Assembly (NCBI GenBank): GCA_017431345.1
Contig: JAFRLH010000007.1
Location: 1-64,000, forward strand
Direction of reading: 5' to 3'
DNA length: 64,000 bases
Source of the DNA: Lachnospiraceae bacterium
GTDB lineage: Bacteria; Bacillota; Clostridia; Lachnospirales; Lachnospiraceae
Both the position numbers and the translations under genes were made by a program. Shown here piece after piece: positions 1 through 64,000 of this stretch; the stretch's first letter is position 1, and each line of letters starts with the position of its first letter. The notes under the pieces are model-generated. The model saw only the letters and a program-made list of their open reading frames with translations, was not told where the DNA came from and did no database searches.

Positions 1-5
1 CACTG

Positions 6-25
6 AAAAAGCCCCTTTAAGGGGC
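6..25 (-). terminator. Intrinsic terminator after the CNNM-type gene
   Basis: Read on the minus strand this is a perfect GCCCC/GGGGC hairpin followed by five T residues, about 95 nt beyond the stop codon of the upstream gene. Three further short hairpins lie between it and the stop (61-75, 87-103 and 111-129, the last spanning the stop codon); none has a T-tract, so they may only stabilise the 3' end. Confidence 0.75.
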
Positions 26-117
26 AGCTGTGAAAGTGGTGCAGTTAGCAGACCTTCAGTGCGCCTTCCGGGCGCAGGCTGGTAATAGTCCCTTATAGGG
101 ACTGAGCAGGCCACCGG

Positions 118-1410
118 CTAAGCCGGTGGTCCTGACTCTTTTTCGGAATCTTCTTTTTTTACGGGAAGGAACATCCGGATCTTTTCGATCCGGTTGTGAT
201 CGACTTTTTCCGCGATCAGCCGGAACCCGTCTTCGGTCGTAAATTCTTCGCCCTGTTTGGGGAAGTGGTCGAGCAGCCCGATCAGATAGCCGCCGATGGA
301 ATCATAATCCTCACTCTCCAGTTCCGTATCAAGCGCATCGTTGATATCGTCCAGCTTATAGGAACCTTCCACAACATACTCGTTGTCACGGACATGGACC
401 AGTTCGAGCAGCTCCTGTTCGTCATATTCGTCCCGGATCTCGCCGACGATCTCTTCCACGATATCTTCCATGGTGATGATGCCGACAGTCGTTCCGTATT
501 CATCCAGTACAATGGACATCGTAACACGGTTCTTGCGCATTTCATGAAAGAGCTCTGTCGTGTTCTTGAATTCGTGGGTAAAATACGCTTCCCGGAGGAA
601 ATCCCTTACGGAAAACGCCGATCCCTGTCTGAACAGCACCAGATCTTTCATATTGATGATGCCGATGATATGATCCGGGTTTTCTTCAAACACGGGAAGT
701 CTGGTGAACCGTTCTTCCCGGAAAAGGGCGATCAGTTCTTCATAAGTGGATTCCACATCGGCAAAGACAACATCCACTCTGGGGACCATGACATCTTTCG
801 CCTGGGAATCCCCGAAGTCGAACACGTTGTTGATCATTTCCTTCTCGTCCGACTCGATCACGCCCTCTTCGTGGCTGACTTCCACGATCGTCCGGAGTTC
901 GTCTTCGGTCATGGCTTCTTCCCGGTCGTCGGGATTGATCCGCAGGATAAAAAGCAGCCCGCGCGACAGCATGTTGATCAGGAAGATCAGGGGCGTCAGG
1001 ACGACCATGCAGATTTTAATGGCAGGGGCAAACCGGAGGGAGATCCTCTCGGAATGGATGGACGCCACTGTTTTCGGTGTGATCTCTCCGAACAGAAGGA
1101 TCAGGAATGTCAGAATGCCCGTGCCGATCGCAACGGTAAAACGTCCGCCGAGCCTGGTCGCGATGACGGCTGTCAGCGCAGAAGCGGAAAGATTCACGAT
1201 ATTGTTCCCGATCAGGATGGCGGTCAGCATTTTCGGCTGGTCTTCAAGAATGGAAAGAACAAGGGAAGCTTTTTCGTTCCCTTCTTCAGACAGGGCTCTC
1301 AGTCTGTGCCGGTTGACGGCGGTAAGGGCCGTCTCGGCAGACGAAAAGAAAGCAGAAAGAATAAAAAGAATTATAAGAACTATATACAGGTATATGTCAC
1401 CCGCGTCCAA
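118..1410 (-). CDS. CNNM/CorC-HlyC family membrane transporter (DUF21-CBS-CorC)
   Basis: A 430-residue integral membrane protein of the CNNM/CorC (hemolysin C-like) family, whose members export or regulate Mg2+ or other divalent cations. The order is typical: an N-terminal DUF21 domain with about four hydrophobic segments (residues 5-150) and the family signature FFSSAETAL near residue 21, a cytosolic CBS pair (about 200-325) that usually binds adenine nucleotide, and a C-terminal CorC_HlyC domain (about 340-415). Length is normal. The start is a TTG codon, as no in-frame ATG lies nearby; a GGAGCG ribosome binding site lies upstream. A strong promoter at 1450-1478 and a terminator at 6-25 suggest a single-gene transcript. 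The transported ion cannot be told from sequence. Confidence 0.9.
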   Translation of the reverse strand: MDAGDIYLYIVLIILFILSAFFSSAETALTAVNRHRLRALSEEGNEKASLVLSILEDQPKMLTAILIGNNIVNLSASALTAVIATRLGGRFTVAIGTGILTFLILLFGEITPKTVASIHSERISLRFAPAIKICMVVLTPLIFLINMLSRGLLFILRINPDDREEAMTEDELRTIVEVSHEEGVIESDEKEMINNVFDFGDSQAKDVMVPRVDVVFADVESTYEELIALFREERFTRLPVFEENPDHIIGIINMKDLVLFRQGSAFSVRDFLREAYFTHEFKNTTELFHEMRKNRVTMSIVLDEYGTTVGIITMEDIVEEIVGEIRDEYDEQELLELVHVRDNEYVVEGSYKLDDINDALDTELESEDYDSIGGYLIGLLDHFPKQGEEFTTEDGFRLIAEKVDHNRIEKIRMFLPVKKEDSEKESGPPA

Positions 1411-1449
1411 GATGCGTTCACGCTCCGTTCGTTAAATAAATTTAAATGG

Positions 1450-1478
1450 AATATACAATAATTGCCGGTGACTGTCAA
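1450..1478 (-). promoter_or_regulatory. Sigma-A promoter of the CNNM-type gene
   Basis: On the minus strand TTGACA (1473-1478) and TATATT (1450-1455) are separated by exactly 17 bp, about 40 nt upstream of the TTG start codon. Confidence 0.75.
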
Positions 1479-1507
1479 GGCAGAGCGCCGGATTACGGCC
1501 GAGGCAG

Positions 1508-1536
1508 CAAAAAAGCAGCCGGATCCGGCTGCTTTT
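1508..1536. terminator. Intrinsic terminator after kup, symmetrical
   Basis: A perfect 20-nt self-complementary stem (AGCAGCCGGATCCGGCTGCT, 1514-1533) sits just past the kup stop. T-tracts follow it on both strands, so it could stop transcription either way; with both neighbours on the minus strand its main job is to end the kup transcript. Confidence 0.8.
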
Positions 1537-1540
1537 TGGA

Positions 1541-3529
1541 TCAGATTTCTGCACGCTGGATCGTTTCGTATTTTGCAGACGATGCAATGATCAGCGGTAC
1601 ATACTCGCGGAGGACCGTTGACGTATCCAGTCCGTACCAGTTCTCTTTGGATCCCGCGATCTTGCGGATCGCGTATTTCAGGGTGATGATCCGGTAATCA
1701 ATCGCGGAAAGCTCCGCTTTGGCGGAAATGGATTTGTGGATCACACAGAACTTGAATGTGCCGACTGTTGAAGTCCCGTAAATGGAATACCGCTTGTCCT
1801 GATCCGGCAGTTCGCCGGTCTCCTGCAGATCCCGGACGATCTGTCTTAAATACACATTGACCATCGGGCTGCGCCGAAATCCCAGATATAGCTTTACGCG
1901 GAAGATGAAATCCGTTCCGTATCGTTCGACTTTATAGTACAGCGTATCCGGCTCGTCCGTCACGGAAACATTTACGAACCAGTAGGCATCCGCACGTTTT
2001 GGTTCTTTGTCGAAAATGGAATAGAGGATATCGCGGTCGATCGAGATGAAATCACGGCTGTTATCCAGATAGACCAAGTTGTTCGCGAGCATCGGGATGC
2101 TCTGGTCGTCATGCAGTTCCTGCAGATTGTCCACAAAGTCGTGCATATCCAGTTTGGTGCTGTGCTGATGTTCAAGCTGGGTACCCCGGTACCAGATGAT
2201 CTCGATCACGAGAAGGAGCAGCGTGAGAATGACCGTAACGTAACCGCCGTGCATGAACTTTCCGAGACTGGAGATAAAGAACACGGATTCGATCAGTCCG
2301 AACACAATGAGCACCACAAAAGAAAGGAGTGTCTGTCCGCGCACCTTGCGGAGATATTCTGAGATCAGCAGCGTCGTCATCAGCATTGTCGCCGTGATCG
2401 CAAGGCCGTAAGCGGATTCGATCCTGGCACCGGAACGGAAATACAGAACGACGGAGCTGCAGCCGATCCACAGGATCGTATTCACGGTACTGATATAAAG
2501 CTGTCCCTTCGTATCGGAAGGATACCGGATCTCGAGATGCGGAAGCAGATCCAGATGGATCGCCTCTGAGACCAGCGTATAGGAGCCGGTAATGAGCGCC
2601 TGGGAGGCAATGATCGCAGCCAGCGCGCTGAGCACGATGGCGAACGGCCGCATGAATTCCGGGAGCATCATAAAGAACGGATTGGGTTCAGCCATTGCTA
2701 TGATCGCCGGTTCCGCCTGATTTTTAATGATCCAGGCACCCTGTCCGAGATAGTTGAGGATCAGGCAGGACTTGACGAACGGCCAGCTGAAATAGATATT
2801 TCCCCGCCCGACATGGCCCATATCGGAATAGAGCGCTTCCGCACCGGTCGTTGCCAGGAAGACGCTCCCAAGGATCATGAATCCGGCTTTGTTGTAGGGG
2901 CTGAGAAGCACCTGTATGGCATACAGCGGATTGAAGGCGGTAAGAATGACAGGCATGGTGACAATATGGCGCAGTCCGGACAAGCCGAGGAACAGGAACC
3001 AGACCAGCATGACCGGGCCGAATGTCTTTCCGATCTTGCTTGTTCCGGCGCGCTGTACGAGGAACAGCGTGGATATGATGATCAGTGTGATGATCACGAC
3101 TTTTACCTGGGTGCCGCCGAGGAATCTGTCCATCAGAGGAATGCTCCGAAGACCTTCGACCGCTGTCGTGACGGTAACGGCCGGTGTAAGCATACCGTCC
3201 GCAAGCAGCGCCGCGCCGCCGAGCATGGCCGGAAGGATGAGCCATTTTCCATACGTCCTGACCAGCGAGTAAAGAGAGAAGATACCGCCTTCTCCGTGGT
3301 TGTCGGCTTTCATCGCGATCAGCACATATTTTATGGTCGTAAGAAGGGTGACGGTCCAGATGACCAGGGAAAGCGAGCCTATGATGAAGGTCTGATCAAT
3401 GCCGGTGATGCCGCCGTTGCCTTCCATGATCGACTTCATGACGTACAGCGGGGACGTGCCGATATCGCCGTACACGATGCCGATCGTTACAAGAAACATA
3501 CCGAAGCTGAATCTGTTTTTCTTTTCCAT
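1541..3529 (-). CDS. kup: KUP/HAK/KT family potassium uptake transporter
   Basis: A 662-residue K+ importer of the KUP family (K+/H+ symport in characterised members). The N-terminus carries the signature VYGDIGTSPLYV, followed by about 12 hydrophobic segments to residue 440 and a hydrophilic cytoplasmic C-terminal region of about 200 residues, as usual for bacterial Kup. The start was placed at MEKKNRF (3529), not the upstream in-frame ATG at 3589, because AGGAGAG lies about 8 nt before 3529 and the extra 20 residues look unlike the family. Own promoter (3603-3632) and terminator. Clostridial potassium transporters are often controlled by c-di-AMP, but the roughly 70-nt leader here is too short for the known ydaO-type riboswitch. 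Confidence 0.95.
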   Translation of the reverse strand: MEKKNRFSFGMFLVTIGIVYGDIGTSPLYVMKSIMEGNGGITGIDQTFIIGSLSLVIWTVTLLTTIKYVLIAMKADNHGEGGIFSLYSLVRTYGKWLILPAMLGGAALLADGMLTPAVTVTTAVEGLRSIPLMDRFLGGTQVKVVIITLIIISTLFLVQRAGTSKIGKTFGPVMLVWFLFLGLSGLRHIVTMPVILTAFNPLYAIQVLLSPYNKAGFMILGSVFLATTGAEALYSDMGHVGRGNIYFSWPFVKSCLILNYLGQGAWIIKNQAEPAIIAMAEPNPFFMMLPEFMRPFAIVLSALAAIIASQALITGSYTLVSEAIHLDLLPHLEIRYPSDTKGQLYISTVNTILWIGCSSVVLYFRSGARIESAYGLAITATMLMTTLLISEYLRKVRGQTLLSFVVLIVFGLIESVFFISSLGKFMHGGYVTVILTLLLLVIEIIWYRGTQLEHQHSTKLDMHDFVDNLQELHDDQSIPMLANNLVYLDNSRDFISIDRDILYSIFDKEPKRADAYWFVNVSVTDEPDTLYYKVERYGTDFIFRVKLYLGFRRSPMVNVYLRQIVRDLQETGELPDQDKRYSIYGTSTVGTFKFCVIHKSISAKAELSAIDYRIITLKYAIRKIAGSKENWYGLDTSTVLREYVPLIIASSAKYETIQRAEI

Positions 3530-3602
3530 GTCTGTTCTCTCCTGCGCGTTTTTCCGTCTGCGGAAGCTGCCGGCTGACGAAAAACACAAACCGATTAACA
3601 GT

Positions 3603-3632
3603 ATATTAACACGGATCGTCCTTTGTGTGCAA
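3603..3632 (-). promoter_or_regulatory. Probable kup promoter
   Basis: On the minus strand TTGCAC (3627-3632) and TAATAT (3603-3608) are separated by 18 bp, giving a leader of roughly 70 nt. A better -35 (TTGACA, near 3651-3656) has no matching -10. Confidence 0.5.
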
Positions 3633-3789
3633 TGAACAGTGCATATTTTTTGTCAAATCAGAGAAATTTTCTGATTTGCTTTAATGTTGCAATTGTTTGA
3701 ATTTATTAAAAAAATCAGAAAATATATACAATTTAAACAATAAAGAGAGGAAAAAGACGATCCAGGTGTAAAAAATTCTAAAAAAATAC

Positions 3790-3818
3790 TTGACAAACGG
3801 AAGAGAATGGGATAGAAT
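3790..3818 (+). promoter_or_regulatory. Strong sigma-A promoter of the free-standing RNA unit
   Basis: TTGACA (3790-3795, a perfect -35) and TAGAAT (3813-3818) are separated by 17 bp. It points away from kup into a stretch without a convincing protein gene, so transcription should begin near 3825. Confidence 0.8.
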
Positions 3819-4197
3819 GTTTACAACAAGAGAGAAAAGAAAAATACTTCGGAAAGAAGAATAAAAACAGGAGGTACGGTCCAATGAAATAGCAAGACCT
3901 GACCCAGGATGAATCTCCAAGAGGAGTTTACATAGATCGTAACAGTGAAGATAAGCAGAGGAACATTTTCACAGGCGATACTGAAAGAGACAGAAATGAT
4001 CTTTCAAAAAATTATGTAACAGACAGGAGGAGATGCTTATAAGGGGAATAGATTCACAGATAAAGATCAGTAAATGATCCAGGAATGATCTAAAGATGGT
4101 CAAAGAAAGATCGGAAAAGAAAACGCAGCGGTTTCATCAATCGCGAGGATGGGGTCGCAACCGTTAGTTGGAAGATCAGGAGATCAGAAAGATCAAA

Positions 4198-4285
4198 AGA
4201 TCAAAAAGATCAAGAGATCAGAAAATCAAAAGGATCAGAAAAGATCAAAAAGATCAAGAGATCAGAAAATCAAAAGGATCAGAAA
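4198..4285 (+). repeat. Two exact tandem copies of a 44-bp GATC-rich unit
   Basis: Copies at 4198-4241 and 4242-4285 are identical. Each is built from shorter GATCA plus A-rich pieces, and similar degenerate pieces extend upstream to about 4171. It lies inside the free-standing RNA unit. At least 17 GATC tetramers occur between 3930 and 4285, far above chance. Confidence 0.85.
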
Positions 4286-4420
4286 ATCAAAAGAATTATT
4301 CCTCAAGCAAATCAACAGAAAGGAGGTTATACAGTGAAACTTACATTTATTTCATAAGAGGGCCGTTCGCAGGAAAAGAAAGAAGCGGGCGGCCCTTAAA
4401 TTATGCATTCCTTTTTCCGG

Positions 4421-4444
4421 GCAGCCTTAACAGGCTCTTTTTTT
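4421..4444 (+). terminator. Intrinsic terminator ending the free-standing RNA unit
   Basis: The stem AGCCT/AGGCT with a TAAC loop (4423-4436) is followed by C and seven T residues. It lies 50 nt before the glf start and separates the RNA unit from glf. A TATAAT at 4461-4466, just beyond it, could serve as the glf -10, though its -35 is poor. Confidence 0.75.
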
Positions 4445-4494
4445 ATGTCCGGATTTGGGATATAATAAATCTATTAAATTATCTGGAGGCAGTT

Positions 4495-5607
4495 ATGTAC
4501 GATTATCTGGTTGTCGGCGCCGGTCTGTTCGGAGCTGTTTTTGCAAGAGAAGCTGCGGATGCGGGGAAAAAGGTGCTTGTGATTGATAAACGCAGTCATA
4601 TCGGCGGAAACGTTTATACCAAAAATGTCTGCGGCATCCATGTACATGAATACGGAGCACACATTTTCCATACAAATAATGAAGAGGTGTGGAAGTACCT
4701 GAACCGTTTTACGGAATTCAACCGTTTTACCAATTCTCCGGTGGCAAATTACAAGGGAGAGCTGTACTCGCTTCCTTTTAATATGTACACCTTCAATAAG
4801 ATGTGGGGGGTCGTCACGCCCGCGGAGGCAGCGGAGAAGATCGCGGAACAGCGGAAGGAGATCACCGGAGAACCGCGGAACCTGGAGGAACAGGCGATCT
4901 CCCTCGTGGGCCGGGATATTTATGAGAAACTGATCAGGGGATATACGATGAAGCAGTGGGGGCGTCCGTGCAATGAACTTCCTTCCTTTATTATTAAAAG
5001 GCTCCCTGTCCGTCTGACGTTTGACAACAATTATTTCAATGCGCGTTTCCAGGGGATCCCCGTGGGTGGTTATACACAGATGGTGGAACACATTCTGGAC
5101 GGGATCGAGGTACGGCTGGATACAGATTATCTGAAAGACAGGGAGGCACTCCGCAGGCTTGCGGATACGATCGTCTTTACCGGCCCGATCGACGCTTATT
5201 TTGATTTCTGCCTCGGGAATCTGGAATACCGCTCGGTAAGATTTGAGACGGAACTTCTCGACATTCCGAATTTCCAGGGCAATGCCGCTGTCAATTATAC
5301 CGACAGCGAGACGCCTTATACACGGATCATTGAACATAAGTGGTTCGAATTCGGAAAGGACGCCGACGGCAATGACATCGACAAGACCGTGATCAGCCGT
5401 GAATACAGCAGTGAATGGAAACCCGGGGATGAGCCGTATTATCCGGTGAATAATGAGAAGAACGCAGCGCTGTACGGAGAATATAAGAAGCTCGCCGAAA
5501 AGGAGGAAGGAGTCCTGTTCGGCGGACGGCTTGGCGAATACAAATACTACGATATGGACGCAGTAACGGCGGCTGCGCTTGACGCTGCAAAGAAATATAT
5601 CAGATGA
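4495..5607 (+). CDS. glf: UDP-galactopyranose mutase
   Basis: A 370-residue flavoenzyme that interconverts UDP-galactopyranose and UDP-galactofuranose, the donor for galactofuranose in surface glycans. The N-terminus is an FAD-binding Rossmann segment (YLVVGAGLFGAVFAREA), followed by the family signature HIGGNVYT and HEYGAHIFHT, with GYTMKQWG in the middle. Length matches the family. The reading frame stays open upstream to 4168, but that part is the GATC repeat and other non-coding DNA. The ATG at 4495 has TGGAGG 7 nt before it and begins where homology begins. It opens the surface-polymer gene run and has its own terminator (5616-5648). Galactofuranose is thus a likely component of the polymer or its linkage. 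Confidence 0.95.
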   Translation: MYDYLVVGAGLFGAVFAREAADAGKKVLVIDKRSHIGGNVYTKNVCGIHVHEYGAHIFHTNNEEVWKYLNRFTEFNRFTNSPVANYKGELYSLPFNMYTFNKMWGVVTPAEAAEKIAEQRKEITGEPRNLEEQAISLVGRDIYEKLIRGYTMKQWGRPCNELPSFIIKRLPVRLTFDNNYFNARFQGIPVGGYTQMVEHILDGIEVRLDTDYLKDREALRRLADTIVFTGPIDAYFDFCLGNLEYRSVRFETELLDIPNFQGNAAVNYTDSETPYTRIIEHKWFEFGKDADGNDIDKTVISREYSSEWKPGDEPYYPVNNEKNAALYGEYKKLAEKEEGVLFGGRLGEYKYYDMDAVTAAALDAAKKYIR

Positions 5608-5615
5608 ACATCGAT

Positions 5616-5648
5616 CCGGGCAGGACAGGGCAGTCTGCCCGGGTTTTT
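5616..5648 (+). terminator. Intrinsic terminator after glf
   Basis: The stem CCGGGCAG (5616-5623) pairs with CTGCCCGG (5635-5642) and is followed by GTTTTT, 9 nt past the glf stop. Confidence 0.7.
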
Positions 5649-5676
5649 GATGACAGAAAACGATTCCTGTGATACT
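5647..5676 (+). promoter_or_regulatory. Probable promoter for the polymer operon
   Basis: TTGATG (5647-5652) lies 18 bp upstream of GATACT (5671-5676), which has a TG extension (TGTGATACT). It overlaps the end of the glf terminator and lies only 8 nt before the next ATG, so the transcript would have almost no leader. Confidence 0.4.
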
Positions 5677-5684
5677 ATTGCGTT

Positions 5685-6800
5685 ATGAAACTGAAGGTCA
5701 GACAGTATATTAAAATGATCCTGCAGCATTTTCTGCTGCCGCTGGTATATGATCTCCACAGATTCAGGAGAACGGACAAGAGTCTGGTGGTCTTTGCGGA
5801 TGCGCATCATGAGAGCCGTCCGGAGAGCATGAGGCTCCTTTATCATACCCTGATCAAAAGAGGATGCAGGGTGAAGGAATATTATTATGACAGTGCGAAG
5901 CTGTCTTCCGCGGGACAGCTGAAAGCTGCGCTTGCGTTTATGAAGCTCTACGCGAAGGCGGGAACGGTCGTGATCTGCGACAATTTCCTGCCGGTGTCTT
6001 CCGCCAGAAAGAAAAAGAACACAAAAGTGATCCAGCTCTGGCATGGGCCGGGCGCTTTCAAAAAGTTCGGCTATGATACGGAAGACGACATTCCTTCGTG
6101 GTATAAGGGAAATGTGTTCAGCAATTATGATCTTGTAACGGTGAGCGGAAGAGCAGCTGTTGCGCCATTCAAAAGCGCCATGCGGCAGCCGGACGGTGTG
6201 GTAAAGCCCGTAGGCATCAGCCGGATGGATGTACTGAAGAGCGAAAAGTATATAGAAAAATGCAGGGAGGAATTCTTCTCCCTCTATCCGGAGGCGGCAG
6301 GAAAGAAGGTGCTGGTCTATGCGCCGACTTTCAGAGGAAATGCGGGAGATCCCAGGACCGAAGGCTTCCGGGAGGTGAAGGCGCTCCGGAAAACGATCGG
6401 CGATGACTGGTTCATCCTGATCTGTCCGCATCCGCATCTGTACGCGAAACTGGAAGCAGATATGATCCCGAAACTGCCGACAGAGCGGGCACTCCCGGCA
6501 GCGGACGTATTCCTCACGGATTATTCTTCCGTCTTTTATGACGCGTGTGTCCTGGGAAAGAAGATGCTGTTCTTTGTGCCGGATCTGAAAGAATACAGGA
6601 AAGGCAGGGGATTCTATATTTCCATGGCGGAGCTGCCGGGTGAAGTGGTCATGGAGGAGGAACGTCTGCAGGAAGCAGTCCTGCGGGCGTATGAGAAATA
6701 TGATTTCCATTATCAGCGCCAGTTCGTACACAGTTATCTGGGAGCCTGCGACGGGCATGCGACAGAGCGGATCATTCAGTTTATAGAAAGCGGAAAATGA
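5685..6800 (+). CDS. CDP-glycerol:poly(glycerophosphate) glycerophosphotransferase family protein
   Basis: A 371-residue TagB/TagF-type transferase (Glyphos_transf family), which moves glycerol-phosphate or a similar polyol phosphate from a CDP donor onto a membrane-bound glycan. Visible motifs: LWHGPGAFKKFG (about residues 118-129) with the catalytic-type His, APTFRG (about 211), CPHPH (about 248), and the C-terminal TDYSSVFYDA (about 281) that contacts the donor in family members. It lacks the long N-terminal domain of TagF polymerases, so it may be a primase (TagB-like) rather than a polymerase. The next gene starts one base after its stop, so the two are co-transcribed. The polyol and acceptor are not decided by sequence. 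Confidence 0.88.
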   Translation: MKLKVRQYIKMILQHFLLPLVYDLHRFRRTDKSLVVFADAHHESRPESMRLLYHTLIKRGCRVKEYYYDSAKLSSAGQLKAALAFMKLYAKAGTVVICDNFLPVSSARKKKNTKVIQLWHGPGAFKKFGYDTEDDIPSWYKGNVFSNYDLVTVSGRAAVAPFKSAMRQPDGVVKPVGISRMDVLKSEKYIEKCREEFFSLYPEAAGKKVLVYAPTFRGNAGDPRTEGFREVKALRKTIGDDWFILICPHPHLYAKLEADMIPKLPTERALPAADVFLTDYSSVFYDACVLGKKMLFFVPDLKEYRKGRGFYISMAELPGEVVMEEERLQEAVLRAYEKYDFHYQRQFVHSYLGACDGHATERIIQFIESGK

Positions 6801-6801
6801 G

Positions 6802-7539
6802 ATGGTGATCGGAAACGGGGAAAAGCTTTATGTGTTCGCGCTGGTGCTGGGCGGCGGTTCCGGCAGACGGATGACCGGGACGGAGATGCCGAAACAGTAT
6901 CTTATGCTGGGTGACAGGCCGGTGATCCTGCATTCCGTACAGCGGTTCCTTTTGAATGAAAAAGTGGACCGGGTGATCATGGTGTGCCCGGAGGACCATC
7001 TGGAATATACACAGGCGCTGGCGGCAAAGTACCTGAAAGATATTTCGCGTGTTTCCGTGACTTCCGGCGGCGCAGACAGGAATGCTTCCCTCATGAAGGG
7101 AATGCTGAAGGCGCAGGCGTTCATGACGGACGGCAGTGATGCGGTCGTGCTGACGCATGACGCTGCAAGACCGTTCCTGACCGACCGCATTATTGAGGAG
7201 AATATTGCTGCTGCAGCGGCTTACAGCGCGTGTACGACAGCCGTCTCCGCTGTAGATACGATCATGCGGAGCGACGACGGACAGGTGATCTCCGAGATCC
7301 CGAAGCGGAGCCTGATGTATCAGGTGCAGACACCGCAGAGCTTCCGGTTCAGTGTGCTGTTCGGCGCCATGAACAGTCTTTCACCGGAAGAACTCGGGAT
7401 CCTTACGGACGCGTGCGGGATCATGCAGGCAAAAGGGGTCCCGGTGCGGCTCGTCCGGGGGGAGAATTATAATATCAAGCTGACATATCCGCAGGATATG
7501 ATCACTGCGGAGGGGATTTTGAAGAGTCTGTCATCCTGA
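6802..7539 (+). CDS. IspD/TarI family cytidylyltransferase, IspD-like
   Basis: A 245-residue CTP-dependent nucleotidyltransferase. The N-terminal CTP loop GGGSGRRM is followed by PKQYL, then HDAARPF (about residue 115) and TPQSF (about 174). IspD enzymes normally show HDAARPF, whereas TarI enzymes tend to HDGVRPF, so this copy is nearer to 2-C-methyl-D-erythritol 4-phosphate cytidylyltransferase. Its position among polymer genes would equally suit an enzyme making a CDP-polyol. The start is one base past the upstream stop, with a weak ribosome binding site; GTG at 6805 is an alternative. A second, TarI-like paralogue lies at 10612. Family assignment is firm; the substrate is open. Confidence 0.85.
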   Translation: MVIGNGEKLYVFALVLGGGSGRRMTGTEMPKQYLMLGDRPVILHSVQRFLLNEKVDRVIMVCPEDHLEYTQALAAKYLKDISRVSVTSGGADRNASLMKGMLKAQAFMTDGSDAVVLTHDAARPFLTDRIIEENIAAAAAYSACTTAVSAVDTIMRSDDGQVISEIPKRSLMYQVQTPQSFRFSVLFGAMNSLSPEELGILTDACGIMQAKGVPVRLVRGENYNIKLTYPQDMITAEGILKSLSS

Positions 7540-7578
7540 GATTTGTTTAAAGCATAAAAGGAAGTGAGGCCTGATTCC

Positions 7579-7750
7579 GTTCAGCATCTTTTCATGTCTG
7601 AAACAGGGGTCGCTGCGATTGCTTCGCTCGCGGACGAAATATCTGCACACCAATTTTTCAACGAATAAAGCGTGTTGAAAAATTGGAGACAATTTCGCCG
7701 TGAGCTGTCGCTCTCCGCTCTACAGTTTCAGCCATGAAAAGATGCTGAAC
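7579..7750. repeat. Dispersed structured inverted-repeat element, copy 1
   Basis: Outer arms 7579-7604 and 7725-7750 match in inverse orientation at 25 of 26 positions. Inside lie a GCTCGCGG/CCGTGAGC stem, CGAAAT/ATTTCG, and a perfect 13-bp stem (7650-7662 with 7674-7686), so the whole folds as one long hairpin. The boxes GATTGCTTCG, ACGAAATATCTGCAC, CAATTTCGCC and CTGTCGCTCT recur in copy 2 (56960-57107, opposite orientation), while the stem sequences differ but still pair. It lies between two same-direction genes of the polymer operon and encodes no evident protein. Confidence 0.8.
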
Positions 7751-7752
7751 GC

Positions 7753-7797
7753 GAAGTAGGGATGCACGGAAGTAGGGATGCACGGAAGCAGGGCATG
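7753..7797 (+). repeat. 16-bp tandem repeat next to the inverted-repeat element
   Basis: GAAGTAGGGATGCACG occurs exactly twice (7753-7768, 7769-7784), followed by a degenerate third copy (7785-7797). It lies directly upstream of the next ATG, which consequently lacks a recognisable Shine-Dalgarno sequence. Confidence 0.8.
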
Positions 7798-7803
7798 ACT
7801 TAG

Positions 7804-8967
7804 ATGAATATGAATAATATAAAAACACTCACAAAAAAAATAGTCTTCGGAATCCTGTATCCGGCACTCTACCGTCATTTCTGCCGGAAGAATACAGTCG
7901 ACGGCAGCATCCTCCTTCTCGAACTCCGGTTTGACCGCCTGTCGGACAACCTGATCCCGTATTACAGGCATTATAAGAAGGTCGGGAAAAAGGTTCGTGT
8001 GCTGTGCCTGGACACCGAGAATAAAAAAGGTGCAGCGCTGCTGCGGGCGTACATCCGCCTGTTCCGGGCAATCAGCCGTGCACGCCTCGTTTATCTGACC
8101 GAAAGCAGCAATGTCCTGGCCGCCGTGAAGATCCGGCCGGAGACCAAGCTGATCCAGGTGTGGCATGCCTGCGGTGCGTTTAAACGGTTCGGTTACGGTT
8201 TGTATGATGCCCCGAAGGAAGCGTACTATAATGATTATGATCTGACGCCGGTCAGCGGAAAGCGCATCGAAGAGGTCTATGCGCAGTCCATGCATCAAAA
8301 ACAGGAGAAAGTAAGAGCGCTCGGCGTTGCCAGAACTGATATCTGTTTTTCGGGAAAATTTATCGCTGCGGCAGAAAGAAAAGTCCGCCAGGCAGTTCCG
8401 GCTGCGGCAGGGAAACAGATCATCGCTTTCATTCCTACATTCAGGGGAAATGTCGCCGGCGCACAGATGCCGGAACTCCCGGAGATCGAAAGCCTTTGCG
8501 ATGCCTGGAAAGACAGCGCCGTTCTGCTTTACAGGGGACATCCTGCCGTGCAGGAAAGACCGGAGATCCCGCCAGCTTCCGCTGATTTCTTCTTTGATGT
8601 CACGGACTGCATAGAGACAGAGTCCCTGATGGCGGCAGCGGATATTCTGATCACGGATTATTCCTCTGTTATATTCGATTTTTCACTGTATCAGAAGCCG
8701 ATGATCTTCTATACCTATGATCTGGATGCGTATGACGACGGCAGAGGCTTTTATTTCCCGTTTCAGACGTTCGTACCGGGAAAGATATGCAGGAACACGG
8801 AAGAACTCCTCCGGGCGGGCACAGAGGCTCTCTGCGGCCTGTGGGACAGAGAACAGGTAAGGAGATTCAAAGAGGATTTCATGGGTGCCTGTGACGGGCA
8901 TTCGCTGGAGAGGATTACGGATGCAGTTGAACGGATCGCAAATCAGGATCAGAAAGATCAGGCGTGA
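7804..8967 (+). CDS. CDP-glycerol glycerophosphotransferase family protein
   Basis: A 387-residue transferase of the TagB/TagF family. Motifs: VWHACGAFKRFGYG (about residues 119-132), PTFRGN (about 216), LYRGHP (about 241), and TDYSSVIFDFS (about 285). The second motif block reads YRGHP where related proteins have a KxHP or PHP form; the His is kept. No clear ribosome binding site precedes the start, because the repeat at 7753-7797 occupies that place; ATG at 7810 is an alternative. The C-terminus overlaps the next gene by 47 nt, indicating co-translation. Likely cytoplasmic, membrane-associated, adding polyol-phosphate units to the surface polymer. The exact substrate is unknown. Confidence 0.87.
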   Translation: MNMNNIKTLTKKIVFGILYPALYRHFCRKNTVDGSILLLELRFDRLSDNLIPYYRHYKKVGKKVRVLCLDTENKKGAALLRAYIRLFRAISRARLVYLTESSNVLAAVKIRPETKLIQVWHACGAFKRFGYGLYDAPKEAYYNDYDLTPVSGKRIEEVYAQSMHQKQEKVRALGVARTDICFSGKFIAAAERKVRQAVPAAAGKQIIAFIPTFRGNVAGAQMPELPEIESLCDAWKDSAVLLYRGHPAVQERPEIPPASADFFFDVTDCIETESLMAAADILITDYSSVIFDFSLYQKPMIFYTYDLDAYDDGRGFYFPFQTFVPGKICRNTEELLRAGTEALCGLWDREQVRRFKEDFMGACDGHSLERITDAVERIANQDQKDQA

Positions 8968-10600
8968 AAGGGTGAAGCTGATCTTTTCCTGCGGCATGAC
9001 AGGCGGTGTCACGCCGGATCTTTTTGTGCTGTTTGACGAAAAAGGAAGAGGTACAGCAGCGCTTAAGGCGAAAAAGACCGGCAGAGATACGCTGGAACTT
9101 GTCCTGAATATTGCGGATGCAGGGGACGGCGTGATGCTGCCGTCGGGCAGCTTCCGGATCGCAGCTGTGTTCGGGAGGAACAGCAAAAAGACGCCGGATG
9201 GTGTTTTTATTGCTGCAGGAGTAGATTTCAGGGGTTACAGGGAATCTCTTGCCTACGGCAGAAAAGAGTTCACGATCAATCTTTCTGCGGAAACAGATGA
9301 TAAAGGGATCCTTGTTCTTACAGTCGAAGATACTGCAGGGACAGGCCTGATCAGTCCGGCAGATAAAAAGGCTGCAGCGAAAGAAGCAGTCTTCCGGAAC
9401 TGGTACAGGATGTGCAGGCTGAAGCATGATTCCCAAAGAGGAAAGCCGGCAGTGCTCTTTTTTACCGAACAGTCTGATGTGCTTACCGATAATCTGAAGA
9501 TCCTGAAGGCGGAACTGGAGAAGCGGGAGGATGCAGACCGCTTCAACATCATGACTTCCGCAAGGATGGCCGTGACCGATCAGCATCTGGGCATGAAGAG
9601 CTGGCTGGATATGCTTGTGAAGCTTGCGGAAGCAGATTATATTTTCATGGACGATCATGCACCTGTACTTGACAGGCTTAAAATTTCCGGGGATACTGTT
9701 ATAACACAGGTCTGGCACGGCGGGTTGGGCTTTAAATCTACCGGCTACAGCAGGTACGGAAGACCGGGCGCGCCGCCGCCGTTCTCCTGTCACAGGCAGT
9801 ATACCTGGGGGATCGCTCCGTCAAGACCGCTGCTCCCGGTGTTTGCTGAGATGTGGGGCATTCCGGAGTGCAGGATCCTTCCGTTCGGGATGCCGAGACT
9901 GTGTCTCATCCCGGATGCAGAAAAGCAGGCAGAGCGGAAAGCAGCGCTGCTCAAACGATGCCCGGGGCTGGAAAGAAGGAAGATCCTCCTTTTCGCGCCG
10001 ACGTACAGGGGCGGCAGCCAGAAAACGGCGTATTATCCTTATGACAGGATCGATTTTGACGCACTGGAGCATTTCTGCGGAGAGGCATACGCTGTTGTGT
10101 TTAAAATGCACCCGTGGATCACGGAGGCGGTTCCTGTCGGGAACCGGAAGAATCTGTTCGATCTCTCCATGGAAGATAACATGGATTTGTTCTCAGCGGC
10201 GGATGTGATGATCACGGATTATTCTTCGACGATTTATGAATATTCGCTGTTCGGGAAGCCGATGGTATTTTATGCTTTCGACATAGAGGAATATGAGAAG
10301 GACAGGGGATTTCATCTGGATTACAGGAAATCTGCGCCGGGAGCGGTCGCAGAAGATTTTGACGGATTGCTGGAGATCCTGACGTCAGGCTGTTTCGAAG
10401 AAGAGAAAGCCGACAGATACAGAAGAATATCATTTGACGGAGATATGAAAAACAGCGCGGAAAGGATTATTGATGCTGTTCTTTTCGGCGATCTGCCGGA
10501 GGAGACTGCAGAGAACATAAAGCGCAATGAAAGAATGATGAAAGGGATAAGGGCACTCAGGGATGACAGGATCGTTATGCCTGACACCGGAATATCATAA
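8921..10600 (+). CDS. CDP-glycerol glycerophosphotransferase with N-terminal accessory domain
   Basis: About 559 residues. The N-terminal 150 residues look like the beta-rich accessory region seen in longer TagF-type enzymes. The transferase domain follows, with VWHGGLGFKSTGYS (about 255), FAPTYRGG (about 351), FKMHPW (about 392), and TDYSSTIYEYS (about 425). The start is taken at 8921 because GGAGAGG lies 7 nt upstream. The in-frame ATG at 8885 has no such site, and a GTG at 8972 would remove part of the N-terminal strand region. It overlaps the previous gene by 47 nt and is followed 11 nt later by the TarI-like gene. Its length suggests a polymerase or chain-extending enzyme rather than a primase, but this is inference. 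Confidence 0.85.
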   Translation: MQLNGSQIRIRKIRRERVKLIFSCGMTGGVTPDLFVLFDEKGRGTAALKAKKTGRDTLELVLNIADAGDGVMLPSGSFRIAAVFGRNSKKTPDGVFIAAGVDFRGYRESLAYGRKEFTINLSAETDDKGILVLTVEDTAGTGLISPADKKAAAKEAVFRNWYRMCRLKHDSQRGKPAVLFFTEQSDVLTDNLKILKAELEKREDADRFNIMTSARMAVTDQHLGMKSWLDMLVKLAEADYIFMDDHAPVLDRLKISGDTVITQVWHGGLGFKSTGYSRYGRPGAPPPFSCHRQYTWGIAPSRPLLPVFAEMWGIPECRILPFGMPRLCLIPDAEKQAERKAALLKRCPGLERRKILLFAPTYRGGSQKTAYYPYDRIDFDALEHFCGEAYAVVFKMHPWITEAVPVGNRKNLFDLSMEDNMDLFSAADVMITDYSSTIYEYSLFGKPMVFYAFDIEEYEKDRGFHLDYRKSAPGAVAEDFDGLLEILTSGCFEEEKADRYRRISFDGDMKNSAERIIDAVLFGDLPEETAENIKRNERMMKGIRALRDDRIVMPDTGIS

Positions 10601-10611
10601 AGGAGCGAGCC

Positions 10612-11367
10612 ATGAATATAGCGATCATATTTGCGGGGGGAAGCGGCGTCAGAATGGGCGCCGGTATTCCGAAGCAGTTTCTGGAGATCAACGGGAAGCC
10701 GGTCATCGTGCATACGCTGCAGCTGTTCCAGTATCACAGAGAGATCGATAAGATCTACATTGCCATCATTGCGGATTATCTGGAATATATGAATACGCTG
10801 GTCGATGAATACAGGCTTTCGAAGGTGGCAGGGGTCGTTCCCGGCGGTACGAGCGCGCTGGATTCGGTCTATCATGCGCTGAAGGCTGCAGAAAAGGAGA
10901 ATCCCGGGGATTCCGTCGTGCTGATCCATGACGGCGTCCGTCCGTTTATTTCAAGAGAAGTGATCTCCGCGAATATCAGGGGAGTAAGAGAGAACGGAAA
11001 TGCGATCACCTGCACGCCCTGCTTTGAGACTATTCTGATCAGCGAAGACGGTCTGGATGTGGAGGATGTCCCGAACAGAAGGAACACGTACGCCGCCCAG
11101 GCACCGCAGAGCTTCCTGCTTTCAGATATTATAAAAGTGCATGAAGAGATCAGGAAAAAGCCGGAAGGATATAAAGACCTGGTGGATTCCTGCAATATGA
11201 TCCGGTCTCTCGGAAAAACCGCGCACATGATCGAAGGCAACCGCGGGAACATCAAAGTCACCACACCGGAAGATGTTTACATGTTCCGGGCACTGATCAC
11301 ATACAGGGAAAATGAGCAGGCGTTCGGTCTCGGCATCACGAACCGGATCGGGAACGGGCCGCACTGA
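10612..11367 (+). CDS. IspD/TarI family cytidylyltransferase, TarI-like
   Basis: 251 residues. TarI makes CDP-ribitol from ribitol 5-phosphate and CTP for ribitol teichoic acids. Motifs: FAGGSGVRMG at the N-terminus, IPKQFL, HDGVRPFI (about residue 104) and APQSF (about 165). The HDGVRPF form is the one usual in TarI, unlike the HDAARPF of the paralogue at 6802. A clean GGAGCGAGCC ribosome binding site precedes the ATG. The gene is followed 16 nt later by an SDR enzyme instead of the usual TarJ-type zinc alcohol dehydrogenase. The pair may therefore make a CDP-polyol by a different reductase or modify the CDP-bound sugar. Substrate unproven. Confidence 0.85.
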   Translation: MNIAIIFAGGSGVRMGAGIPKQFLEINGKPVIVHTLQLFQYHREIDKIYIAIIADYLEYMNTLVDEYRLSKVAGVVPGGTSALDSVYHALKAAEKENPGDSVVLIHDGVRPFISREVISANIRGVRENGNAITCTPCFETILISEDGLDVEDVPNRRNTYAAQAPQSFLLSDIIKVHEEIRKKPEGYKDLVDSCNMIRSLGKTAHMIEGNRGNIKVTTPEDVYMFRALITYRENEQAFGLGITNRIGNGPH

Positions 11368-11383
11368 GAACGGGAAAAGCAAA

Positions 11384-12469
11384 ATGACAGACAAAGAATT
11401 GCTCAGGGAAGCGAAAGGAGATCCGGTATTTGCGGAGGATCTTCTGCGGATCGCGCATACGGCGCTTCCCTATGAAGAACTGAAAGAGAAAAAGATCCTG
11501 GTGACCGGTGCGACAGGGCTTGTCGGGCAGGCTGTTGTCAGGGCATTGCTGACGATCGCAAGGGAATGCGGGGTCCCTCTGACAGTCTGTGCGTTATGCA
11601 GGGACAGGGAGAAGACAGCAGCCCTGTACAAAGAACTGCTGGAGAGACCGGAACTCATCCCGGTGTATGGGGATGTAAGGAATGCGGAAATTCCGGATGA
11701 TACGGACATTATCATTCACGCCGCCTCCCCTACAGCTTCCAGATTTTTTGTTGCGAAGCCTGTGGAAACGATGGAGATCGCGATCGGCGGTACAAAGAAC
11801 ATGCTGGAGCAGGCAAGAAAGACCGGGGCGGAGATGGTCTATATTTCTTCCATGGAAGCCTTCGGCGTGACCGATCCGGAAAAAGACAGGATACGGGAAG
11901 AGGATCTGGGCTTTATAGATCTGACGAGTGTCCGGAGCTGCTATCCGGAAAGCAAAAGAGTCTGCGAGCTTCTGTGCGCTTCTTATTATCATGAATATGG
12001 CGTCAAAGCCGTAAGCGCAAGGCTGGCACAGACTTTCGGCGCCGGTGTCGATGTCTCGGAAGGCCGTGTTTTTGCGCAGTTCGCAAAAAGCGCAATGGCA
12101 GGCGAAGATATCGTACTGCATACCAAAGGGGAATCCTGGGGAAATTACTGCTATACGGCAGATGCGGTGACAGGCATTTTTACGATTCTTTTGAAAGGCG
12201 AACCGGGGACAGCGTATACGGTAGTGAATCCGTCGACTTCCATAAGGATCCGGGATATGGCGGAACTGGCGGCGGAAAAGTTAAGCGGCGGCAGGAGCAG
12301 CGTTGTTTTTGATATTCCGGAGGATTCCCTCAAGTTCGGTTATGCGCCGGATGTGAAAATAAAGCTGTCCGCAGACAGGCTGATGGGACTCGGCTGGCAG
12401 CCGCAGGTGGACCTGCCGGAAATGTATGAACGGCTGGCAGCGAGCTTCCGGCATCAGACGGGCCATTGA
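11384..12469 (+). CDS. NAD-dependent epimerase/dehydratase (extended SDR)
   Basis: A 361-residue extended short-chain dehydrogenase/reductase. A roughly 35-residue N-terminal helix region precedes the Rossmann motif VTGATGLVGQAV. It is followed by IHAAS (about residue 110), YISSMEAFG (about 152) and the catalytic YPESK (about 189), which supplies the Tyr-x-x-x-Lys. Such enzymes epimerise, dehydrate or reduce nucleotide-bound sugars. The start at MTDKELL (11384) is preferred over the in-frame ATG at 11312, which overlaps the TarI-like gene. Pairing with a TarI-like enzyme suggests action on a CDP-linked sugar or polyol, but UDP-sugars are equally possible. Confidence 0.85.
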   Translation: MTDKELLREAKGDPVFAEDLLRIAHTALPYEELKEKKILVTGATGLVGQAVVRALLTIARECGVPLTVCALCRDREKTAALYKELLERPELIPVYGDVRNAEIPDDTDIIIHAASPTASRFFVAKPVETMEIAIGGTKNMLEQARKTGAEMVYISSMEAFGVTDPEKDRIREEDLGFIDLTSVRSCYPESKRVCELLCASYYHEYGVKAVSARLAQTFGAGVDVSEGRVFAQFAKSAMAGEDIVLHTKGESWGNYCYTADAVTGIFTILLKGEPGTAYTVVNPSTSIRIRDMAELAAEKLSGGRSSVVFDIPEDSLKFGYAPDVKIKLSADRLMGLGWQPQVDLPEMYERLAASFRHQTGH

Positions 12470-12519
12470 AGGATCAGACAGAAATACAGGAAGAATAAAG
12501 CAGAACGTGGGGAAGCTGT

Positions 12520-15500
12520 ATGAAATACTCCGTTATTTGGAATGTGACAGATCATAAGGATCGCAATGAGAAGACAAAGGCATATCTGCAGAAGGAACTG
12601 GCTTCCTATAAGCACGATGTGCAGATTCTTCTGTATAATGCAGGTGCTGATTTCCTGTCAGGGCTGGATCTTCCGGAGAACGCGAAGGTCGAGCCTGTGA
12701 AGGATTTTCAGGACAGCAGGGAAGCAGAGATCATAAAGGATGCAGCCGGGCGTGTCAGGGGCGAATATGTCACAGAGATCATCAGCGGAGATGTATGGTC
12801 GGACGGCACGCTTGCGGAAGTGGATAAGAGAAGAAAACAGTTCACTTCCCAGACGGTCTTTATGCTCCGAAAGATCATGCCGGACGGGGAACCCGGCGCT
12901 TTTTCCGCGGATGAGACCGAAAGGGATGCGGTCGTTTTCTATCTGTCCGGCAAGTACAACTGCTATCCTTTTTATTTCGGAGGAACATTTATAAAGAGCA
13001 GCCTGCTGAAGGAGACGCCCATAGATCCGGATCTCGGTGCGGATGCGGAGCGCAGGTTCTTCCTGGATATACTTCTGAAACAGATGTCGGTCACATTCAT
13101 CAGGTGCAGAAAATATTTCAGTATCCGGGAAAGAGAAGGCGACCTCCTCTATTTTCAGGGTATTTACGATCCGGATTTTTACATGAAATCCTATACGGAT
13201 TTCTGGATCCCCTGGCTGACCGAAATCAGGGAAACAAAGGGGGAGATTCCGTTTTTTCTCCAGTACCATGCCATGTTCACCACGCAGAAAAAGATCACTG
13301 CGAATCTCAATAATAAAAACAAACACGTCGTTCCGGAAGGCAAAGAGGAGGAAGTGATCGGTCTGATGGGCGACATGATCCGCCTTCTGGACGATGATGT
13401 AATTACCAATGCCCACAGAATTGCCGAATGCGTGATCGGAGATTCGTTCAAGTGGTTTTTCGGGATCCTGAAATACGGACAGGATTATAAATTCAGAAAG
13501 CAGTATCTCGCCGGAAAGACTTATTATTCAGCCGGCAGAGTGCTGATGAATACGATTGAAAATCTCAGCACGAACATTGCTTTTATGGATTACCGCGAAG
13601 GGATCCTGCATATTGACGGTGCGATCCATCCCCTTGTATATTCCATGGCTTCCGAAGTGTATTTTACGGTAGGCGGCCAGAAAGTGATGCCTGTTTATAA
13701 CGGGCGTTACGGGCTGGAAAAGATATTCGGTGTCAGCATCTATAAAACCCATTCCTTCCATCTGGAAGTGCCGCTTGCATCTGTGACGGACATCCATATT
13801 TTCTGTATGGCAGAGATCGAAGGCGAAAGGATCAAGATAAAATATAAGTATGAATCCCATTTCAGCCGCATGAGCGACCGCTTCCTCAACAGTTACTGGT
13901 GGTTCGGGAAAGAAACGCCGTTCCTGATGACAAAACGGGAGAACGGACTCCGGATCCGCCGGATGAATAAGGAGACGGAGAAGAAGGATCACAGGGAAAG
14001 AGAAAAGATGCTCTTAAAGGAGATGCTCCATGCGCCGGAGGACCGGAAGAGAGCCTGGCTTTTTATCCTGATCCGGCTGGCATACTGGTTCTTCCGGCCC
14101 AGGATCAAGAGCAAACCGATCTGGATGTATCTGGACAAGATCTACAAGGGAGGGGATTCGGCAGAGTATCTTTACCGCTATGCCTCTGCACAGAAAGAGG
14201 ATATCAGGCATTACTATCTGATCGATAAAAAGACATCGGATTATCAGCGCCTGAAGAAGGACGGCTATAAACCGCTTGTTCGCGGCAGTATAAAGCACAG
14301 GCTGATCTTCATGATGGCTGATATGATGGTCATTTCGAATTCAACGGTCTATGCTTTCAACAACTTCGGCATGATCAATTCGAGCTATATCAGGGATCTG
14401 CCCGATTTTCATGTATGCTGTGTCCAGCACGGCATGAGTGTGCAGAAGATTGCTGTCGCACAGCACAGACTGCGTGATAATACACGGCTGTATTTCTGCG
14501 CCTCCAGGTATGAGATCCGGAATCTGATGCATCCCATATACGATTATCAGGGGTATGATGCGGTCAAACTGACCGGCGTACCGCGTTATGACGGCCTTGT
14601 CAATGATGATAAAAAACAGATCATGATCAGCCCGACCTGGAGAATGCAGGCAGCCGCGCCGGTGCGTACCAGTGAAGGCGAGCAGAGAGATTACAATCCG
14701 CTCTTTAAGGAAAGCATGTATTACAAGGTGTTCAATGCACTGATCAATGACGAGCGGCTGATCTCGGCAGCAAAAAAATACGGCTATAAGATCAAGTATG
14801 TCCTTCACCCCATTGTAAGCGCGCAGGTGAATGACTTTGATAAAAACGATTATGTGGATATTATCCCTGCAGTAGGTGATATGAGCTATGAACGGATGTT
14901 CTGCGAGTCTTCCCTGATGGTGACGGACTTCTCCGGCATCCAGTTCGATTTCGCCTATATGAGAAAGCCGCTGGTCTATCTGCACCATAAGGATATCCCG
15001 CAGCATTACGAAGAAGGAAGCTTCTTCTATGATACGATGGCGTTCGGCGAGATCTGCCATGACAATGATGAATTGATCAGTCTGCTGACGGAATACATGG
15101 CAGAAGGCTGTAAGATGAAGCCGGAGTATGTCGCCAGAGCGGATGATTTCTTCTATTACAGCGATCACAATAACTGTGAGAGGATCTATAAGGAGATGCT
15201 GGCATATCAGGATAAATATATCCTGAATGAGAAGGACATCAGCCCGGTGCCGCTGATGAAACTTGATCTGAATGACAGACAGAAAGACGCGGCTGCCGCC
15301 GATGAGATTTTGGCAAAAGAAGATACCATACCGGGCAGACGAACGATCAATGATCAGTATTTTGATGATGCGATCATAAAGAAAACGGTTCTTGTTCTCG
15401 GATTAGGCAAAAATGTCCGCGGAAATATGCAGTATATCCTGAATGAACTCAATCATTCCGTTTATTTTGAAAACTATAAAATTTATATCAGGGGCGGAGA

Positions 15501-17124
15501 GGATACGGAGCCGGTCATTCAGGAATATATTAAAAAGAACGGGTGGAACAGGTCTTCCGTTGTTGTCAACAACGGAGAGTATGCGATCCTTATGGAGACC
15601 TGTCAGTTCCTGATCACAGAGGTGTTCTTCCCCCAGGGATGGATCAAAAAACCCGGCCAGACAGTCATCAACACATGGCATGGCGTTCCGCTTAAAAAGG
15701 TAGGACTCGGTAAGAATTCCAGAAATATCCATAAAGACGGAAATACGCAGAGGAATTTCATAGAGACGGATTATCTGCTGTATCCGAATAAGTTCACGAG
15801 AGATATTATGCTGGATTCTTATGCAGTCAGAGATCTTACCGGGGCAAAGGCTGTCATGCTGGGGTATCCCAGAACGGGAGGAATGCTCTCGATCGGAGAG
15901 GATGAAAAGAAAGAATTAAAGGCGCTGCTGGCACCGGAGAACACAAAGATCTTTGCGTATATGCCTACCTGGAAAGACTATCTGAAGGAAGACACGGTGG
16001 TGCTCAATTCGCTGGAACTGCTGAAATATCTTGACGGGCATCTGAGGGATGACCAGATCCTATACTGCAATCTCCATCATAAGATCAATGATTCCATTGA
16101 TTATTCGGCGTTTGCACATATCAGACAGTTCCCCAAAACGATCGACACGTATACACTTCTGTCTGTAACGGATGCCTTGATCACGGATTATTCCAGCGTG
16201 TTCTATGATTATCTTGCAGCCGGAAAACAGATCATCCTGTTCTGTGATGACTATGAATTGTATCTGAAAAAACGCGGTATGAACATGGATATCAGAAGTC
16301 TTCCCTTTGATATTGCCATGACGCCGCAGGAAGTGACAGATGCGCTTAACCGGGGCAAGACGTATGATGATACGGAAGCCTTTAAGACATTCTGCGAATA
16401 TGATTCTTCAGACAGTCCGAGACTGCTGACGGAACTGCTCATTCATGAACATATGAATGATATCGTGCTCGAACCGATCGAAAGCAGGGTACGGCGCAAT
16501 ATCATGGTGTTCTCTGAAAAATGTCAGAAATCCTTTGAAACAGACCAGCTTTATAAGCTGACGGATCTGTATGATAAAGATACCAGCCAGCTCTACATGT
16601 CCTGTGAGATGCTTGCTGTGGACGAACACAAAAAGAGCGCCTATCCTTTATTAAGGGTCAATCCGGTCATCGGCGTCGTGAAGGAATATCATTTCAGCGG
16701 AAGAGGGGAAAGCCTGCTCGCCTTGTATCATGAAGGAAAGCTGTCCTTTGATCAGATCATTGATTATCTGCAGTATGATCTGGCGCTGCATGCAAAAAGA
16801 ATGTACGGAAGTGCTTCGTTTGATAAAGTCTGTATCTATGATGCTGTTTCCCCGGAACTGATCCTGTGCCTGTCGCTCATGGAAAGCGAGATCATTCTGT
16901 TTATCACGGATGAAATGATAAACAGAATAAAGGAGGGCGACCGTTTCCTGAAAGATGCCGTGGAATATGCGGCCGGAAAGTGCCGGACAGTATACAGACT
17001 CACAGAGGGCTATCAGGAAGTGTCGGGAGAGGATGCCGGCGTCAGGATCGATTGCAAGAAACTGGATGGTATAGAAGAAATGTATGCTGCGGTCTTCGGG
17101 CCGCTGCAGGACAGGGCAGTGTAA
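12520..17124 (+). CDS. Giant tandem CDP-glycerol glycerophosphotransferase family protein
   Basis: A 1534-residue protein with two transferase domains. Residues 1-130 resemble a degenerate GT2-type glycosyltransferase start (GEYVTEIISGDVWSDGTL where GT2 enzymes have a DxD-like block). The first Glyphos_transf-like domain shows VQHGMSVQK (about 635), SPTWR (about 707), VLHPI (about 763) and VTDFSGIQFDF (about 801). The second shows TWHGVPLKKVGLG (about 1051), YMPTWKDY (about 1147), LHHKI (about 1187) and TDYSSVFYDY (about 1220). The last 200 residues match nothing I know. The start has GGGGAAG upstream. Two domains in one chain could alternate two polyol-phosphate additions or serve as primase plus polymerase; neither can be decided here. 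Confidence 0.85.
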   Translation: MKYSVIWNVTDHKDRNEKTKAYLQKELASYKHDVQILLYNAGADFLSGLDLPENAKVEPVKDFQDSREAEIIKDAAGRVRGEYVTEIISGDVWSDGTLAEVDKRRKQFTSQTVFMLRKIMPDGEPGAFSADETERDAVVFYLSGKYNCYPFYFGGTFIKSSLLKETPIDPDLGADAERRFFLDILLKQMSVTFIRCRKYFSIREREGDLLYFQGIYDPDFYMKSYTDFWIPWLTEIRETKGEIPFFLQYHAMFTTQKKITANLNNKNKHVVPEGKEEEVIGLMGDMIRLLDDDVITNAHRIAECVIGDSFKWFFGILKYGQDYKFRKQYLAGKTYYSAGRVLMNTIENLSTNIAFMDYREGILHIDGAIHPLVYSMASEVYFTVGGQKVMPVYNGRYGLEKIFGVSIYKTHSFHLEVPLASVTDIHIFCMAEIEGERIKIKYKYESHFSRMSDRFLNSYWWFGKETPFLMTKRENGLRIRRMNKETEKKDHREREKMLLKEMLHAPEDRKRAWLFILIRLAYWFFRPRIKSKPIWMYLDKIYKGGDSAEYLYRYASAQKEDIRHYYLIDKKTSDYQRLKKDGYKPLVRGSIKHRLIFMMADMMVISNSTVYAFNNFGMINSSYIRDLPDFHVCCVQHGMSVQKIAVAQHRLRDNTRLYFCASRYEIRNLMHPIYDYQGYDAVKLTGVPRYDGLVNDDKKQIMISPTWRMQAAAPVRTSEGEQRDYNPLFKESMYYKVFNALINDERLISAAKKYGYKIKYVLHPIVSAQVNDFDKNDYVDIIPAVGDMSYERMFCESSLMVTDFSGIQFDFAYMRKPLVYLHHKDIPQHYEEGSFFYDTMAFGEICHDNDELISLLTEYMAEGCKMKPEYVARADDFFYYSDHNNCERIYKEMLAYQDKYILNEKDISPVPLMKLDLNDRQKDAAAADEILAKEDTIPGRRTINDQYFDDAIIKKTVLVLGLGKNVRGNMQYILNELNHSVYFENYKIYIRGGEDTEPVIQEYIKKNGWNRSSVVVNNGEYAILMETCQFLITEVFFPQGWIKKPGQTVINTWHGVPLKKVGLGKNSRNIHKDGNTQRNFIETDYLLYPNKFTRDIMLDSYAVRDLTGAKAVMLGYPRTGGMLSIGEDEKKELKALLAPENTKIFAYMPTWKDYLKEDTVVLNSLELLKYLDGHLRDDQILYCNLHHKINDSIDYSAFAHIRQFPKTIDTYTLLSVTDALITDYSSVFYDYLAAGKQIILFCDDYELYLKKRGMNMDIRSLPFDIAMTPQEVTDALNRGKTYDDTEAFKTFCEYDSSDSPRLLTELLIHEHMNDIVLEPIESRVRRNIMVFSEKCQKSFETDQLYKLTDLYDKDTSQLYMSCEMLAVDEHKKSAYPLLRVNPVIGVVKEYHFSGRGESLLALYHEGKLSFDQIIDYLQYDLALHAKRMYGSASFDKVCIYDAVSPELILCLSLMESEIILFITDEMINRIKEGDRFLKDAVEYAAGKCRTVYRLTEGYQEVSGEDAGVRIDCKKLDGIEEMYAAVFGPLQDRAV

Positions 17125-17137
17125 AGGGAGAATTCTG

Positions 17138-18643
17138 ATGACGATTACTGATTATTTGTATATCCAGGCGGAAAGGATTCCGGACAGGACAGCTTTTTTC
17201 GACAGTAAGAACAGCTTTACCTATAAAGAACTGCTGTATACTGCAGAAGCTGTCGCCACCGGACTCCTCGCACGCGTCTGCGGCAGCAGACAGCCGGTGG
17301 CAGTTGTGATTGACAGGAATGTGGAGAGCATTGCTGCCTTTATGGGGATTGCCATCAGCAGGAATTTTTATGTGCCGATCGACAATACACAGCCGAAAAA
17401 GAGGATCCTTACCATTCTGGAACAGATGCAGCCGAAAGCTGTCATCCTGGCAGCGAAGCTGCCGGAGGATGTAAGAAGGGAGATAGAGATCCCGGTAATC
17501 CCTTATGAGGAACTGGCAGATACTTCCCCGGACAGGGCGATGCTGGAGACGATCAGAAAGAGCGCGATGGACACGGATCCGCTGTATGCGATCTGCACTT
17601 CCGGATCCACCGGCGTCCCCAAAGGCGTTCTTATATCCCATCGATCGGTCATGGATTTTATTCCGGTCTTTACGAAGACTTTCGGTTTTACGGAAAATGA
17701 TATTTTCGGCAATCAGGCGCCGTTTGATTTCGACGTATCGGTAAAAGATATTTATTCTGCCCTGTTCCTCGGCGCGACGGTATACATTATCCCCAGAATG
17801 TGCTTTATCATGCCAAAACTCCTGATGGATGCACTGGATGAGAAACATGTTTCCGTGATTATCTGGGCCGTATCGGCAATGTGCGTTGCCGCGGAAACGA
17901 ATGTGCTTGACTACAGAGTACCAGGGGCACTGAGAAAGATCCTGTTCTCCGGAGAAGTGATGCCGATCAAGATGCTGAATATCTGGAGACAGGCTGTCCC
18001 GGATGCAATGTATGTAAACCTTTACGGCCCGACAGAGATCACCTGCAACTGCATGTATTATATCCTGGACCGGGAATTCGGTCTGACTGACAAAATACCG
18101 CTCGGTGAAGTGTTTGAGAATGAAGCGGTTTATGTATTGAATGATCAGGATCAGCCGGTAGCGGTCGGAGAAACCGGAGAGATCTGTGTTACCGGAACCT
18201 GTCTTGCGATCGGATACTACAGAAATCCTGAAAAGACGGCAGCGGCTTTTGTCCAGAATCCGCTGCAGAGCGATTTCCCGGAACGGATGTACAGGACAGG
18301 AGATATGGCGGAATTGGCACCGGACGGACAGTATTATTTTGCAGCAAGGAAGGATTTTCAGATCAAGCATATGGGCCACCGGATCGAGCTGGAGGAGATC
18401 GAGATCCATCTGGGTGCACTTCCCGGCGTGTCCCGGGCAAGCTGTCTGTTTGATGCGGAAAAGAATAAGATCGTTGCTTATTATACAGGTACGCCGGATA
18501 AGAAGGAAGTGATCGCCGGGCTGAAGGAATCCCTGCCCAAATATATGGTCCCCAATATTTTTATCAAAACAGACCGGCTGCCGCTCAATAAGAATGGAAA
18601 GATCGACAGACAGGCATTGAGAAAGCAATATGAAGAACAATAA
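17138..18643 (+). CDS. AMP-forming adenylation enzyme, DltA-like
   Basis: 501 residues of the ANL superfamily, resembling D-alanine:carrier ligases and NRPS adenylation domains. All core motifs are visible: TSGSTGVPKG (P-loop, about residue 152), YGPTE (about 297), YRTGD (about 387), GHRIELEEIE (about 413) and the catalytic NKNGKID near the end. The start is at MTITDYL (17138), with AGGGAGA upstream, not the in-frame ATG at 17084 inside the previous gene. No carrier protein lies beside it; the only one in the window is the ACP at 33946, in a divergent operon. It may load D-alanine or another acid for polymer esterification. The specificity residues were not read with confidence. Confidence 0.85.
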   Translation: MTITDYLYIQAERIPDRTAFFDSKNSFTYKELLYTAEAVATGLLARVCGSRQPVAVVIDRNVESIAAFMGIAISRNFYVPIDNTQPKKRILTILEQMQPKAVILAAKLPEDVRREIEIPVIPYEELADTSPDRAMLETIRKSAMDTDPLYAICTSGSTGVPKGVLISHRSVMDFIPVFTKTFGFTENDIFGNQAPFDFDVSVKDIYSALFLGATVYIIPRMCFIMPKLLMDALDEKHVSVIIWAVSAMCVAAETNVLDYRVPGALRKILFSGEVMPIKMLNIWRQAVPDAMYVNLYGPTEITCNCMYYILDREFGLTDKIPLGEVFENEAVYVLNDQDQPVAVGETGEICVTGTCLAIGYYRNPEKTAAAFVQNPLQSDFPERMYRTGDMAELAPDGQYYFAARKDFQIKHMGHRIELEEIEIHLGALPGVSRASCLFDAEKNKIVAYYTGTPDKKEVIAGLKESLPKYMVPNIFIKTDRLPLNKNGKIDRQALRKQYEEQ

Positions 18644-18667
18644 AAGGCGGGGAAAAGGAGAACGGAT

Positions 18668-19765
18668 ATGACTGGCATATCAAAAAGAACTGCAATATTT
18701 TCTATGCTGTTTATTATCTTCGGCAGCCTTTTTGTCCTTCCCGTCAGGCTGCAGGCCGCAGGATCTCACAAAAAGGGATACAGGATCATGTTTCATAAAG
18801 ATGGGATCCATCTGACCATAGGAAGAAAAACGGATTGCCCGGTCACTGTTTTTAAAGGAAAGAAAACGCTGAAACACCCGAAGCTTGTTTTTAAAAGCAG
18901 TAATTCGCACGTTGCGTCCGTGAACAGCAGGACAGGAAAGGTCAAAGCAAAAGCAGCCGGAAAATGTAAGATCATATGCAGCTGCTATGTAAAAGGCGGG
19001 CCCCTGAAAAACAGCATCCATGTTGTTGTAAAAAGGAAACTGAAGAATTTTAAGAATCACTTTACATACATAGGACACCGGGGGGATCCGGATCACTATC
19101 CGGAAAACAGCATTGCCGGTTTTGAGCGTTCTATACAGAATGGCTGTGCGGGTATAGAATGCGATCTCTGGGAAACGGCGGGCGGAGACCTCCTGATCTG
19201 TCATGACTGGAATCTGAAAAAATTATGCGGGGCGGATATCTCCATCCGATCGCTGACGGAGGAAAGCCGTTATGAGTATCCGCTTAAATCAAAAACAGCC
19301 GGACGATATTATATTCCGACGCTTCATGAGACTCTGGAAAGCATGAAAAGCAAGAACGGGATCGTATATCTGCATCTGAAACAGCCTTCAAAGCTGGGAA
19401 AGGAATCGCTGGATAAGATCTATAACGAGATCAGGGATACCGGAATGCTGGAACAGACGGTGGTCTTCTGTAAGGCTAAAGGTGCATTGAAGTATCTTGC
19501 AAAAAAGGAGGACCCTCCGCTGCTGGCAAGATGGCTCAGCCCTAAAAAAAGTTTTAATAAAAATCTGTCGTGGTGCAGGAAAAACGGTATCTCACAGGTA
19601 TTCCTGTCGAAGATAAAATACCTTAACCGCTACAATGTCAATCGCTGCAGGGCTTATGGACTGGATGTCGGAATCTACTGGCTTGGAAATAAAGAGGCGA
19701 TCCTTTTGGGAATGGATTACGGGATCGATTTCGGCCTGCTGATTCATGACAGCCTGAATCGATAA
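18668..19765 (+). CDS. Secreted glycerophosphodiester phosphodiesterase with Big2-like domain
   Basis: 365 residues. A signal peptide (about residues 1-31, ending near LQAAG) leads to a bacterial Ig-like (Big2) repeat at about 40-120, with the hallmark VASVNSRTGKVKAKAAGKCKI. The catalytic GDPD domain follows: HRGDPDHYPENSIAGF (about 138-153), IECDLWE (about 163) and ICHDWNL (about 178). These supply the expected His, Arg, Glu, Asp and second His. It would hydrolyse glycerophosphodiester bonds outside the cell. Ending a teichoic-type operon, it may remodel or recycle the polymer made by its neighbours. The terminator overlaps its stop codon. Confidence 0.88.
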   Translation: MTGISKRTAIFSMLFIIFGSLFVLPVRLQAAGSHKKGYRIMFHKDGIHLTIGRKTDCPVTVFKGKKTLKHPKLVFKSSNSHVASVNSRTGKVKAKAAGKCKIICSCYVKGGPLKNSIHVVVKRKLKNFKNHFTYIGHRGDPDHYPENSIAGFERSIQNGCAGIECDLWETAGGDLLICHDWNLKKLCGADISIRSLTEESRYEYPLKSKTAGRYYIPTLHETLESMKSKNGIVYLHLKQPSKLGKESLDKIYNEIRDTGMLEQTVVFCKAKGALKYLAKKEDPPLLARWLSPKKSFNKNLSWCRKNGISQVFLSKIKYLNRYNVNRCRAYGLDVGIYWLGNKEAILLGMDYGIDFGLLIHDSLNR

Positions 19766-19808
19766 AAAGGAGCAGGAATCGAAAATCATTCCGATTCCTG
19801 CTCCTTTT
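19765..19808. terminator. Bidirectional terminator between convergent operons
   Basis: A perfect 17-bp stem (19765-19781 with 19792-19808) begins with AAAA and ends with TTTT, giving T-tracts on both strands. It closes the plus-strand polymer operon and the minus-strand phosphonate operon. Confidence 0.9.
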
Positions 19809-19839
19809 CTGTATCCGACAGGGAACAAACGGTATGAGA

Positions 19840-21402
19840 TCAGTCATTCGGACCGATCGTTTTGCCGTTGATCTTCCCGCCTTCCATCGTCCGCGTTGCT
19901 TTCTTCCCGGATTTTTTGATCGTGTTTTTGGATATTGTCGCTTTTGATTTTTTCCAGGCGAGGATGCCGAAGCGTTTGCAGCTTTTGATCTTGTTCCTGG
20001 TGACGGTTGCCGTAGAGGAATCATTTACCCTTACGCCGTCACTCGCAAATCCTTTGATCGTATTCTTGCTGATCTTAGTTTTTTTAGATTTCAGCAGATT
20101 GATCCCGGACTGGGTCTCACACAGCTTATTGTTGGCTTTGCTGACAATGGTATTGCCGGACACGGTGCATTTCTGGCACTTCGTCAGGCGGATCCCGTCT
20201 CCGGGTCCCGCATTGGTCGCTTTGTTTTGGACATTGACTGTAATGTTGTTGCTGTTGACTTTACAGCTGACAGCCCCTTCCAGAGCGACTGCAATGCCCT
20301 TCACGGGGAACGTGATGGTATTTCCGGATATTTCGATTTTGCCCGCGCGGTAATCTGCCGCAGGCGCACCGAGCTTGTTCTTTTTTTTGGTTTTCTGACC
20401 ATACACTTTTATGGCGGTCGCCATGGATTTATAGCCTCTGTATTTCACAGAGATCGTATTGCCGGATACTTTCACGTTCTGTTTCTTTACCACTGTTACA
20501 TTTCTGGAAAGCGACGGATAGAAAGACTTCACTTCCTTCGCATAAGTCCTGATGATGATACCGGATCCGCAGTCCGTGATCTTGTTGCCGCTGATCTCAC
20601 AGTTCGTAAAATTGGATGTGATGATCGCATAGGAAAAAAGGTCTGTAAATGTATTGTTCAGGAATTTGAAATTGTTGAAATAAGATCCTGCGATGGAGGA
20701 ATGTGTGCCGACACCGGAGGGGACGCCTGTGAATGTACAGTTCTGTACAGTAATATCTGCACAGGGGGTATCGTCATAAGCCGGCTGATTAGGGAAAACA
20801 GCTTCTTTCATAATATCGAACTGCAGGGCCTCTGTTCGGGCTGTCGATTTGCCGATAAAGTCTTTAAACGTGCAGTTATCGATCAAAACATTTTTACAGG
20901 CTCCGAATGTTACCATATGAGTGCTTTTTGTCCTGCAGAATGTGCAGTCTTTTATGGTAATGTTTTTCTCGTGCGCATTCCGGTAAATCGGAACGGTCCC
21001 TTTGTTGCCGTCCCAGGTTCCTCCGATGATCGCAATATCATGATATCCGTTATATCTGTAAAGGGGGACCTGCTCCGACGGCCTCCCGGCACGGAGCATG
21101 GTCTTTTTTCCGTTGTCACGGATATAGGTGACGCCATTGGATATAAGCGTCGTGTTGCTGTAAAGAGCAAGACTGGCGGAAAGATGGTATGTGCCGGCAG
21201 GTACTATGATCTCATATGTATCTCCGGCTTCTCCCTCTGCCGCATAGTCAAGATAATACTGCAGCTTTTTCGTGATGTCCGAACCGTTCTTTGCATTGGA
21301 CACAGTATAGGTATGCTTCGCTGCTTTTGCAGCGGCCGGCATCAGAACGATCAGCATACAAAATACAAAAAGCAGACGCATGGCCTTAGGCAGTGGTTTC
21401 AT
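19840..21402 (-). CDS. Secreted right-handed parallel beta-helix protein
   Basis: 520 residues with a signal peptide (about residues 1-28, ending PAAAKAA). The rest is a pectate-lyase-like solenoid of repeated 20-25 residue coils rich in NNT, SGNTI and NTI steps, for example ISGNTITFPV and VSGNTIVSK. Such proteins usually bind or cleave polysaccharide. No catalytic residues stand out, so lyase activity cannot be claimed. The C-terminus is lysine-rich and carries no LPXTG or other anchor. It is the last gene of the phosphonate operon, 30 nt after the YidC-LtaS fusion. Handling the exported polymer is possible, but that rests only on position. Confidence 0.8.
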   Translation of the reverse strand: MKPLPKAMRLLFVFCMLIVLMPAAAKAAKHTYTVSNAKNGSDITKKLQYYLDYAAEGEAGDTYEIIVPAGTYHLSASLALYSNTTLISNGVTYIRDNGKKTMLRAGRPSEQVPLYRYNGYHDIAIIGGTWDGNKGTVPIYRNAHEKNITIKDCTFCRTKSTHMVTFGACKNVLIDNCTFKDFIGKSTARTEALQFDIMKEAVFPNQPAYDDTPCADITVQNCTFTGVPSGVGTHSSIAGSYFNNFKFLNNTFTDLFSYAIITSNFTNCEISGNKITDCGSGIIIRTYAKEVKSFYPSLSRNVTVVKKQNVKVSGNTISVKYRGYKSMATAIKVYGQKTKKKNKLGAPAADYRAGKIEISGNTITFPVKGIAVALEGAVSCKVNSNNITVNVQNKATNAGPGDGIRLTKCQKCTVSGNTIVSKANNKLCETQSGINLLKSKKTKISKNTIKGFASDGVRVNDSSTATVTRNKIKSCKRFGILAWKKSKATISKNTIKKSGKKATRTMEGGKINGKTIGPND

Positions 21403-21432
21403 GTTAGACCCCCTTCATATAACAATTGCTGC

Positions 21433-24207
21433 TCATTGATTCTCGGCCAGATAGTTCTCTACATCATCCCAGCTCTTGCCAATGACAGTCCAGTTGTCCG
21501 GATTGAAAATGTCATCATGTACAGTAAGCCATGTCTCTTTATTGGAGAGCAGCTGTGATGCCTCGCCGCGGTTATCGACACGCCAGTTCTTGGATGTTGT
21601 GCAGAGCTGATCATGCGCAGTCTTTTCGTCGCTGTTAATGGCATTTCCGGTAAACGGATTGACCGGATTTTCGATCAGGCCGTCTGTTGCCAGAACAGGC
21701 GTATCGGCATTTGTCATGAACTCATTCGAAATATTGAACCCGTGCGCATTGAAGTCTTTTACCAGCATGAGACAGTTGAACTGCTCTGCATCGCATTTGC
21801 CTTCGTGATTGAGATAACTGAACTGTTTCAGCATTCTGCCGTGATCAGACACAACGATAATACGGGTATTGTCATAAACACCGTTCTCACGGAGATAATC
21901 AAACCACTTTCCAAGCTCCATATAGGATTTTATATTGACGCAGTAATGTCTGAATTTAGCCCCTGTAGGCGCTCTTTTGCCATTATAGCCCATCTTGCAT
22001 GTGCGTCCGTCTACGGTATACAGACTGTCATCATAAAAATCATTGTTGTCGACATGCAGAGACATTTCGTAATCCGGCATCTGCAGAACAGTATCCTCGT
22101 GTGTTGTTTTATTCGTCATACACAGCAGCGTATTTGTATCCTCATCCGTGATCTCCGTAATATCATTGAGATGGATCAGAACGGAATAGGCTTCCAGGAA
22201 TTTCTGCTCTACTCTGGTGTTGTTAGAGGAGGAATAATATTTTCCTTCGTCATAGACTGCTGTCTGTGCAACAACAGGCGAAGCCTTGAAGATGCTGTAG
22301 AAGAAGAAGTTACGCATCTGGAGTTTTTCATATTCCTCCCGGAATGCGGAAAACTCCGATGTATAGCTGCCCATTGTATTAAAAGTCTTGATCTCGGGAT
22401 AATCATTAAAGACGGAAAGATCAGGGATCCATTCGTAGCCGGCATAAGGCGGGTCGCAGACCGTGACCTCATATCCTTCGTTCAGGAACATTACGGGGAG
22501 TACTTTCAGCGCTTCATTCTGTTTGTCTACCAGCAGCTCATCATCCCGCAGATTGATCTCAACAGGAGAATACTCATAGCCGCCGAAAACGCCGGGAGAG
22601 CCGTAATTTGTCTTGCCGCCGAAAGAGATTACATTCGGATACCATGTAAAGCCGTCGAACTGTTCTTTGAGTTCCGGTTTTTCATTAAAAATATAAGGCA
22701 GGAAAGCCCCGATCGCTCTGTCCATCATCAGCACGATCACGTTCTGTCCGGTCTTGCTCAGCCGGAAGACCGGTTCGATCTCAGTTTCCACGACTTCGTT
22801 TGCAGGAAAAAGATAATCTGCTTCCGCGATCCCTTTCTGCATGTTGATGATGGAGTTGATGCTTAATCCGACAAGTCCGAGCGTTCCGATAATATAGACT
22901 GTCGGCAGCAGATTCTTTTTATACTTCCAGACAAGCAGGCAGACAGCGATGACGACAGCAATGACCAGCAGGTTCAGCATTTTTTCCCGGAAGCTGTAGG
23001 ATGGCTGGTTGTCAAAGATCAGTCCGGTGGAAATATCACCCAGATGCCTGCCAAAGAACATATAGGTGGAAACGCATGCGATCGAGGCACACCAGTAAAT
23101 GACCGTGAAGATACGTTTAAAGCGTGTATCGGCCAGGAAATAGAAAACCGTTCCCCATACCAGGAAGAAGCCGGCGGTCAATACGGCAGTGCCGAGCGAA
23201 TACCGGATGGGATTTCTGTAGGCGAGCTTCTCGACAAATTCCAGCGGGGAATCGCTGATGACTGCTTCCGGAATGACAAAACCGATCAGGAGAGTCAGGA
23301 ATACGCCGCCGAGCAGGAAATAAAGCGCGGGGACCGGTTCGGACGGTTTCTTTTCACGGACCTTGCTGCCGGAGAACTTCTCTTTTATCAGATTGAACAG
23401 AGGCAGCAGGGTTATGAGAAGGATCAATGCAAAGAATACGGTCCTCTTTCCGGACCATAATCTTCCGGTGGCGGCAAAATACCCGAACACGACCACGCCG
23501 AATGCCGCAGCCAGTACTGCAAAGACTTCCTTCGGATGTTTCAGTACCTTGTAGAAAATATTCTTTACGAGCGAGAAGACATTGTTCAGTGTCCAGTACA
23601 TGACAAGGCCTGCCGGACGGTCATACAGCAGAACCAGGAACAGGATGGTCAGAACGACCTGCTGGATCTTGCTGCTTAACGGAAATCCCTTTGAATAGAT
23701 CGCGCCGGAGACCAGATTGATCACTGTCATCAGGATCGGCAGTATATTTACCGTAAAACCGGCTATCGTGAACATGGCGTCCGGTGCGCCCAGGTCTCTG
23801 ATCGGACCGAAGGAAGCGCCCTGGAGCAGGACCAGATCGGACAGAAAACGGTACGCAGCGATAAAGAACGGGATCTGCAGCAGAAGTGAGATCGAGCTCT
23901 TTAAGGAGTGCAGCGGATGATAATTCTGCTGACGGTAATAGGTCTGCAGCATCATATACTGCTCATCGCCTTTAAACGTTTTCTTGATATGATCCACCCA
24001 GTGCTTCATGGAAGCCTGTTTATCACGTTCTGCTTCCTGCATCACATCCGCTCTGCGGTAAAGCGGAAGGATCAGGAAGTTGACCACCAGGCTTACGCCG
24101 ATGATGGAAACGCCCGGATTCTTCAGCAGGCGGTACATGAGTACAAAGATGATCTCAATGATCAGCACAAGCGGCTGAACGATCAGATTATAGAGGACAG
24201 ATAGCAT
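21433..24207 (-). CDS. YidC/Oxa1-like insertase fused to an LtaS-type phosphoglycerol transferase
   Basis: 924 residues. Residues 1-230 match the YidC/Oxa1 fold: a membrane start, LPLYRRAD with an Arg where YidC has its groove Arg, a charged loop (about 55-95), then hydrophobic segments and VMYWTLNNVFSLVKN. Residues 230-470 hold about seven further membrane segments. Residues 485-820 form an alkaline-phosphatase/sulfatase-fold domain: NVIVLMMDR (about 487) with the metal-binding Asp, GGKTNYGSPG (about 529) with a candidate Thr nucleophile as in LtaS, and VVSDHGRML (about 784). LtaS-type enzymes move glycerol-phosphate from phosphatidylglycerol outside the cell. Ribosome binding site present; the 13-nt gap to the upstream gene implies co-transcription. 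The YidC part may act as a membrane scaffold or assist export. Domain calls are good; joint function is inference. Confidence 0.85.
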   Translation of the reverse strand: MLSVLYNLIVQPLVLIIEIIFVLMYRLLKNPGVSIIGVSLVVNFLILPLYRRADVMQEAERDKQASMKHWVDHIKKTFKGDEQYMMLQTYYRQQNYHPLHSLKSSISLLLQIPFFIAAYRFLSDLVLLQGASFGPIRDLGAPDAMFTIAGFTVNILPILMTVINLVSGAIYSKGFPLSSKIQQVVLTILFLVLLYDRPAGLVMYWTLNNVFSLVKNIFYKVLKHPKEVFAVLAAAFGVVVFGYFAATGRLWSGKRTVFFALILLITLLPLFNLIKEKFSGSKVREKKPSEPVPALYFLLGGVFLTLLIGFVIPEAVISDSPLEFVEKLAYRNPIRYSLGTAVLTAGFFLVWGTVFYFLADTRFKRIFTVIYWCASIACVSTYMFFGRHLGDISTGLIFDNQPSYSFREKMLNLLVIAVVIAVCLLVWKYKKNLLPTVYIIGTLGLVGLSINSIINMQKGIAEADYLFPANEVVETEIEPVFRLSKTGQNVIVLMMDRAIGAFLPYIFNEKPELKEQFDGFTWYPNVISFGGKTNYGSPGVFGGYEYSPVEINLRDDELLVDKQNEALKVLPVMFLNEGYEVTVCDPPYAGYEWIPDLSVFNDYPEIKTFNTMGSYTSEFSAFREEYEKLQMRNFFFYSIFKASPVVAQTAVYDEGKYYSSSNNTRVEQKFLEAYSVLIHLNDITEITDEDTNTLLCMTNKTTHEDTVLQMPDYEMSLHVDNNDFYDDSLYTVDGRTCKMGYNGKRAPTGAKFRHYCVNIKSYMELGKWFDYLRENGVYDNTRIIVVSDHGRMLKQFSYLNHEGKCDAEQFNCLMLVKDFNAHGFNISNEFMTNADTPVLATDGLIENPVNPFTGNAINSDEKTAHDQLCTTSKNWRVDNRGEASQLLSNKETWLTVHDDIFNPDNWTVIGKSWDDVENYLAENQ

Positions 24208-24220
24208 GTGTTACACCTCT

Positions 24221-25345
24221 TCAGTCTAAACTCTTCAGATAGTTCATGAAGTTTGTCTTGTTTTCCAGCGCTGTTGTAGTAGGCCGGCCGAGGTCGGCAC
24301 GGGCCCCGATGGAACACTTGATCTCGATCAGACGGAGACCGCTGTTTTCCTTCGCAGCAGCAAGCTCTCTGTCAAGATCTTCAAAATTATCAACACTGAC
24401 AGCATCGGGATAGCCGCAGGCTTTTGCTGCAGCGACGACATCGATCTTTCCGGCTGCGGTAGGCATGCCGCCTACTGTTTCGTGGGCGCCGTTGTTGATC
24501 ACGATATGCACCAGATTGGCAGGGCAGACCGAGCCGGTGACCGCGAGCGCGCCCATATGCATCAGCATGGAACCGTCTCCGTCAATGCACCAGATCTTAT
24601 GATCCGGCTTGTTGATCGCAATGCCCAGGGCAATGGAAGAGGTATGTCCCATGGAACCGACGGTCAGGAAATCGTACTGATGGCTCTGGCCGTTGGCAAC
24701 TCTGATCTCGAAGAGCTCCCGGCTTGCTTTTCCCGTTGTTGAGACGATGGGATCAGTACCGGTAAAAGCTGCAATGTGCCGGATGATCTCTTCCCGGACC
24801 ATTTTGTTCCCGTTTTTGTAAACGACCTTTTTGTCCATTGTCAGGGCGTTCTTGCGGATGATGAATGCGACCGATTTTCCGGCAGCAAGGATTCCTCTGA
24901 AGTCATCCATGGCTGCAGAAAGCTCTTCAGGCGCAGTATCTTCCGAGACAATGAAAGGTTTGATGTCCATATCCTCCATCAGTTTCACGGTTACCTGCCC
25001 CTGATAGATGTGCTGCGGTTCGTCATGGACGCCGGGCTGGCCCCGCCAGCCGATCACGAAGATGACCGGGATGGCATAAACTTTGTCATTCAGCAGAGAG
25101 GCAACGGGATTGATGATGTTTCCCTGACCGGAGTTCTGCATATAGACGACAGGAACTTTGCCGGTGGCGAGATGATAACCGGCCGCAAGGGCAGTGCAGT
25201 TGCCTTCATTTGCAGCGATCAGATGATGGTGCGGATCAATGCCGTAAGTATCCATCAGATAGTTGCAGAGTGCTTTGATCTGGGAATCGGGTACGCCGGT
25301 ATAAAAATCTGCGCCCAGTATGTCAACAAATGTTTTAATATCCAT
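24221..25345 (-). CDS. aepY: Phosphonopyruvate decarboxylase (ThDP-dependent)
   Basis: 374 residues. It converts phosphonopyruvate to phosphonoacetaldehyde and CO2, the step that pulls the unfavourable PEP mutase reaction forward. The N-terminus keeps FYTGVPDSQI and the catalytic-type Glu in AANEGNCTALAAGYH. The ThDP-binding region is IDGDGSMLMHMGAL, followed by NNGAHETVGG. HDEPQH in the middle is typical of the family. Length is normal for AepY. It lies 2 nt downstream of the reductase and one gene from PEP mutase, so the pathway order is complete: mutase, decarboxylase, reductase. Related sulfopyruvate decarboxylases are an alternative, made unlikely by the neighbours. Confidence 0.92.
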   Translation of the reverse strand: MDIKTFVDILGADFYTGVPDSQIKALCNYLMDTYGIDPHHHLIAANEGNCTALAAGYHLATGKVPVVYMQNSGQGNIINPVASLLNDKVYAIPVIFVIGWRGQPGVHDEPQHIYQGQVTVKLMEDMDIKPFIVSEDTAPEELSAAMDDFRGILAAGKSVAFIIRKNALTMDKKVVYKNGNKMVREEIIRHIAAFTGTDPIVSTTGKASRELFEIRVANGQSHQYDFLTVGSMGHTSSIALGIAINKPDHKIWCIDGDGSMLMHMGALAVTGSVCPANLVHIVINNGAHETVGGMPTAAGKIDVVAAAKACGYPDAVSVDNFEDLDRELAAAKENSGLRLIEIKCSIGARADLGRPTTTALENKTNFMNYLKSLD

Positions 25346-25347
25346 GC

Positions 25348-26472
25348 TTAATTCTCCTGTCTTAAGATCTCATGATACAGGGCGTCAATGGTTTCCTCGT
25401 CCAGCCTCACGGGATGGTTCTTAAGTCTTACGGGATTAACGGAGGTCTTCAGAACGTCGAAATCCTCTGCCGCTGCTGCCGGGGCTTTCAGATCCAGCGC
25501 GCTGACGATCTGGTTAAGCTTTGCTGCGGCTTCTTCCGGCGAACGGCACCCCATGGCTTCAGCGATTCCTGCAAAGACGCCTTTCAGGTATTCCTCACCG
25601 CGGGGATCGATGCAGCGGTCTGTATGCGCAAGCATCCAGGGGAACAGGACACGGTCGCACAATGCAGCGGCGTGTCCGTGCGCGATCCCGTACAGGCTTG
25701 TAAGTTTATAGCACATGGCATGGCCTGCGGTGGTCTGTGTGATGTTGATCGCTTTTCCGGCTGTATTTGCGGCAATCAGCATGGCGGCATTCGCTTCGTC
25801 GTCGTTGGCGATATAGCCGTCCATGTTTGCCAGTACCATTTCAATCGCGTTCCGGCTGTAAACGCGGCTTTCCTCCGTGCTGTTGACAGACCAGAAGGAC
25901 TCGATCGAATGACACAGCGCATCGAGCATCGTACTCTTTTTCTGATAGAGGGGAAGCGTCTTCAGCGCGCTGCTGTCCATCAGGACAGCGGACGGGATCA
26001 TACTTTCATGCGTAACAGACTGTTTCGCATCGTTGTAATAGATGACGGCATATCTGGTCGCTTCGGAACCCGTGCCGGCTGTGGTAGGGATCGCCATAAG
26101 AGGAACATCGTTGGGGACGATCTCCTGCTGCAGATAATTGACGGCGGGATCCATATTGCTGTACAGCTTGATGCATTTTGCCACATCGATGGCTGAGCCG
26201 CCGCCGATCGCGGCGATCGCGTCACAGTCGGAGCTGTTGAATAAAGCGACGCCGTTATAAACGGATTCATACAGCGGATTCGGCTGAAAATCATCAAAGA
26301 AAACGACATCGATCCCGGTACGTTCTTTCAGCGTTTTAAAATAATCATTCAGGCGAAGGAATGGCAGAGAAGCGTCGCATACCAGAAAAATGCGCTTATA
26401 CTGCTGTTCTTTAAAATAGGTGTCCAGTTCGGCATAGTTCTCCGAGCCTTTGAGTATTAACTGTTCTTTCAT
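25348..26472 (-). CDS. Iron-containing alcohol dehydrogenase, phosphonoacetaldehyde reductase
   Basis: 374 residues of the group III iron-dependent alcohol dehydrogenases. It shows the nucleotide-binding GGGSAIDVAK (about residue 90), PTTAGTGSEAT (about 129) and the metal-ligand region ALCHSIE (about 185), with further His residues at TTAGHAMCY and GIAHGHAA. In phosphonate clusters this family (PhpC-like) reduces phosphonoacetaldehyde to 2-hydroxyethylphosphonate. No aminotransferase that would make 2-aminoethylphosphonate occurs in this operon, which favours hydroxyethylphosphonate as the end product. The 18-nt gap to the PEP mutase fusion and 2-nt gap to aepY show a tight operon. Confidence 0.88.
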   Translation of the reverse strand: MKEQLILKGSENYAELDTYFKEQQYKRIFLVCDASLPFLRLNDYFKTLKERTGIDVVFFDDFQPNPLYESVYNGVALFNSSDCDAIAAIGGGSAIDVAKCIKLYSNMDPAVNYLQQEIVPNDVPLMAIPTTAGTGSEATRYAVIYYNDAKQSVTHESMIPSAVLMDSSALKTLPLYQKKSTMLDALCHSIESFWSVNSTEESRVYSRNAIEMVLANMDGYIANDDEANAAMLIAANTAGKAINITQTTAGHAMCYKLTSLYGIAHGHAAALCDRVLFPWMLAHTDRCIDPRGEEYLKGVFAGIAEAMGCRSPEEAAAKLNQIVSALDLKAPAAAAEDFDVLKTSVNPVRLKNHPVRLDEETIDALYHEILRQEN

Positions 26473-26490
26473 TCCATCAGTACCTCTGAA

Positions 26491-28497
26491 TCATTCTGCA
26501 GGGATCAGGTTGATGATCTCCTTGATCGACATGCACTTGTCGTCGCATTCTTTCGCGCGGTGGTTCTCCAGGATCGTTCTGGCAGCGTCCTGCATGGCCG
26601 GGAAACCGGTGCGTGTAAGCTGGTTCGCATAGATGATGATATTGGCGCCTCTTGCCTTGCATTCCTCTTCCGTGACTGTGTTGTAGGAAGTGGGTACGAG
26701 TACGATGGGCGTGATCTTATTGTCGGCTCTGAACTTTTCGATGAATTCGAAGATCTCGGAAGGATCTTTCTTTCTGCTGTGGATCATGACAGCATCTGCG
26801 CCTGCTTCGACATAGGCATGCGCGCGCTTCAGGGCTTCTTCCATGCCGAGTTCCAAAATCAGTGCTTCGATTCTGGCGCAGATCATGAAATCGGCGGATT
26901 TCTGTGCTTTCTTGCCGGCGCTGATCTTTTCGCAGAAGTGTTCAATGGTATCTACAGTCTGCTTGACTTCCGTGCCGAAAAGGCTGTTCTTCTTCAGACC
27001 GGTCTTATCTTCGATAATGACCATGGAAACGCCCATTCTCTCAAGCGATCGGACAGTATATACGAAGTGCTCTGTAAGCCCGCCGGTATCGCCGTCGAAG
27101 ATGATGGGCTTGGTGGTGACTTCCATGATATCGTCGATCGTGCGGAAACGGCTGGTCATGTCAACAAGCTCGATATCGGGCTTTCCTTTTGCCGTGGAAT
27201 CACACAGAGAGCTGACCCACATGGCGTCGAACTGTCTGGTGCCGCCGTTCTGATAGACCATGGTCTTCTCGACGATCAGGCCGGTGATGCCGCTGTGGGC
27301 TTCCATAGCGGTGACCAGGCCCTTCATCGCAAGTGTTTTCTTCAGACGGGCTCTGCGCATGTCAGGCAGAGAAAGCTTCTCGCGGGCACGGTCATCCATC
27401 TCCTTGTACTTGGGATCGCTGGAATAAGGGAACTCCACGAGCTTACCGCCGTAGGAAGCCAGGATGGATACCACTTCGTCGCGGACCGGTCTCTGGAAAC
27501 CGCTGACCCAGTCATCCCCGTGAACAACGATATCGGGATGGTATTTTTCCAGATTTTCCTTATAAGAGAGTGTACGCTGCTCCACGACTCTGTATACGCC
27601 GGAAATGTTCTCGAACATGGCCCTGCGTTCCTCCGCGGGAACGAGCGGGAACCGTTTGTATCCGGCCACGGCTTCATCCGAAAGCACACCGATGATCAGG
27701 CGGCCGAGCCGTTCGGCTTTCCGGATGATCGCGATGTGTCCGCTGTGGATGATATCCGTGGAGAAGGTCATGTATACAGTACGGGATTCCACTTCGCGCA
27801 GTCTTGCGGAAACGACAGCAAGATCTTCCGGATTGTCGATCTCTGCACAGAGCAGATTCTTGACATCGAGCGCTTTGATATGGCAGTCTTCTGCCACTTC
27901 GTTCAGCGCATTCTCAGCATAGCATTTTACCTGGTTATTCTCACAGAACCGGATGATGCGGTCGAGCCATACTCTGAAATCGTCTTTTTTCAGGAGATAC
28001 AGGGGCTGTGCAGCCATGGCTTCATCAAAGAATTCAATACCGACCTTTTTTACCATGCCGTCTCTGACGACTGCCTTGAAGTCCTTCTCCGGCAGTTCCA
28101 GCGTGGAAGAAACGGTCATGGCAGATGATTCGGAAGCAAGAAGCATGTCGAAGACTTCGTTCTCAAATACCAGATCGCCGTGCATGAGAATAATGTCATC
28201 GTCAAGATATTCCCTGGCGCAGTAAATGGAATAGATGTAGTTCGTTTTGTCGTAGACAGGATTCTTTACGAAACGGATATTGACGGGCAGTTCCAGGGAC
28301 TGGCAGTAGTTGATGAGTACACTGTCAAAGGATCCTGTCGTCATCACTACATCCGTGATTCCCCGCTGCATCAGCATGTTCAGCTGTCTGGAAAGGATCG
28401 TTTCGCGTCTTGAGATCTCAGTCATGCATTTGGGATGCTCGGATGTCAGAACGCCCATTCTGCTTCCAAGACCTGAGTTTAATATCAAAGCTTTCAT
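26491..28497 (-). CDS. Three-domain fusion: nucleotidyltransferase, TagD-like cytidylyltransferase, PEP mutase
   Basis: 668 residues. Residues 1-225 are a sugar-phosphate-type NTP transferase (LNSGLGSRMG at the start, then EHPKCM), like PntC/LicC enzymes that make CMP-phosphonate or CDP-choline. Residues 235-365 are a TagD/GCT-like cytidylyltransferase with the HxGH signature in DIIHSGHIAII (about 246) and VVHGDDW. Residues 375-650 are phosphoenolpyruvate mutase, with IEDKTGLKKNS (about 493), the EDK-x5-NS motif that separates true PEP mutases from isocitrate-lyase relatives, and FDGDTGG before it. The fusion would join C-P bond formation with CMP activation of the phosphonate; the TagD-like domain may make a second CDP precursor. 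The start follows an in-operon position 4 nt after the previous stop. Confidence 0.9.
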   Translation of the reverse strand: MKALILNSGLGSRMGVLTSEHPKCMTEISRRETILSRQLNMLMQRGITDVVMTTGSFDSVLINYCQSLELPVNIRFVKNPVYDKTNYIYSIYCAREYLDDDIILMHGDLVFENEVFDMLLASESSAMTVSSTLELPEKDFKAVVRDGMVKKVGIEFFDEAMAAQPLYLLKKDDFRVWLDRIIRFCENNQVKCYAENALNEVAEDCHIKALDVKNLLCAEIDNPEDLAVVSARLREVESRTVYMTFSTDIIHSGHIAIIRKAERLGRLIIGVLSDEAVAGYKRFPLVPAEERRAMFENISGVYRVVEQRTLSYKENLEKYHPDIVVHGDDWVSGFQRPVRDEVVSILASYGGKLVEFPYSSDPKYKEMDDRAREKLSLPDMRRARLKKTLAMKGLVTAMEAHSGITGLIVEKTMVYQNGGTRQFDAMWVSSLCDSTAKGKPDIELVDMTSRFRTIDDIMEVTTKPIIFDGDTGGLTEHFVYTVRSLERMGVSMVIIEDKTGLKKNSLFGTEVKQTVDTIEHFCEKISAGKKAQKSADFMICARIEALILELGMEEALKRAHAYVEAGADAVMIHSRKKDPSEIFEFIEKFRADNKITPIVLVPTSYNTVTEEECKARGANIIIYANQLTRTGFPAMQDAARTILENHRAKECDDKCMSIKEIINLIPAE

Positions 28498-28500
28498 AAT

Positions 28501-29787
28501 TTACACCTCTGCTGCAAGTTTTGCTTTTTGGGGCTGTTTACCGGTTTCCACGCCTGCTTTTTCAGCAAGCTCTTTCTGTTTCTGGATCATATAATCGGCG
28601 GTAAGCACGGCGCTTTCTCCGATATGCGCCCATGCTTCGCTTCTTGCCTTGTCACGTCCTGCGGAGAGCGTATCGCTTGCGATCGCGCTGTCGATCACTT
28701 CCTTCAGGTGAGGAATATCATCTTCCCTGAGCGGAACGCCGATCTCGGGAAGAATTTTGAATTTCCACATGTCATCATCGAGCCATGCGGCGTCGTACGG
28801 ATCCTTCACGAACGTGTTCTCCGTGTAAAGGATCGGTTTGTTGAAGATCAGCGTATAGTCGAAGATGACGCTGGAGAAATCTGAGATCATGATATCCGCT
28901 GTATGGAGCGATTCAAAATTGTCACTGCTGCGGTCCCAGTGCACCCGTTCGCCGTCCGGATATTTTTTCATCAGCTCTTCCATCAGTTCCTTTTCGGAAC
29001 GGAAGGACTGGGGATGAGGGCGGATAATGATGTTGTAGCCGGTCTCCAGCAGGGAATCGATCATCCGGCTGCCGAAACGGTTGAGAATGCCGCTGGCGCC
29101 CCACGAAGGCGCGAGCAGAACGGTGGTGCCTTCATGCGCGGCAGAGGGTGCATCTTTAAGACGGTTCCAGAGACGGTCCATGTAGGTGCAGCCGAGCACC
29201 TTCAGTTCTTTCTCCGGCAGACCGCGTTTGTGTTCCAGTTCGCGGATCTCATCGATCTGGAAGGCGCCGGTCAGAAGCACGGCGTCATAGTAGTCCAGGC
29301 TGAACATGCGGTAGCCGGCGGCCGAGGTGCCGGCAGCATGCAGGGTATGTACATACCAGTCGACGTTCCTGGAGCGTTTCCACTGGAGGACATCCAGTCC
29401 GGGCGTCGTGGCCAGGACGATGCAGGCATTCATCATGTTCAGCTTTGAAAAAGCGTGATTGCCTTCTCCGATGAATTCACATTTTACATATTCATACTTC
29501 TTTTCCAGTCCGGGATCATCCGGGGAAGCGGTCCAGTAATTGAGCCCGATCTTCCGTCTCTCGAATTCGTCGCAGATCGGCTCAAATACATTCCAGTACT
29601 GTTTGCCGTCGCTGAAAATGACAAACGGAAGCTTATTGGAATTCATCTTCTCGACTTTGCCGCCGCTTAAGCGGAACTTCAGTTTGAAGAAAAATTTCTG
29701 GGCAAAGAAATACAGTGTCGTAATAGCTCCCAGCAGGATAGTGAAAAGCATACTTCCCGTACCGGGATCGATATAGGCAGAAAGCAT
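28501..29787 (-). CDS. Membrane-anchored CDP-glycerol glycerophosphotransferase-like protein
   Basis: 428 residues. It begins YIDPGTGSMLF plus a hydrophobic segment (about residues 10-33), an N-terminal anchor common in this subgroup. The transferase domain has TLHAAGTSAAGY (about 150) where others have WHG, LLAPSWGASG (about 223), IRPHPQSF (about 254) and SDFSSVIFDYT (about 304). It is the first gene of the operon making and activating hydroxyethylphosphonate. It is therefore the best candidate for the enzyme that transfers the phosphonate, or a polyol phosphate carrying it, to the polymer. The change from WHG to LHAAG may mark a donor different from CDP-glycerol. Donor and acceptor are unproven. 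Confidence 0.8.
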   Translation of the reverse strand: MLSAYIDPGTGSMLFTILLGAITTLYFFAQKFFFKLKFRLSGGKVEKMNSNKLPFVIFSDGKQYWNVFEPICDEFERRKIGLNYWTASPDDPGLEKKYEYVKCEFIGEGNHAFSKLNMMNACIVLATTPGLDVLQWKRSRNVDWYVHTLHAAGTSAAGYRMFSLDYYDAVLLTGAFQIDEIRELEHKRGLPEKELKVLGCTYMDRLWNRLKDAPSAAHEGTTVLLAPSWGASGILNRFGSRMIDSLLETGYNIIIRPHPQSFRSEKELMEELMKKYPDGERVHWDRSSDNFESLHTADIMISDFSSVIFDYTLIFNKPILYTENTFVKDPYDAAWLDDDMWKFKILPEIGVPLREDDIPHLKEVIDSAIASDTLSAGRDKARSEAWAHIGESAVLTADYMIQKQKELAEKAGVETGKQPQKAKLAAEV

Positions 29788-29859
29788 TCAGGCGCTCCTT
29801 TCATATTATAAAAGCCGGCGGATGATGGACCGGAATTATTCATGGTGGCTAACTAACTA

Positions 29860-29888
29860 ACTATACCAGTAAATTTCAACGGTTGCAA
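29860..29888 (-). promoter_or_regulatory. Sigma-A promoter of the phosphonate operon
   Basis: On the minus strand TTGCAA (29883-29888) and TATAGT (29860-29865) are separated by 17 bp, giving a 65-70 nt leader. An AACT repeat run (TTAGTTAGTTAG on the transcript) covers the start site. Confidence 0.75.
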
Positions 29889-29914
29889 GTCTGCTGACGG
29901 TATTAAATCCTGTT

Positions 29915-30946
29915 TCAGAGGTCTTTCAATTGACGCCAGAACCATGCTTCAAGGTGCATAAAGACAGGATGAGACAGGATCAGCGTGATCAGGGGGGCAG
30001 CTAAAAGGTACAGGATCTTCCATTTATTGCCTTCGGGCGGAAAGATCGTCTGCAGCATCAGGCCGCTGTAGACGACAGGGAGCTGGAACAGACGATGGAA
30101 CATATAGATCGGAAGCGTATGCGTTCCTATATAAGTGAACAGATTGGTCTCTGACGGTATCAGGATCAGGACGGCTGCGGAGATCAGAATGGACAGGCAG
30201 TAATGGAGCAGACGGTAAAATCCGCATAACCTGACTTGATCTGCGCCGATCATTGATTTGAGCGAAGGATAGGAATATCCTCCTTTGATCAGTTCAATAT
30301 AAGGATACAGGGATTCTATATTTGTAATAAGGAAAAACAGAACAGCCGCAAGGAAGACGGCAGAGAGTGTTTTCCACATGTATTTTTTCGACGCCGGATC
30401 CGTCCATGTACGGTCCCAGAAGGTCCCGAGCAGAAAGAACGGATAATACACAAAGAATCTTGAACTGCTGAAAAGGGCACCGACCGCTTTGTCATATCCT
30501 GCCAGGCAGCCGAACAAAAATGCCAGGAACAGCAGGAAACCGCCCGGCATATTCCGGAGACACCAGGTGAGAAGAAGATACGCCGCGAGAACCAGAAGAT
30601 ACCACGGGATGGAATTCTCCTCCCACATATAGAATTTTTTTATTTCATAATATCCGAACGGGAGCCTGACGAGAAGAACGATGAATTTCAGCAGGAAGCC
30701 GAGGATCAGATATCCGATCACACGCTGCTTCAGTTTGTATCCGGTCCTGACTGTGCGCACAAGAAGAAGTCCCGAGAGGAACATAAAAAGGGGCATGTGA
30801 AACAGGTAGATAAACATATAAAATGTCCTGCAGAGAGAGGACACCTCGAGCAGATCATACAGTGCATGACCTGTTACGACCAGCAGGATGAGGAGTGCTT
30901 TCGCGTTATCCCACTTTGCAATTCTTTCATCAGCTGAGTTATGCAT
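29915..30946 (-). CDS. Acyltransferase-3 family membrane protein
   Basis: 343 residues with about ten hydrophobic segments. The N-terminus has the family pattern RIAKWDNAKALLILLVVTGH, with the conserved His, followed by YLFHMPLFMFLSGLL. Members such as OafA, OatA and NolL add acetyl or other acyl groups to surface glycans; this one lacks the extra SGNH domain of OatA and resembles the short fucose-acetylase type. It is the last gene of the FkbH/ACP operon, 4 nt after the SGNH gene, whose product could act as its partner. No terminator is visible before the next operon's promoter, so some read-through is possible. Confidence 0.85.
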   Translation of the reverse strand: MHNSADERIAKWDNAKALLILLVVTGHALYDLLEVSSLCRTFYMFIYLFHMPLFMFLSGLLLVRTVRTGYKLKQRVIGYLILGFLLKFIVLLVRLPFGYYEIKKFYMWEENSIPWYLLVLAAYLLLTWCLRNMPGGFLLFLAFLFGCLAGYDKAVGALFSSSRFFVYYPFFLLGTFWDRTWTDPASKKYMWKTLSAVFLAAVLFFLITNIESLYPYIELIKGGYSYPSLKSMIGADQVRLCGFYRLLHYCLSILISAAVLILIPSETNLFTYIGTHTLPIYMFHRLFQLPVVYSGLMLQTIFPPEGNKWKILYLLAAPLITLILSHPVFMHLEAWFWRQLKDL

Positions 30947-30950
30947 ACGA

Positions 30951-31997
30951 TTACGAATCCTCCAATCCGACCAGTTCGTCCTTTGTTACTGCTTCGGATA
31001 TGATCTTATGATATTTCGTCCATGCACTGTTCCATGCGGCATCGTCCCGCCGGCTGCTGCCCAGGGAATAGTTTTCCTTAAGATACCGGGCAAGGAACTT
31101 CGATACTTTCAAAGATCCGTGAATGTTGTTGTGCAGTTTGTTGTAAAAATCGGATCTGCAGTCAAGCCCGATCTCATCGGCACAGCTGCAGAGATTCAGT
31201 GTGTCAAAGCCGCTGCTGTTCAAAAGATCGTCGACAGCGTTGTACACCTTCAGCTGTTTTTCGGAAACCAGCTGGGGAGAATGAATGAACAGCACACGGA
31301 GATCATTCGCTCTGCAGTATTCCATCAGATCCTTCAGACATGCCAGTGTATCTTCAGGAATGTCGCCTCTTTCCTCTGTGACCGTAAAACCTGTTCCCTG
31401 ATCTTCGGCGGCGTGCAGAAATTTATCGTAATGACTTCCGCCTTTCAAGCCGTCCAGCGCATAATGGAAATCGTCTTTCGTAAGTTCTTTCCAGCGGGAG
31501 TGGTAACGGATGATCGGGAAATAGTATTCCAGTCGGTCTGTTCCATGAATGCCCGCATTGTCGCACAGCGCTTCGATCAGATGAATTTTGTTCACGGAAA
31601 ACGGAACATAGTCTGTATGAAAATGGATCTTGTTCTCCTTGATATCCAGATTATATTCGTTCATGACAATAATGAACAAAGGATCTTTCTGCTTTTTGCG
31701 GATCTCTTCCATATAGTATTTCGCAGCGGATATCCTGTTCCCGTTGCAGGAATAACTGGCTGTTTTGATCCCCTCTGCAGCCCAGAGGACGGGCGGCTGA
31801 TAGAACGCATACGCGTTGCTTCCGCCTATAAATACTGCGTCCAGGGAGTTTTCCGGTTCCGCGTAAAAGCCCCGGATGAGCTGATAATTTCTTGGATCAG
31901 ATGGAGAACTGACCGTCTTCTGGATGCTGAAAAACAAAAGAAGCAGAAACAGAAAAAATACTGCAGTTTTTATAATCGTCTTAAATCTGGTTTTCAT
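30951..31997 (-). CDS. Membrane-anchored SGNH/DltD-like protein
   Basis: 348 residues. A single N-terminal hydrophobic segment (about residues 8-26) leads to an extracellular SGNH-like domain with the serine block FIGGSNAY (about 56) and the C-terminal DFYNKLHNNIHG (about 282), which offers Asp and His of a D-x-x-H type. This is the plan of DltD and AlgJ/AlgX-type partners of MBOAT proteins, which finish acyl transfer to a glycan outside the membrane. It lies 2 nt downstream of the MBOAT gene. Sequence similarity to true DltD looks weak, so the call rests on topology, motifs and context. Confidence 0.75.
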   Translation of the reverse strand: MKTRFKTIIKTAVFFLFLLLLFFSIQKTVSSPSDPRNYQLIRGFYAEPENSLDAVFIGGSNAYAFYQPPVLWAAEGIKTASYSCNGNRISAAKYYMEEIRKKQKDPLFIIVMNEYNLDIKENKIHFHTDYVPFSVNKIHLIEALCDNAGIHGTDRLEYYFPIIRYHSRWKELTKDDFHYALDGLKGGSHYDKFLHAAEDQGTGFTVTEERGDIPEDTLACLKDLMEYCRANDLRVLFIHSPQLVSEKQLKVYNAVDDLLNSSGFDTLNLCSCADEIGLDCRSDFYNKLHNNIHGSLKVSKFLARYLKENYSLGSSRRDDAAWNSAWTKYHKIISEAVTKDELVGLEDS

Positions 31998-31999
31998 GA

Positions 32000-33535
32000 T
32001 CAGAATGCCTCATAAATGAACGACTGCGCTTCGTATCCGGGACCGTAAACGCCAAAGACCAGGACCGCAGCGAACAGCAGCAGTATGACAGCCCACCGGA
32101 ATACAAGGTTCTGCCCGGAGAGCTTTTCCCTGACGCTGCCTGTTTCCTGTATTCCGGAAACGACCAGCAGGATCAGAAAACCGAACAGGAGAACAAAGAA
32201 ATCCTTCCCGTCCAGTCCGAGCGTGAAAAGAGACCCGTCAAAGAACAGTTCGGGATTCCAGTGGGAGAATCCGCGTTTGATCGTGCGCAGAGAGGTAATA
32301 AAACCGTTCAGCCGGAAAAACATGTTTCCGATGCTGACCAGGATCAGTACGCGGAGGGAACACAGAAAATGCCAGCTGAAGCAGTCGGTGCGGATCTGAA
32401 AACGGTCGTACAGATCCATGCGGAAAGGTTCGCTGACCTGTTCCCAGACGATGATCACCCAGAACCAAAGGCCCATTCCGATGATGAATTTCCAGTTGCC
32501 GCCATGCCAGAGCCCGATCAGAAGCCATACGCAGAGCATGGCAAGATACGTGGGGATCTGCCGGGACGCCTTTTTGCTGAAATGTTTTTTCAGCTTTTTG
32601 GGAAGATTGCGGAATGTTTTTGAGCGCAGGATCGGATACAGTACATAATCTTTCAGCCACTCTCCGAGGGTGCTGTGCCATCTCTGCCAGTACTCCTGCA
32701 CCGTCTGGGAGAAAAACGGAGTGCGGAAGTTTTCCGGAAGCGTGACGCCGTAGCATTCGGCAGCGCCGATGATAATGTCCATACAGCCGGAAAAATCAGT
32801 ATAGAGCTGCAGCATGAACAAGACTGCGGCCAGCCATATATACAGGCCGTTGTATCTGCCGGTATCGGCGTAGATCGTATCCACGATGACGCCGGCTCTG
32901 ACAGAAATAACAAGCTTCTTGAATACGCCCCACAGCATCCTGAGCAAGCCGTCAGAGATCCTCTTTGAATCAAAAGCGTGCTCCCCGTAAAGAGAATCCT
33001 TTACCTGCGCGTAGCGGGCGATCGGGCCGGATGTAAGCTGGGGATAAAAACCGGCAAAGAGCAGCGTTTTCAGCAGTGATCTCTGCGGCGGAGTAATATC
33101 CCAGTACACGTCCAGCAGATATCCGGTGACCTGAACAGCGTAAAAGCTTAATCCGATCGGCGCGGCAAGGTGCAGCTCATGAAGCGGCGGCTTCGCATGG
33201 AAAAGGCGCGCGGCCAGGGATATATTCTCGATCAGGAAATTGCTGTATTTTAGTGCGGCAAGGATGCCGAGATTCACTGCAAGTCCGCAGATCAGAAAAC
33301 GAAAAGCACGTTTCCCGTCCCCGCGCTGCCTGGAAGCCGCCATCTGAACTGCGCAGAGATGCGCTGCTGCAGCGCCGGCCAGAAGATAGAGGATCGTCAG
33401 CGGATGTCCGGAACACAGGAAAAAAAACACGCTGAACACAAGGAGCATGCACCATTGCCATGACCGCGGAAGCAGATAATAGATAAATAATGAAATTATA
33501 AAGAAACAGAAAAAAGGGAACGATGTTACAGACAT
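32000..33535 (-). CDS. MBOAT family O-acyltransferase (AlgI/DltB-like)
   Basis: 511 residues with about 11-12 hydrophobic segments. The MBOAT signature regions are present: FAGFYPQLTSGPIARY, FSGCMDIIIGAAECYG, EYWQRWHSTLGEWLKDYVLYP and the catalytic His in LWHGGNWKFIIG. AlgI and DltB pass an acyl group across the membrane, DltB taking D-alanine from its carrier protein. Here the operon carries its own ACP, so the donor is probably the ACP-bound product of FkbH. The 6-nt gap to the VOC gene and 2-nt gap to the SGNH gene show tight coupling. A second MBOAT/SGNH pair, without an ACP, lies at 38509-41158. Confidence 0.92.
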   Translation of the reverse strand: MSVTSFPFFCFFIISLFIYYLLPRSWQWCMLLVFSVFFFLCSGHPLTILYLLAGAAAAHLCAVQMAASRQRGDGKRAFRFLICGLAVNLGILAALKYSNFLIENISLAARLFHAKPPLHELHLAAPIGLSFYAVQVTGYLLDVYWDITPPQRSLLKTLLFAGFYPQLTSGPIARYAQVKDSLYGEHAFDSKRISDGLLRMLWGVFKKLVISVRAGVIVDTIYADTGRYNGLYIWLAAVLFMLQLYTDFSGCMDIIIGAAECYGVTLPENFRTPFFSQTVQEYWQRWHSTLGEWLKDYVLYPILRSKTFRNLPKKLKKHFSKKASRQIPTYLAMLCVWLLIGLWHGGNWKFIIGMGLWFWVIIVWEQVSEPFRMDLYDRFQIRTDCFSWHFLCSLRVLILVSIGNMFFRLNGFITSLRTIKRGFSHWNPELFFDGSLFTLGLDGKDFFVLLFGFLILLVVSGIQETGSVREKLSGQNLVFRWAVILLLFAAVLVFGVYGPGYEAQSFIYEAF

Positions 33536-33541
33536 GGGATG

Positions 33542-33949
33542 TTATTCCTTTCCTGACTCCAGGAGTTCTATCATGCCGATCCGGGCACTCTGCAGAAAGC
33601 AGACCCTGCGCATTCCGAACGCCGGCGCAGGAGCCGGCTCACCGATCGGGACGAACCCTTCTTTCCGCAGGTCTGCAATGCCGGAGGACAGATCGCTGAC
33701 CTCATAGCAGATATGATACGGCATATTTTTCACCTTCTTTATCAGATCTGCGACAACAGAATCATCCGAGAAGGGAGATACCAGCTCGATCGTGTATCCG
33801 TCCTTCTCAAGAAAGCAGATATCCACATCCCTGTATTCGTCGCGGCATACCTCTGAAACCGGCTGAAAGCCAAGAGCGCAGAATACGCTTTTGGCTTTCC
33901 CGATATTTTTGACCAGATATCCTATATGGTCGATCTTCATTTTATTCAT
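33542..33949 (-). CDS. VOC (glyoxalase-fold) family protein
   Basis: 135 residues with two beta-alpha-beta-beta-beta units: DHIGYLVKNIGKAKSVF at the start, YTIELVSP midway, then HICYEVSDLSSGIADL and IELLE at the end. The His, Glu, His, Glu spacing resembles metal-binding VOC enzymes such as methylmalonyl-CoA epimerase. It overlaps the ACP gene by 4 nt and lies before the MBOAT gene. A role in epimerising or modifying the acyl group while on ACP would fit but is inference. Starts at MNKMKID; the second Met is an alternative. Confidence 0.8.
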   Translation of the reverse strand: MNKMKIDHIGYLVKNIGKAKSVFCALGFQPVSEVCRDEYRDVDICFLEKDGYTIELVSPFSDDSVVADLIKKVKNMPYHICYEVSDLSSGIADLRKEGFVPIGEPAPAPAFGMRRVCFLQSARIGMIELLESGKE

Positions 33950-34188
33950 TCTGCCAGCCTTTCGATCACATCAGCCATGGCGCCGACATCTTTCAGGCCC
34001 TGCACGGCTTTCATGTCAAAGGTAATGTCAAATTCGTCTTCAATAGCAGACAGAAGCGTGATATGCGTAAGGGAATCCCAATCTTCAATGTCTGCGGCTG
34101 TTGTGGAATCCTGAAGCGTGATCTCTTCATCATCGAACACATCCCGGAATACTTCTTCCAGTGTCTTGAATATATCTTCTCTTGTCAT
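33946..34188 (-). CDS. Acyl carrier protein
   Basis: 80 residues, acidic and helical, with the phosphopantetheine serine in DWDSLTHI (Ser39). Size and charge are typical of a discrete carrier protein. It overlaps FkbH by 4 nt at its start and the VOC gene by 4 nt at its end, so all three are translationally coupled. By analogy with FkbH systems it should carry a glyceryl (or similar C3) thioester. It is also the only carrier in the window that could serve the DltA-like enzyme at 17138. Confidence 0.92.
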   Translation of the reverse strand: MTREDIFKTLEEVFRDVFDDEEITLQDSTTAADIEDWDSLTHITLLSAIEDEFDITFDMKAVQGLKDVGAMADVIERLAE

Positions 34189-35984
34189 TTGTTTTCCCTC
34201 CGTTCCTCACTGTTGACCTGAATGACATGGTTTTTGTTTTCATAGGTGCTGATATCTTTGTATTCCCACACGGCATTTCCGTCAGGATCTTCTTCGATCC
34301 GTTCGAATCCGTGTGCCTCGTAAAAATTCCGGACCATTCCGTTCTTGGCGGTAGGATAGTAATAGCCGCGAATGGTACGGATGCCGCAGGCCGCTGCCTG
34401 CCGGACCAGTTCATCCATCATGGCAAATTCCATATCGCGCTTCAGTACACGGCAGCTCATGAGCCAGAGAATGATATCCAGCCGGTCTTCCTTCTTCTCG
34501 GCGATCACTACGGTGACAACGCCGTTGTCTCCGAAACAATCGGAAAGCTGCCCGTACAGGGTGATGTATTTTGGATCTTCGGTGAATCCGATGATCTCAT
34601 CTGCCGTACAGCGCTTTGTGGTAAGGTTGAACTGATTGCTCTTGTTCGTCAGCTGGGCAATACGGGGAATGTAGATCGCCTCGAAAGGCCTGATGACAGC
34701 CTTCATCCCGAGAGAGAGCAGATAATCTTCGTAGTTGTCGAAGGAACTCTGCTGTTTCGCGCGGGCGAGATTCTCCTTATACATCTCATTGCGCTTCAGG
34801 TCGTCCGCGGAAAGAGAAGTCGTCTCGAAATACCCTGCACGGTCGATCTCCGTAATGTAGTGCTCTACTTTGGTCAGCTCGGGCACGGCCGCTCCGGGTA
34901 CCTGCTTGCGGATGATCGCGCGTTCAGCCGGATTGTCATCGGCAAACACAAAGGCTTCCGGAAGCAGTGTCAGTTCCTCGGCAGTCTGCACGAGATTGCG
35001 GCTCTTCGGTTCCCAGTTCGCCTTGATGACCAGGAAATCATCGGGCTTCAGGATCATCTGCGGATGCCGGAGTCCTGCCATTGCATTTTCCTCTTCGTTC
35101 TTGGAATTGACGGTAAGAAGAACGCCCTGGAGGCGGAGATCCCGCAGATACTGCTGAAATTCACTGTAAGCCTGGCCCATAGGGGTCTCCTGCCCGAGAT
35201 CAAGGCCTTCCGGTCCGTCGTCGCCGACGATGCCGCCCCAGAGGGTATTGTCAAGATCAAGGGAAAGTGCTTTTTTATTCTTCCCGAATACGGATTTGAT
35301 AATATTGCTCAGGTTGTAGGCAAAGTACGGAATGGCGTCAAGGCACATGGCGTATTTGTACATATGCCATGCAAAAGGATCCGACCATTTCTGAAGACCG
35401 TAATCCGCCGCCAGGTAGTTAATGTCGTGGATCAGGAACGTATCGTGTGTCTGGGCATAGCTGTAAAAAAACGCATTCAGACGCTGAACATAGTTCGTAC
35501 GCCCGTGTATATCGGCTGCATCCTGATTGCCAAGGAGCCTGTAATAGGGATATTCAAAATTGTTCTGTATTACAGGACAGTGGTAATCGGCTGACAGTTT
35601 GTCCCACATGGCCTGAAAATGATCCGCCTGGCGGGACAGCATCCCGTCTATCATGTCTGCCCCGAGTCCGGGAACAGGCCATTCGGTAATGTTTCTCAGC
35701 GATGTATGGATATAAATGATATCAGGGTGAAATTCAGCCAGTGCGGAATCCGGGAACATGGCATCCTGCCAGTACTGCCCGTATTCCGATTCATAAAACA
35801 CCGGACGGATGCCCTGATTCAGGAGGAACAGCTCCAGCATATCACGGATGTCATGGGTAGTCGATCCGCCGAGGATCATGATCCGTTTCTCGATTAATCC
35901 GTCCTGTGAAGACAGCGTCCTGCGAATGGAACGGCGCTTCCGCATCAGCATCTGGCCGTCAAAAGGGTAATTCAGTTCCTGCAT
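34185..35984 (-). CDS. FkbH-like HAD-IIIC protein (glyceryl-ACP synthase type)
   Basis: About 599 residues. Residues 30-220 form an SGNH-like region with IMILGGSTTHDI. The HAD-IIIC core begins at LSLDLDNTLWGGIVGDDG (about 238), with the Asp-x-Asp pair, and ends near VFADDNPAER. The C-terminal GNAT-like region (about 460-590) includes LYGQLSDCFGDNGVV. FkbH proteins capture D-1,3-bisphosphoglycerate, remove a phosphate and load the glyceryl unit onto an ACP. The start was set at MQELNYP (35984), with GGAG 9 nt upstream; the in-frame ATG at 36059 lies close to the promoter. It is the first gene of the operon. Acyl identity is family-based. Confidence 0.88.
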   Translation of the reverse strand: MQELNYPFDGQMLMRKRRSIRRTLSSQDGLIEKRIMILGGSTTHDIRDMLELFLLNQGIRPVFYESEYGQYWQDAMFPDSALAEFHPDIIYIHTSLRNITEWPVPGLGADMIDGMLSRQADHFQAMWDKLSADYHCPVIQNNFEYPYYRLLGNQDAADIHGRTNYVQRLNAFFYSYAQTHDTFLIHDINYLAADYGLQKWSDPFAWHMYKYAMCLDAIPYFAYNLSNIIKSVFGKNKKALSLDLDNTLWGGIVGDDGPEGLDLGQETPMGQAYSEFQQYLRDLRLQGVLLTVNSKNEEENAMAGLRHPQMILKPDDFLVIKANWEPKSRNLVQTAEELTLLPEAFVFADDNPAERAIIRKQVPGAAVPELTKVEHYITEIDRAGYFETTSLSADDLKRNEMYKENLARAKQQSSFDNYEDYLLSLGMKAVIRPFEAIYIPRIAQLTNKSNQFNLTTKRCTADEIIGFTEDPKYITLYGQLSDCFGDNGVVTVVIAEKKEDRLDIILWLMSCRVLKRDMEFAMMDELVRQAAACGIRTIRGYYYPTAKNGMVRNFYEAHGFERIEEDPDGNAVWEYKDISTYENKNHVIQVNSEERRENK

Positions 35985-36086
35985 TATTTTGTGCTCCGGA
36001 AAGTCTTGTCTAATGGAAATGGATCGCCGGAAACCTGTGTAAAACACGGTAAAACGCAAGTTTTCCGCCGTATCTCCATCCTGATT

Positions 36087-36115
36087 ATTCTATCTTATAA
36101 ACAATGGTTCGTCAA
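36087..36115 (-). promoter_or_regulatory. Sigma-A promoter of the FkbH/ACP/MBOAT operon
   Basis: On the minus strand TTGACG (36110-36115) and TAGAAT (36087-36092) are separated by 17 bp, about 100 nt before the chosen FkbH start. It is back to back with the plus-strand promoter at 36139-36170. Confidence 0.8.
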
Positions 36116-36138
36116 TAAAATTCATGTTCCGGCGCCGC

Positions 36139-36170
36139 TTGCGAAAGAGATTTGATGATGGTATTATAAT
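36139..36170 (+). promoter_or_regulatory. Promoter of the cytosolic-type GDPD gene
   Basis: TTGCGA (36139-36144) lies 17 bp before TATTAT (36162-36167), which overlaps a TATAAT at 36165-36170. Transcription would start about 45 nt before the ATG at 36221. Confidence 0.65.
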
Positions 36171-36220
36171 CTGTAATTATCAGATGACCGGGGCAGCTGC
36201 TGCCGGGAAAGGATCGGATT

Positions 36221-37387
36221 ATGGAAAACAGAGGATTCGTGGGAATCCCTCCCATGTACCGGGAACAGTATATGGCGCATGCGCTGGGCGGATACAGAGG
36301 GTATCAGCTGCTGGCTACGGAGGAAGCCTTCCGGAACAGTTATCAGTGCGGTTTCCGGTATTTTGAAGTGGATCTTAAAGCAACGGCGGATGATCAGCTG
36401 GTGTGCACCTACGGGTGGAGCAGGCAGGTCTGTGAAAGGATCGGCATGCCTTATGATCCGGCGTTTGAAAACATGACGCATGAATTGTTCATGAAGCAGA
36501 AAATTCACGGCATGCCGGTGATGGATGCCGCGCGCCTGATTGCGCTGATGGAAGAGTTCCCGGATACATACATGGAGATCGATCTTCATACGCTCGATCA
36601 GGAGAGAGCGGTCTATATGACACGGCTGCTGGCGGAACAGTTCTGCGAGAAGGCGGGACTTGCTGACAGGCTTCTGATCCAGGTGAATACGGAGGAGATG
36701 TATTTTGCCGTAGACAGTGTGTATCACTTCCCTTATTATCAGTTCAATGTGAGGGAAGAGGCGGATAAGACGGATCATTTTATTGCTTTCTGCAGAGAAC
36801 ACGGGATATGTGCGATGGCGCTGAAGGGAAAGTTCGCGGACGAGGAGCGGGTACGGAAAATAAAGGATGCAGGACTGGAACTTCTGGTCTTTACGATAGA
36901 CAGTCCGTCCCGGTGCAGGGAATATCTCCGAAGAGGTGCCAGCACGATCTGCACAAATTATGTGATTCCCGGCGCAAGAGACGGGCAGCAGGATTCTGTC
37001 ATCCGTCTCGGATACAGCAGCAGAGGGCATGCAAAGGAAGGGTATTCCGCGCTGGTTGAAAAGAATATCCTTCGCGGTGTTACCGACAGGATGCCGGATG
37101 GTTCCTTTGAATATACGGAAGCGGTCGATACGCTCAGGAACCGCTTTTATCCTCTTGCCGACTGTCAGTTTACCCGTTCTTTCGGCAGAAAACCTTCAGG
37201 ATGGATCCTTCGCGCAAAGAAAGGGAATCAGAAGAACTGGCGTTATTTCTGTACGGACGGGAAGTGGCATCTCCAGGGAGGAATCGATAAAAAAGGCCTG
37301 ACGAAGAAAATATTTCCGAATGTCAGTACAATTGATTTTGAGAAAATCTTCTATGCAGGTGTCATGATATTTGAAGCGATCTGGTAA
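36221..37387 (+). CDS. Glycerophosphodiester phosphodiesterase-like protein, no signal peptide
   Basis: 388 residues. The GDPD pattern is recognisable but diverged: MAHALGGYRGYQ (about residues 19-30) in place of HRG, ATEEAFRNSYQCGFRYFEVDLK with the Glu and Asp metal ligands, CTYGW where the second His usually lies, then YMEIDLH and VFTIDSPSRCREYLRRGASTICTNY. No signal peptide or membrane segment is seen at the N-terminus. The C-terminal 80 residues, rich in Lys and Trp, match nothing I recognise. The replaced HRG and second His raise doubt about normal activity. The ATG has AAAGGAT upstream. Transcribed alone, divergently from the FkbH operon. Confidence 0.72.
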   Translation: MENRGFVGIPPMYREQYMAHALGGYRGYQLLATEEAFRNSYQCGFRYFEVDLKATADDQLVCTYGWSRQVCERIGMPYDPAFENMTHELFMKQKIHGMPVMDAARLIALMEEFPDTYMEIDLHTLDQERAVYMTRLLAEQFCEKAGLADRLLIQVNTEEMYFAVDSVYHFPYYQFNVREEADKTDHFIAFCREHGICAMALKGKFADEERVRKIKDAGLELLVFTIDSPSRCREYLRRGASTICTNYVIPGARDGQQDSVIRLGYSSRGHAKEGYSALVEKNILRGVTDRMPDGSFEYTEAVDTLRNRFYPLADCQFTRSFGRKPSGWILRAKKGNQKNWRYFCTDGKWHLQGGIDKKGLTKKIFPNVSTIDFEKIFYAGVMIFEAIW

Positions 37388-37444
37388 AAAACAGTCTGAT
37401 CAGGGCCGGCAGACGGATTGCCGCTGCTTATTCCTACAAACTGA

Positions 37445-37473
37445 TTGCAATTATAAGCGGCAGGTGCTATAAT
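37445..37473 (+). promoter_or_regulatory. Sigma-A promoter of the S1-domain gene
   Basis: TTGCAA (37445-37450) and a perfect TATAAT (37468-37473) are separated by 17 bp, giving a leader of about 100 nt. Confidence 0.8.
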
Positions 37474-37579
37474 ATAGCGGAATGCGTACGTTTTATGGCA
37501 AATGAAGGCCACGGGCGGTTTCTGGGCGACAGATCAGGCCTATTTTCAAAGGAATGTCCGGTACGCGGGAGGATGGAAA

Positions 37580-38461
37580 ATGTGTAAAGAAACTGAAGTT
37601 ATCGATGTGACACCGGTAGAAGAAGCTGCCGCTGAAGCAGTTCAGGAAACTCCGTCTGCGCTGGCAGAAGCCGCGGAAGAAGCCGCTGCGGAAGCCGAAG
37701 CAGCAGTTGCTGAGGCAGCAGAGCCTGCAGAGACCATGGAAGATCTGGGAGCTGCACTCGAAGAGTCCCTGCAGAAGGGACCTGTTACGGACGATCCTGT
37801 ATGGGAAACCTTCGAGACCCAGTTTAAGGAAAAGACCGTGTTCCCCGTAAAGGTCGAGAATGCTGTGAAAGCCGGCGTGGTCGCATTTGTCGACGGCGTA
37901 AGAGGATTTATCCCTGCTTCCAAGATCTCCACCGGTTATGTAGAGAACCTGGAGGAGTTTGTCGGACAGACACTTGATGTTGTCGTTGTGACAGCTGACC
38001 GTGCCGCCAAGAAGCTTGTCCTTTCAGCGCGTGATGCGATCAGACAGAAAGAGAAACTTGCGAAGAAGGCTGCTCTGGAGTCCTGCCAGGTCGGAGACGT
38101 TCTGGAAGGAACGGTCGATTCCCTGATGGATTACGGCGCATTTGTAGAGCTGGAGAACGGCGTGTCCGGTCTGGTCCATGTTTCCCAGATCAGCTACAAG
38201 AGAGTGGAAAAGCCCTCTGATGTTCTTCAGAAGGGACAGAAAGTCCAGGTCAAGATCATCGCGATCAAGGACGGCAAGCTTTCCCTTTCCATGAAAGCGC
38301 TGCAGGAAGCTCCTGAAAGACCTGAGCGTCCCGAAAGAAGCGAAAGGCCCAGAAGAGAGCGCGGAGACCGCCGCCACGGTGACGAAGAAGTCTTCAATTA
38401 CAAGGAGACCGGAAAAGCGACCACAAGCCTTGGCGATCTGCTGAAGAATGTAAAACTGTGA
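37580..38461 (+). CDS. S1 RNA-binding domain protein (RpsA-like)
   Basis: 293 residues. The first 75 are very rich in Ala and Glu and probably disordered. Two S1 (OB-fold) domains follow. The first (about 90-165) has GVVAFVDGVRGFIPASKIS; the second (about 175-245) has the full S1 pattern LEGTVDSLMDYGAFVEL and GLVHVSQIS. A basic tail of PERPERSERPRRER type ends the protein. Short S1 proteins of this kind in Firmicutes act in translation or RNA handling rather than as full ribosomal protein S1. The start was placed at MCKETEV, with GGGAGGATGG upstream, instead of the ATG at 37502. Single-gene unit with promoter and terminator. Confidence 0.88.
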   Translation: MCKETEVIDVTPVEEAAAEAVQETPSALAEAAEEAAAEAEAAVAEAAEPAETMEDLGAALEESLQKGPVTDDPVWETFETQFKEKTVFPVKVENAVKAGVVAFVDGVRGFIPASKISTGYVENLEEFVGQTLDVVVVTADRAAKKLVLSARDAIRQKEKLAKKAALESCQVGDVLEGTVDSLMDYGAFVELENGVSGLVHVSQISYKRVEKPSDVLQKGQKVQVKIIAIKDGKLSLSMKALQEAPERPERPERSERPRRERGDRRHGDEEVFNYKETGKATTSLGDLLKNVKL

Positions 38462-38481
38462 TAAGCACATCATGATACAAA

Positions 38482-38506
38482 AGCCGGGAGCACGCTCCCG
38501 GCTTTT
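38482..38506. terminator. Bidirectional terminator
   Basis: The stem AGCCGGGAGC/GCTCCCGGCT is followed by TTTTTG on the plus strand and preceded by AAAA, so it works for the S1 gene and for the convergent SGNH gene ending at 38509. Confidence 0.9.
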
Positions 38507-38508
38507 TG

Positions 38509-39576
38509 TTATTCAAGTTTCGGTTCCAGACCGAGATTTGCTTCATTCACATAGCCGCGGTCACGGCACAGCGTGTCAAAGTCTTCATAGAAACAGCCGC
38601 TGACATCCTTTCCGGCAAAATATTCTTTCATGATCAGGCTGAACTGCTCTGAAAAAACAGGCGCTGCCTTGTTTCCCATGTGGGTGGGATTCTGATAATA
38701 TTTATCACTCAGGTACTCGAAATCCGTCTTGTCCTTCCAAAGGTTAAAATCCACATACGCAAGGGAATTCTCGTCCGCGATTTCCTGATAATAATCATGG
38801 ATCTCCTGCAGATTGGTGTATTTTGCAATGGAATATTCCGAGACAGGCATGGAAACGAAGATCAGTTCCGCGCCGTGTTCCCTGCACAGATCGATGATCT
38901 TGTACAGATAATCGAGATTCTTCCGGTATCGTTCGATCTTTATGGCTGCAAGATGATATCGTTCATAAGGGAGCTTTTTGATCTTTTTATACTCCTCTTT
39001 CTTCTCGAAAGGAATATAGCCGCGCATCTGGTATTTGTTTACGGTCGTATATTCTCCGGTAAAGATCGCTTCCACGTCTTTGGCGGACCTTCGGAGGAGC
39101 TGTCTGTAAAGCCAGCCATAACTCGGAAGATTGAAGGACCGGAATGCGTAACGGATCCGTTTTCCGGGCGTATCCAGCCTGGGAATGACATACAGATCTC
39201 CTTCCCGGGTCCCTTCATAGGGGACGAGACTGAGGCTGTGCATGGACAATTCCAGATATACGGTCTTTACGGGGTTCCGGGCAAACTCTTCGAAGAGCAG
39301 CTGATAACGCCCCTGCATGGTCATTTCCGATGCAGACAGGTTATACGTGTTCGTGCCCAGGACCTTATCCATTTCTGCAGGGATCAGGGCGCGCTTTGCA
39401 TAAGATGCTCCGGAGATCAGCGTATCAATGCTTCCGGCCAGTGCAGCACGTTCCCGGATATCCTGATAGACATGGATCTCCGAGCGGAAGAAGATCTCGA
39501 AAAGGATCGTGGACAATACGGTAAAAGCCAGCACGAACAGGATGATCGTACGGATGGTCTTTTTAAAAGTCTGCAT
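38509..39576 (-). CDS. Membrane-anchored SGNH-like protein, second set
   Basis: 355 residues with an N-terminal hydrophobic segment (about 8-28) and an extracellular domain. SGASYAKRAL (about 55-64) offers a Ser in the SGNH block I position, LELSMHSLSL lies further on, and NPTHMGNKAA (about 305) resembles the Asp/Asn-x-x-His end motif. It overlaps the upstream MBOAT gene by 14 nt. The pair matches the PatA/PatB or AlgI/AlgJ arrangement used for O-acetylation or other acylation of surface glycans. Direct similarity to a named family is not clear to me. Confidence 0.72.
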   Translation of the reverse strand: MQTFKKTIRTIILFVLAFTVLSTILFEIFFRSEIHVYQDIRERAALAGSIDTLISGASYAKRALIPAEMDKVLGTNTYNLSASEMTMQGRYQLLFEEFARNPVKTVYLELSMHSLSLVPYEGTREGDLYVIPRLDTPGKRIRYAFRSFNLPSYGWLYRQLLRRSAKDVEAIFTGEYTTVNKYQMRGYIPFEKKEEYKKIKKLPYERYHLAAIKIERYRKNLDYLYKIIDLCREHGAELIFVSMPVSEYSIAKYTNLQEIHDYYQEIADENSLAYVDFNLWKDKTDFEYLSDKYYQNPTHMGNKAAPVFSEQFSLIMKEYFAGKDVSGCFYEDFDTLCRDRGYVNEANLGLEPKLE

Positions 39577-41158
39577 ACATGAATCCTCCTGCCGATTTCA
39601 GATAAGGACTGCCGATCCAGACTGTGATGATGATCAGCGCGGCCAGCAGAACGATCCGGAGAATGTAAGGGATGTGTTCGCAGAACCACTGTCTGGCGGG
39701 TCTTTTTCTGCCGATCAGATCGGCAATAAGCAGCAGCAGCGTGCCGATGCACAGGACAGTAAACTCGACATAATCACGGCTGGCACGGGGGATCAGCACC
39801 TCGAACGAGGCGGGGATCACATGATTCGTAAAGATCTGCCGCCACAGCCCCAGTCCTTTTCTTAAGCCGCCAAGTTCCGGCAGGATCTTGATCAGCGTAA
39901 GCAGTGTAAATGTCCGGATGATCTGAAACGCTTTCCACAGCGTGGACGCTTCATTGATCTTCAGCTTCTGTTTCCAGCCGTCATAGACCGGTTCCATCCA
40001 CAGGGAAAAGATAATGAACATGCCGTTCAGTCCGCCCCAGACGATGTATCCCCAGGAAGCGCCGTGCCACAGACCGGTCGTGAACCAGACGACAACAAGG
40101 GAAATGGAAGCGGGAACAGTGCTTCCGACAGTCTTGCCGAAATGCTTCTTCGCGAAACGGCCGATATTCTGGTTCCATTTTGCCGTGGCGATCGGATAGT
40201 AAAGATATGTCTTGAACCAGTTTCCGAGACTGATATGCCAGCGCCGCCAGTATTCCGCGACGGATTTGGAGAAATAAGGACGCATGAAGTTCTCGGTCAG
40301 ACGGATGTCGAGGATCTCACAGAAACCGCAGACGATATCCATATAACCGGAGAAATCGGCATAGATCTGGACGCTGTAAAGGAATGCGCCGAGCAGGGCT
40401 GAGATTCCGGTATAGTCCGGGTAATGGCCCGTCAGGTGCCTGAAATAAGCGGACAGGGCATTTGCCAGCGCCACTTTCTTGAAAAAGCCCCAGATCATCC
40501 TCATGGCACCCCATGAGAAATTGCGGTAAGTGAAGGAATGCTCTTTGAACAGTTCCGCGGAAAGATCGCTCCATACGCTGATGGGACCCTGGGTCACCTG
40601 CGGGAAGAAGGATGTGAACAGAAGCATCCGGAAGAAATTCTTCTCTGCGGGCACTTTTTTCCAGTAGACATCCACGACATAGCCCATCGTCTGGAATGTG
40701 AAGAAGGAGATCCCGAGCGGGGCGATGATCTTCAGGGTATCTTCGATCGGGGCACTGCCGAAAGCGGTAATAAGCCTGTTCACCTGTGCGATCACAAAGT
40801 GAAGATATTTAAAATAGGAAAGAAGGCCGAAATTGAGGAGCAGCGTGAGGGTGAGAATAAGCCGTGTACGTTTCTGATATTTATTTTTCAGCGCCGTTCT
40901 TCCGGCCCGGTCAAGAGATGCCTTCTTCTCTGCAAGTTCCTTTTTATGCTGCTGCTGGAGTGCTTCGATCCCGCGCGCGGCACCATAGGAGGATCCGGCG
41001 GTGATAAAGATATAAATCAGATTATTCCAACCGGTATAACTGTAAAAAAACAGACTGCCCGCAAGAAGCACCCACCACTGGTACTTTTTAGGGACGGCAA
41101 AATAGATCACGGTCAGTACCGGAAGAAAAAGGAGAAAATCAAACGATAGAAGATCCAT
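39563..41158 (-). CDS. MBOAT family O-acyltransferase, second set
   Basis: 531 residues with about 11 hydrophobic segments. Conserved regions: SFDFLLFLPVLTVIYF at the start, FTSFFPQVTQGPISVW, FSGYMDIVCGFCEILD, EYWRRWHISLGNWFKTYLYYP, and the catalytic-type His in LWHGASWGYIVWGGLNG. It is a close relative in plan to the MBOAT at 32000 but lacks an ACP or acyl-loading gene, so it probably uses an acetyl-type donor. The start MDLLSFD (41158) is preferred to the ATG at 41263, which would add 35 residues unlike the family; the ribosome binding site is weak (AAGGA). Promoter at 41272-41300. Confidence 0.9.
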   Translation of the reverse strand: MDLLSFDFLLFLPVLTVIYFAVPKKYQWWVLLAGSLFFYSYTGWNNLIYIFITAGSSYGAARGIEALQQQHKKELAEKKASLDRAGRTALKNKYQKRTRLILTLTLLLNFGLLSYFKYLHFVIAQVNRLITAFGSAPIEDTLKIIAPLGISFFTFQTMGYVVDVYWKKVPAEKNFFRMLLFTSFFPQVTQGPISVWSDLSAELFKEHSFTYRNFSWGAMRMIWGFFKKVALANALSAYFRHLTGHYPDYTGISALLGAFLYSVQIYADFSGYMDIVCGFCEILDIRLTENFMRPYFSKSVAEYWRRWHISLGNWFKTYLYYPIATAKWNQNIGRFAKKHFGKTVGSTVPASISLVVVWFTTGLWHGASWGYIVWGGLNGMFIIFSLWMEPVYDGWKQKLKINEASTLWKAFQIIRTFTLLTLIKILPELGGLRKGLGLWRQIFTNHVIPASFEVLIPRASRDYVEFTVLCIGTLLLLIADLIGRKRPARQWFCEHIPYILRIVLLAALIIITVWIGSPYLKSAGGFMYADF

Positions 41159-41271
41159 ACCAATCCTTAAAGCCGCATCAGGCTTTGTTGGGGGGAGCTG
41201 CCGGGAGCAGCTGCAGTTTCCGGGCATGCAGTGAAGCGGAAGAACAGCGTCCGCTTTACACACAGGTAAGC

Positions 41272-41300
41272 ATTATAACTGAAACGCGGATTTTATTCAA
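41272..41300 (-). promoter_or_regulatory. Sigma-A promoter of the second MBOAT/SGNH pair
   Basis: On the minus strand TTGAAT (41295-41300) and TATAAT (41272-41277) are separated by 17 bp. Confidence 0.8.
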
Positions 41301-41403
41301 CAGGGAAGAAACGATAAAATATATCTTTTTGCAGACTTTATAAAATATAAATATAATATCACAGAAATACATAATTAAAAAATTAAAAACAGTGTTCAGG
41401 GGC

Positions 41404-41431
41404 TTGAAAGAAAAATAATACGGGTTATAAT
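41404..41431 (+). promoter_or_regulatory. Promoter of the isocitrate-lyase family gene
   Basis: TTGAAA (41404-41409) and TATAAT (41426-41431) are separated by 16 bp, giving a leader of about 30 nt that contains the GGGAGGTG ribosome binding site. Confidence 0.7.
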
Positions 41432-41467
41432 ATAAGTAAAGTATTAATTCCGCGGGAGGTGGATAGT

Positions 41468-42331
41468 ATGCATCATCTTAGAAAACGTATCCGTCAGCTG
41501 ATCGCTGAAAGGGATTACATCGTTGCTCCCGGCGCGTATGACGCGCTTTCGGCCAGAGCCATTGAAAAAGCCGGATTTGAAGCCGCGGGAACCACAGGCT
41601 ACGGTCTTCACGGCGTGATCCTGGGACAGCCCGATACCGGTCTGCTGACGCTCAGTGAAGAAGTGAATATGATCAAGCATATCTGCGATGCAGTAGATAT
41701 TCCGATCCTTGCAGACGGCGAGGGCGGTTACGGCAACGCGCTGAATGTGTACCGTACGGTGCAGGAGTATGAGAGAGCCGGAATTGCCGGTCTGTTCCTG
41801 GAAGACCAGCAGCAGCCCCCGAACTGCCCGTTCATCAAAAAGCCCGAAGTGATCTCCAAGGAAGAGATGGTCGGCAAGATCCATGCGGCTGTAGACGCCC
41901 GTGTGGATAAGGATATGATCATTGTCGCAAGAACGGATGCAACAGATTTTGAGGACGCTGTTGACCGCGCAAATACCTATTTCGAAGAAGGCGCCGACAT
42001 GGTCAAGGTCCTGCCGAAGACAAGAGAGCAGCTGGAAAAGCTTCCTTCCCTTGTAAAGGCACCGCTTCATCTGGGCATGTTCCCCGACAGAGGCATCAAT
42101 GACGGCCTGACTGCAGATGACTGCGGAAAGATGGGATACAAGATCATCACCTTCCCGTTGAGCGCCCTGTTCGCACAGACATATGCGCTGCAGCATTTCT
42201 TCCAGTATCTGAAGAAATACGGAACAGATGAAGGGTATGACGGGAACAAACTTGCGTTTGAGGAGTACCTGGATTTTGTGAATGTAGACAGGATCCGTGA
42301 GATGGGAGATAAATACGGTCTGAATAAGTAA
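41468..42331 (+). CDS. Isocitrate lyase/PEP mutase superfamily enzyme
   Basis: 287 residues forming a single alpha/beta barrel. Visible are APGAYDALSARAIEKAGF at the N-terminus, ADGEGGYGNALNVYRTVQ (metal-binding region, about 78), GLFLEDQQQPPNCP (about 106) and VARTDA (about 146). It lacks the EDK-x5-NS motif of PEP mutase and the KRCGH motif of isocitrate/methylisocitrate lyases. It is closer to oxaloacetate decarboxylase or 2,3-dimethylmalate lyase-like members that cleave or decarboxylate 2-oxo or 2-hydroxy acids. The start is at ATG 41468, with GGGAGGTG just upstream; GTG 41459 lies inside that site. Monocistronic. The substrate is unknown, and a link to the phosphonate genes is not supported. 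Confidence 0.82.
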   Translation: MHHLRKRIRQLIAERDYIVAPGAYDALSARAIEKAGFEAAGTTGYGLHGVILGQPDTGLLTLSEEVNMIKHICDAVDIPILADGEGGYGNALNVYRTVQEYERAGIAGLFLEDQQQPPNCPFIKKPEVISKEEMVGKIHAAVDARVDKDMIIVARTDATDFEDAVDRANTYFEEGADMVKVLPKTREQLEKLPSLVKAPLHLGMFPDRGINDGLTADDCGKMGYKIITFPLSALFAQTYALQHFFQYLKKYGTDEGYDGNKLAFEEYLDFVNVDRIREMGDKYGLNK

Positions 42332-42338
42332 AGGTAAA

Positions 42339-42365
42339 GGGTGCGGTTCATGCCGCACCCTTATT
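42339..42365. terminator. Bidirectional terminator
   Basis: The stem GGGTGCGG/CCGCACCC (42339-42346 with 42353-42360) is followed by TTATT on the plus strand and preceded by AAA. The stop codon of the minus-strand Na/Pi gene lies in its loop. Confidence 0.75.
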
Positions 42366-44153
42366 CAGTCTGTCGAAGTATTTCTTATAGTTTTCATCAA
42401 AGAGCTTCTGGTATACAGGATCGCCCGAATGGTGCAGTTCATGGATATACAGATGCTCTTTTCCGTTGATGGAATCATCTGTGCGCCCAAGCAGGTATAC
42501 CGCAAGGTCCGAACACTGATCAGACAGCCGCTCGAAATTCTGCAGAATGTTCTGGAATTCGATGCCGTTGATCACATTGCACTCGCCCTGCGTCATGCGG
42601 TGTACATGGCGGGTGCGGATCTCTTCGATCATCTCATCGTTAACTTCTTCAAGCGGTTCGACTTTTCTTGCCAGATTAAGATCTCCTGTTTTATAGGCAG
42701 TGATCGCCAGGGTCAGGATCTCATGAATGGCGTCGGAAGCCGTTGTGATCTCGTTCACTGCAGTATCCGATATGGGACTGCCGCTGGCATGGAGCCGCTT
42801 TACGTTATTGGTCATATGAACGGCAATATCCCCCATTCTCTCAAAACAGGAAAGCGCCTGGATCAGGAAGCTCTGCTGCCGGTGATCGGATTCGAGGAGA
42901 ATATGGGGAGAAATGGCCACGAGATATTTGCTGGAAGCGTCGGCCATGCGGTCCAGGAGCTCTTCGCGTTCGTCGATCCGGTCATCCCGCGCTTCGTCGT
43001 AGCTGAATAACTGATCGACGGCCGCTTCAAAATTCTGCAGTGCTACGTCGCCCATATAGGAGATCAGGTTTTCCGCCTCTGAAAGAGCGAGACCGGGGTT
43101 TTCAATAAGCCTGATATCCAGCTGGCTGAGGGTCTTCTCATAAAGTTCATCCTCTGTGTCGGTTTTCGCTTCGGGAACGATCTTTTCCGCAATGCCGGCC
43201 ATCATTCCTGTAAAGGGCAGGAGCAGGATGGCGGGAATGAGCCTGAACAGACCGTGCACATTCGCGACGCCGCCGGAATTCAGTGTTGCGTTCCAGATCG
43301 AATCCGGCAGGATGCCTGTCGTTTTCAGGACGCCGACAGCGGCAAAAAGCATGACGGCGGCGATCACATTGTAAATGATGTGCACCAGACAGGTGCGGAT
43401 CTGCTCCGGCTTTGCGCCGAGGCGGCAGACAAGGTATGTTGTGATGCAGTCGCCGATATTCACGCCGATGATCACCGCAAAGACTGCGCTGAATTTAATG
43501 CCGACCGAACTGGCGACCGACTGCAGGATACCGACGACAGCAGAAGAACTCTGAATGACGCCGGTGACCAGTACGCCGGAAAGGAAACCAAGCACGTAGT
43601 TGCCTTCAAAGGATGTAAGAAGGCCGCTCAGGGAATCGCCGAAGGTGCTGACGGCGGCTGACATATTCATCAGCCCCACGAACAGGATGCCGAAACCCAT
43701 GAAAACGGTTCCCGCGGGACCGGATGCCTTGCTCTTGACGAACATGATCAGTACAATGCCGATCGTCAGGGCAAGGGGAGCCAGATTGTCTGATTTGAAG
43801 AAATACAGGATGCTGCCGGCATCCGCGCTGACGTCCATCAGCCGGATGATCTGGGCTGTGATGCTGGTACCGACATTTGCGCCGAGCACGATGCCGATCG
43901 ACTGTCTGAAGGTCAGATAGCCGGCGCCGACAAGGCCGACGGTCAGAACGATGGTTGCTGTGGAACTCTGGATCATGCATGTGACCAGAACGCCGAGCAG
44001 AAAGCTCATGACAGGATTTTTGGTAAGATGGGAGAGGACAGCCTGCATTGCGCCGCCTGAGCCGCTTTTTAAGCCGTCGCCCATGATGCGCATACCGTAA
44101 AGAAAAAGCGAAAGTCCGCCGAGAATGGCGATAATACGGTAAAAAATGTCCAT
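42348..44153 (-). CDS. Na/Pi cotransporter family protein with C-terminal PhoU-like domain
   Basis: About 601 residues. The membrane part (about 1-335) contains two inverted Na_Pi_cotrans repeats with the QSSTAT (about 60) and QSSSAVVG (about 200) motifs typical of NptA/YjbB proteins, which move phosphate with Na+. The C-terminal cytosolic 250 residues form PhoU-like helical repeats, for example CFERMGDIAVHMTNN and NFERLSDQCSDLAVYL. The start MDIFYRI is chosen by homology; GAGGAGG lies about 16 nt upstream, longer than usual, so a start slightly upstream is possible. The reading frame is open to 44228 but would then begin inside the promoter. Probably phosphate export or import; direction is unknown. 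Confidence 0.9.
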   Translation of the reverse strand: MDIFYRIIAILGGLSLFLYGMRIMGDGLKSGSGGAMQAVLSHLTKNPVMSFLLGVLVTCMIQSSTATIVLTVGLVGAGYLTFRQSIGIVLGANVGTSITAQIIRLMDVSADAGSILYFFKSDNLAPLALTIGIVLIMFVKSKASGPAGTVFMGFGILFVGLMNMSAAVSTFGDSLSGLLTSFEGNYVLGFLSGVLVTGVIQSSSAVVGILQSVASSVGIKFSAVFAVIIGVNIGDCITTYLVCRLGAKPEQIRTCLVHIIYNVIAAVMLFAAVGVLKTTGILPDSIWNATLNSGGVANVHGLFRLIPAILLLPFTGMMAGIAEKIVPEAKTDTEDELYEKTLSQLDIRLIENPGLALSEAENLISYMGDVALQNFEAAVDQLFSYDEARDDRIDEREELLDRMADASSKYLVAISPHILLESDHRQQSFLIQALSCFERMGDIAVHMTNNVKRLHASGSPISDTAVNEITTASDAIHEILTLAITAYKTGDLNLARKVEPLEEVNDEMIEEIRTRHVHRMTQGECNVINGIEFQNILQNFERLSDQCSDLAVYLLGRTDDSINGKEHLYIHELHHSGDPVYQKLFDENYKKYFDRLNKGAA

Positions 44154-44199
44154 CGGTTTCTGAAAATGATCCTCCTCATTTTTTTGTTGTGCGGAATAA

Positions 44200-44228
44200 A
44201 TAATACTATAAACAGGGCGTCTGCGCAA
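44200..44228 (-). promoter_or_regulatory. Promoter of the Na/Pi cotransporter gene
   Basis: On the minus strand TTGCGC (44223-44228) and TATTAT (44200-44205) are separated by 17 bp, directly after the terminator of the upstream transcript. Confidence 0.65.
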
Positions 44229-44230
44229 GT

Positions 44231-44258
44231 AAAAAGATACAGCAGGCGGTCCTGCTGC
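44231..44258 (-). terminator. Intrinsic terminator of the copper/small-protein transcript
   Basis: On the minus strand CAGCAGG/CCTGCTG forms a stem with a short loop, followed by TATCTTTTT, 14 nt past the stop of the small gene at 44272. Confidence 0.75.
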
Positions 44259-44271
44259 ATCTTCATAAACG

Positions 44272-44433
44272 TCACGTTTTCTCTTTCTTTTCTTCCTCTT
44301 TTTTTACGGGCTCCGGACCGTATTTGCAGGTGATGCGTTCGCAGTCTCCGCGCATGCCGGCGTCTTTGCAGTACTGTTCCCGTGTGAGGCAGTAATTCCA
44401 GCCGTCGCTTTCCGTTACAAATGCTCTGTTCAT
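44272..44433 (-). CDS. Small Cys-rich protein of unknown function
   Basis: A 53-residue ORF supported by a strong GGAGGGG ribosome binding site 4 nt before its ATG, close spacing (24 nt) behind copA and a terminator right after its stop. It has four Cys: two in YCLTREQYC and two in DCERITC, followed by a highly charged Lys/Glu tail. Four Cys suggest metal binding, and co-transcription with copper efflux genes would fit a copper- or zinc-binding role. I do not recognise the family, and no function is claimed. Confidence 0.7.
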   Translation of the reverse strand: MNRAFVTESDGWNYCLTREQYCKDAGMRGDCERITCKYGPEPVKKEEEKKEKT

Positions 44434-44457
44434 CAGCCCCTCCGAAAATACTGCGGA

Positions 44458-44667
44458 TCAGGCGATCCCGAGATAAGTGTAATCTTTGTCTTCGATAGCT
44501 TTCTTCACGGCCGCTTCGTCAAACTCACCCGTATAGGTGATCACGGCGTTGTTCGCTTCGTGGCTGGGGGCTGCGCTTTCTACAAAGGGAAGCGCTTCCA
44601 GCGCTTTCTTCACGTTGGCCTCGCAGTGTCCGCACATCATTCCTTCGATCTTTACTGTCTTTGTCAT
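44458..44667 (-). CDS. copZ: Possible free CopZ made from an internal start within copA
   Basis: Within the copA frame, AAAGGAG (44675-44681) lies 7 nt before an ATG (44665-44667). From there the reading frame encodes exactly 69 residues, the normal length of CopZ, beginning MTKTVKIEGMMCGHC and ending with the copA stop. This would allow both a fused ATPase and a separate Cu(I) chaperone from one mRNA. The motif and length are seen directly; use of this start is inference. A past in-frame fusion of neighbouring copA and copZ genes explains the preserved site. Confidence 0.5.
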   Translation of the reverse strand: MTKTVKIEGMMCGHCEANVKKALEALPFVESAAPSHEANNAVITYTGEFDEAAVKKAIEDKDYTYLGIA

Positions 44668-47049
44668 TTCATTGCTCCTTTCGGGATCGTTGTTCATTAT
44701 AGTTCCTGAATCATCAGCGGTCCCGGGGTCCTCTGCGGTCTTTTCTGCTTCGGATGCGGGAAGCGCACGGTGCTTCATTGGTTTATCGTGTTTCGTGTCA
44801 CGCATGTCGGACAGGTTCAGTCTCAGCGCGTTCATGCATACCGTGAAACTGGACAGGCTCATGGCCGCGGCGCCGAACATCGGATTCATTTTCCAGACGA
44901 ACAGGCCTGCGGCGAGCGGTATGCAGATCAGGTTGTAGAAGAACGCCCAGAACAGATTCTCATGGATGTTCTTCAGTACTTTGCGGCTTAAGCGGACGGC
45001 GGCGGCGACGTCGGACAGCGAACTGTTCATCAGGACGATGTCGGCACTGTCAATGGCAACATCCGTGCCGGCGCCGATGGCTATGCCGACATCCGCGCGG
45101 GTGAGGGCGGGGGCATCGTTGATCCCGTCGCCGACCATGGCAGTGGTCCCGCGCTTTTTAAGCTGCCGGATCACAGCTTCCTTCCCGTCCGGCAGGACGC
45201 CGGCGATCACGGTATCCACGCCGGCCTGTTTTCCGATCGCCTGCGCAGTGCCTTCATTGTCGCCGGTGAGCATGACTACTTCGATGCCCATGTTCTTCAG
45301 CTGACCGATCGCTTCCGGCGAATCCTTCTTGATCACGTCGGCGACGGCAATGATGCCGGCAAGCCTGCCGTCTGCTTCAAAGAACAGCGGGGTCTTGCCT
45401 TCCGCGGAAAGCGTTTCGGAAAGGGATGCGGTTTCCGCGGTGATCTGTACGAGAGAACCGATATATTTGCGGCTTCCGCCGTACACGTTCTTTCCGGCGA
45501 TCCTGGCAGTCAGCCCGTTTCCGGGAAGAACTGTAAAGTCTTCGGCTTCCTTTGCGGCTGTCCCGGCAGCTTCCGCATATTGCACGACTGCTTTTGCCAG
45601 CGGGTGCTCGCTGTGCTTTTCCAGAGAGCAGGCGAGCTGAAGGAGGTCTTCTCCGGTAAACCCTTCTGCGGGCAGGATGTCAGTGACTTCCGGTTCTCCC
45701 GCAGTGATCGTTCCGGTCTTATCCAGCGCGACGATCTGTACTTTTCCGGCTGTTTCCAGCGCTTCGCCGGTCTTGAACAGGACGCCTGCTTTGGCGCCCA
45801 TGCCGTTTCCGACCATGATGGCAACGGGCGTTGCCAGTCCGAGCGCGCAGGGGCATGAAATAACAAGTACAGAGATCGCACGTGCCAGTGCAAAACTAAG
45901 CGATTGCCCGGCGATCAGCCATGCGATCATGACGATGACCGCGATGCCGATGACTGCGGGAACAAAGATGCCGGAGACTTTATCGGCGATCCTGGCGACC
46001 GGCGCTTTTGTAGCTGCGGCGTCGGAGACCATATGGATGATCTGGCTGAGGGTGGTATCCTCGCCGACGCGCGTCGCCCTGGCTGTGATGTAGCCCGACT
46101 GGTTGATCGTGGCTGCGCTGATCTGGTCGCCTTCGGCTTTGTCGACCGGGATGGATTCGCCTGTCAGGGCAGATTCATTGACTGCTGAATGCCCGGTCAG
46201 GATGATGCCGTCGACCGGGATCGATTCCCCGGGCTTTACGGCGAAAACATCTCCGGGGACGACTTCGTCGATGCCGACTTCGGTCTCGGCACCGTCACGC
46301 AGCAGCACGGCTGTCTTCGGTGCCAGTTTCATCAGGCTCTTCAGCGCATCCGTGGTACGGCCTTTGGACATTGCTTCCAGCATTTTTCCGACCGTGATCA
46401 GCGCCGGGATCATGGCTGCGGATTCAAAGTACAGCTGTCCGTGATAGAGCTCCATCAGCTCCATATTGGAAGCGCCTTTCGTTATCATACCACACATTTC
46501 GTAGAATACAAAGGTGCTCCAGCCGAAGGAAACGGAGGAACCGAGCGCGACCAGCGTGTCCATATTCGGCGCGCCGTGACGCAGGGAAGAAAAGCCGCTT
46601 GTAAAAAACTTTCCGTTGATGATCATCACGATGACTGCCAGCAGCATCTGTGTAAGCGCCAGGCCGAGATGGTTGTGCTCAAAATAGGACGGCAGCGGCC
46701 AGTGCAGCATATTGTGGCCCATGGTGATGTACATCAGCACGGCCAGAAAGCCTACGGACAGGATGAGCCGCCGTTTTAGTTTCGGCGTCTCGCGGTCGAT
46801 GAGCGCATCGGCTTCCTCGGCGATGGAAGACCGTCTTTCGGATGCGGCAGCCCCTTTCTTTTTCGCTTCATAGCCGGCTTTCACGACAGCGTCTATGACA
46901 GTATCCGGAGAAACGTTTCCTTCCACGCTCATGGAATTGGTGAGCAGGCTGACCGAGCAGGAGGTGACGCCGGGCAGTGACCCCACGGCCTTTTCCACGC
47001 GCGCCTGGCAGGCAGCACAGCTCATTCCGGTTACGATATATTGTTCCAT
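44458..47049 (-). CDS. copA: Copper-exporting P1B-type ATPase with C-terminal CopZ-like domain
   Basis: 863 residues. The N-terminal metal-binding domain has GMSCAAC (about residue 8). Eight membrane segments follow, including the ion-channel CPC in SCPCALGLATP, the phosphorylated Asp in DKTGT, SEHPLAKAV, and GDGINDAPAL. The core ends near residue 745. A low-complexity acidic linker of about 45 residues then leads to a second metal-binding domain of 69 residues with GMMCGHCEANV. This tail looks like a whole CopZ chaperone joined in frame, and a Shine-Dalgarno sequence is preserved inside the linker (see 44458-44667). CopA pumps Cu(I) out of the cytosol. It lies 17 nt downstream of csoR and shares its operator. 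Confidence 0.95.
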   Translation of the reverse strand: MEQYIVTGMSCAACQARVEKAVGSLPGVTSCSVSLLTNSMSVEGNVSPDTVIDAVVKAGYEAKKKGAAASERRSSIAEEADALIDRETPKLKRRLILSVGFLAVLMYITMGHNMLHWPLPSYFEHNHLGLALTQMLLAVIVMIINGKFFTSGFSSLRHGAPNMDTLVALGSSVSFGWSTFVFYEMCGMITKGASNMELMELYHGQLYFESAAMIPALITVGKMLEAMSKGRTTDALKSLMKLAPKTAVLLRDGAETEVGIDEVVPGDVFAVKPGESIPVDGIILTGHSAVNESALTGESIPVDKAEGDQISAATINQSGYITARATRVGEDTTLSQIIHMVSDAAATKAPVARIADKVSGIFVPAVIGIAVIVMIAWLIAGQSLSFALARAISVLVISCPCALGLATPVAIMVGNGMGAKAGVLFKTGEALETAGKVQIVALDKTGTITAGEPEVTDILPAEGFTGEDLLQLACSLEKHSEHPLAKAVVQYAEAAGTAAKEAEDFTVLPGNGLTARIAGKNVYGGSRKYIGSLVQITAETASLSETLSAEGKTPLFFEADGRLAGIIAVADVIKKDSPEAIGQLKNMGIEVVMLTGDNEGTAQAIGKQAGVDTVIAGVLPDGKEAVIRQLKKRGTTAMVGDGINDAPALTRADVGIAIGAGTDVAIDSADIVLMNSSLSDVAAAVRLSRKVLKNIHENLFWAFFYNLICIPLAAGLFVWKMNPMFGAAAMSLSSFTVCMNALRLNLSDMRDTKHDKPMKHRALPASEAEKTAEDPGTADDSGTIMNNDPERSNEMTKTVKIEGMMCGHCEANVKKALEALPFVESAAPSHEANNAVITYTGEFDEAAVKKAIEDKDYTYLGIA

Positions 47050-47066
47050 GATCTTGCCTTTCCGTT

Positions 47067-47405
47067 TTATTTCATCAGTTTCATCAGGATCTTTACCAGT
47101 TCATCAACAGATCCGTCCTCCCCGGCGCGGATATCGTTTGCCACGCATCCCTTGATGTGGCAGGAGAGAAGCTCCTTGTTGAAGCTGTTCAGCGCGCTCG
47201 TGACAGCGGATACCTGGATCAGTATGTCAGGGCAGTAAGCATCATTCTCCACCATCTTCTGAATGCCGCGGATCTGTCCTTCGGCCCGTTTCAGGCGGGT
47301 GAGCAGCGCTTTCTGTTCTTCGGGGGAGCGTTTTTTGTGTCTTATACCGTGTTCATCTGTATACTGCGCAGCGGAATGTCCGCAGCAGGCGGGCGTCTCG
47401 GTCAT
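47067..47405 (-). CDS. csoR: CsoR-type copper-sensing repressor
   Basis: 112 residues of the DUF156/CsoR family, all-helical and DNA-binding. The Cu(I) ligands are in place: Cys58 in DAYCPD, His83 and Cys87 in SCHIKGC. RLKRAEGQIRGIQKMVE is the family signature. The N-terminal 25 residues carry additional Cys and His (CCGH). Apo-CsoR represses copper efflux genes and releases DNA when it binds Cu(I). It is the first gene of the operon, with copA 17 nt on. Two palindromes of the expected type (47446-47464 and 47481-47499) lie at its promoter, so autoregulation is likely. Confidence 0.95.
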   Translation of the reverse strand: MTETPACCGHSAAQYTDEHGIRHKKRSPEEQKALLTRLKRAEGQIRGIQKMVENDAYCPDILIQVSAVTSALNSFNKELLSCHIKGCVANDIRAGEDGSVDELVKILMKLMK

Positions 47406-47445
47406 GGTATGCCTCCGTCATAGAGATGGTCTTTTGATAAGGGAA

Positions 47446-47464
47446 GATACCCTATAGGGGTATC
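47446..47464. promoter_or_regulatory. Probable CsoR operator, downstream copy
   Basis: GATACCC and GGGTATC form a perfect inverted repeat around a 5-bp centre (TATAG), matching the TACCC/GGGTA pattern of CsoR sites. It covers the region just after the expected transcription start. Confidence 0.75.
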
Positions 47465-47476
47465 CGGACAAGAATG

Positions 47477-47505
47477 ATTATATACCCCAGAGGGGTATAT
47501 GTCAA
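47477..47505 (-). promoter_or_regulatory. csoR-copA promoter with embedded CsoR operator
   Basis: On the minus strand a perfect TTGACA (47500-47505) and perfect TATAAT (47477-47482) are separated by 17 bp. The spacer and its flanks hold the palindrome TATACCCC-AGA-GGGGTATA (47481-47499), so a bound CsoR would block RNA polymerase directly. Confidence 0.9.
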
Positions 47506-47553
47506 GAGAAAAAGAAGCCTTTCTGCAGTTTTAAGGGAGCTCTGCGGAGGTTG

Positions 47554-47582
47554 TTGCAATCGGGAAAAGAATGGTGTAAAGT
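47554..47582 (+). promoter_or_regulatory. Promoter of the flavodoxin gene
   Basis: TTGCAA (47554-47559) and TAAAGT (47577-47582) are separated by 17 bp, about 35 nt before the ATG at 47618. It lies outside the CsoR palindromes. Confidence 0.6.
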
Positions 47583-47617
47583 CAGGTCATAAGTATGAAA
47601 GAAATGAGGTGGCGGGA

Positions 47618-48097
47618 ATGAAAGATACGCTGATGGTCTACTACAGCCTGAACGGCAATTCCGCTTTTGCGGCAGAGGAACTCATGAAACATATCGATAT
47701 GGACGTCGAAAGGCTTAAAGTGAGGAATGAACCGAAGACACGCGGATTCGGAAAATTCTTAAAGGGCGGAGCCGCCGCGCTGAGAGGCAGTGATCCCGGA
47801 CTCTGGCCTGTCGTTGCCGATCCGCAGGATTATTATGAGATCGTGATCGCTTTTCCTGTCTGGGCCGGGACCTATCCGCCGGCAATCGGTGCTTTCCTGA
47901 AGCAGAAACCGTTTCGCGGAAAAAGTGTTTATCTGATCGGATGCTCTGCATCCGGGAATGCCGAAGGCGCGTTCGGGAAGCTTACGGATGCACTGCAGGG
48001 GAATACGGTGCTGGGGACGCTCAGCCTGAAGAATCCGCTGAAGAATAAGGAGGAGGCTGCTGAGGAGATCAGGGTATTTGCTGCCAGAAGACATTGA
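47618..48097 (+). CDS. Flavodoxin-like protein
   Basis: 159 residues. It starts LMVYYSLNGNSAFAAEEL, where flavodoxins have the T/S-x-T-G-N-T loop that binds FMN phosphate; here SLNGNS is a close variant. FPVWAGTYPPAIGAFL (about 85) is the second FMN loop, typical of the flavodoxin/NADPH:FMN reductase-like group in Clostridia. It would carry one or two electrons between redox proteins. The start was moved from 47474 to 47618, where GAGGTGGCGGG precedes ATG and homology begins. It faces the copper operon but has its own promoter. Confidence 0.85.
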   Translation: MKDTLMVYYSLNGNSAFAAEELMKHIDMDVERLKVRNEPKTRGFGKFLKGGAAALRGSDPGLWPVVADPQDYYEIVIAFPVWAGTYPPAIGAFLKQKPFRGKSVYLIGCSASGNAEGAFGKLTDALQGNTVLGTLSLKNPLKNKEEAAEEIRVFAARRH

Positions 48098-48105
48098 TCA
48101 ATAAT

Positions 48106-48150
48106 AATGGACCAGGGTCCGCTGGAGAACCGTCCCCTGGTCCATTTATT
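48106..48150. terminator. Bidirectional terminator
   Basis: The 12-bp stem AATGGACCAGGG/CCCTGGTCCATT (48106-48117 with 48135-48146) is followed by TTATTT. It lies between the convergent flavodoxin and VanZ-RDD genes and overlaps the end of the latter. Confidence 0.8.
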
Positions 48151-49303
48151 TCCTTACAATGCGGCTTTCATTATGAAGGCCGCTGATTTTTTCATGGAGA
48201 AATTCTTTCTTATCCAGCATCATTCTTGCCAGTATATCCACAACCAGCGCGAACAGAACAACATAGAGAAGGTTCTGAAAACCGTTCCAGAAATTAAAAG
48301 CGGTGTTGTATGTGATCTGCTTCATCTGCTCGCACAGCACGTAATAGACCGGGATGTGTGCAAGCAGCACACTGATGAACAGGGCCCGGATCAGATACTG
48401 TGACAGCGAGGGCTCGACTCTGCGGCCCCTCCGCTCTGATACGAGCTGAAGCCGGAAAAGCCATTTTCCTACTGTATAGCCGTCGGTCATCAGGGGCATG
48501 AACGTGAGATACGCGGTCAGCAGCGCTATGCTGACGATCAGTTCGAATATCAGACCGAATGCATTGTCGGGTATGATCCGGGAAATGACCCAGGATACGA
48601 TATAGATCAGACTGAAATCGACCATGAAAGCCAGGAAGCGCCTGAAGAAAGGAATACGTTCCCCTCTGTCGTAAGCGGCGCTGTCGATCGCATCCCTGGC
48701 GGGCAGAACAAAACAGATGAGCGGAGAGAGGATCCAGCCTGCGATACCGCCGGCGGTATTCAGGATCAGATCGTCCACATCAAATGTCCTGTAAGCATGC
48801 GCATAATAGCCGTACAGGCCGGAATACTGTGTGAACTCAAAGAACAGCGAGACCGCAAGAATGATCAGCGCCGACAGAAAGAATCCGCGTCTGAAATAAT
48901 AATGAAGATAAACGCCTAACGGGAACAGCAGTACTGCATTCAGGATTGCCTGATAGACAAAAGGATTCTTCAGGAACGCCAGCAGCTCCCTTCTGCCGGA
49001 GATATCAAGATCCGCCGTACGCCGGATCATCCGCAGAAAATTCCCGGGATCCAGCTGCATGGCGGGCGCGGCGGAAGAGGCGACTTCCGAGCGGGAGGGC
49101 AGCGGCAGGATCACCTGAAAATAGGCGTTGATCAGATAGAGGATGAAAAAATAGACAAGGATCGTCCGCAGAAGCGGGATCGCTCCGTAGCGGCGGTATT
49201 CAAACAGAATATAAGGGACGGTGAGCACGAGCGCCAGCAGGGGAAAGACCATGACGGCGCTCCGGATCGGTCCGAGATAGGTATATACGATAGACATTTT
49301 CAT
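48146..49303 (-). CDS. VanZ-like and RDD domain membrane protein
   Basis: 385 residues. The first half is a VanZ-like domain (hydrophobic segments near residues 20, 45, 115 and 140, with FFEFTQYSGLYGYYAHAYRT and DVDDLILNTAGGIAGW, the VanZ hallmark). The second half is an RDD domain of about four membrane segments, beginning RRFLAFMVDF with the namesake Arg and Asp. VanZ proteins give low-level glycopeptide resistance in some hosts. RDD proteins are often transport-related. The combined role is unknown. The start is at MKMSIVY; the second Met (MSIVY) is possible. Monocistronic. Confidence 0.82.
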   Translation of the reverse strand: MKMSIVYTYLGPIRSAVMVFPLLALVLTVPYILFEYRRYGAIPLLRTILVYFFILYLINAYFQVILPLPSRSEVASSAAPAMQLDPGNFLRMIRRTADLDISGRRELLAFLKNPFVYQAILNAVLLFPLGVYLHYYFRRGFFLSALIILAVSLFFEFTQYSGLYGYYAHAYRTFDVDDLILNTAGGIAGWILSPLICFVLPARDAIDSAAYDRGERIPFFRRFLAFMVDFSLIYIVSWVISRIIPDNAFGLIFELIVSIALLTAYLTFMPLMTDGYTVGKWLFRLQLVSERRGRRVEPSLSQYLIRALFISVLLAHIPVYYVLCEQMKQITYNTAFNFWNGFQNLLYVVLFALVVDILARMMLDKKEFLHEKISGLHNESRIVRK

Positions 49304-49345
49304 TCCTTTCAGGGCATCCCGGCATCGGCCGGTTACGTGGACTTT

Positions 49346-49374
49346 ATGCTACACCCTGAAGAGGATCATTGCAA
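49346..49374 (-). promoter_or_regulatory. Promoter of the VanZ-RDD gene
   Basis: On the minus strand TTGCAA (49369-49374) and TAGCAT (49346-49351) are separated by 17 bp, about 40 nt before the start codon. Confidence 0.6.
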
Positions 49375-49406
49375 GGATCTTCACAGTTTTTTCAGAATTC
49401 ATTCCG

Positions 49407-49790
49407 TTATGCCTGTTCGGATCCTTTGTTCATCTGTTTCTGCAGAAGTTTTTTCAGATTGTTCAGACCTGCGCGTTTATTGCTGACAGTAAGCCGTCGG
49501 AATGTGTCGATGCACTCTTTTTCAAGCTGTTTGGGCGTGGATGCGAACTCGTCCTTTGAAAGGCCGTCCTCGCCGACCCCCTTTTCCTGCCGGATGCTGG
49601 CTTCGATCAGAATACTTAAAGGAATATGCAGCGCCTCGGAAAGCTTCTTCATGGTGCGGTTGCCGGGCATCCGTGTTCCTTTCTCGTAATTGCTGACTGC
49701 ACCGGCAGTCAGCGACAGGTAATCCGCAAGTTCCTGCTGGGTAAGGCCGGCTTTCAGTCTGTAATGTTTGATCGTTTCCGCAAGATTCAT
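49407..49790 (-). CDS. XRE-family helix-turn-helix regulator
   Basis: 127 residues. The N-terminal HTH (about 5-60) is a Cro/C1 type: IKHYRLKAGLTQQELADYLSLTAGAVSNYEKGTRMP. The C-terminal half is helical and charged, with no recognised domain. The start was set at MNLAETI (49790) because GGAGGC lies just upstream and the extra 19 residues of the longer frame are unlike the family. No phage or toxin genes flank it, so it is probably a housekeeping regulator. Targets are unknown. Its upstream DNA (49795-49975) is AT-rich and holds no other gene. Confidence 0.85.
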   Translation of the reverse strand: MNLAETIKHYRLKAGLTQQELADYLSLTAGAVSNYEKGTRMPGNRTMKKLSEALHIPLSILIEASIRQEKGVGEDGLSKDEFASTPKQLEKECIDTFRRLTVSNKRAGLNNLKKLLQKQMNKGSEQA

Positions 49791-49979
49791 GGCTGCCTCC
49801 GGAGAAAATGCTGGTGTGGCACAGTATCTTACGAAATAGTTTAACAAATAAACGAAAAAAGGAAACAGAATTAAACAATATGTAGAGAAATATAAACAGA
49901 TTGTCGACTGCTATAGACAGATTCTGATAACATAGAAGAATTGATTGCTGCGGAAAGAATTATCAAAAACAATTTTCGG

Positions 49980-51362
49980 TCAGTATCCTTTCAGCGGGAA
50001 GGATGCCGTTATCGTGAGGGAATGTCCGTCAGACGTTTCGGCGCTGATCTTTCCTTTGTGGGCGGAAACGATCGCCTGTGCGATAGAAAGTCCGATGCCG
50101 TATCCTCCTGTGCCGCTGTTCCGGGAGCTGTCCGTTCTGTAGAAACGGTCGAACAGATGAGGAAGCGAGGCGCGGTCGATGCTGTCACAGGTGTTGAAAA
50201 CGGCCAGGCGGGTATATTTTCCGGCTCTTGTCAGGGAAAACTTTATGGAACCGCCTTCGTTCGTATACTTGAGCGCATTATCCATGAGGATGCCGATCAG
50301 CTGGCCGACGGCCCGTTCGTCCCCGTGAAGCATCAGCGAGGGCTCAATATCCGTTTTGAAGTCAAAGCCGCGCGACAGCGCCGGTCCGTTATAGGAATCC
50401 GCTGCTTCGGCAGCCATTTCCGAGACGGGAAAATCTGTCATGACGAACGATGCAGCGGTATCCTCTTCCATACGGGAGAGAGCGATCAGATCTGCCGTAA
50501 GCTCCGACAGACGTGCGGTCTGTTTCTTGATATCCGCGATCCACTCGTTCTCTCCGTCTTCCTGTTCCATCTCCAGGACTTCGGCATCGGCATTGATGAT
50601 CGCGAGGGGCGTTTTGAGCTCGTGTCCGGCATCGGTAATGAAGCGCCGCTGCTTTTCGTAATTGTCGACGAAGGGACGAATGATCCTTCCGGAGAAGAGC
50701 AGGATCAGAAGAAAGACCGCAAGAAGTCCGGAAAACGCAATACCGATGGATGTAGCCAGGAATCGTCCGGCAGTTGCAAGCACTCTGCCGCGGTCCAGAA
50801 AGATGATGAGCGTATCGTCAGTACGTCTGTCGACCAGATAGCGGTAGCTGTCAATAAAGCCCCTTTCCTTTCCGGCGGAAAGCACTGTCCGGGCGTACTC
50901 TTCGGCTGCAGTGTCATCCACGGCTGCGATCCTGTCCAGGCCGGTGCCGGTACAGGTCCCTTCATTATTTATAGTAACAGTAAAAAACCTGGATTCAAAA
51001 GGCGTTTCTGCGGAAAATATATTTCCGTGTCCGAATCTGCGTCCGGGAAAACCGCTGCTTTTTTTCGCGCCGCCGCCCGAAGAGGATTCGCTGCTGGTAT
51101 TGCCGTCATTCTCTGACGCTGAAGAAGTCCCGTTTTTTTTCAGTCCGCGCTTTCCGGAAAGCGCATCCGGACGGTCAAAAGAGCCGGAATCCGGGAAGCT
51201 GCCGTCGTTTTCGGCAAGGAGATCCGTGATCTCGTCGGCTTCCGTCACCATCTGACGGTAGTTCATGATATTTGCCGCACCGATGATTACGGTAAGCACG
51301 ATGGCCAGGGCCAGCATGGAAACCGTGATCATGCGGAAACGCAGCCGCCGTATCATTTTCAT
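49980..51362 (-). CDS. Sensor histidine kinase
   Basis: 460 residues. A membrane segment at about 8-30, an extracellular region of about 155 residues with a Gly/Ser/Lys-rich low-complexity stretch (about 70-115), and a second membrane segment near 205-230 precede the catalytic part. The H-box is DAGHELKTPLAIINAD, with the phosphorylated His. The N-box is ILMDNALKYTNEGG and the G-box GTGGYGIGLSIAQA. It pairs with the response regulator 13 nt upstream, in the usual regulator-kinase order. The signal is unknown; nothing in the extracellular part is a known sensor fold. Confidence 0.93.
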   Translation of the reverse strand: MKMIRRLRFRMITVSMLALAIVLTVIIGAANIMNYRQMVTEADEITDLLAENDGSFPDSGSFDRPDALSGKRGLKKNGTSSASENDGNTSSESSSGGGAKKSSGFPGRRFGHGNIFSAETPFESRFFTVTINNEGTCTGTGLDRIAAVDDTAAEEYARTVLSAGKERGFIDSYRYLVDRRTDDTLIIFLDRGRVLATAGRFLATSIGIAFSGLLAVFLLILLFSGRIIRPFVDNYEKQRRFITDAGHELKTPLAIINADAEVLEMEQEDGENEWIADIKKQTARLSELTADLIALSRMEEDTAASFVMTDFPVSEMAAEAADSYNGPALSRGFDFKTDIEPSLMLHGDERAVGQLIGILMDNALKYTNEGGSIKFSLTRAGKYTRLAVFNTCDSIDRASLPHLFDRFYRTDSSRNSGTGGYGIGLSIAQAIVSAHKGKISAETSDGHSLTITASFPLKGY

Positions 51363-51375
51363 GACAGTTCCTCCG

Positions 51376-52050
51376 TTATTCTTTCATCTCCAGGGAATAT
51401 CCGGATCCGCGGGTGGCTTTGATCCGGATATCGGCATTCAGCGCGGTCAGTTTCTTCCTTAAATTAGAGATATATACCCATACGACGGAAAGCTCCGCAT
51501 CGGAATCATATCCCCAGATCTTGTCCATGAAATGTTCTGTGGAGATCAGATGCTTCGGGTTCGAGATCAGCATCTCGAACATCTGGAATTCCTTCCCGGC
51601 AAGTTTGCAGCTCCCGGATGCGGAAGAGAGTTCGTAAGTTCCCAGATCCAGCGTGATATTCCCGAACGTCAGCCTGTTCTCCGGCGCCTGATGCTGTACG
51701 CGGAGCATGGCGCGGATGCGTGCAAGCAGTTCTTTCGCGGCAAAAGGCTTGGTGAGATAATCATTTGCACCGGCGTCCAGCCCGTCGACTTTGTCGTCAA
51801 TTTCGGATTTTGCCGTCAGAAGGAGTACGGGCACCAGACTGCCCTGAGAACGGATCTTTTTTAAGACCGACAGTCCGTCCAGCTTCGGCATCATGATGTC
51901 AAGAATGATCCCGTCATATTCGCCGACGGCAAGATAATCCAGCGCTTCTTCGCCGTCATAAGCAGCGTCGACCGTGTAATTGTTTTTGGTAAGTATCGCG
52001 CAGAGCGCGCGGGAGAGCGAACGCTCGTCCTCAGCAAGCAGCAGTCTCAT
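51376..52050 (-). CDS. OmpR/PhoB-family response regulator
   Basis: 224 residues. The receiver domain (1-115) has the acidic pair in LAEDERS, the phosphorylated Asp in ILDIMMPKLDG and the Lys in LLTAKSE. The winged-helix DNA-binding domain (about 125-222) contains FQMFEMLISNPKHLIS and VWVYISNLRKKL. It is the first gene of the two-component operon. The promoter region contains the pair TTAAAGTCAGG and TTAAGG, compatible with autoregulation. Confidence 0.93.
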   Translation of the reverse strand: MRLLLAEDERSLSRALCAILTKNNYTVDAAYDGEEALDYLAVGEYDGIILDIMMPKLDGLSVLKKIRSQGSLVPVLLLTAKSEIDDKVDGLDAGANDYLTKPFAAKELLARIRAMLRVQHQAPENRLTFGNITLDLGTYELSSASGSCKLAGKEFQMFEMLISNPKHLISTEHFMDKIWGYDSDAELSVVWVYISNLRKKLTALNADIRIKATRGSGYSLEMKE

Positions 52051-52079
52051 AATTCGTCCCCTGATTTTGGATTTTCTTT

Positions 52080-52105
52080 ATCATAGCACAAAAACCTTAA
52101 CCTGA
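52080..52105 (-). promoter_or_regulatory. Probable promoter of the two-component operon
   Basis: On the minus strand an extended -10, TGCTATGAT (TATGAT at 52080-52085), lies about 35 nt before the regulator start. No good -35 is present; instead TTAAAGTCAGG and TTAAGG occur there, so activation by a bound regulator is possible. Confidence 0.4.
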
Positions 52106-52169
52106 CTTTAAAAATAGAAGTTGCTTACGGATGAAAATGCATCGTCTGATGGAAACGGGACGTTTGAAA

Positions 52170-52219
52170 ATGTGAATCTCTTAACGAGAAAAGTTCACCA
52201 ATGTGAAATAATTGTCACA
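52170..52219. promoter_or_regulatory. Cluster of TGTGA/TCACA palindromes upstream of hypF
   Basis: TTCAC-CAAT-GTGAA (52194-52207) overlaps TGTGA-8-TCACA (52202-52219), and another TGTGAA lies at about 52170. These resemble CRP/FNR-type or Rex-type operators, which often control hydrogenase genes, but spacing fits neither consensus exactly. A TATACT (52284-52289) may be the hypF -10; its -35 is poor, as expected for an activated promoter. Confidence 0.35.
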
Positions 52220-52320
52220 AACGCTGAACTGAAAATATAGAAAATCTGCAAAATCACAGTTTATTTTTTACGGAATCAATGATATACTAGCTTAGAATCT
52301 CAAAAAAACGACGGGGGTTC

Positions 52321-54630
52321 ATGATATCATTGACCGGGTTTCATATTAAGATCAGAGGGATCGTGCAGGGCGTCGGCTTTCGTCCTTTTATTCACAGGCA
52401 GGTAAAAGCTTACGAAATTAAGGGATGGATCAGAAATACTTCGTTTGGTGCGGAACTGAAGGTTGAAGGAAGAACTGATAATGTATCTGCTTTTATCAGA
52501 GATCTGCGTATCCGGAAACCGCCGCTTGCCGTGATCGAAAAAATTCACGCAGATGAATATGAACCCTGTGGATTTTCCGATTTTGAAATTATCCCTTCGT
52601 TTGCGGGAGAGGAAGCCGATACGCTGATCTCTCCGGATATCTGCACGTGTGATGACTGCCTGAAAGAATTGGCGGATCCGTCAGACCGCCGGTACCGCTA
52701 TCCGTTCATAAACTGTACGAACTGCGGTCCGAGATTTACGATCATTAAAAACGTTCCGTACGACAGGAAGAGCACGACCATGGCACCGTTTGTCATGTGC
52801 CCGGCGTGCGAAAATGAGTACACGGATATTGAGGACAGAAGATACCATGCACAGCCCGACTGCTGCCCGGCATGCGGGCCCCGGCTTTTTTACCGGAATG
52901 CAGACGGCAGCTGTATATACGATGAACCGGCCGGGGCTGCCCTGGAGGCGCTCCGGAAAGGAAAAATCATTGCAGTAAAGGGTCTTGGAGGATTTCATCT
53001 TGCCTGCCGGGCAGATACCCCGGCTTTTTCGCATATTCTCAGAGAGCGGAAGAAGAGAGACAGGAGACCTTTTGCACTGATGTGTGCGGATGCTGCAGCG
53101 GTCAGGAAGATCTGCCTGCTGTCCGAAGAAGAGGAGCAGCTGCTTTCATCCCCTGCCAGACCGATCGTGCTGCTGCGGAAAAGAGAGAAAGCATCCTTCT
53201 CACATATCAGTGAGAATGACAGGATCGGGATCATGCTCCCGTATACCCCGGTGCATTTCCTGCTGTTTTCGGAAGAGATAAAAACGCTTGTGATGACTAG
53301 CGCGAACCTTTCCGACAGGCCTGTCATCTATAAAAATGAAGAAGCCCTGACGGAACTGTCCGGCATCTGCGACGGTTTTCTGATGCACGACCGGGAAATC
53401 GAGGTAAGATGCGATGATTCGGTAATGTGGCCGGAGGACGGCGGCTATTTCATGAGAAGGTCGAGAGGATATGCTCCCTATCCGGTCACGCTGGAGAGCC
53501 CCGTACCGATGATACTGGCCTGCGGGGCCGAGCAGAAAGCGACTTTTTCGCTGAGCAAGAAAGAGCATGTGTTCCCTTCCCAGCATATCGGCGATCTGAA
53601 AAATATTGAATCGTATGAGAATTTCAGACAGCAGATCGTGCACTTTGAAAAACTGTTTTCCATTAAGCCCGAAGTGATCGCATGCGATCTGCATCCGGAT
53701 TATCTGTCTTCCGTGTACGCGGAAGAACGCAGCGCAGCGGAAGGGATCCCGCTTGTCAGGGTGCAGCACCATCACGCGCATATGGTGTCCTGTATGACAG
53801 ATAATGACCTGACAGATCCCGTGATCGGGATCATCTGGGACGGTACCGGGCTTGGAGAAGACGGCACTGTCTGGGGAGGAGAATTCCTGGCCGGCGATGC
53901 TGCCGGCTATGAACGGTACGGAAGCATCAGACCGGTGAAGCTGCCCGGCGGCGACAGGGCTGTCAAAGAGATCTGGCGCGTTGGACTGTCACTGCTGGAG
54001 GATGCTTTTGCACAGGACGGTGATGCAGGAATTTGTGAAGCGGTCAGGAACCGGATCACGGAAGATGCGGCCGTGCCTGAAACAGGGGCCGGCATCGTCC
54101 GGAAAATGCTTGCCGCAGATGTGAACTGTCCGCCGTCTTCCGGTATGGGAAGGCTGTTCGATGGCGTGAGCGCGATCCTGGGAATCTGCCGGTCGGCGGA
54201 TTATGAAGGGGAAGGCGCGATCCTGCTGGAAGCAGCAGCGGAAGAAGGCTGCGTGCCGGAGTATGAGGCAGGTTTTTACGAAGAAGAAAACGGCGTAAGA
54301 AGATTCGACTGGAGACCGATGATCCGGGAACTTGCTTCGGACATTCTCGCAGATGTACCGGTTTCGTTATGCGCGGCAAAGTTCATGAACACACTGACAG
54401 CAGCTGCTGCAGATCAGTGTATTTATATAAGAAGAAAGACCGGTCTGGATGCGGTCGTCCTGTCGGGCGGGACCTTCCAGAATATGTACCTGCTGAAAGC
54501 AGTGACAGAGGCACTGCGGGCGGAAGGGTTTACGGTTTACCATCATCACAGGGTAAGCACAAATGATGAAGGACTCAGCCTCGGTCAGCTGATGATCGCT
54601 GAGAGGCAGAGGAGAGAGAACAGGGAATGA
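52321..54630 (+). CDS. hypF: Hydrogenase maturation carbamoyltransferase HypF
   Basis: 769 residues. HypF makes the thiocarbamate that becomes the CN ligands of the [NiFe] site. It has the N-terminal acylphosphatase-like domain with GIVQGVGFRPFIH (about residues 12-24), two zinc-finger sets (CTCDDC about 103, CTNCGP, CPACENEY, CCPACGP), the YrdC-like domain with KGLGGFHLACRA (about 220) and the Kae1-like domain with VQHHHAHMVSC (about 481), which holds metal-binding His. The C-terminal VVLSGGTFQN is also typical. Length is normal. The start has GGGGGT upstream. First of four hyp genes in one direction. Confidence 0.97.
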   Translation: MISLTGFHIKIRGIVQGVGFRPFIHRQVKAYEIKGWIRNTSFGAELKVEGRTDNVSAFIRDLRIRKPPLAVIEKIHADEYEPCGFSDFEIIPSFAGEEADTLISPDICTCDDCLKELADPSDRRYRYPFINCTNCGPRFTIIKNVPYDRKSTTMAPFVMCPACENEYTDIEDRRYHAQPDCCPACGPRLFYRNADGSCIYDEPAGAALEALRKGKIIAVKGLGGFHLACRADTPAFSHILRERKKRDRRPFALMCADAAAVRKICLLSEEEEQLLSSPARPIVLLRKREKASFSHISENDRIGIMLPYTPVHFLLFSEEIKTLVMTSANLSDRPVIYKNEEALTELSGICDGFLMHDREIEVRCDDSVMWPEDGGYFMRRSRGYAPYPVTLESPVPMILACGAEQKATFSLSKKEHVFPSQHIGDLKNIESYENFRQQIVHFEKLFSIKPEVIACDLHPDYLSSVYAEERSAAEGIPLVRVQHHHAHMVSCMTDNDLTDPVIGIIWDGTGLGEDGTVWGGEFLAGDAAGYERYGSIRPVKLPGGDRAVKEIWRVGLSLLEDAFAQDGDAGICEAVRNRITEDAAVPETGAGIVRKMLAADVNCPPSSGMGRLFDGVSAILGICRSADYEGEGAILLEAAAEEGCVPEYEAGFYEEENGVRRFDWRPMIRELASDILADVPVSLCAAKFMNTLTAAAADQCIYIRRKTGLDAVVLSGGTFQNMYLLKAVTEALRAEGFTVYHHHRVSTNDEGLSLGQLMIAERQRRENRE

Positions 54631-54685
54631 CTGCAGGATCAGGCTGCAGCAGCCGCGCCCGGCGCGGCAGATCGGAGAACAGGAT

Positions 54686-54910
54686 ATGTGTCTGGCGGTA
54701 CCGCTTAAGATAGAAACCATAGACGGAGATGAAGCAGTCGCAGAGAGAGACGGCGTGAGACGCCGCATAAAGATCAATCTGCTGAAGGACCCGAAGGTCG
54801 GTGACAATGTGATGGTCCATGCAGGATTCGCGATCGAAAAGATCAGCGACGAACAGGCGCAGGCAGATCTGGAGGCTTTCCGGGAACTGCAGGAGGCGCT
54901 TTATGGCTGA
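54686..54910 (+). CDS. hypC: Hydrogenase maturation chaperone HypC
   Basis: 74 residues. The obligatory N-terminal MCLAVP supplies Cys2, which binds the Fe(CN)2CO unit with HypD. The family motif VGDNVMVHAGFAIEKI lies at about 39-54. It carries iron from HypD to the large subunit. Its last codons overlap the hypD start by 8 nt, implying coupled translation. The 55-nt gap from hypF is GC-rich and holds a ribosome binding site (GGAGAACAGG). Confidence 0.96.
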   Translation: MCLAVPLKIETIDGDEAVAERDGVRRRIKINLLKDPKVGDNVMVHAGFAIEKISDEQAQADLEAFRELQEALYG

Positions 54911-55928
54911 GAAAGTCATTCGTCTGATGGAAGTGTGCGGATCGCATACAATGGCGATTGCGAAAGCCGGCATCAAGGGAATGCTCCCGCCTTCCGTGAA
55001 GCTGCTCTCGGGACCGGGATGCCCGGTGTGCGTGACTGCGCAGGAGACGATCGATAAAGCGCTGGCGCTGACAGATCTTCCGGATATGATCCTGACTACC
55101 TACGGAGATATGATCCGGGTGCCCGGCAGCAGGCGGGGCGACAATCTGGCGGCAAGAAAAGCAGCGGGTGCAGATGTGCGGATCGTTTATTCTCCAATGG
55201 ATGCCGTACAGACCGCAGCAGAGAATCCGGATAAACAGGTGGTCTTCCTGGGCGTCGGATTTGAAACGTCAGCCCCGGGAACAGCGTCGGCCATCGCGGC
55301 GGCGCAGGATGCGGGACTTGAGAACTTCAGCGTTCTTTCCATGCTGAAGCTGCTGGAACCGTCGGTCAGGGCACTGGCGGCGGATCCGGAATTCAATATC
55401 GACGGATTCATCTGTCCGGGCCATGTGGCCGTGATCATCGGCGAAGAGGGGATGAAGTTCTTTGAAGAACTTGGTTTCCCGGGCGTGATCACGGGATTTA
55501 AAACAGCCGATATCCTGAAGGGGATCGCGATGCTGATCCGGCAGATCAAAGACGGGACGGCGATCCTGCAGAATGAATATACTTCCGTTGTCAGACCGGA
55601 GGGAAATCCGGTCGCGAGAGAAGAGATCGAAAGAGTCTTTGAAAAGAGGACAGACCTCTGGAGAGGGCTCGGAGAGATCCCGGAGAGCGGACTCGGGATC
55701 AGGGAGGCGTTCGCAAAGTTCGACGCGGAACGCAGATTTGCGGTCAGTTCCGGAATGTCCCGCGAGAGGCCCGGATGCAGATGCGGCGACGTGATCAGAG
55801 GAAAGCTCGATCCGAAGGAATGTCCGCTTTTCGGAAAGGTGTGCGTGCCGGAAGAGCCGGAAGGACCGTGCATGGTGTCCTCCGAGGGGGCATGCGCGGC
55901 GGCGTATAAATACAGAGGGATCATTTGA
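54903..55928 (+). CDS. hypD: Hydrogenase maturation protein HypD
   Basis: 341 residues. HypD is the iron-sulfur protein on which Fe, CN and CO are assembled together with HypC. Visible: LMEVCGSHTMAIAKAGI at the N-terminus, GPGCPVCVT (about 43-51), GFETSAPGTA (about 123), PGHVAVIIG, and a C-terminal Cys set for the [4Fe-4S] cluster (CRCGDVI and CPLFGKVC). Start at MAEKVIR, overlapping hypC; the longer frame from 54819 is not used. Confidence 0.96.
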   Translation: MAEKVIRLMEVCGSHTMAIAKAGIKGMLPPSVKLLSGPGCPVCVTAQETIDKALALTDLPDMILTTYGDMIRVPGSRRGDNLAARKAAGADVRIVYSPMDAVQTAAENPDKQVVFLGVGFETSAPGTASAIAAAQDAGLENFSVLSMLKLLEPSVRALAADPEFNIDGFICPGHVAVIIGEEGMKFFEELGFPGVITGFKTADILKGIAMLIRQIKDGTAILQNEYTSVVRPEGNPVAREEIERVFEKRTDLWRGLGEIPESGLGIREAFAKFDAERRFAVSSGMSRERPGCRCGDVIRGKLDPKECPLFGKVCVPEEPEGPCMVSSEGACAAAYKYRGII

Positions 55929-55930
55929 AG

Positions 55931-56932
55931 ATGGAAGAATTTGTAACGCTCGACTACGGCAGCGGCGGCGGAAAGACAGCAAAGCTCATTTCCGAAATGA
56001 TCGTGCCGCTGTTCTCCAATGAAGCGCTGAACGAGCTGTCGGACGGCGCCGTGGTCGACGGAGCGGACAAAATTGTCATGTCTACGGACAGCTTCGTGGT
56101 AAGCCCGGTATTCTTTCCGGGAGGAGATATCGGAAAGCTTTCCGTGTGCGGCACCGTAAATGACGTCAGCATGGCAGGAGGAGAGATAAAGTATCTGAGC
56201 CTGGCCTGCATCCTGGAAGAAGGATTCCCGTTCGCGGATGTAAAAAAGATCCTGGATTCGATTCAGAGAACCGCCGGGGAAGCCGGGGTAATGGTCGTGA
56301 CGGGCGATACAAAGGTCGTCGAACGCGGCCGCGGCGACGGGATCTATATCAATACCACCGGCGTGGGCGTGCTGAAGACCCCCGGCCTTTCTGTAAAGAA
56401 TCTCAGAGCCGGAGATAAGATCATCGTTTCCGGACCGGTCGGAGGCCACGGAACGGCGATCATGCTCGCGCGGAATGCAAATCTCGTGGAAGCAGACGTG
56501 AAGAGTGACTGCGCGCCGTTAAAAAGGATGGCGCTGGCGCTCGGCGAACTGGGAAAGGATCTGAGAGTTATGAGGGATCCGACCAGGGGCGGACTGGCGA
56601 CCACACTGAACGAATTTATTGAAGATTCGGAATGCGGGATCGAACTGAAGGAAGATGCGATCCCGGTAAGACCGGCAGTGAACACTGTGTGCGATATGCT
56701 GGGACTGGATCCACTGTATCTGGCGTGCGAAGGCAGGATGATCTGCGTGACGGCGCCAGAGGCGGAGGAAAGGGCACTGGAGATATTGCGGAGCTTTCCG
56801 GAAGGAGAAGGCGCGGTGACGATCGGGGAAGTGACATCTTCGCATCCCGGTACGCTGGTGATCCGGACGGCACTCGGGACCGGCAGGATCGCGAATAAGC
56901 TGGCCGGAGACCAGCTTCCCAGAATCTGTTGA
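55931..56932 (+). CDS. hypE: Hydrogenase maturation protein HypE
   Basis: About 333 residues of the PurM-like family. HypE dehydrates the thiocarboxamide on its C-terminal Cys to thiocyanate. The N-terminus reads VTLDYGSGGGKTAKLI. DGADKIVMSTDSFVVSPVFF follows, then GTVNDVSMAGG and DPTRGGLATTLNE. It ends PRIC, the carrier Cys being the last residue. ATG 55931 is taken as start; an upstream TTG at 55925 overlaps the hypD stop and is an alternative. No hypB follows; the next gene comes after 364 bp of repeat-containing DNA. Confidence 0.95.
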   Translation: MEEFVTLDYGSGGGKTAKLISEMIVPLFSNEALNELSDGAVVDGADKIVMSTDSFVVSPVFFPGGDIGKLSVCGTVNDVSMAGGEIKYLSLACILEEGFPFADVKKILDSIQRTAGEAGVMVVTGDTKVVERGRGDGIYINTTGVGVLKTPGLSVKNLRAGDKIIVSGPVGGHGTAIMLARNANLVEADVKSDCAPLKRMALALGELGKDLRVMRDPTRGGLATTLNEFIEDSECGIELKEDAIPVRPAVNTVCDMLGLDPLYLACEGRMICVTAPEAEERALEILRSFPEGEGAVTIGEVTSSHPGTLVIRTALGTGRIANKLAGDQLPRIC

Positions 56933-56959
56933 ACTGTGAGATGAGTAAGGCACAGCAGG

Positions 56960-57107
56960 CTTTCTCCGCCGGGACTGTGTGTGAAGAGCGACAGATTCGG
57001 GCGAAATTGCCGACGGAGGGCAAACGCGTCCTTTGTTTGACCGGAGGAGTGCAGATATTTCGTCCCGCAATCGAAGCAATCTGAGGACCCTGTGCCGGCG
57101 GAGAAAG
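56960..57107. repeat. Dispersed structured inverted-repeat element, copy 2
   Basis: Outer arms CTTTCTCCGCCGG (56960-56972) and CCGGCGGAGAAAG (57095-57107) are perfect inverse copies. Read on the minus strand it contains the same boxes in the same order as copy 1 (7579-7750): GATTGCTTCG, ACGAAATATCTGCAC, CAATTTCGCC and CTGTCGCTCT. The stem between boxes is ATTGCGGG/CCCGAAT here but CTCGCGG/CCGTGAG in copy 1, so pairing is kept by changes on both sides. It sits between hypE and the hydrogenase operon. Confidence 0.8.
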
Positions 57108-57296
57108 ATGATGGGCCGGGACAGAGAGCATCCCGCCTGGATAATTCAGTAAAACCGAAGACTGCAGGGCGAAGATCCTTCGTCGCTGCGCTCCTCAGGA
57201 TGACAGGAACCGGAGAGTTGCGCAGGAAACATTATCACTTACGGAATAAATTATATTTATATAAATATTCAATCTTACTACATAGAAGGAGGAGAG
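57108..57296 (+). other. Intergenic region upstream of the hydrogenase operon
   Basis: About 190 bp. The left part holds a short hairpin repeat (57174-57205, entered separately). The right part (57230-57285) is very AT-rich (TTATATTTATATAAATATTC) and probably contains the operon promoter, though no clear -35/-10 pair could be fixed. GAAGGAGGAGAG directly before 57297 is a strong ribosome binding site. Confidence 0.5.
57174..57205. repeat. Short GATCCTTCG...AGGATGACA hairpin repeat
   Basis: GATCCTTCGTCGC, then TGCGCTCC, then TCAGGATGACA, with TCCT/AGGA pairing. Short sequences of this form recur in intergenic DNA of many gut bacteria as far as I recall; only one copy is in this window. Function is unknown. 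Confidence 0.45.
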
Positions 57297-57680
57297 ATGC
57301 AGTATTATAAAAAAATACCCATCACAAAGGATCAGATCGTCCCGACCGCAGAACGCATGCGCAAGGACGGCGTGATCCTGGCCATGATCCATGGCTATCT
57401 TACGGAAGACGGCAAACCGAACATCTCCTATGAATACATGCTCGGCGACACCATCGAATCCTACACCATCGAAGGTGAAAATGAGGTACCTTCCATTGCT
57501 CCCATCTATTCCAAAGCCGCTGAATGGCCGGAGCGGGAGATCAACGAGCTCATCGGCGTCACCTTTACCGGGCTTGACGTCTCACAGCGTCTCTTCCTTC
57601 CGGAATCCATGCTTTCCGGGCAGGGCCAGATCTTCGTCACGCCCATGGAAGAACTCATCAAGAACACACAAAAACACTAA
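57297..57680 (+). CDS. mbhK: Hydrogenase subunit, NADH dehydrogenase 30 kDa (NuoC)-like
   Basis: 127 residues, the short form of the complex I 30-kDa subunit found in group 4 hydrogenases (MbhK, EchD). It has PSIAPIYSKAAEWPEREINELIGVTFTGL, where the family motif lies. It packs against the large subunit on the cytoplasmic side. It stands 18 nt before the large-subunit gene. The strong ribosome binding site marks it as the likely first gene of the operon. Confidence 0.88.
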   Translation: MQYYKKIPITKDQIVPTAERMRKDGVILAMIHGYLTEDGKPNISYEYMLGDTIESYTIEGENEVPSIAPIYSKAAEWPEREINELIGVTFTGLDVSQRLFLPESMLSGQGQIFVTPMEELIKNTQKH

Positions 57681-57698
57681 AGAAGGAGGATAAAAGAC

Positions 57699-58781
57699 GT
57701 GGGTTATATTGTTCCTATCGGGCCGTATCATCCTTCGCTCGAAGAGCCGGTGCATGCAAGGCTCTATACGGAGGGTGAACTGATCAAGGACGCGGAGATC
57801 TTCATCGGTTACAACCACCGCGGAATCGAGAAGCTGGCCATGCAAAAGAACATCATCCAGACACTCGTAATGGTCGAACGCGTATGCGGGATCTGCTCCC
57901 ACTCCCACGCCATGACATTTGCCATGGCGGTCGAGAATGCCGGCGGCCTCAAGCCGACCAAGAAGGGCGAATACATGCGCGTCATCACCGCGGAGCTGGA
58001 GAGACTGCATTCCCATTATCTGTGGCTCGGCATCGCGCTGCACATCATCGGCCACGACAGTCTGTTCATGCATTCATGGGACGACCGTGAAGCGATCATG
58101 GACATCCTGGAGGATCTCACCGGCAACCGTGTCAATTACGGTATGGTGACGATCGGCGGCGCAAGACGCGACATTTCCGCCGAGCAGGCGCACAGAACGC
58201 TCGAGATGCTCGACAAGATCGAGGAATCCAACAAAGTGCTGTGCGACTTCCTGTTAAATGACAAGACCGTGGCGCTCCGTACCCAGGGCGTGGGCATCAT
58301 GACAACAGAAGAAGCGATAGAACTCGGTGCGATCGGACCGCATGCAAGAGCTTCGAACGTGCCGATCGACGTAAGGATCGACTCGCCGTATTCCAGCTAT
58401 GACGATTTCGATTTCCAGAAATGCGTATGGCCGAGCGGCGATGTATTCGCCAGAGTGGTAGTCAGAGTGCTCGAGAACTTCGAGAGCATCAAGATCATCC
58501 GCCAGGCACTGGATTCCATGCCGTCCGGACCGATCAACAAGGGAAATACGATCCCTGTTGTAAAGGCCGGTGAATATATGAACATGCATGAAGCGCCCAG
58601 AGGTCAGCTGAGCTATAAGGTGGTCACGAACGGTACTGACAAAGTACACCGCGTAAGCATCCATGTTCCCACCTTCAAAAATGCTCCGACCATTCCGACC
58701 ATGCTCAGAGGAAACTCTGTAGCCGACGCCGGACTGATCATAGCCAGCATCGATCCCTGCTTCTCATGTATGGACAGATAA
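57699..58781 (+). CDS. mbhL: [NiFe] hydrogenase large subunit, group 4 (Mbh/Ech type)
   Basis: 360 residues, starting with GTG after GAAGGAGG. Both Ni-binding Cys pairs are present: CGICSHSH (about residue 65) and DPCFSC at the very C-terminus. True complex I NuoD has lost these, so this is a hydrogenase. The chain ends CMDR, three residues beyond the last Cys. There is thus no C-terminal extension to be cut by a maturation protease, as reported for EchE-type subunits. HRGIEKLAMQKN and LERLHSHYLWLG are also typical. With the small subunit (not in view) it forms H2 from protons and ferredoxin electrons. Confidence 0.95.
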   Translation: MGYIVPIGPYHPSLEEPVHARLYTEGELIKDAEIFIGYNHRGIEKLAMQKNIIQTLVMVERVCGICSHSHAMTFAMAVENAGGLKPTKKGEYMRVITAELERLHSHYLWLGIALHIIGHDSLFMHSWDDREAIMDILEDLTGNRVNYGMVTIGGARRDISAEQAHRTLEMLDKIEESNKVLCDFLLNDKTVALRTQGVGIMTTEEAIELGAIGPHARASNVPIDVRIDSPYSSYDDFDFQKCVWPSGDVFARVVVRVLENFESIKIIRQALDSMPSGPINKGNTIPVVKAGEYMNMHEAPRGQLSYKVVTNGTDKVHRVSIHVPTFKNAPTIPTMLRGNSVADAGLIIASIDPCFSCMDR

Positions 58782-59123
58782 ATGCATGAACTTGCGATCG
58801 TGGAAGGGATACTCGGAGCAGTTATCCCCGAAGCGGAAAAGCACCAGGTAAAAAAGATACTTCATATCAATATGCGGATAGGGGAATTATCCGGCGTGGT
58901 GGAATCCTGCATGCAGGAATACTTCACCATCGCTTCAAAGGGAACGATCGCCGAGGGATCAAAACTGATCCTGAAACCATCCCCGATCAGGATCACCTGT
59001 CCGGACTGCGGATATGACGGAACCATTCAAAAAGGACAGTATGCCTGCCCTGACTGCGGCAGCTTCCGGTTCAAAATCATATCAGGCAGGGAATATTATA
59101 TAGAAAGTATCGAGGCGGAATGA
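58782..59123 (+). CDS. hypA: Hydrogenase nickel-insertion protein HypA
   Basis: 113 residues. The N-terminal MHE binds nickel through His2. Two CPDC motifs (about residues 73 and 91) form the zinc site. It delivers Ni to the large subunit together with HypB. The ATG follows the large-subunit stop without a gap and no ribosome binding site of its own is clear, so translation is probably coupled. Its place inside the structural operon, away from hypFCDE, is notable; no hypB is seen in the window. Confidence 0.96.
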   Translation: MHELAIVEGILGAVIPEAEKHQVKKILHINMRIGELSGVVESCMQEYFTIASKGTIAEGSKLILKPSPIRITCPDCGYDGTIQKGQYACPDCGSFRFKIISGREYYIESIEAE

Positions 59124-59149
59124 GAAAAATAAATTCAGGAGGTACACCT

Positions 59150-59695
59150 GTGAAAAAATCCGGTTTTTCGACGGTGATATCCACGGCAATACTCTGTTAC
59201 CTGTTCTGGCTGCTCATTACAGGACAGATCGTACAGATATTCAGGGGCGGCGCGTCCATACAGGTGCTCATCGCCGGCGTGCTTGTCAGCATTCTGGTCG
59301 GAGCATTCTCCGGACGGTTCTTCGTCCACGAATCACCGTTTTATCTCTGGAACCCCAAGCGGTTCTTCACGTTTTTGATTTACTGCATCTGCATTTTCCC
59401 GATCGAGCTCTTTAAGGCAAATGTGGATGTGGCGAAAAGGGCATTTTCCCCTTCTCTTCCCGTCAATCCCGGCATCGTCAAGATCCCGGTGGACGTGAAG
59501 CCCGAATATGCCCAGGCGATGGTTGCGAACTCGATCACGCTGACCCCCGGCACCATCACGATGGATATCGTGGAGCAGGAGGGCCAGACCTATTACTACA
59601 TCCACTGGATCGATGTGGCGACGCAGGACGGCAAAGAAGCCGGCGACGCCATCAAAGGGACAATGGAACGCTGGATAAGGAGGATATGGGAATAA
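59150..59695 (+). CDS. mbhA: Mrp/Mbh antiporter subunit E (MnhE/MbhA-like)
   Basis: About 181 residues with two to three N-terminal membrane segments and a soluble C-terminal region of about 90 residues with LTPGTITMDI, the MnhE signature. Part of the Na+/H+ antiporter module of the hydrogenase. Two starts are possible: ATG 59120 overlaps hypA by 4 nt without a ribosome binding site, whereas GTG 59150 has AGGAGG 7 nt upstream and is preferred. Confidence 0.88.
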   Translation: MKKSGFSTVISTAILCYLFWLLITGQIVQIFRGGASIQVLIAGVLVSILVGAFSGRFFVHESPFYLWNPKRFFTFLIYCICIFPIELFKANVDVAKRAFSPSLPVNPGIVKIPVDVKPEYAQAMVANSITLTPGTITMDIVEQEGQTYYYIHWIDVATQDGKEAGDAIKGTMERWIRRIWE

Positions 59696-59952
59696 TCATG
59701 GAAGAACTGATCTTTTTCGCGATTTGTTTCATCGTTATGGCTCTCTGCCTCCTGATCCGCTTTATCATCGGACCTTCGGTCGCGGACAGGGCAGTCGCGG
59801 CTGATTCCATCGATATCCTGGCGGATATGGCACTTATCCTTTTTGCACTTTACAGCGGACGGTCCGTGTTCCTGGATATCGCGTTCATCACCGCGATCCT
59901 GGGATTTGTCGGATCCACGATCGTGGCCCGCTATCTGGAGGGAAGATTATGA
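59686..59952 (+). CDS. mbhB: Mrp/Mbh antiporter subunit F (MnhF/MbhB-like)
   Basis: 88 residues with three membrane segments. GPSVADRAVAADSI after the first segment is the MnhF hallmark. Overlaps the previous gene by 10 nt and the next by 4 nt. ATG 59698 is an alternative start, since AAGGAGG is very close to 59686. Confidence 0.9.
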   Translation: MGIIMEELIFFAICFIVMALCLLIRFIIGPSVADRAVAADSIDILADMALILFALYSGRSVFLDIAFITAILGFVGSTIVARYLEGRL

Positions 59953-60293
59953 GAATAGCAATAGATGTGTTAATCGTATTCAGTATAATCTTCGCGCTGG
60001 CAGGCGTTGTCGGAATGCTCAGGATGCCCGATGCTTACTGCAGGATGCAGTCCAGCACGAACATCGCCACGTTCGGTGTTCTCGGCGTCATTATCGGCGG
60101 AGCCCTTTACGCCGCATTCATCCTGCATGACGGCGGCATGACCGTAAAGCTTATCGGGATGGGCGTTTTCTATATCATTACCGTTCCGATCTCCGGACAC
60201 GCCATCGCGAAGGGCGCTTACCATCACCGCGTGGAAATGGATGAGAAGACTGTATGCGACGCATACGGAGAGGATATGGTGGAGGAAGAATGA
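59949..60293 (+). CDS. mbhC: Mrp/Mbh antiporter subunit G (MnhG/MbhC-like)
   Basis: 114 residues with three membrane segments; GVVGMLRMPDAYCRMQSSTNIATFG is replaced here only in detail from the MnhG pattern (R-x-PDxYxRxHAxTxxxTxG). Overlaps both neighbours by 4 nt. The acidic C-terminal tail is short. Confidence 0.88.
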   Translation: MRIAIDVLIVFSIIFALAGVVGMLRMPDAYCRMQSSTNIATFGVLGVIIGGALYAAFILHDGGMTVKLIGMGVFYIITVPISGHAIAKGAYHHRVEMDEKTVCDAYGEDMVEEE

Positions 60294-60547
60294 ACGCAGT
60301 ATATGTATTAAATACAATAATCGTGGCCGGCATACTGATCTCAGCCGTCTGCGCTGTAGCGTTCCGGAACACACTTTCTTCCGTGATCGCGCTGGGAGTG
60401 ACCGGCGCTCTTATGGCGCTCGAGTTCATTCTCCTGCAGGCTCCTGACGTTGCTATTGCCGAAGCGGCTGTAGGCGCGGTGCTTTCCACTGCGATCTTCG
60501 TGATAGCCGTAAAGAAAACGACCCCGAAGGAGGATGAAGAGAAATGA
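60290..60547 (+). CDS. mbhD: Mbh antiporter subunit, DUF4040 type (MbhD-like)
   Basis: 85 residues with three membrane segments; LQAPDVAIAEAAVGA is the signature shared with the C-terminal part of MrpA. Starts at MNAVYVL within an ATGA overlap with the mbhC-like stop, preceded by GGAGGAAG; the longer frame from 60254 is not used. Confidence 0.88.
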   Translation: MNAVYVLNTIIVAGILISAVCAVAFRNTLSSVIALGVTGALMALEFILLQAPDVAIAEAAVGAVLSTAIFVIAVKKTTPKEDEEK

Positions 60548-60894
60548 AGAGAGTACTCACCATCATGTCCCTGTTCATCATCCTGGTATGCGGGATCGCA
60601 GGCGTAAGATATTCGTATTACAACGGTTCGGTAACTTATAACGGAAGCGACACCAACGTAGTGGATCTGTATAATAACCCGACATCCTATGATACAGCGA
60701 ATCCCGACGGCGTCGCCGACATCATTGTAAAAGAGAACCTCGAGAAGACGATGGCCGCCAACAATGTCGCGGCAGTCGTGTTCGACTTCAGAGGATATGA
60801 TACCCTTGGCGAATCCTTCATCCTGCTGACGGCCATCGCCGGATCCTTCGTGATCTTAAGCAGAGTGAAGCATAAAGGAAAGGAGGAAGCCTGA
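60544..60894 (+). CDS. mbhE: Mbh antiporter subunit (MbhE-like)
   Basis: 116 residues with a membrane segment at each end and a central extracytoplasmic stretch. VFDFRGYDTLGESFILLTAI corresponds to the MrpA C-terminal/MrpB-type motif. Overlaps the previous gene by 4 nt and the next by 1 nt. Confidence 0.85.
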   Translation: MKRVLTIMSLFIILVCGIAGVRYSYYNGSVTYNGSDTNVVDLYNNPTSYDTANPDGVADIIVKENLEKTMAANNVAAVVFDFRGYDTLGESFILLTAIAGSFVILSRVKHKGKEEA

Positions 60895-61367
60895 TGAAAT
60901 TCAAGGAAGGCATTACCGAGAAGAATATCATCGTAAAGTGCGGCGCAGATAAATTCCTTCCCTTTGCGGTCACATTCGGCATCTATATCATCATGTTCGG
61001 TACCATCAGCCCGGGCGGAGGCTTCCAGGGCGGCGTGATCGTGGCGTCTGCCGCGCTGCTGCTGTATCTGGGATACGGCTATAACATCGCGCATAAGGCG
61101 ATCAGTACCGAAGTCTTAAGAGTAAACGAAGCGTGCGGCGCATCGCTCTATGTCATTCTGGGCCTTCTGGGCATCGCATTCGGCGCGAACTTCTGCCGCA
61201 ACATATTCTTCAACAACGGAAATGTGGGAGATCTGATCTCCGCCGGTACCATTACCTTCATGGGATATGCGGTAGGTTACAAGGTGCTCTGCGGCGTCGG
61301 CTTCCTGCTCCTTCTGATGCTTGCTCTGCTTGCACCGGATTCAGACGAAGAGGAGGGTGAAGCATGA
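60894..61367 (+). CDS. mbhF: Mrp/Mbh antiporter subunit B (MnhB/MbhF-like)
   Basis: 157 residues with four membrane segments. Its core is FGTISPGGGFQGGVIVASA, the conserved Pro/Gly-rich MnhB motif. Part of the ion-translocating module. Overlaps the next gene by 4 nt. Confidence 0.92.
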   Translation: MKFKEGITEKNIIVKCGADKFLPFAVTFGIYIIMFGTISPGGGFQGGVIVASAALLLYLGYGYNIAHKAISTEVLRVNEACGASLYVILGLLGIAFGANFCRNIFFNNGNVGDLISAGTITFMGYAVGYKVLCGVGFLLLLMLALLAPDSDEEEGEA

Positions 61368-61723
61368 TCATAGTCAATTACATCGCATCGATCATCCTGA
61401 TCGTTCTCGGATTTTACACCGTCTGCACGAAAAAGAACCTGATCAAGATCGTTCTCGGACTCGGTATCGTGGACTACGGCGTGAACATGCTGATCGTAAG
61501 CTTCGGCTTCAACGAAGGCGCGACGGCCCCGATCTATCAGCTCTCCGATCTGCTGAACGGCGTTTCCCCGCAGTTCTTTGTGGATCCCGTGCCGCAGGCC
61601 CTTACGCTGACATCCATCGTTATCGGCGCCTGCGTGGACGCCATGGCCCTTTCGCTCGTTGTCATGATCAACCGCAAGTACAAGACTGTCAATGCGGATG
61701 AAGTAAGGAGGTTGAGAGGATGA
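61364..61723 (+). CDS. mbhG: Mrp/Mbh antiporter subunit C (MnhC/NuoK/MbhG-like)
   Basis: 119 residues with three membrane segments, related to NuoK. Visible are IKIVLGLGIVDYGVNMLIV (about residue 25), DPVPQALTLTSIVIGACVDA (about 70) and the short cytoplasmic end. Overlaps both neighbours by 4 nt. Confidence 0.92.
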   Translation: MIIVNYIASIILIVLGFYTVCTKKNLIKIVLGLGIVDYGVNMLIVSFGFNEGATAPIYQLSDLLNGVSPQFFVDPVPQALTLTSIVIGACVDAMALSLVVMINRKYKTVNADEVRRLRG

Positions 61724-63630
61724 TGCAGCATTTTCCCGTACTGGCTGTAATGCTGCTGTTCCTGGCAGCTTTCCTTGTCGAGATCTTCGGATCGAAGAGC
61801 AAAGTGATCAGGAACGGCCTTACGCTTCTCGCCACCACGAACGCACTGGTCATGACGCTTGCGCTGATCGGACCGGTGATGATGAACGGCGAGGTCATTT
61901 CGTACTGGATGGGCAGCTGGGCGCCCGTGTCCGGCTATGCCATCGGTATCGGTTATGAAGTGGATGCGCTCAGCCTGTTCTTCGGTATTCTCGTTACCGC
62001 GACATTCTGGCTCTCAAGCATCTATTCCATCGGTTACATGAATAAGGATCACCATCTGGGACATTACTATACGCTGTTCCTGATGCTGTCCGGTTCCGTT
62101 CTCGGTCTTGTGTACACAGGCGATATCTTCAACCTGTTCGTCATGGTCGAGATCATGACATTTGCTTCCGTAGCGCTCACTGCATTCAGGAATGAGAGCG
62201 AAGGCGCGCTGGAAGCGGCATTCAAATATCTGGTCATCGGTTCCGTCGGATCATCCTCCGTGCTGGCCGGCGTGGCGCTTCTGTATTCCCAGTGCCATAC
62301 GCTGAACATGGCGCAGCTCGCTTCGATCCTTTCAGGCGGACTGACCCCTACCTCTGTTGTTGCGTTCGGTCTGATCGTAGCCGGCTTCGGCGTAAAGAGC
62401 TATATCGTACCGTTCCATACGCCTGCAGCTGACGCATACGCAGTAGCGCCTACCTCGATCTCCATGGTATTCTCCGGCATGGTCAACAAAGCCGGCGTTT
62501 ACGGCATGATCCGTATGGTCTACATCGTATTCAGAGCCATGGATCACAGCTCTGTGCAGATGCTGCTTGCCATCTTCGGTGCCGTCACAATGTTCGTCGG
62601 CGTCACGATGGCTCTTACCCAGCATGAGTTCAAGAGACTGCTCGCGTTCCACTCCATTTCCCAGATCGGCTATGTGATCACGGCCATCAGCCTGGGAAGC
62701 GCGCTGGGACTGACCGGCGGCCTGTTCCATGCCATGAACCATACGCTGTTCAAGGGACTGCTGTTCCTGTGCGCAGGCGCTGTTCTGTACCGCACCGGCA
62801 CCACGAACCTTGACAAGCTCGGCGGCCTTTCCAAAAAGATGCCGCAGACAACAATCTGCTTCCTGATCGGCGCGGGCGCCATCTCCGGCCTGCCGCCTTT
62901 CAACGGCTTTGCTTCCAAGTGGATCATCTATCAGGGGATCTTCACAAAGGCTGTCACAAGCGGAAACTTCCTGTATGTTCTCATTACCGTCACAGCCCTG
63001 ATCGTATCCGTCATGACGCTGGCTTCCTTCATCAAGGTCACCCAGGCCGTCTTCTTCGGACAGCTGAGAGAAGAGCACAATGAGGTAAAAGAAGTACCTG
63101 CAGTGATGCTGTTCCCTATGTACATCATGGCGGCGCTCTGCGTGGTATGCGGCGTTGTATATCCGCTCGTGAACAAATACCTGCTCTTCCCGGCAGCGAA
63201 CGCTTCCCTGAATGTCGGTGATTATATCGACAAGATGATGGGCGCGGGCTATGCCGAGGCATCAGGGGTTTCCTCCATGCTGGTCGAGCCGGTAACGTTC
63301 TCCTTCTGGGATCCCATGGTCTGGCTGCTGCTGTTCGGCATCGTATTCATCGCCGCTGCGATCGTGATCCTGCTGGGGACCAACGAGCGCGGAAAGGTGC
63401 TCACATCCGGCGGAACGCCCGAAGCGAAGTATGCGACCTTCTTCTCCGGTGAAGAGGAACTGTTCTCTCATGTAGGCGGCTCGGATCTGTTCTGGGGCTT
63501 CAAGAAGAACTGGAAGGGATACTACAGGGTATTCACCGATCTTCATTCGGGTATCGTAACTGACTACACATCCTATACGGTCATCGCGGAAGCGATCATC
63601 GTTATGTGCCTGTTCATATTCATGCGTTAA
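61720..63630 (+). CDS. mbhH: Mrp/Mbh proton/sodium antiporter subunit (MnhD/NuoN/MbhH-like)
   Basis: 636 residues with about 15-16 membrane segments, the main antiporter-like subunit. Conserved features include the Glu in LFVMVEIMTFASVAL (about residue 145), the Lys in EAAFKYLVIGSVGSS (about 168), PFHTPAADAYAVAPTSIS (about 231) and a broken-helix Lys in LFKGLLFLCAGAV. It is longer than a plain MnhD (about 500), with an extra C-terminal membrane segment after residue 540. Ends 16 nt before the NuoH-like gene. Confidence 0.93.
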   Translation: MMQHFPVLAVMLLFLAAFLVEIFGSKSKVIRNGLTLLATTNALVMTLALIGPVMMNGEVISYWMGSWAPVSGYAIGIGYEVDALSLFFGILVTATFWLSSIYSIGYMNKDHHLGHYYTLFLMLSGSVLGLVYTGDIFNLFVMVEIMTFASVALTAFRNESEGALEAAFKYLVIGSVGSSSVLAGVALLYSQCHTLNMAQLASILSGGLTPTSVVAFGLIVAGFGVKSYIVPFHTPAADAYAVAPTSISMVFSGMVNKAGVYGMIRMVYIVFRAMDHSSVQMLLAIFGAVTMFVGVTMALTQHEFKRLLAFHSISQIGYVITAISLGSALGLTGGLFHAMNHTLFKGLLFLCAGAVLYRTGTTNLDKLGGLSKKMPQTTICFLIGAGAISGLPPFNGFASKWIIYQGIFTKAVTSGNFLYVLITVTALIVSVMTLASFIKVTQAVFFGQLREEHNEVKEVPAVMLFPMYIMAALCVVCGVVYPLVNKYLLFPAANASLNVGDYIDKMMGAGYAEASGVSSMLVEPVTFSFWDPMVWLLLFGIVFIAAAIVILLGTNERGKVLTSGGTPEAKYATFFSGEEELFSHVGGSDLFWGFKKNWKGYYRVFTDLHSGIVTDYTSYTVIAEAIIVMCLFIFMR

Positions 63631-63646
63631 GGGAAGGGGGATAAAA

Positions 63647-64000
63647 ATGCAAATCTTAATGACTCTGTTTAAAATTCTGATCTTCCCCGGCGCACTGTTC
63701 ACCGCCTGTGTGGGACTGTTCCTGGCGGGCATTGACAGAAAGGTGATCGCGCATATGCAGAAGCGTATCGGACCGCCGATCCGTCAGCCCATGTATGATT
63801 TCTTCAAACTCATGGGCAAGGAGACGATCGTTCCGGCAAGAGCCAACAAGCTGGTGTTCCTCGGAGCGCCGATTGCCGGATTTGTAAGCCTTGCGATCGT
63901 CATGCTCTTTATCCCGATCTTCGGTTTCACCGCATTTTCGGGAACGGCCGACCTGATCGTTATCCTGTATTTCCTTACGATCGGCGGCGTTGCCCTGATC
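63647..64000 (+). CDS. mbhM: Hydrogenase membrane subunit, NuoH-like (MbhM), partial at the window edge
   Basis: The first 118 residues are seen; the gene runs off the right edge. AGIDRKVIAHMQKRIGPPIRQPMYDFFKLMGKE contains the NuoH signature (R-x-GP and the loop that meets the quinone or ferredoxin module). It links the hydrogenase arm to the antiporter arm. Ribosome binding site GGAAGGGGG. The small subunit (NuoB-like) and the 2[4Fe-4S] subunit should follow. Confidence 0.9.
   Translation, partial: MQILMTLFKILIFPGALFTACVGLFLAGIDRKVIAHMQKRIGPPIRQPMYDFFKLMGKETIVPARANKLVFLGAPIAGFVSLAIVMLFIPIFGFTAFSGTADLIVILYFLTIGGVALI

Follow-up and report, generated by a model that had tools for sequence, protein, structure and literature searches.

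A predicted Dlt-like acylation operon with an FkbH loader in a Lachnospiraceae genome

FkbH proteins take glyceryl units from 1,3-bisphosphoglycerate and load them on carrier domains (PMC8949500). Why, then, should such a gene stand at the head of a group that also encodes membrane and surface acyltransferases? The question is raised by the window analyzed here, the whole 64,000-nucleotide stretch at positions 1 to 64,000 of contig JAFRLH010000007.1 (Lachnospiraceae bacterium, assembly GCA_017431345.1). Its minus strand carries an operon (29915–35984) of FkbH, acyl carrier protein (ACP), VOC, MBOAT, SGNH-like and acyltransferase-3 (AT3) genes, in that order. From gene order, homology, conserved residues and co-occurrence, we consider it somewhat probable that the product of FkbH is carried on the ACP and exported by the MBOAT–SGNH pair to a surface polymer.

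The operon and its surroundings

The earlier note described an operon of five parts, FkbH through SGNH, and all five are present and tightly coupled. The FkbH gene (34185–35984, 599 aa; this and all genes located below in this section lie on the minus strand) starts at ATG, with an earlier TTG at 36059 in the same open frame, and encodes a predicted glyceryl loader of the ACP. It overlaps the ACP gene (33946–34188, 80 aa) by 4 nt, and the ACP gene overlaps the VOC gene (33542–33949, 135 aa) by another 4 nt; gaps of 6, 2 and 4 nt then lead to the MBOAT gene (32000–33535, 511 aa), the SGNH-like gene (30951–31997, 348 aa) and the AT3 gene (29915–30946, 343 aa), the last of the tight group. The AT3 gene lies inside the coordinates of the earlier note and is absent from its title; its product matches Acyl_transf_3 (PF01757; 55.9 bits, cut-off 31), and a relative of it occurs, among the 80 loci described below, only in L001.

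The FkbH protein scores 284.4 bits against TIGR01686 (curated cut-off 146.65) and 38.1 bits against FkbH_N (cut-off 27). Residues D243, D245 and C511, which we take to be the catalytic HAD aspartates and C-terminal cysteine, are invariant in 32 sequences, and the protein thus combines every feature sought in an FkbH loader: the domain above its cut-off, the aspartates and the cysteine. Glycerate would, by the family of this protein, be the unit that is loaded. The ACP matches the PP-binding family (24.6 bits, cut-off 20.8) and has a phosphopantetheine site predicted at Ser39, in the DS[LFMIV] motif that is shared by 93 of 93 ACPs linked to FkbH; it would be the carrier of the FkbH product.

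The MBOAT protein matches PF03062 (46 bits, cut-off 27), and its H287 and H344 are invariant across 94 sequences. Its C-terminus, SFIYEAF, fits FXYXXF, a motif whose occurrence and carrier role are described for PatA and Dlt (PMC12148441), and places a candidate shuttle tyrosine at position 508. The motif ends all 57 FkbH-linked MBOATs of the 80-locus set but is not specific to them, as it also occurs in 35 of the 40 remaining MBOATs from those regions; among the 15 linked MBOATs of a 25-region sample with less bias, 3 are without it. The SGNH-like protein, which has a hydrophobic N-terminus, matched no Pfam or NCBIfam family in profile searches. It aligns with the product of the fourth gene in a Dlt-like operon on C37 of the same genome (25% over 283 columns, E 3e-20), and among 13 SGNH-like sequences S60 is invariant and D283 and H289 are kept in at least 90%. 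Only one of these 13 weakly matched GDSL or DltD models, and a profile search of their alignment against solved structures returned no SGNH structure, only weak matches to unrelated proteins. We predict from the homology and the conserved residues that the protein is an extracellular acyltransferase.

The operon lies in a teichoic-acid-like locus, beside genes for the predicted synthesis of CMP-hydroxyethylphosphonate. Downstream lie genes for a TagF-like polyol-phosphate transferase domain protein (28501–29787; PF04464, 40.7 bits, cut-off 22.1); for two nucleotidyltransferase domains fused with a PEP mutase (26491–28497; PF12804 34.2, PF01467 57.4 and TIGR02320 397.1 bits, the last with a cut-off of 319.55), the mutase carrying EDKTGLKKNS; for an iron-type alcohol dehydrogenase, predicted to be a phosphonoacetaldehyde reductase (25348–26472; PF00465, 134.7 bits); and for a phosphonopyruvate decarboxylase (24221–25345; TIGR03297, 447.1 bits, cut-off 312.5). 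These adjoining phosphonate genes went unmentioned in the earlier note. Among the 80 loci, the phosphonate fusion is found only in L001.

Recurrence in relatives and a Dlt-like counterpart

The main comparison set comprised 80 loci around related FkbH genes, with neighbors counted within 5 kb on the same strand; a less biased sample comprised 25 FkbH regions from 24 genomes of the same family. An ACP gene accompanies FkbH in 71 of the 80 loci and an MBOAT gene in 56; in the smaller sample the corresponding counts are 21 and 14 of 25. Groups with both, for which the earlier note had suggested a search, recur in 51 of 80 loci and 13 of 25 regions, and an SGNH or GDSL gene is present in 42 of these 51 (within 7 kb) and in 6 of these 13. 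In Kineothrix alysoides (L067), a cultured relative, genes for FkbH, ACP, VOC and MBOAT are all present. Since the grouping recurs in many relatives, it is more than chance. The genome itself has five MBOAT genes in 3.27 Mb, so that only about 0.02 would be expected per 12 kb, and the MBOATs of FkbH loci form a separate lineage.

The Dlt-like operon on C37 has the order AMP ligase, carrier, MBOAT, SGNH. Its MBOAT is 31% identical to that of the window; the two score 153.5 and 118 bits, respectively, against the DltB model, both under the cut-off of 375. The window ACP shows no close relationship to the C37 carrier (E 0.026) and is absent both from the NCBIfam DltC matches and from a DltC search of the genome, where the best score was 15.7 bits against a cut-off of 52.35. 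Within the window operon there is no AMP-binding match that would indicate a DltA-type ligase, and FkbH takes the place of the loader. Plain Dlt is ruled out, as neither DltA nor DltC is matched within the unit. The Dlt-like layout claimed by the earlier note nevertheless holds in gene order, in the homologous MBOAT and SGNH proteins, and in the intact shuttle motif and predicted catalytic residues. Because FkbH–ACP–MBOAT groups recur and a homologous Dlt-like operon is present on C37, "Dlt with another loader" is a well-supported description of what the operon is predicted to encode.

The acyl unit and its destination

We envisage a Dlt-like acylation of the envelope in which FkbH replaces DltA. 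FkbH would draw glycerate from 1,3-bisphosphoglycerate and bind it to the ACP as a thioester, on which the VOC protein may reset the C2 center from D to L; the MBOAT would accept the unit from the ACP on Tyr508, within the FXYXXF tail at its own C-terminus; and the SGNH protein would take it onto S60 and form an ester with a hydroxyl of a teichoic-acid-like polymer. This polymer would be made by the surrounding genes and probably bears hydroxyethylphosphonate as well.

The VOC step is the least familiar of these. The protein matches Glyoxalase_4 (68.5 bits, cut-off 27) and falls under the cut-off of the methylmalonyl-CoA epimerase model (53.8 against 114.95 bits). H8, E55, H79, E128 and D37 are invariant in 16 sequences; the first four keep what we take to be the metal-ligand positions, while Tyr39 aligns with what is presumably the second catalytic acid of human methylmalonyl-CoA epimerase, an acid that the VOC protein is without. 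FkbH is present in 18 of 19 genomes with the VOC gene: 14 of 15 in the family sample, against 25 of 120 genomes overall, and 5 of 5 in the class sample, against 31 of 245. Of 16 family-sample VOC matches, 5 lie elsewhere in FkbH genomes and 1 in a genome without FkbH. These counts rule out a chance neighbor, and because FkbH is present in almost every genome that has the VOC gene, the protein probably acts on the FkbH product; this tracking lends weight to the earlier suggestion of a possible role in adjusting the acyl group. That it is specifically a C2 epimerase of glyceryl-ACP stands at about even odds.

The same export route might instead carry a unit other than glycerate: a glyoxalase-like VOC protein could leave a lactyl or other 2-hydroxyacyl group on the ACP, or the glyceryl group could be altered outside the operon. 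The closest solved relatives of the VOC protein, 2qh0 and 3hdp, are named lactoylglutathione lyase and glyoxalase-I, enzymes that act on 2-hydroxyacyl thioesters, and genes for MaoC, SDR, transketolase or 2-hydroxyacyl-CoA dehydratase-like proteins are present at other FkbH loci. (The 3hdp gene of C. acetobutylicum lies, we presume, inside a flagellar glycan locus; no protein identical to 3hdp was found in the family of G231, 14 genomes, where the best reached 50%.) However, the window group holds no further tailoring enzyme of this kind, and FkbH is by family a glyceryl loader (PMC8949500), and we regard this alternative as unlikely.

More doubtful is a division of the operon into two functions, with FkbH, ACP and VOC feeding an N-acylated sugar or small molecule while the MBOAT–SGNH pair, or AT3, transfers an unrelated acyl group with acyl-CoA as the donor, which other MBOAT–SGNH pairs use (PMC12148441). 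The earlier note had named membership of a small-molecule pathway in relatives as the observation that would tell against it, and on this the relatives are divided. Same-strand MBOAT genes are frequent, but 24 of the 80 loci and 11 of the 25 regions have no MBOAT within 5 kb of FkbH, 3 of these 11 being on contigs of 4–6 kb; L089 and L109, which have ACP or VOC without MBOAT, place FkbH in sugar loci with NeuB and GNAT genes, one of which adjoins a flagellin gene; and in other Clostridia of the class sample some FkbH domains lie inside open frames of about 2,200–4,300 aa. It is because of these sugar loci and very long frames that the alternative is retained. Against it stand the tight translational coupling from FkbH through SGNH, the MBOAT counts given above and the separate lineage of FkbH-locus MBOATs. 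For the window operon itself a small-molecule pathway was rejected, as its group has no synthetase and relatives often pair FkbH–ACP with MBOAT. It is highly improbable that the window ACP also serves a DltA-like ligase (17084) and a second MBOAT–SGNH pair (38509–41263), giving a polymer with amino acid and hydroxyacid, for although no carrier gene was found adjoining either, the genome has other carrier genes, on C37 and, as a 97-aa DltC-like one, on C85.

Wider reading and comparison with known systems

Returning to FkbH-dependent export, we tentatively suggest, as a possibility short of probable, a widespread class on the Dlt plan in which interchangeable acyl-making modules feed a common carrier–MBOAT–SGNH core. 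FkbH would supply a C3 hydroxyacid from glycolysis; VOC, MaoC/SDR, transketolase or 2-hydroxyacyl dehydratase proteins would modify it while it is carrier-bound; the VOC proteins of the group would be glyceryl-ACP epimerases; and the window polymer would be a polyol-phosphate with glycerate esters and hydroxyethylphosphonate. If so, glyceryl-ACP epimerase would be a new activity, giving a testable function to a VOC family now named from distant resemblance. D-alanylation sets surface charge in Gram-positive bacteria; a neutral hydroxyacid from 1,3-bisphosphoglycerate would couple the chemistry of the surface to glycolysis across many Lachnospiraceae of gut type and their relatives. The operon would also represent a second carrier-dependent class of MBOAT–SGNH pathway beside Dlt, where the available text of PMC12148441 describes pathways other than Dlt as lacking a similar carrier protein.

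In the open-licence literature, searches turned up no description of an FkbH–ACP–MBOAT–SGNH gene set; FkbH with MBOAT returned cyanobacterial peptide work only, and FkbH with ACP and teichoic acid, with O-antigen, or with polysaccharide biosynthesis returned nothing. The L-glycerate of gellan is a possible precedent, for whose genes a literature search found nothing. In C. jejuni, Cj1302 is, we assume, an FkbH gene. A di-O-methylglyceroyl sugar has been linked to Cj1295 (PMC3068675), in an account whose available part says nothing on FkbH.

The predicted pathway can be set beside several known systems. Methylmalonyl-CoA epimerase and glyoxalase I share the VOC fold family and the four metal-ligand positions, but the window VOC falls below the epimerase model cut-off, does not conserve the second acid and tracks FkbH. 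The phosphonate cytidylyltransferases Fom1 and PntC resemble the neighboring fusion in joining PEP mutase to PF01467 (as in Fom1) or in having PF12804 (the PntC family; PMC6697681), whereas the window protein joins both domains, and its gene has that of an alcohol dehydrogenase and the FkbH operon as neighbors. In FkbH glyceryl loaders of polyketide and peptide synthetases (PMC8949500), an FkbH domain and a carrier protein are likewise adjacent; the window group, in contrast, has no synthetase, and its carrier adjoins membrane and surface acyltransferases. PatA–PatB and AlgI-type acetylation pairs combine an MBOAT bearing a fused C-terminal FXYXXF with a separate SGNH protein, as is predicted for the window pair; as described in the available text of PMC12148441, however, they use acyl-CoA and no carrier protein, unlike the window operon with its ACP and loader. 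In layout the operon resembles Dlt (DltA, DltC, DltB, DltX, DltD): loader, dedicated carrier, MBOAT and SGNH-like protein in one order, with an MBOAT that matches the DltB model, albeit below cut-off. The window differs from it in having FkbH for the AMP ligase, a carrier with no DltC match over cut-off, an added VOC gene, and a shuttle motif that is part of the MBOAT, where Dlt has it on DltX (PMC12148441).

Operon architecture and its recurrence

The six genes of the operon were found where the earlier note had placed them, all on the minus strand: FkbH (34185-35984), ACP (33946-34188), VOC (33542-33949), MBOAT (32000-33535), an SGNH-like protein (30951-31997) and AT3 (29915-30946). The tight coupling it described is confirmed, with 4-nt overlaps between FkbH and ACP and between ACP and VOC, and remaining gaps of 6, 2 and 4 nt. 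In Pfam and NCBIfam scans of the operon proteins, curated cut-offs were passed for FkbH, PP-binding, Glyoxalase_4, MBOAT and Acyl_transf_3; the SGNH protein matched no model of either collection. Residues D243, D245 and C511 of FkbH are invariant across 32 sequences, all FkbH-linked ACPs (93/93) carry a DS[LFMIV] motif, and among 13 SGNH sequences S60 is invariant and D283 and H289 nearly so.

The window FkbH was used as a query to recover the best 80 loci (58-81% identity), a set biased to close relatives and drawn mostly from Lachnospiraceae or Oscillospiraceae bins. A less biased sample took one genome from each of 120 genera, spread evenly across the same family; FkbH exceeded the cut-off in 25 of these genomes, own genome included, with five further genomes with only weak matches left out of the count. 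The 24 other genomes yielded 25 FkbH regions; three of them each consist of a 4-6 kb contig, and in another the FkbH is split over two frames. Co-occurrence of FkbH, ACP and MBOAT, proposed as a check in the earlier note, is borne out in part. Within 5 kb of FkbH, the best 80 loci hold a same-strand ACP in 71, a same-strand MBOAT in 56 and both in 51, and the family-sample regions an ACP in 21, a same-strand MBOAT in 14 and both in 13; but no MBOAT lies within 5 kb in 24/80 and 11/25, respectively. By chance, the five MBOAT genes in the 3.27 Mb of the own genome would give approximately 0.02 in 12 kb. An SGNH or GDSL gene lies within 7 kb at 42 of the 51 loci with both ACP and MBOAT, and SGNH/GDSL genes were detected in 6 of the 13 corresponding family-sample regions; because profiles were built from the best 80 loci, divergent ACP, SGNH and MBOAT genes may escape these counts. 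ACP, MBOAT, VOC and SGNH/GDSL are all present at 25 of the best 80 loci, with the VOC strand as in the window only at L001 (the closest relative), L013, L021 and L063.

The VOC gene and other modules beside FkbH

The suggestion that the VOC protein may adjust the acyl group is strengthened, as VOC tracks FkbH across genomes. At E 1e-12, VOC occurs in 15 of the 120 family genomes, and 14 of these 15 have FkbH, versus 25/120 overall (Fisher p 9e-11, genomes treated as independent of kinship). Ten of the 16 family-sample matches lie within 4 kb of FkbH, five elsewhere in FkbH genomes, and one, at 34% identity, in a genome lacking FkbH; VOC is present in 9 of the 25 regions. At E 1e-15, VOC was detected in 5/245 class genomes, all with FkbH (31/245 overall) and always at most 0.4 kb from the FkbH domain match, one of the five having in-frame stops. 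Counting the own genome, shared by both samples, once, FkbH is present in 18 of the 19 genomes with VOC. A third family has VOC in 4/14 genomes, each time beside FkbH (one of these FkbH genes being in two frames). VOC also accompanies FkbH at loci lacking an MBOAT within 5 kb (nine of the best 80, plus L088, L092 and L109), and the FkbH product is therefore a likelier VOC substrate than something at the MBOAT.

VOC superfamily chemistry involves proton transfer next to a thioester, and by analogy glyceryl-ACP would suit as a substrate. VOC residues H8, E55, H79, E128 and D37 are invariant across 16 sequences. The protein scores under the methylmalonyl-CoA epimerase cut-off and the aligned second acid of that enzyme is absent; a candidate epimerase step has about an even chance of being correct.

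Within 6 kb of FkbH, the best 80 loci include VOC at 36, MaoC at 12, transketolase halves at 8 and 2-hydroxyacyl-CoA dehydratase-like genes at 3; VOC and MaoC occur together only at L013, and 28 loci have none of these modules. Such modules would fit tailoring of the carrier-bound unit before export. At L005, L006 and L039, the dehydratase-like genes follow FkbH-ACP-MBOAT and would suit a 2-hydroxyacyl thioester. FkbH loci of other kinds were also recovered. At eight (L018, L023, L030, L034, L047, L055, L073, L074), FkbH and ACP adjoin phosphofructokinase and DnaX, most also with YbaB and RecR, and no MBOAT lies within 5 kb. FkbH occurs with NeuB and GNAT genes at L089 (8117-11631) and L109 (5408-13167), the latter additionally holding cytidylyltransferase, VOC and flagellin genes; these loci possibly specify glyceroyl-substituted nonulosonic acids.

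The surrounding putative polymer locus

Judged by its gene content, the surrounding locus appears to specify a teichoic-acid-like polymer. It encodes UDP-galactopyranose mutase, TagF/TarL-like proteins, a DltA-like ligase at 17084 and two proteins exceeding the cut-off of the D-ribitol-5-phosphate cytidylyltransferase subfamily. A 1534-aa protein (12520-17124, plus strand) appears by eye to hold two TagF-like units in a single chain. Directly downstream of the operon are a TagF-like protein and, at 24221-28497 (minus strand), a fusion of two nucleotidyltransferase domains (PF12804, PF01467) and PEP mutase, along with an iron-type alcohol dehydrogenase and a phosphonopyruvate decarboxylase. These phosphonate genes are predicted to supply CMP-hydroxyethylphosphonate for a surface polymer: the presence of the dehydrogenase and the lack of an aminotransferase among the scanned phosphonate genes point to 2-hydroxyethylphosphonate and its CMP form as probable products. 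Fom1 and PntC offer precedents (PMC6697681). Among the best 80 FkbH loci listed, phosphonate genes occur only at L001 (flanks of up to 10 kb). A 924-aa protein (21433-24207, minus strand) combines a domain of YidC/Oxa1 type (76.5 bits against a cut-off of 35) with a region resembling sulfatases that scores marginally under its threshold (23.7 vs 25).

MBOAT lineage and comparison with Dlt

H287 and H344 of the MBOAT are invariant across 94 sequences, and its C-terminal end, FIYEAF, matches the FXYXXF acyl-shuttle motif of PatA and DltX, in which the acyl group is held on tyrosine (PMC12148441). The motif occurs in 57/57 FkbH-linked MBOATs of the best 80 loci and 12/15 of those in the family-sample regions; it is not specific, being found also in 35/40 of the other MBOATs of the best 80 regions and in the own-genome MBOATs considered. 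A quickly built tree of 116 MBOATs, all but three from FkbH regions and several on long branches, places the window MBOAT within a 62-row lineage (SH-aLRT 100). Of these rows, 54 are labelled near FkbH and eight come from FkbH regions but are more distant or on the opposite strand; the lineage excludes the MBOAT of contig C37 of the own genome and the second MBOAT of the window. At least seven label changes are forced on the tree (the second MBOAT being hand-labelled "far", despite sharing the FkbH strand at a distance of 3.5 kb, beyond two plus-strand genes), indicating that FkbH has become associated with MBOATs on more than one occasion.

The C37 operon (L115 and L121) encodes an AMP ligase, a carrier, an MBOAT ending FLYAKF and an SGNH-like protein. 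The best named matches of the ligase are to DltA (274-278 bits, under cut-off), the carrier best matches DltC (27.4 bits vs 68), the MBOAT scores 153.5 bits against the DltB model (cut-off 375), and the SGNH-like protein has no family match in the scan; we therefore term this operon Dlt-like rather than Dlt. The DltA-like ligase in the window (17084-18643, plus strand) has 39% identity to the C37 ligase, and the second MBOAT and its downstream protein together occupy 38509-41263 (minus strand), the latter looking by eye like DltD; neither the ligase nor this pair has a carrier gene detected beside it. Elsewhere in the genome, a carrier protein (C73:47816-48016, L086) carries an unusual extension at its N-terminus that ends with a Gly-Gly stretch, peptide-leader-like by eye.

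The SGNH protein of the operon under study is homologous to the fourth protein of the C37 operon (E 3e-20, 25% over 283 columns). The operon probably works like Dlt, the resemblance drawn in the earlier note, and by most features tested it agrees with MBOAT-SGNH pairs, with a putative SGNH fold. Its loader and carrier do not match those of Dlt, and it is thus not a Dlt system.
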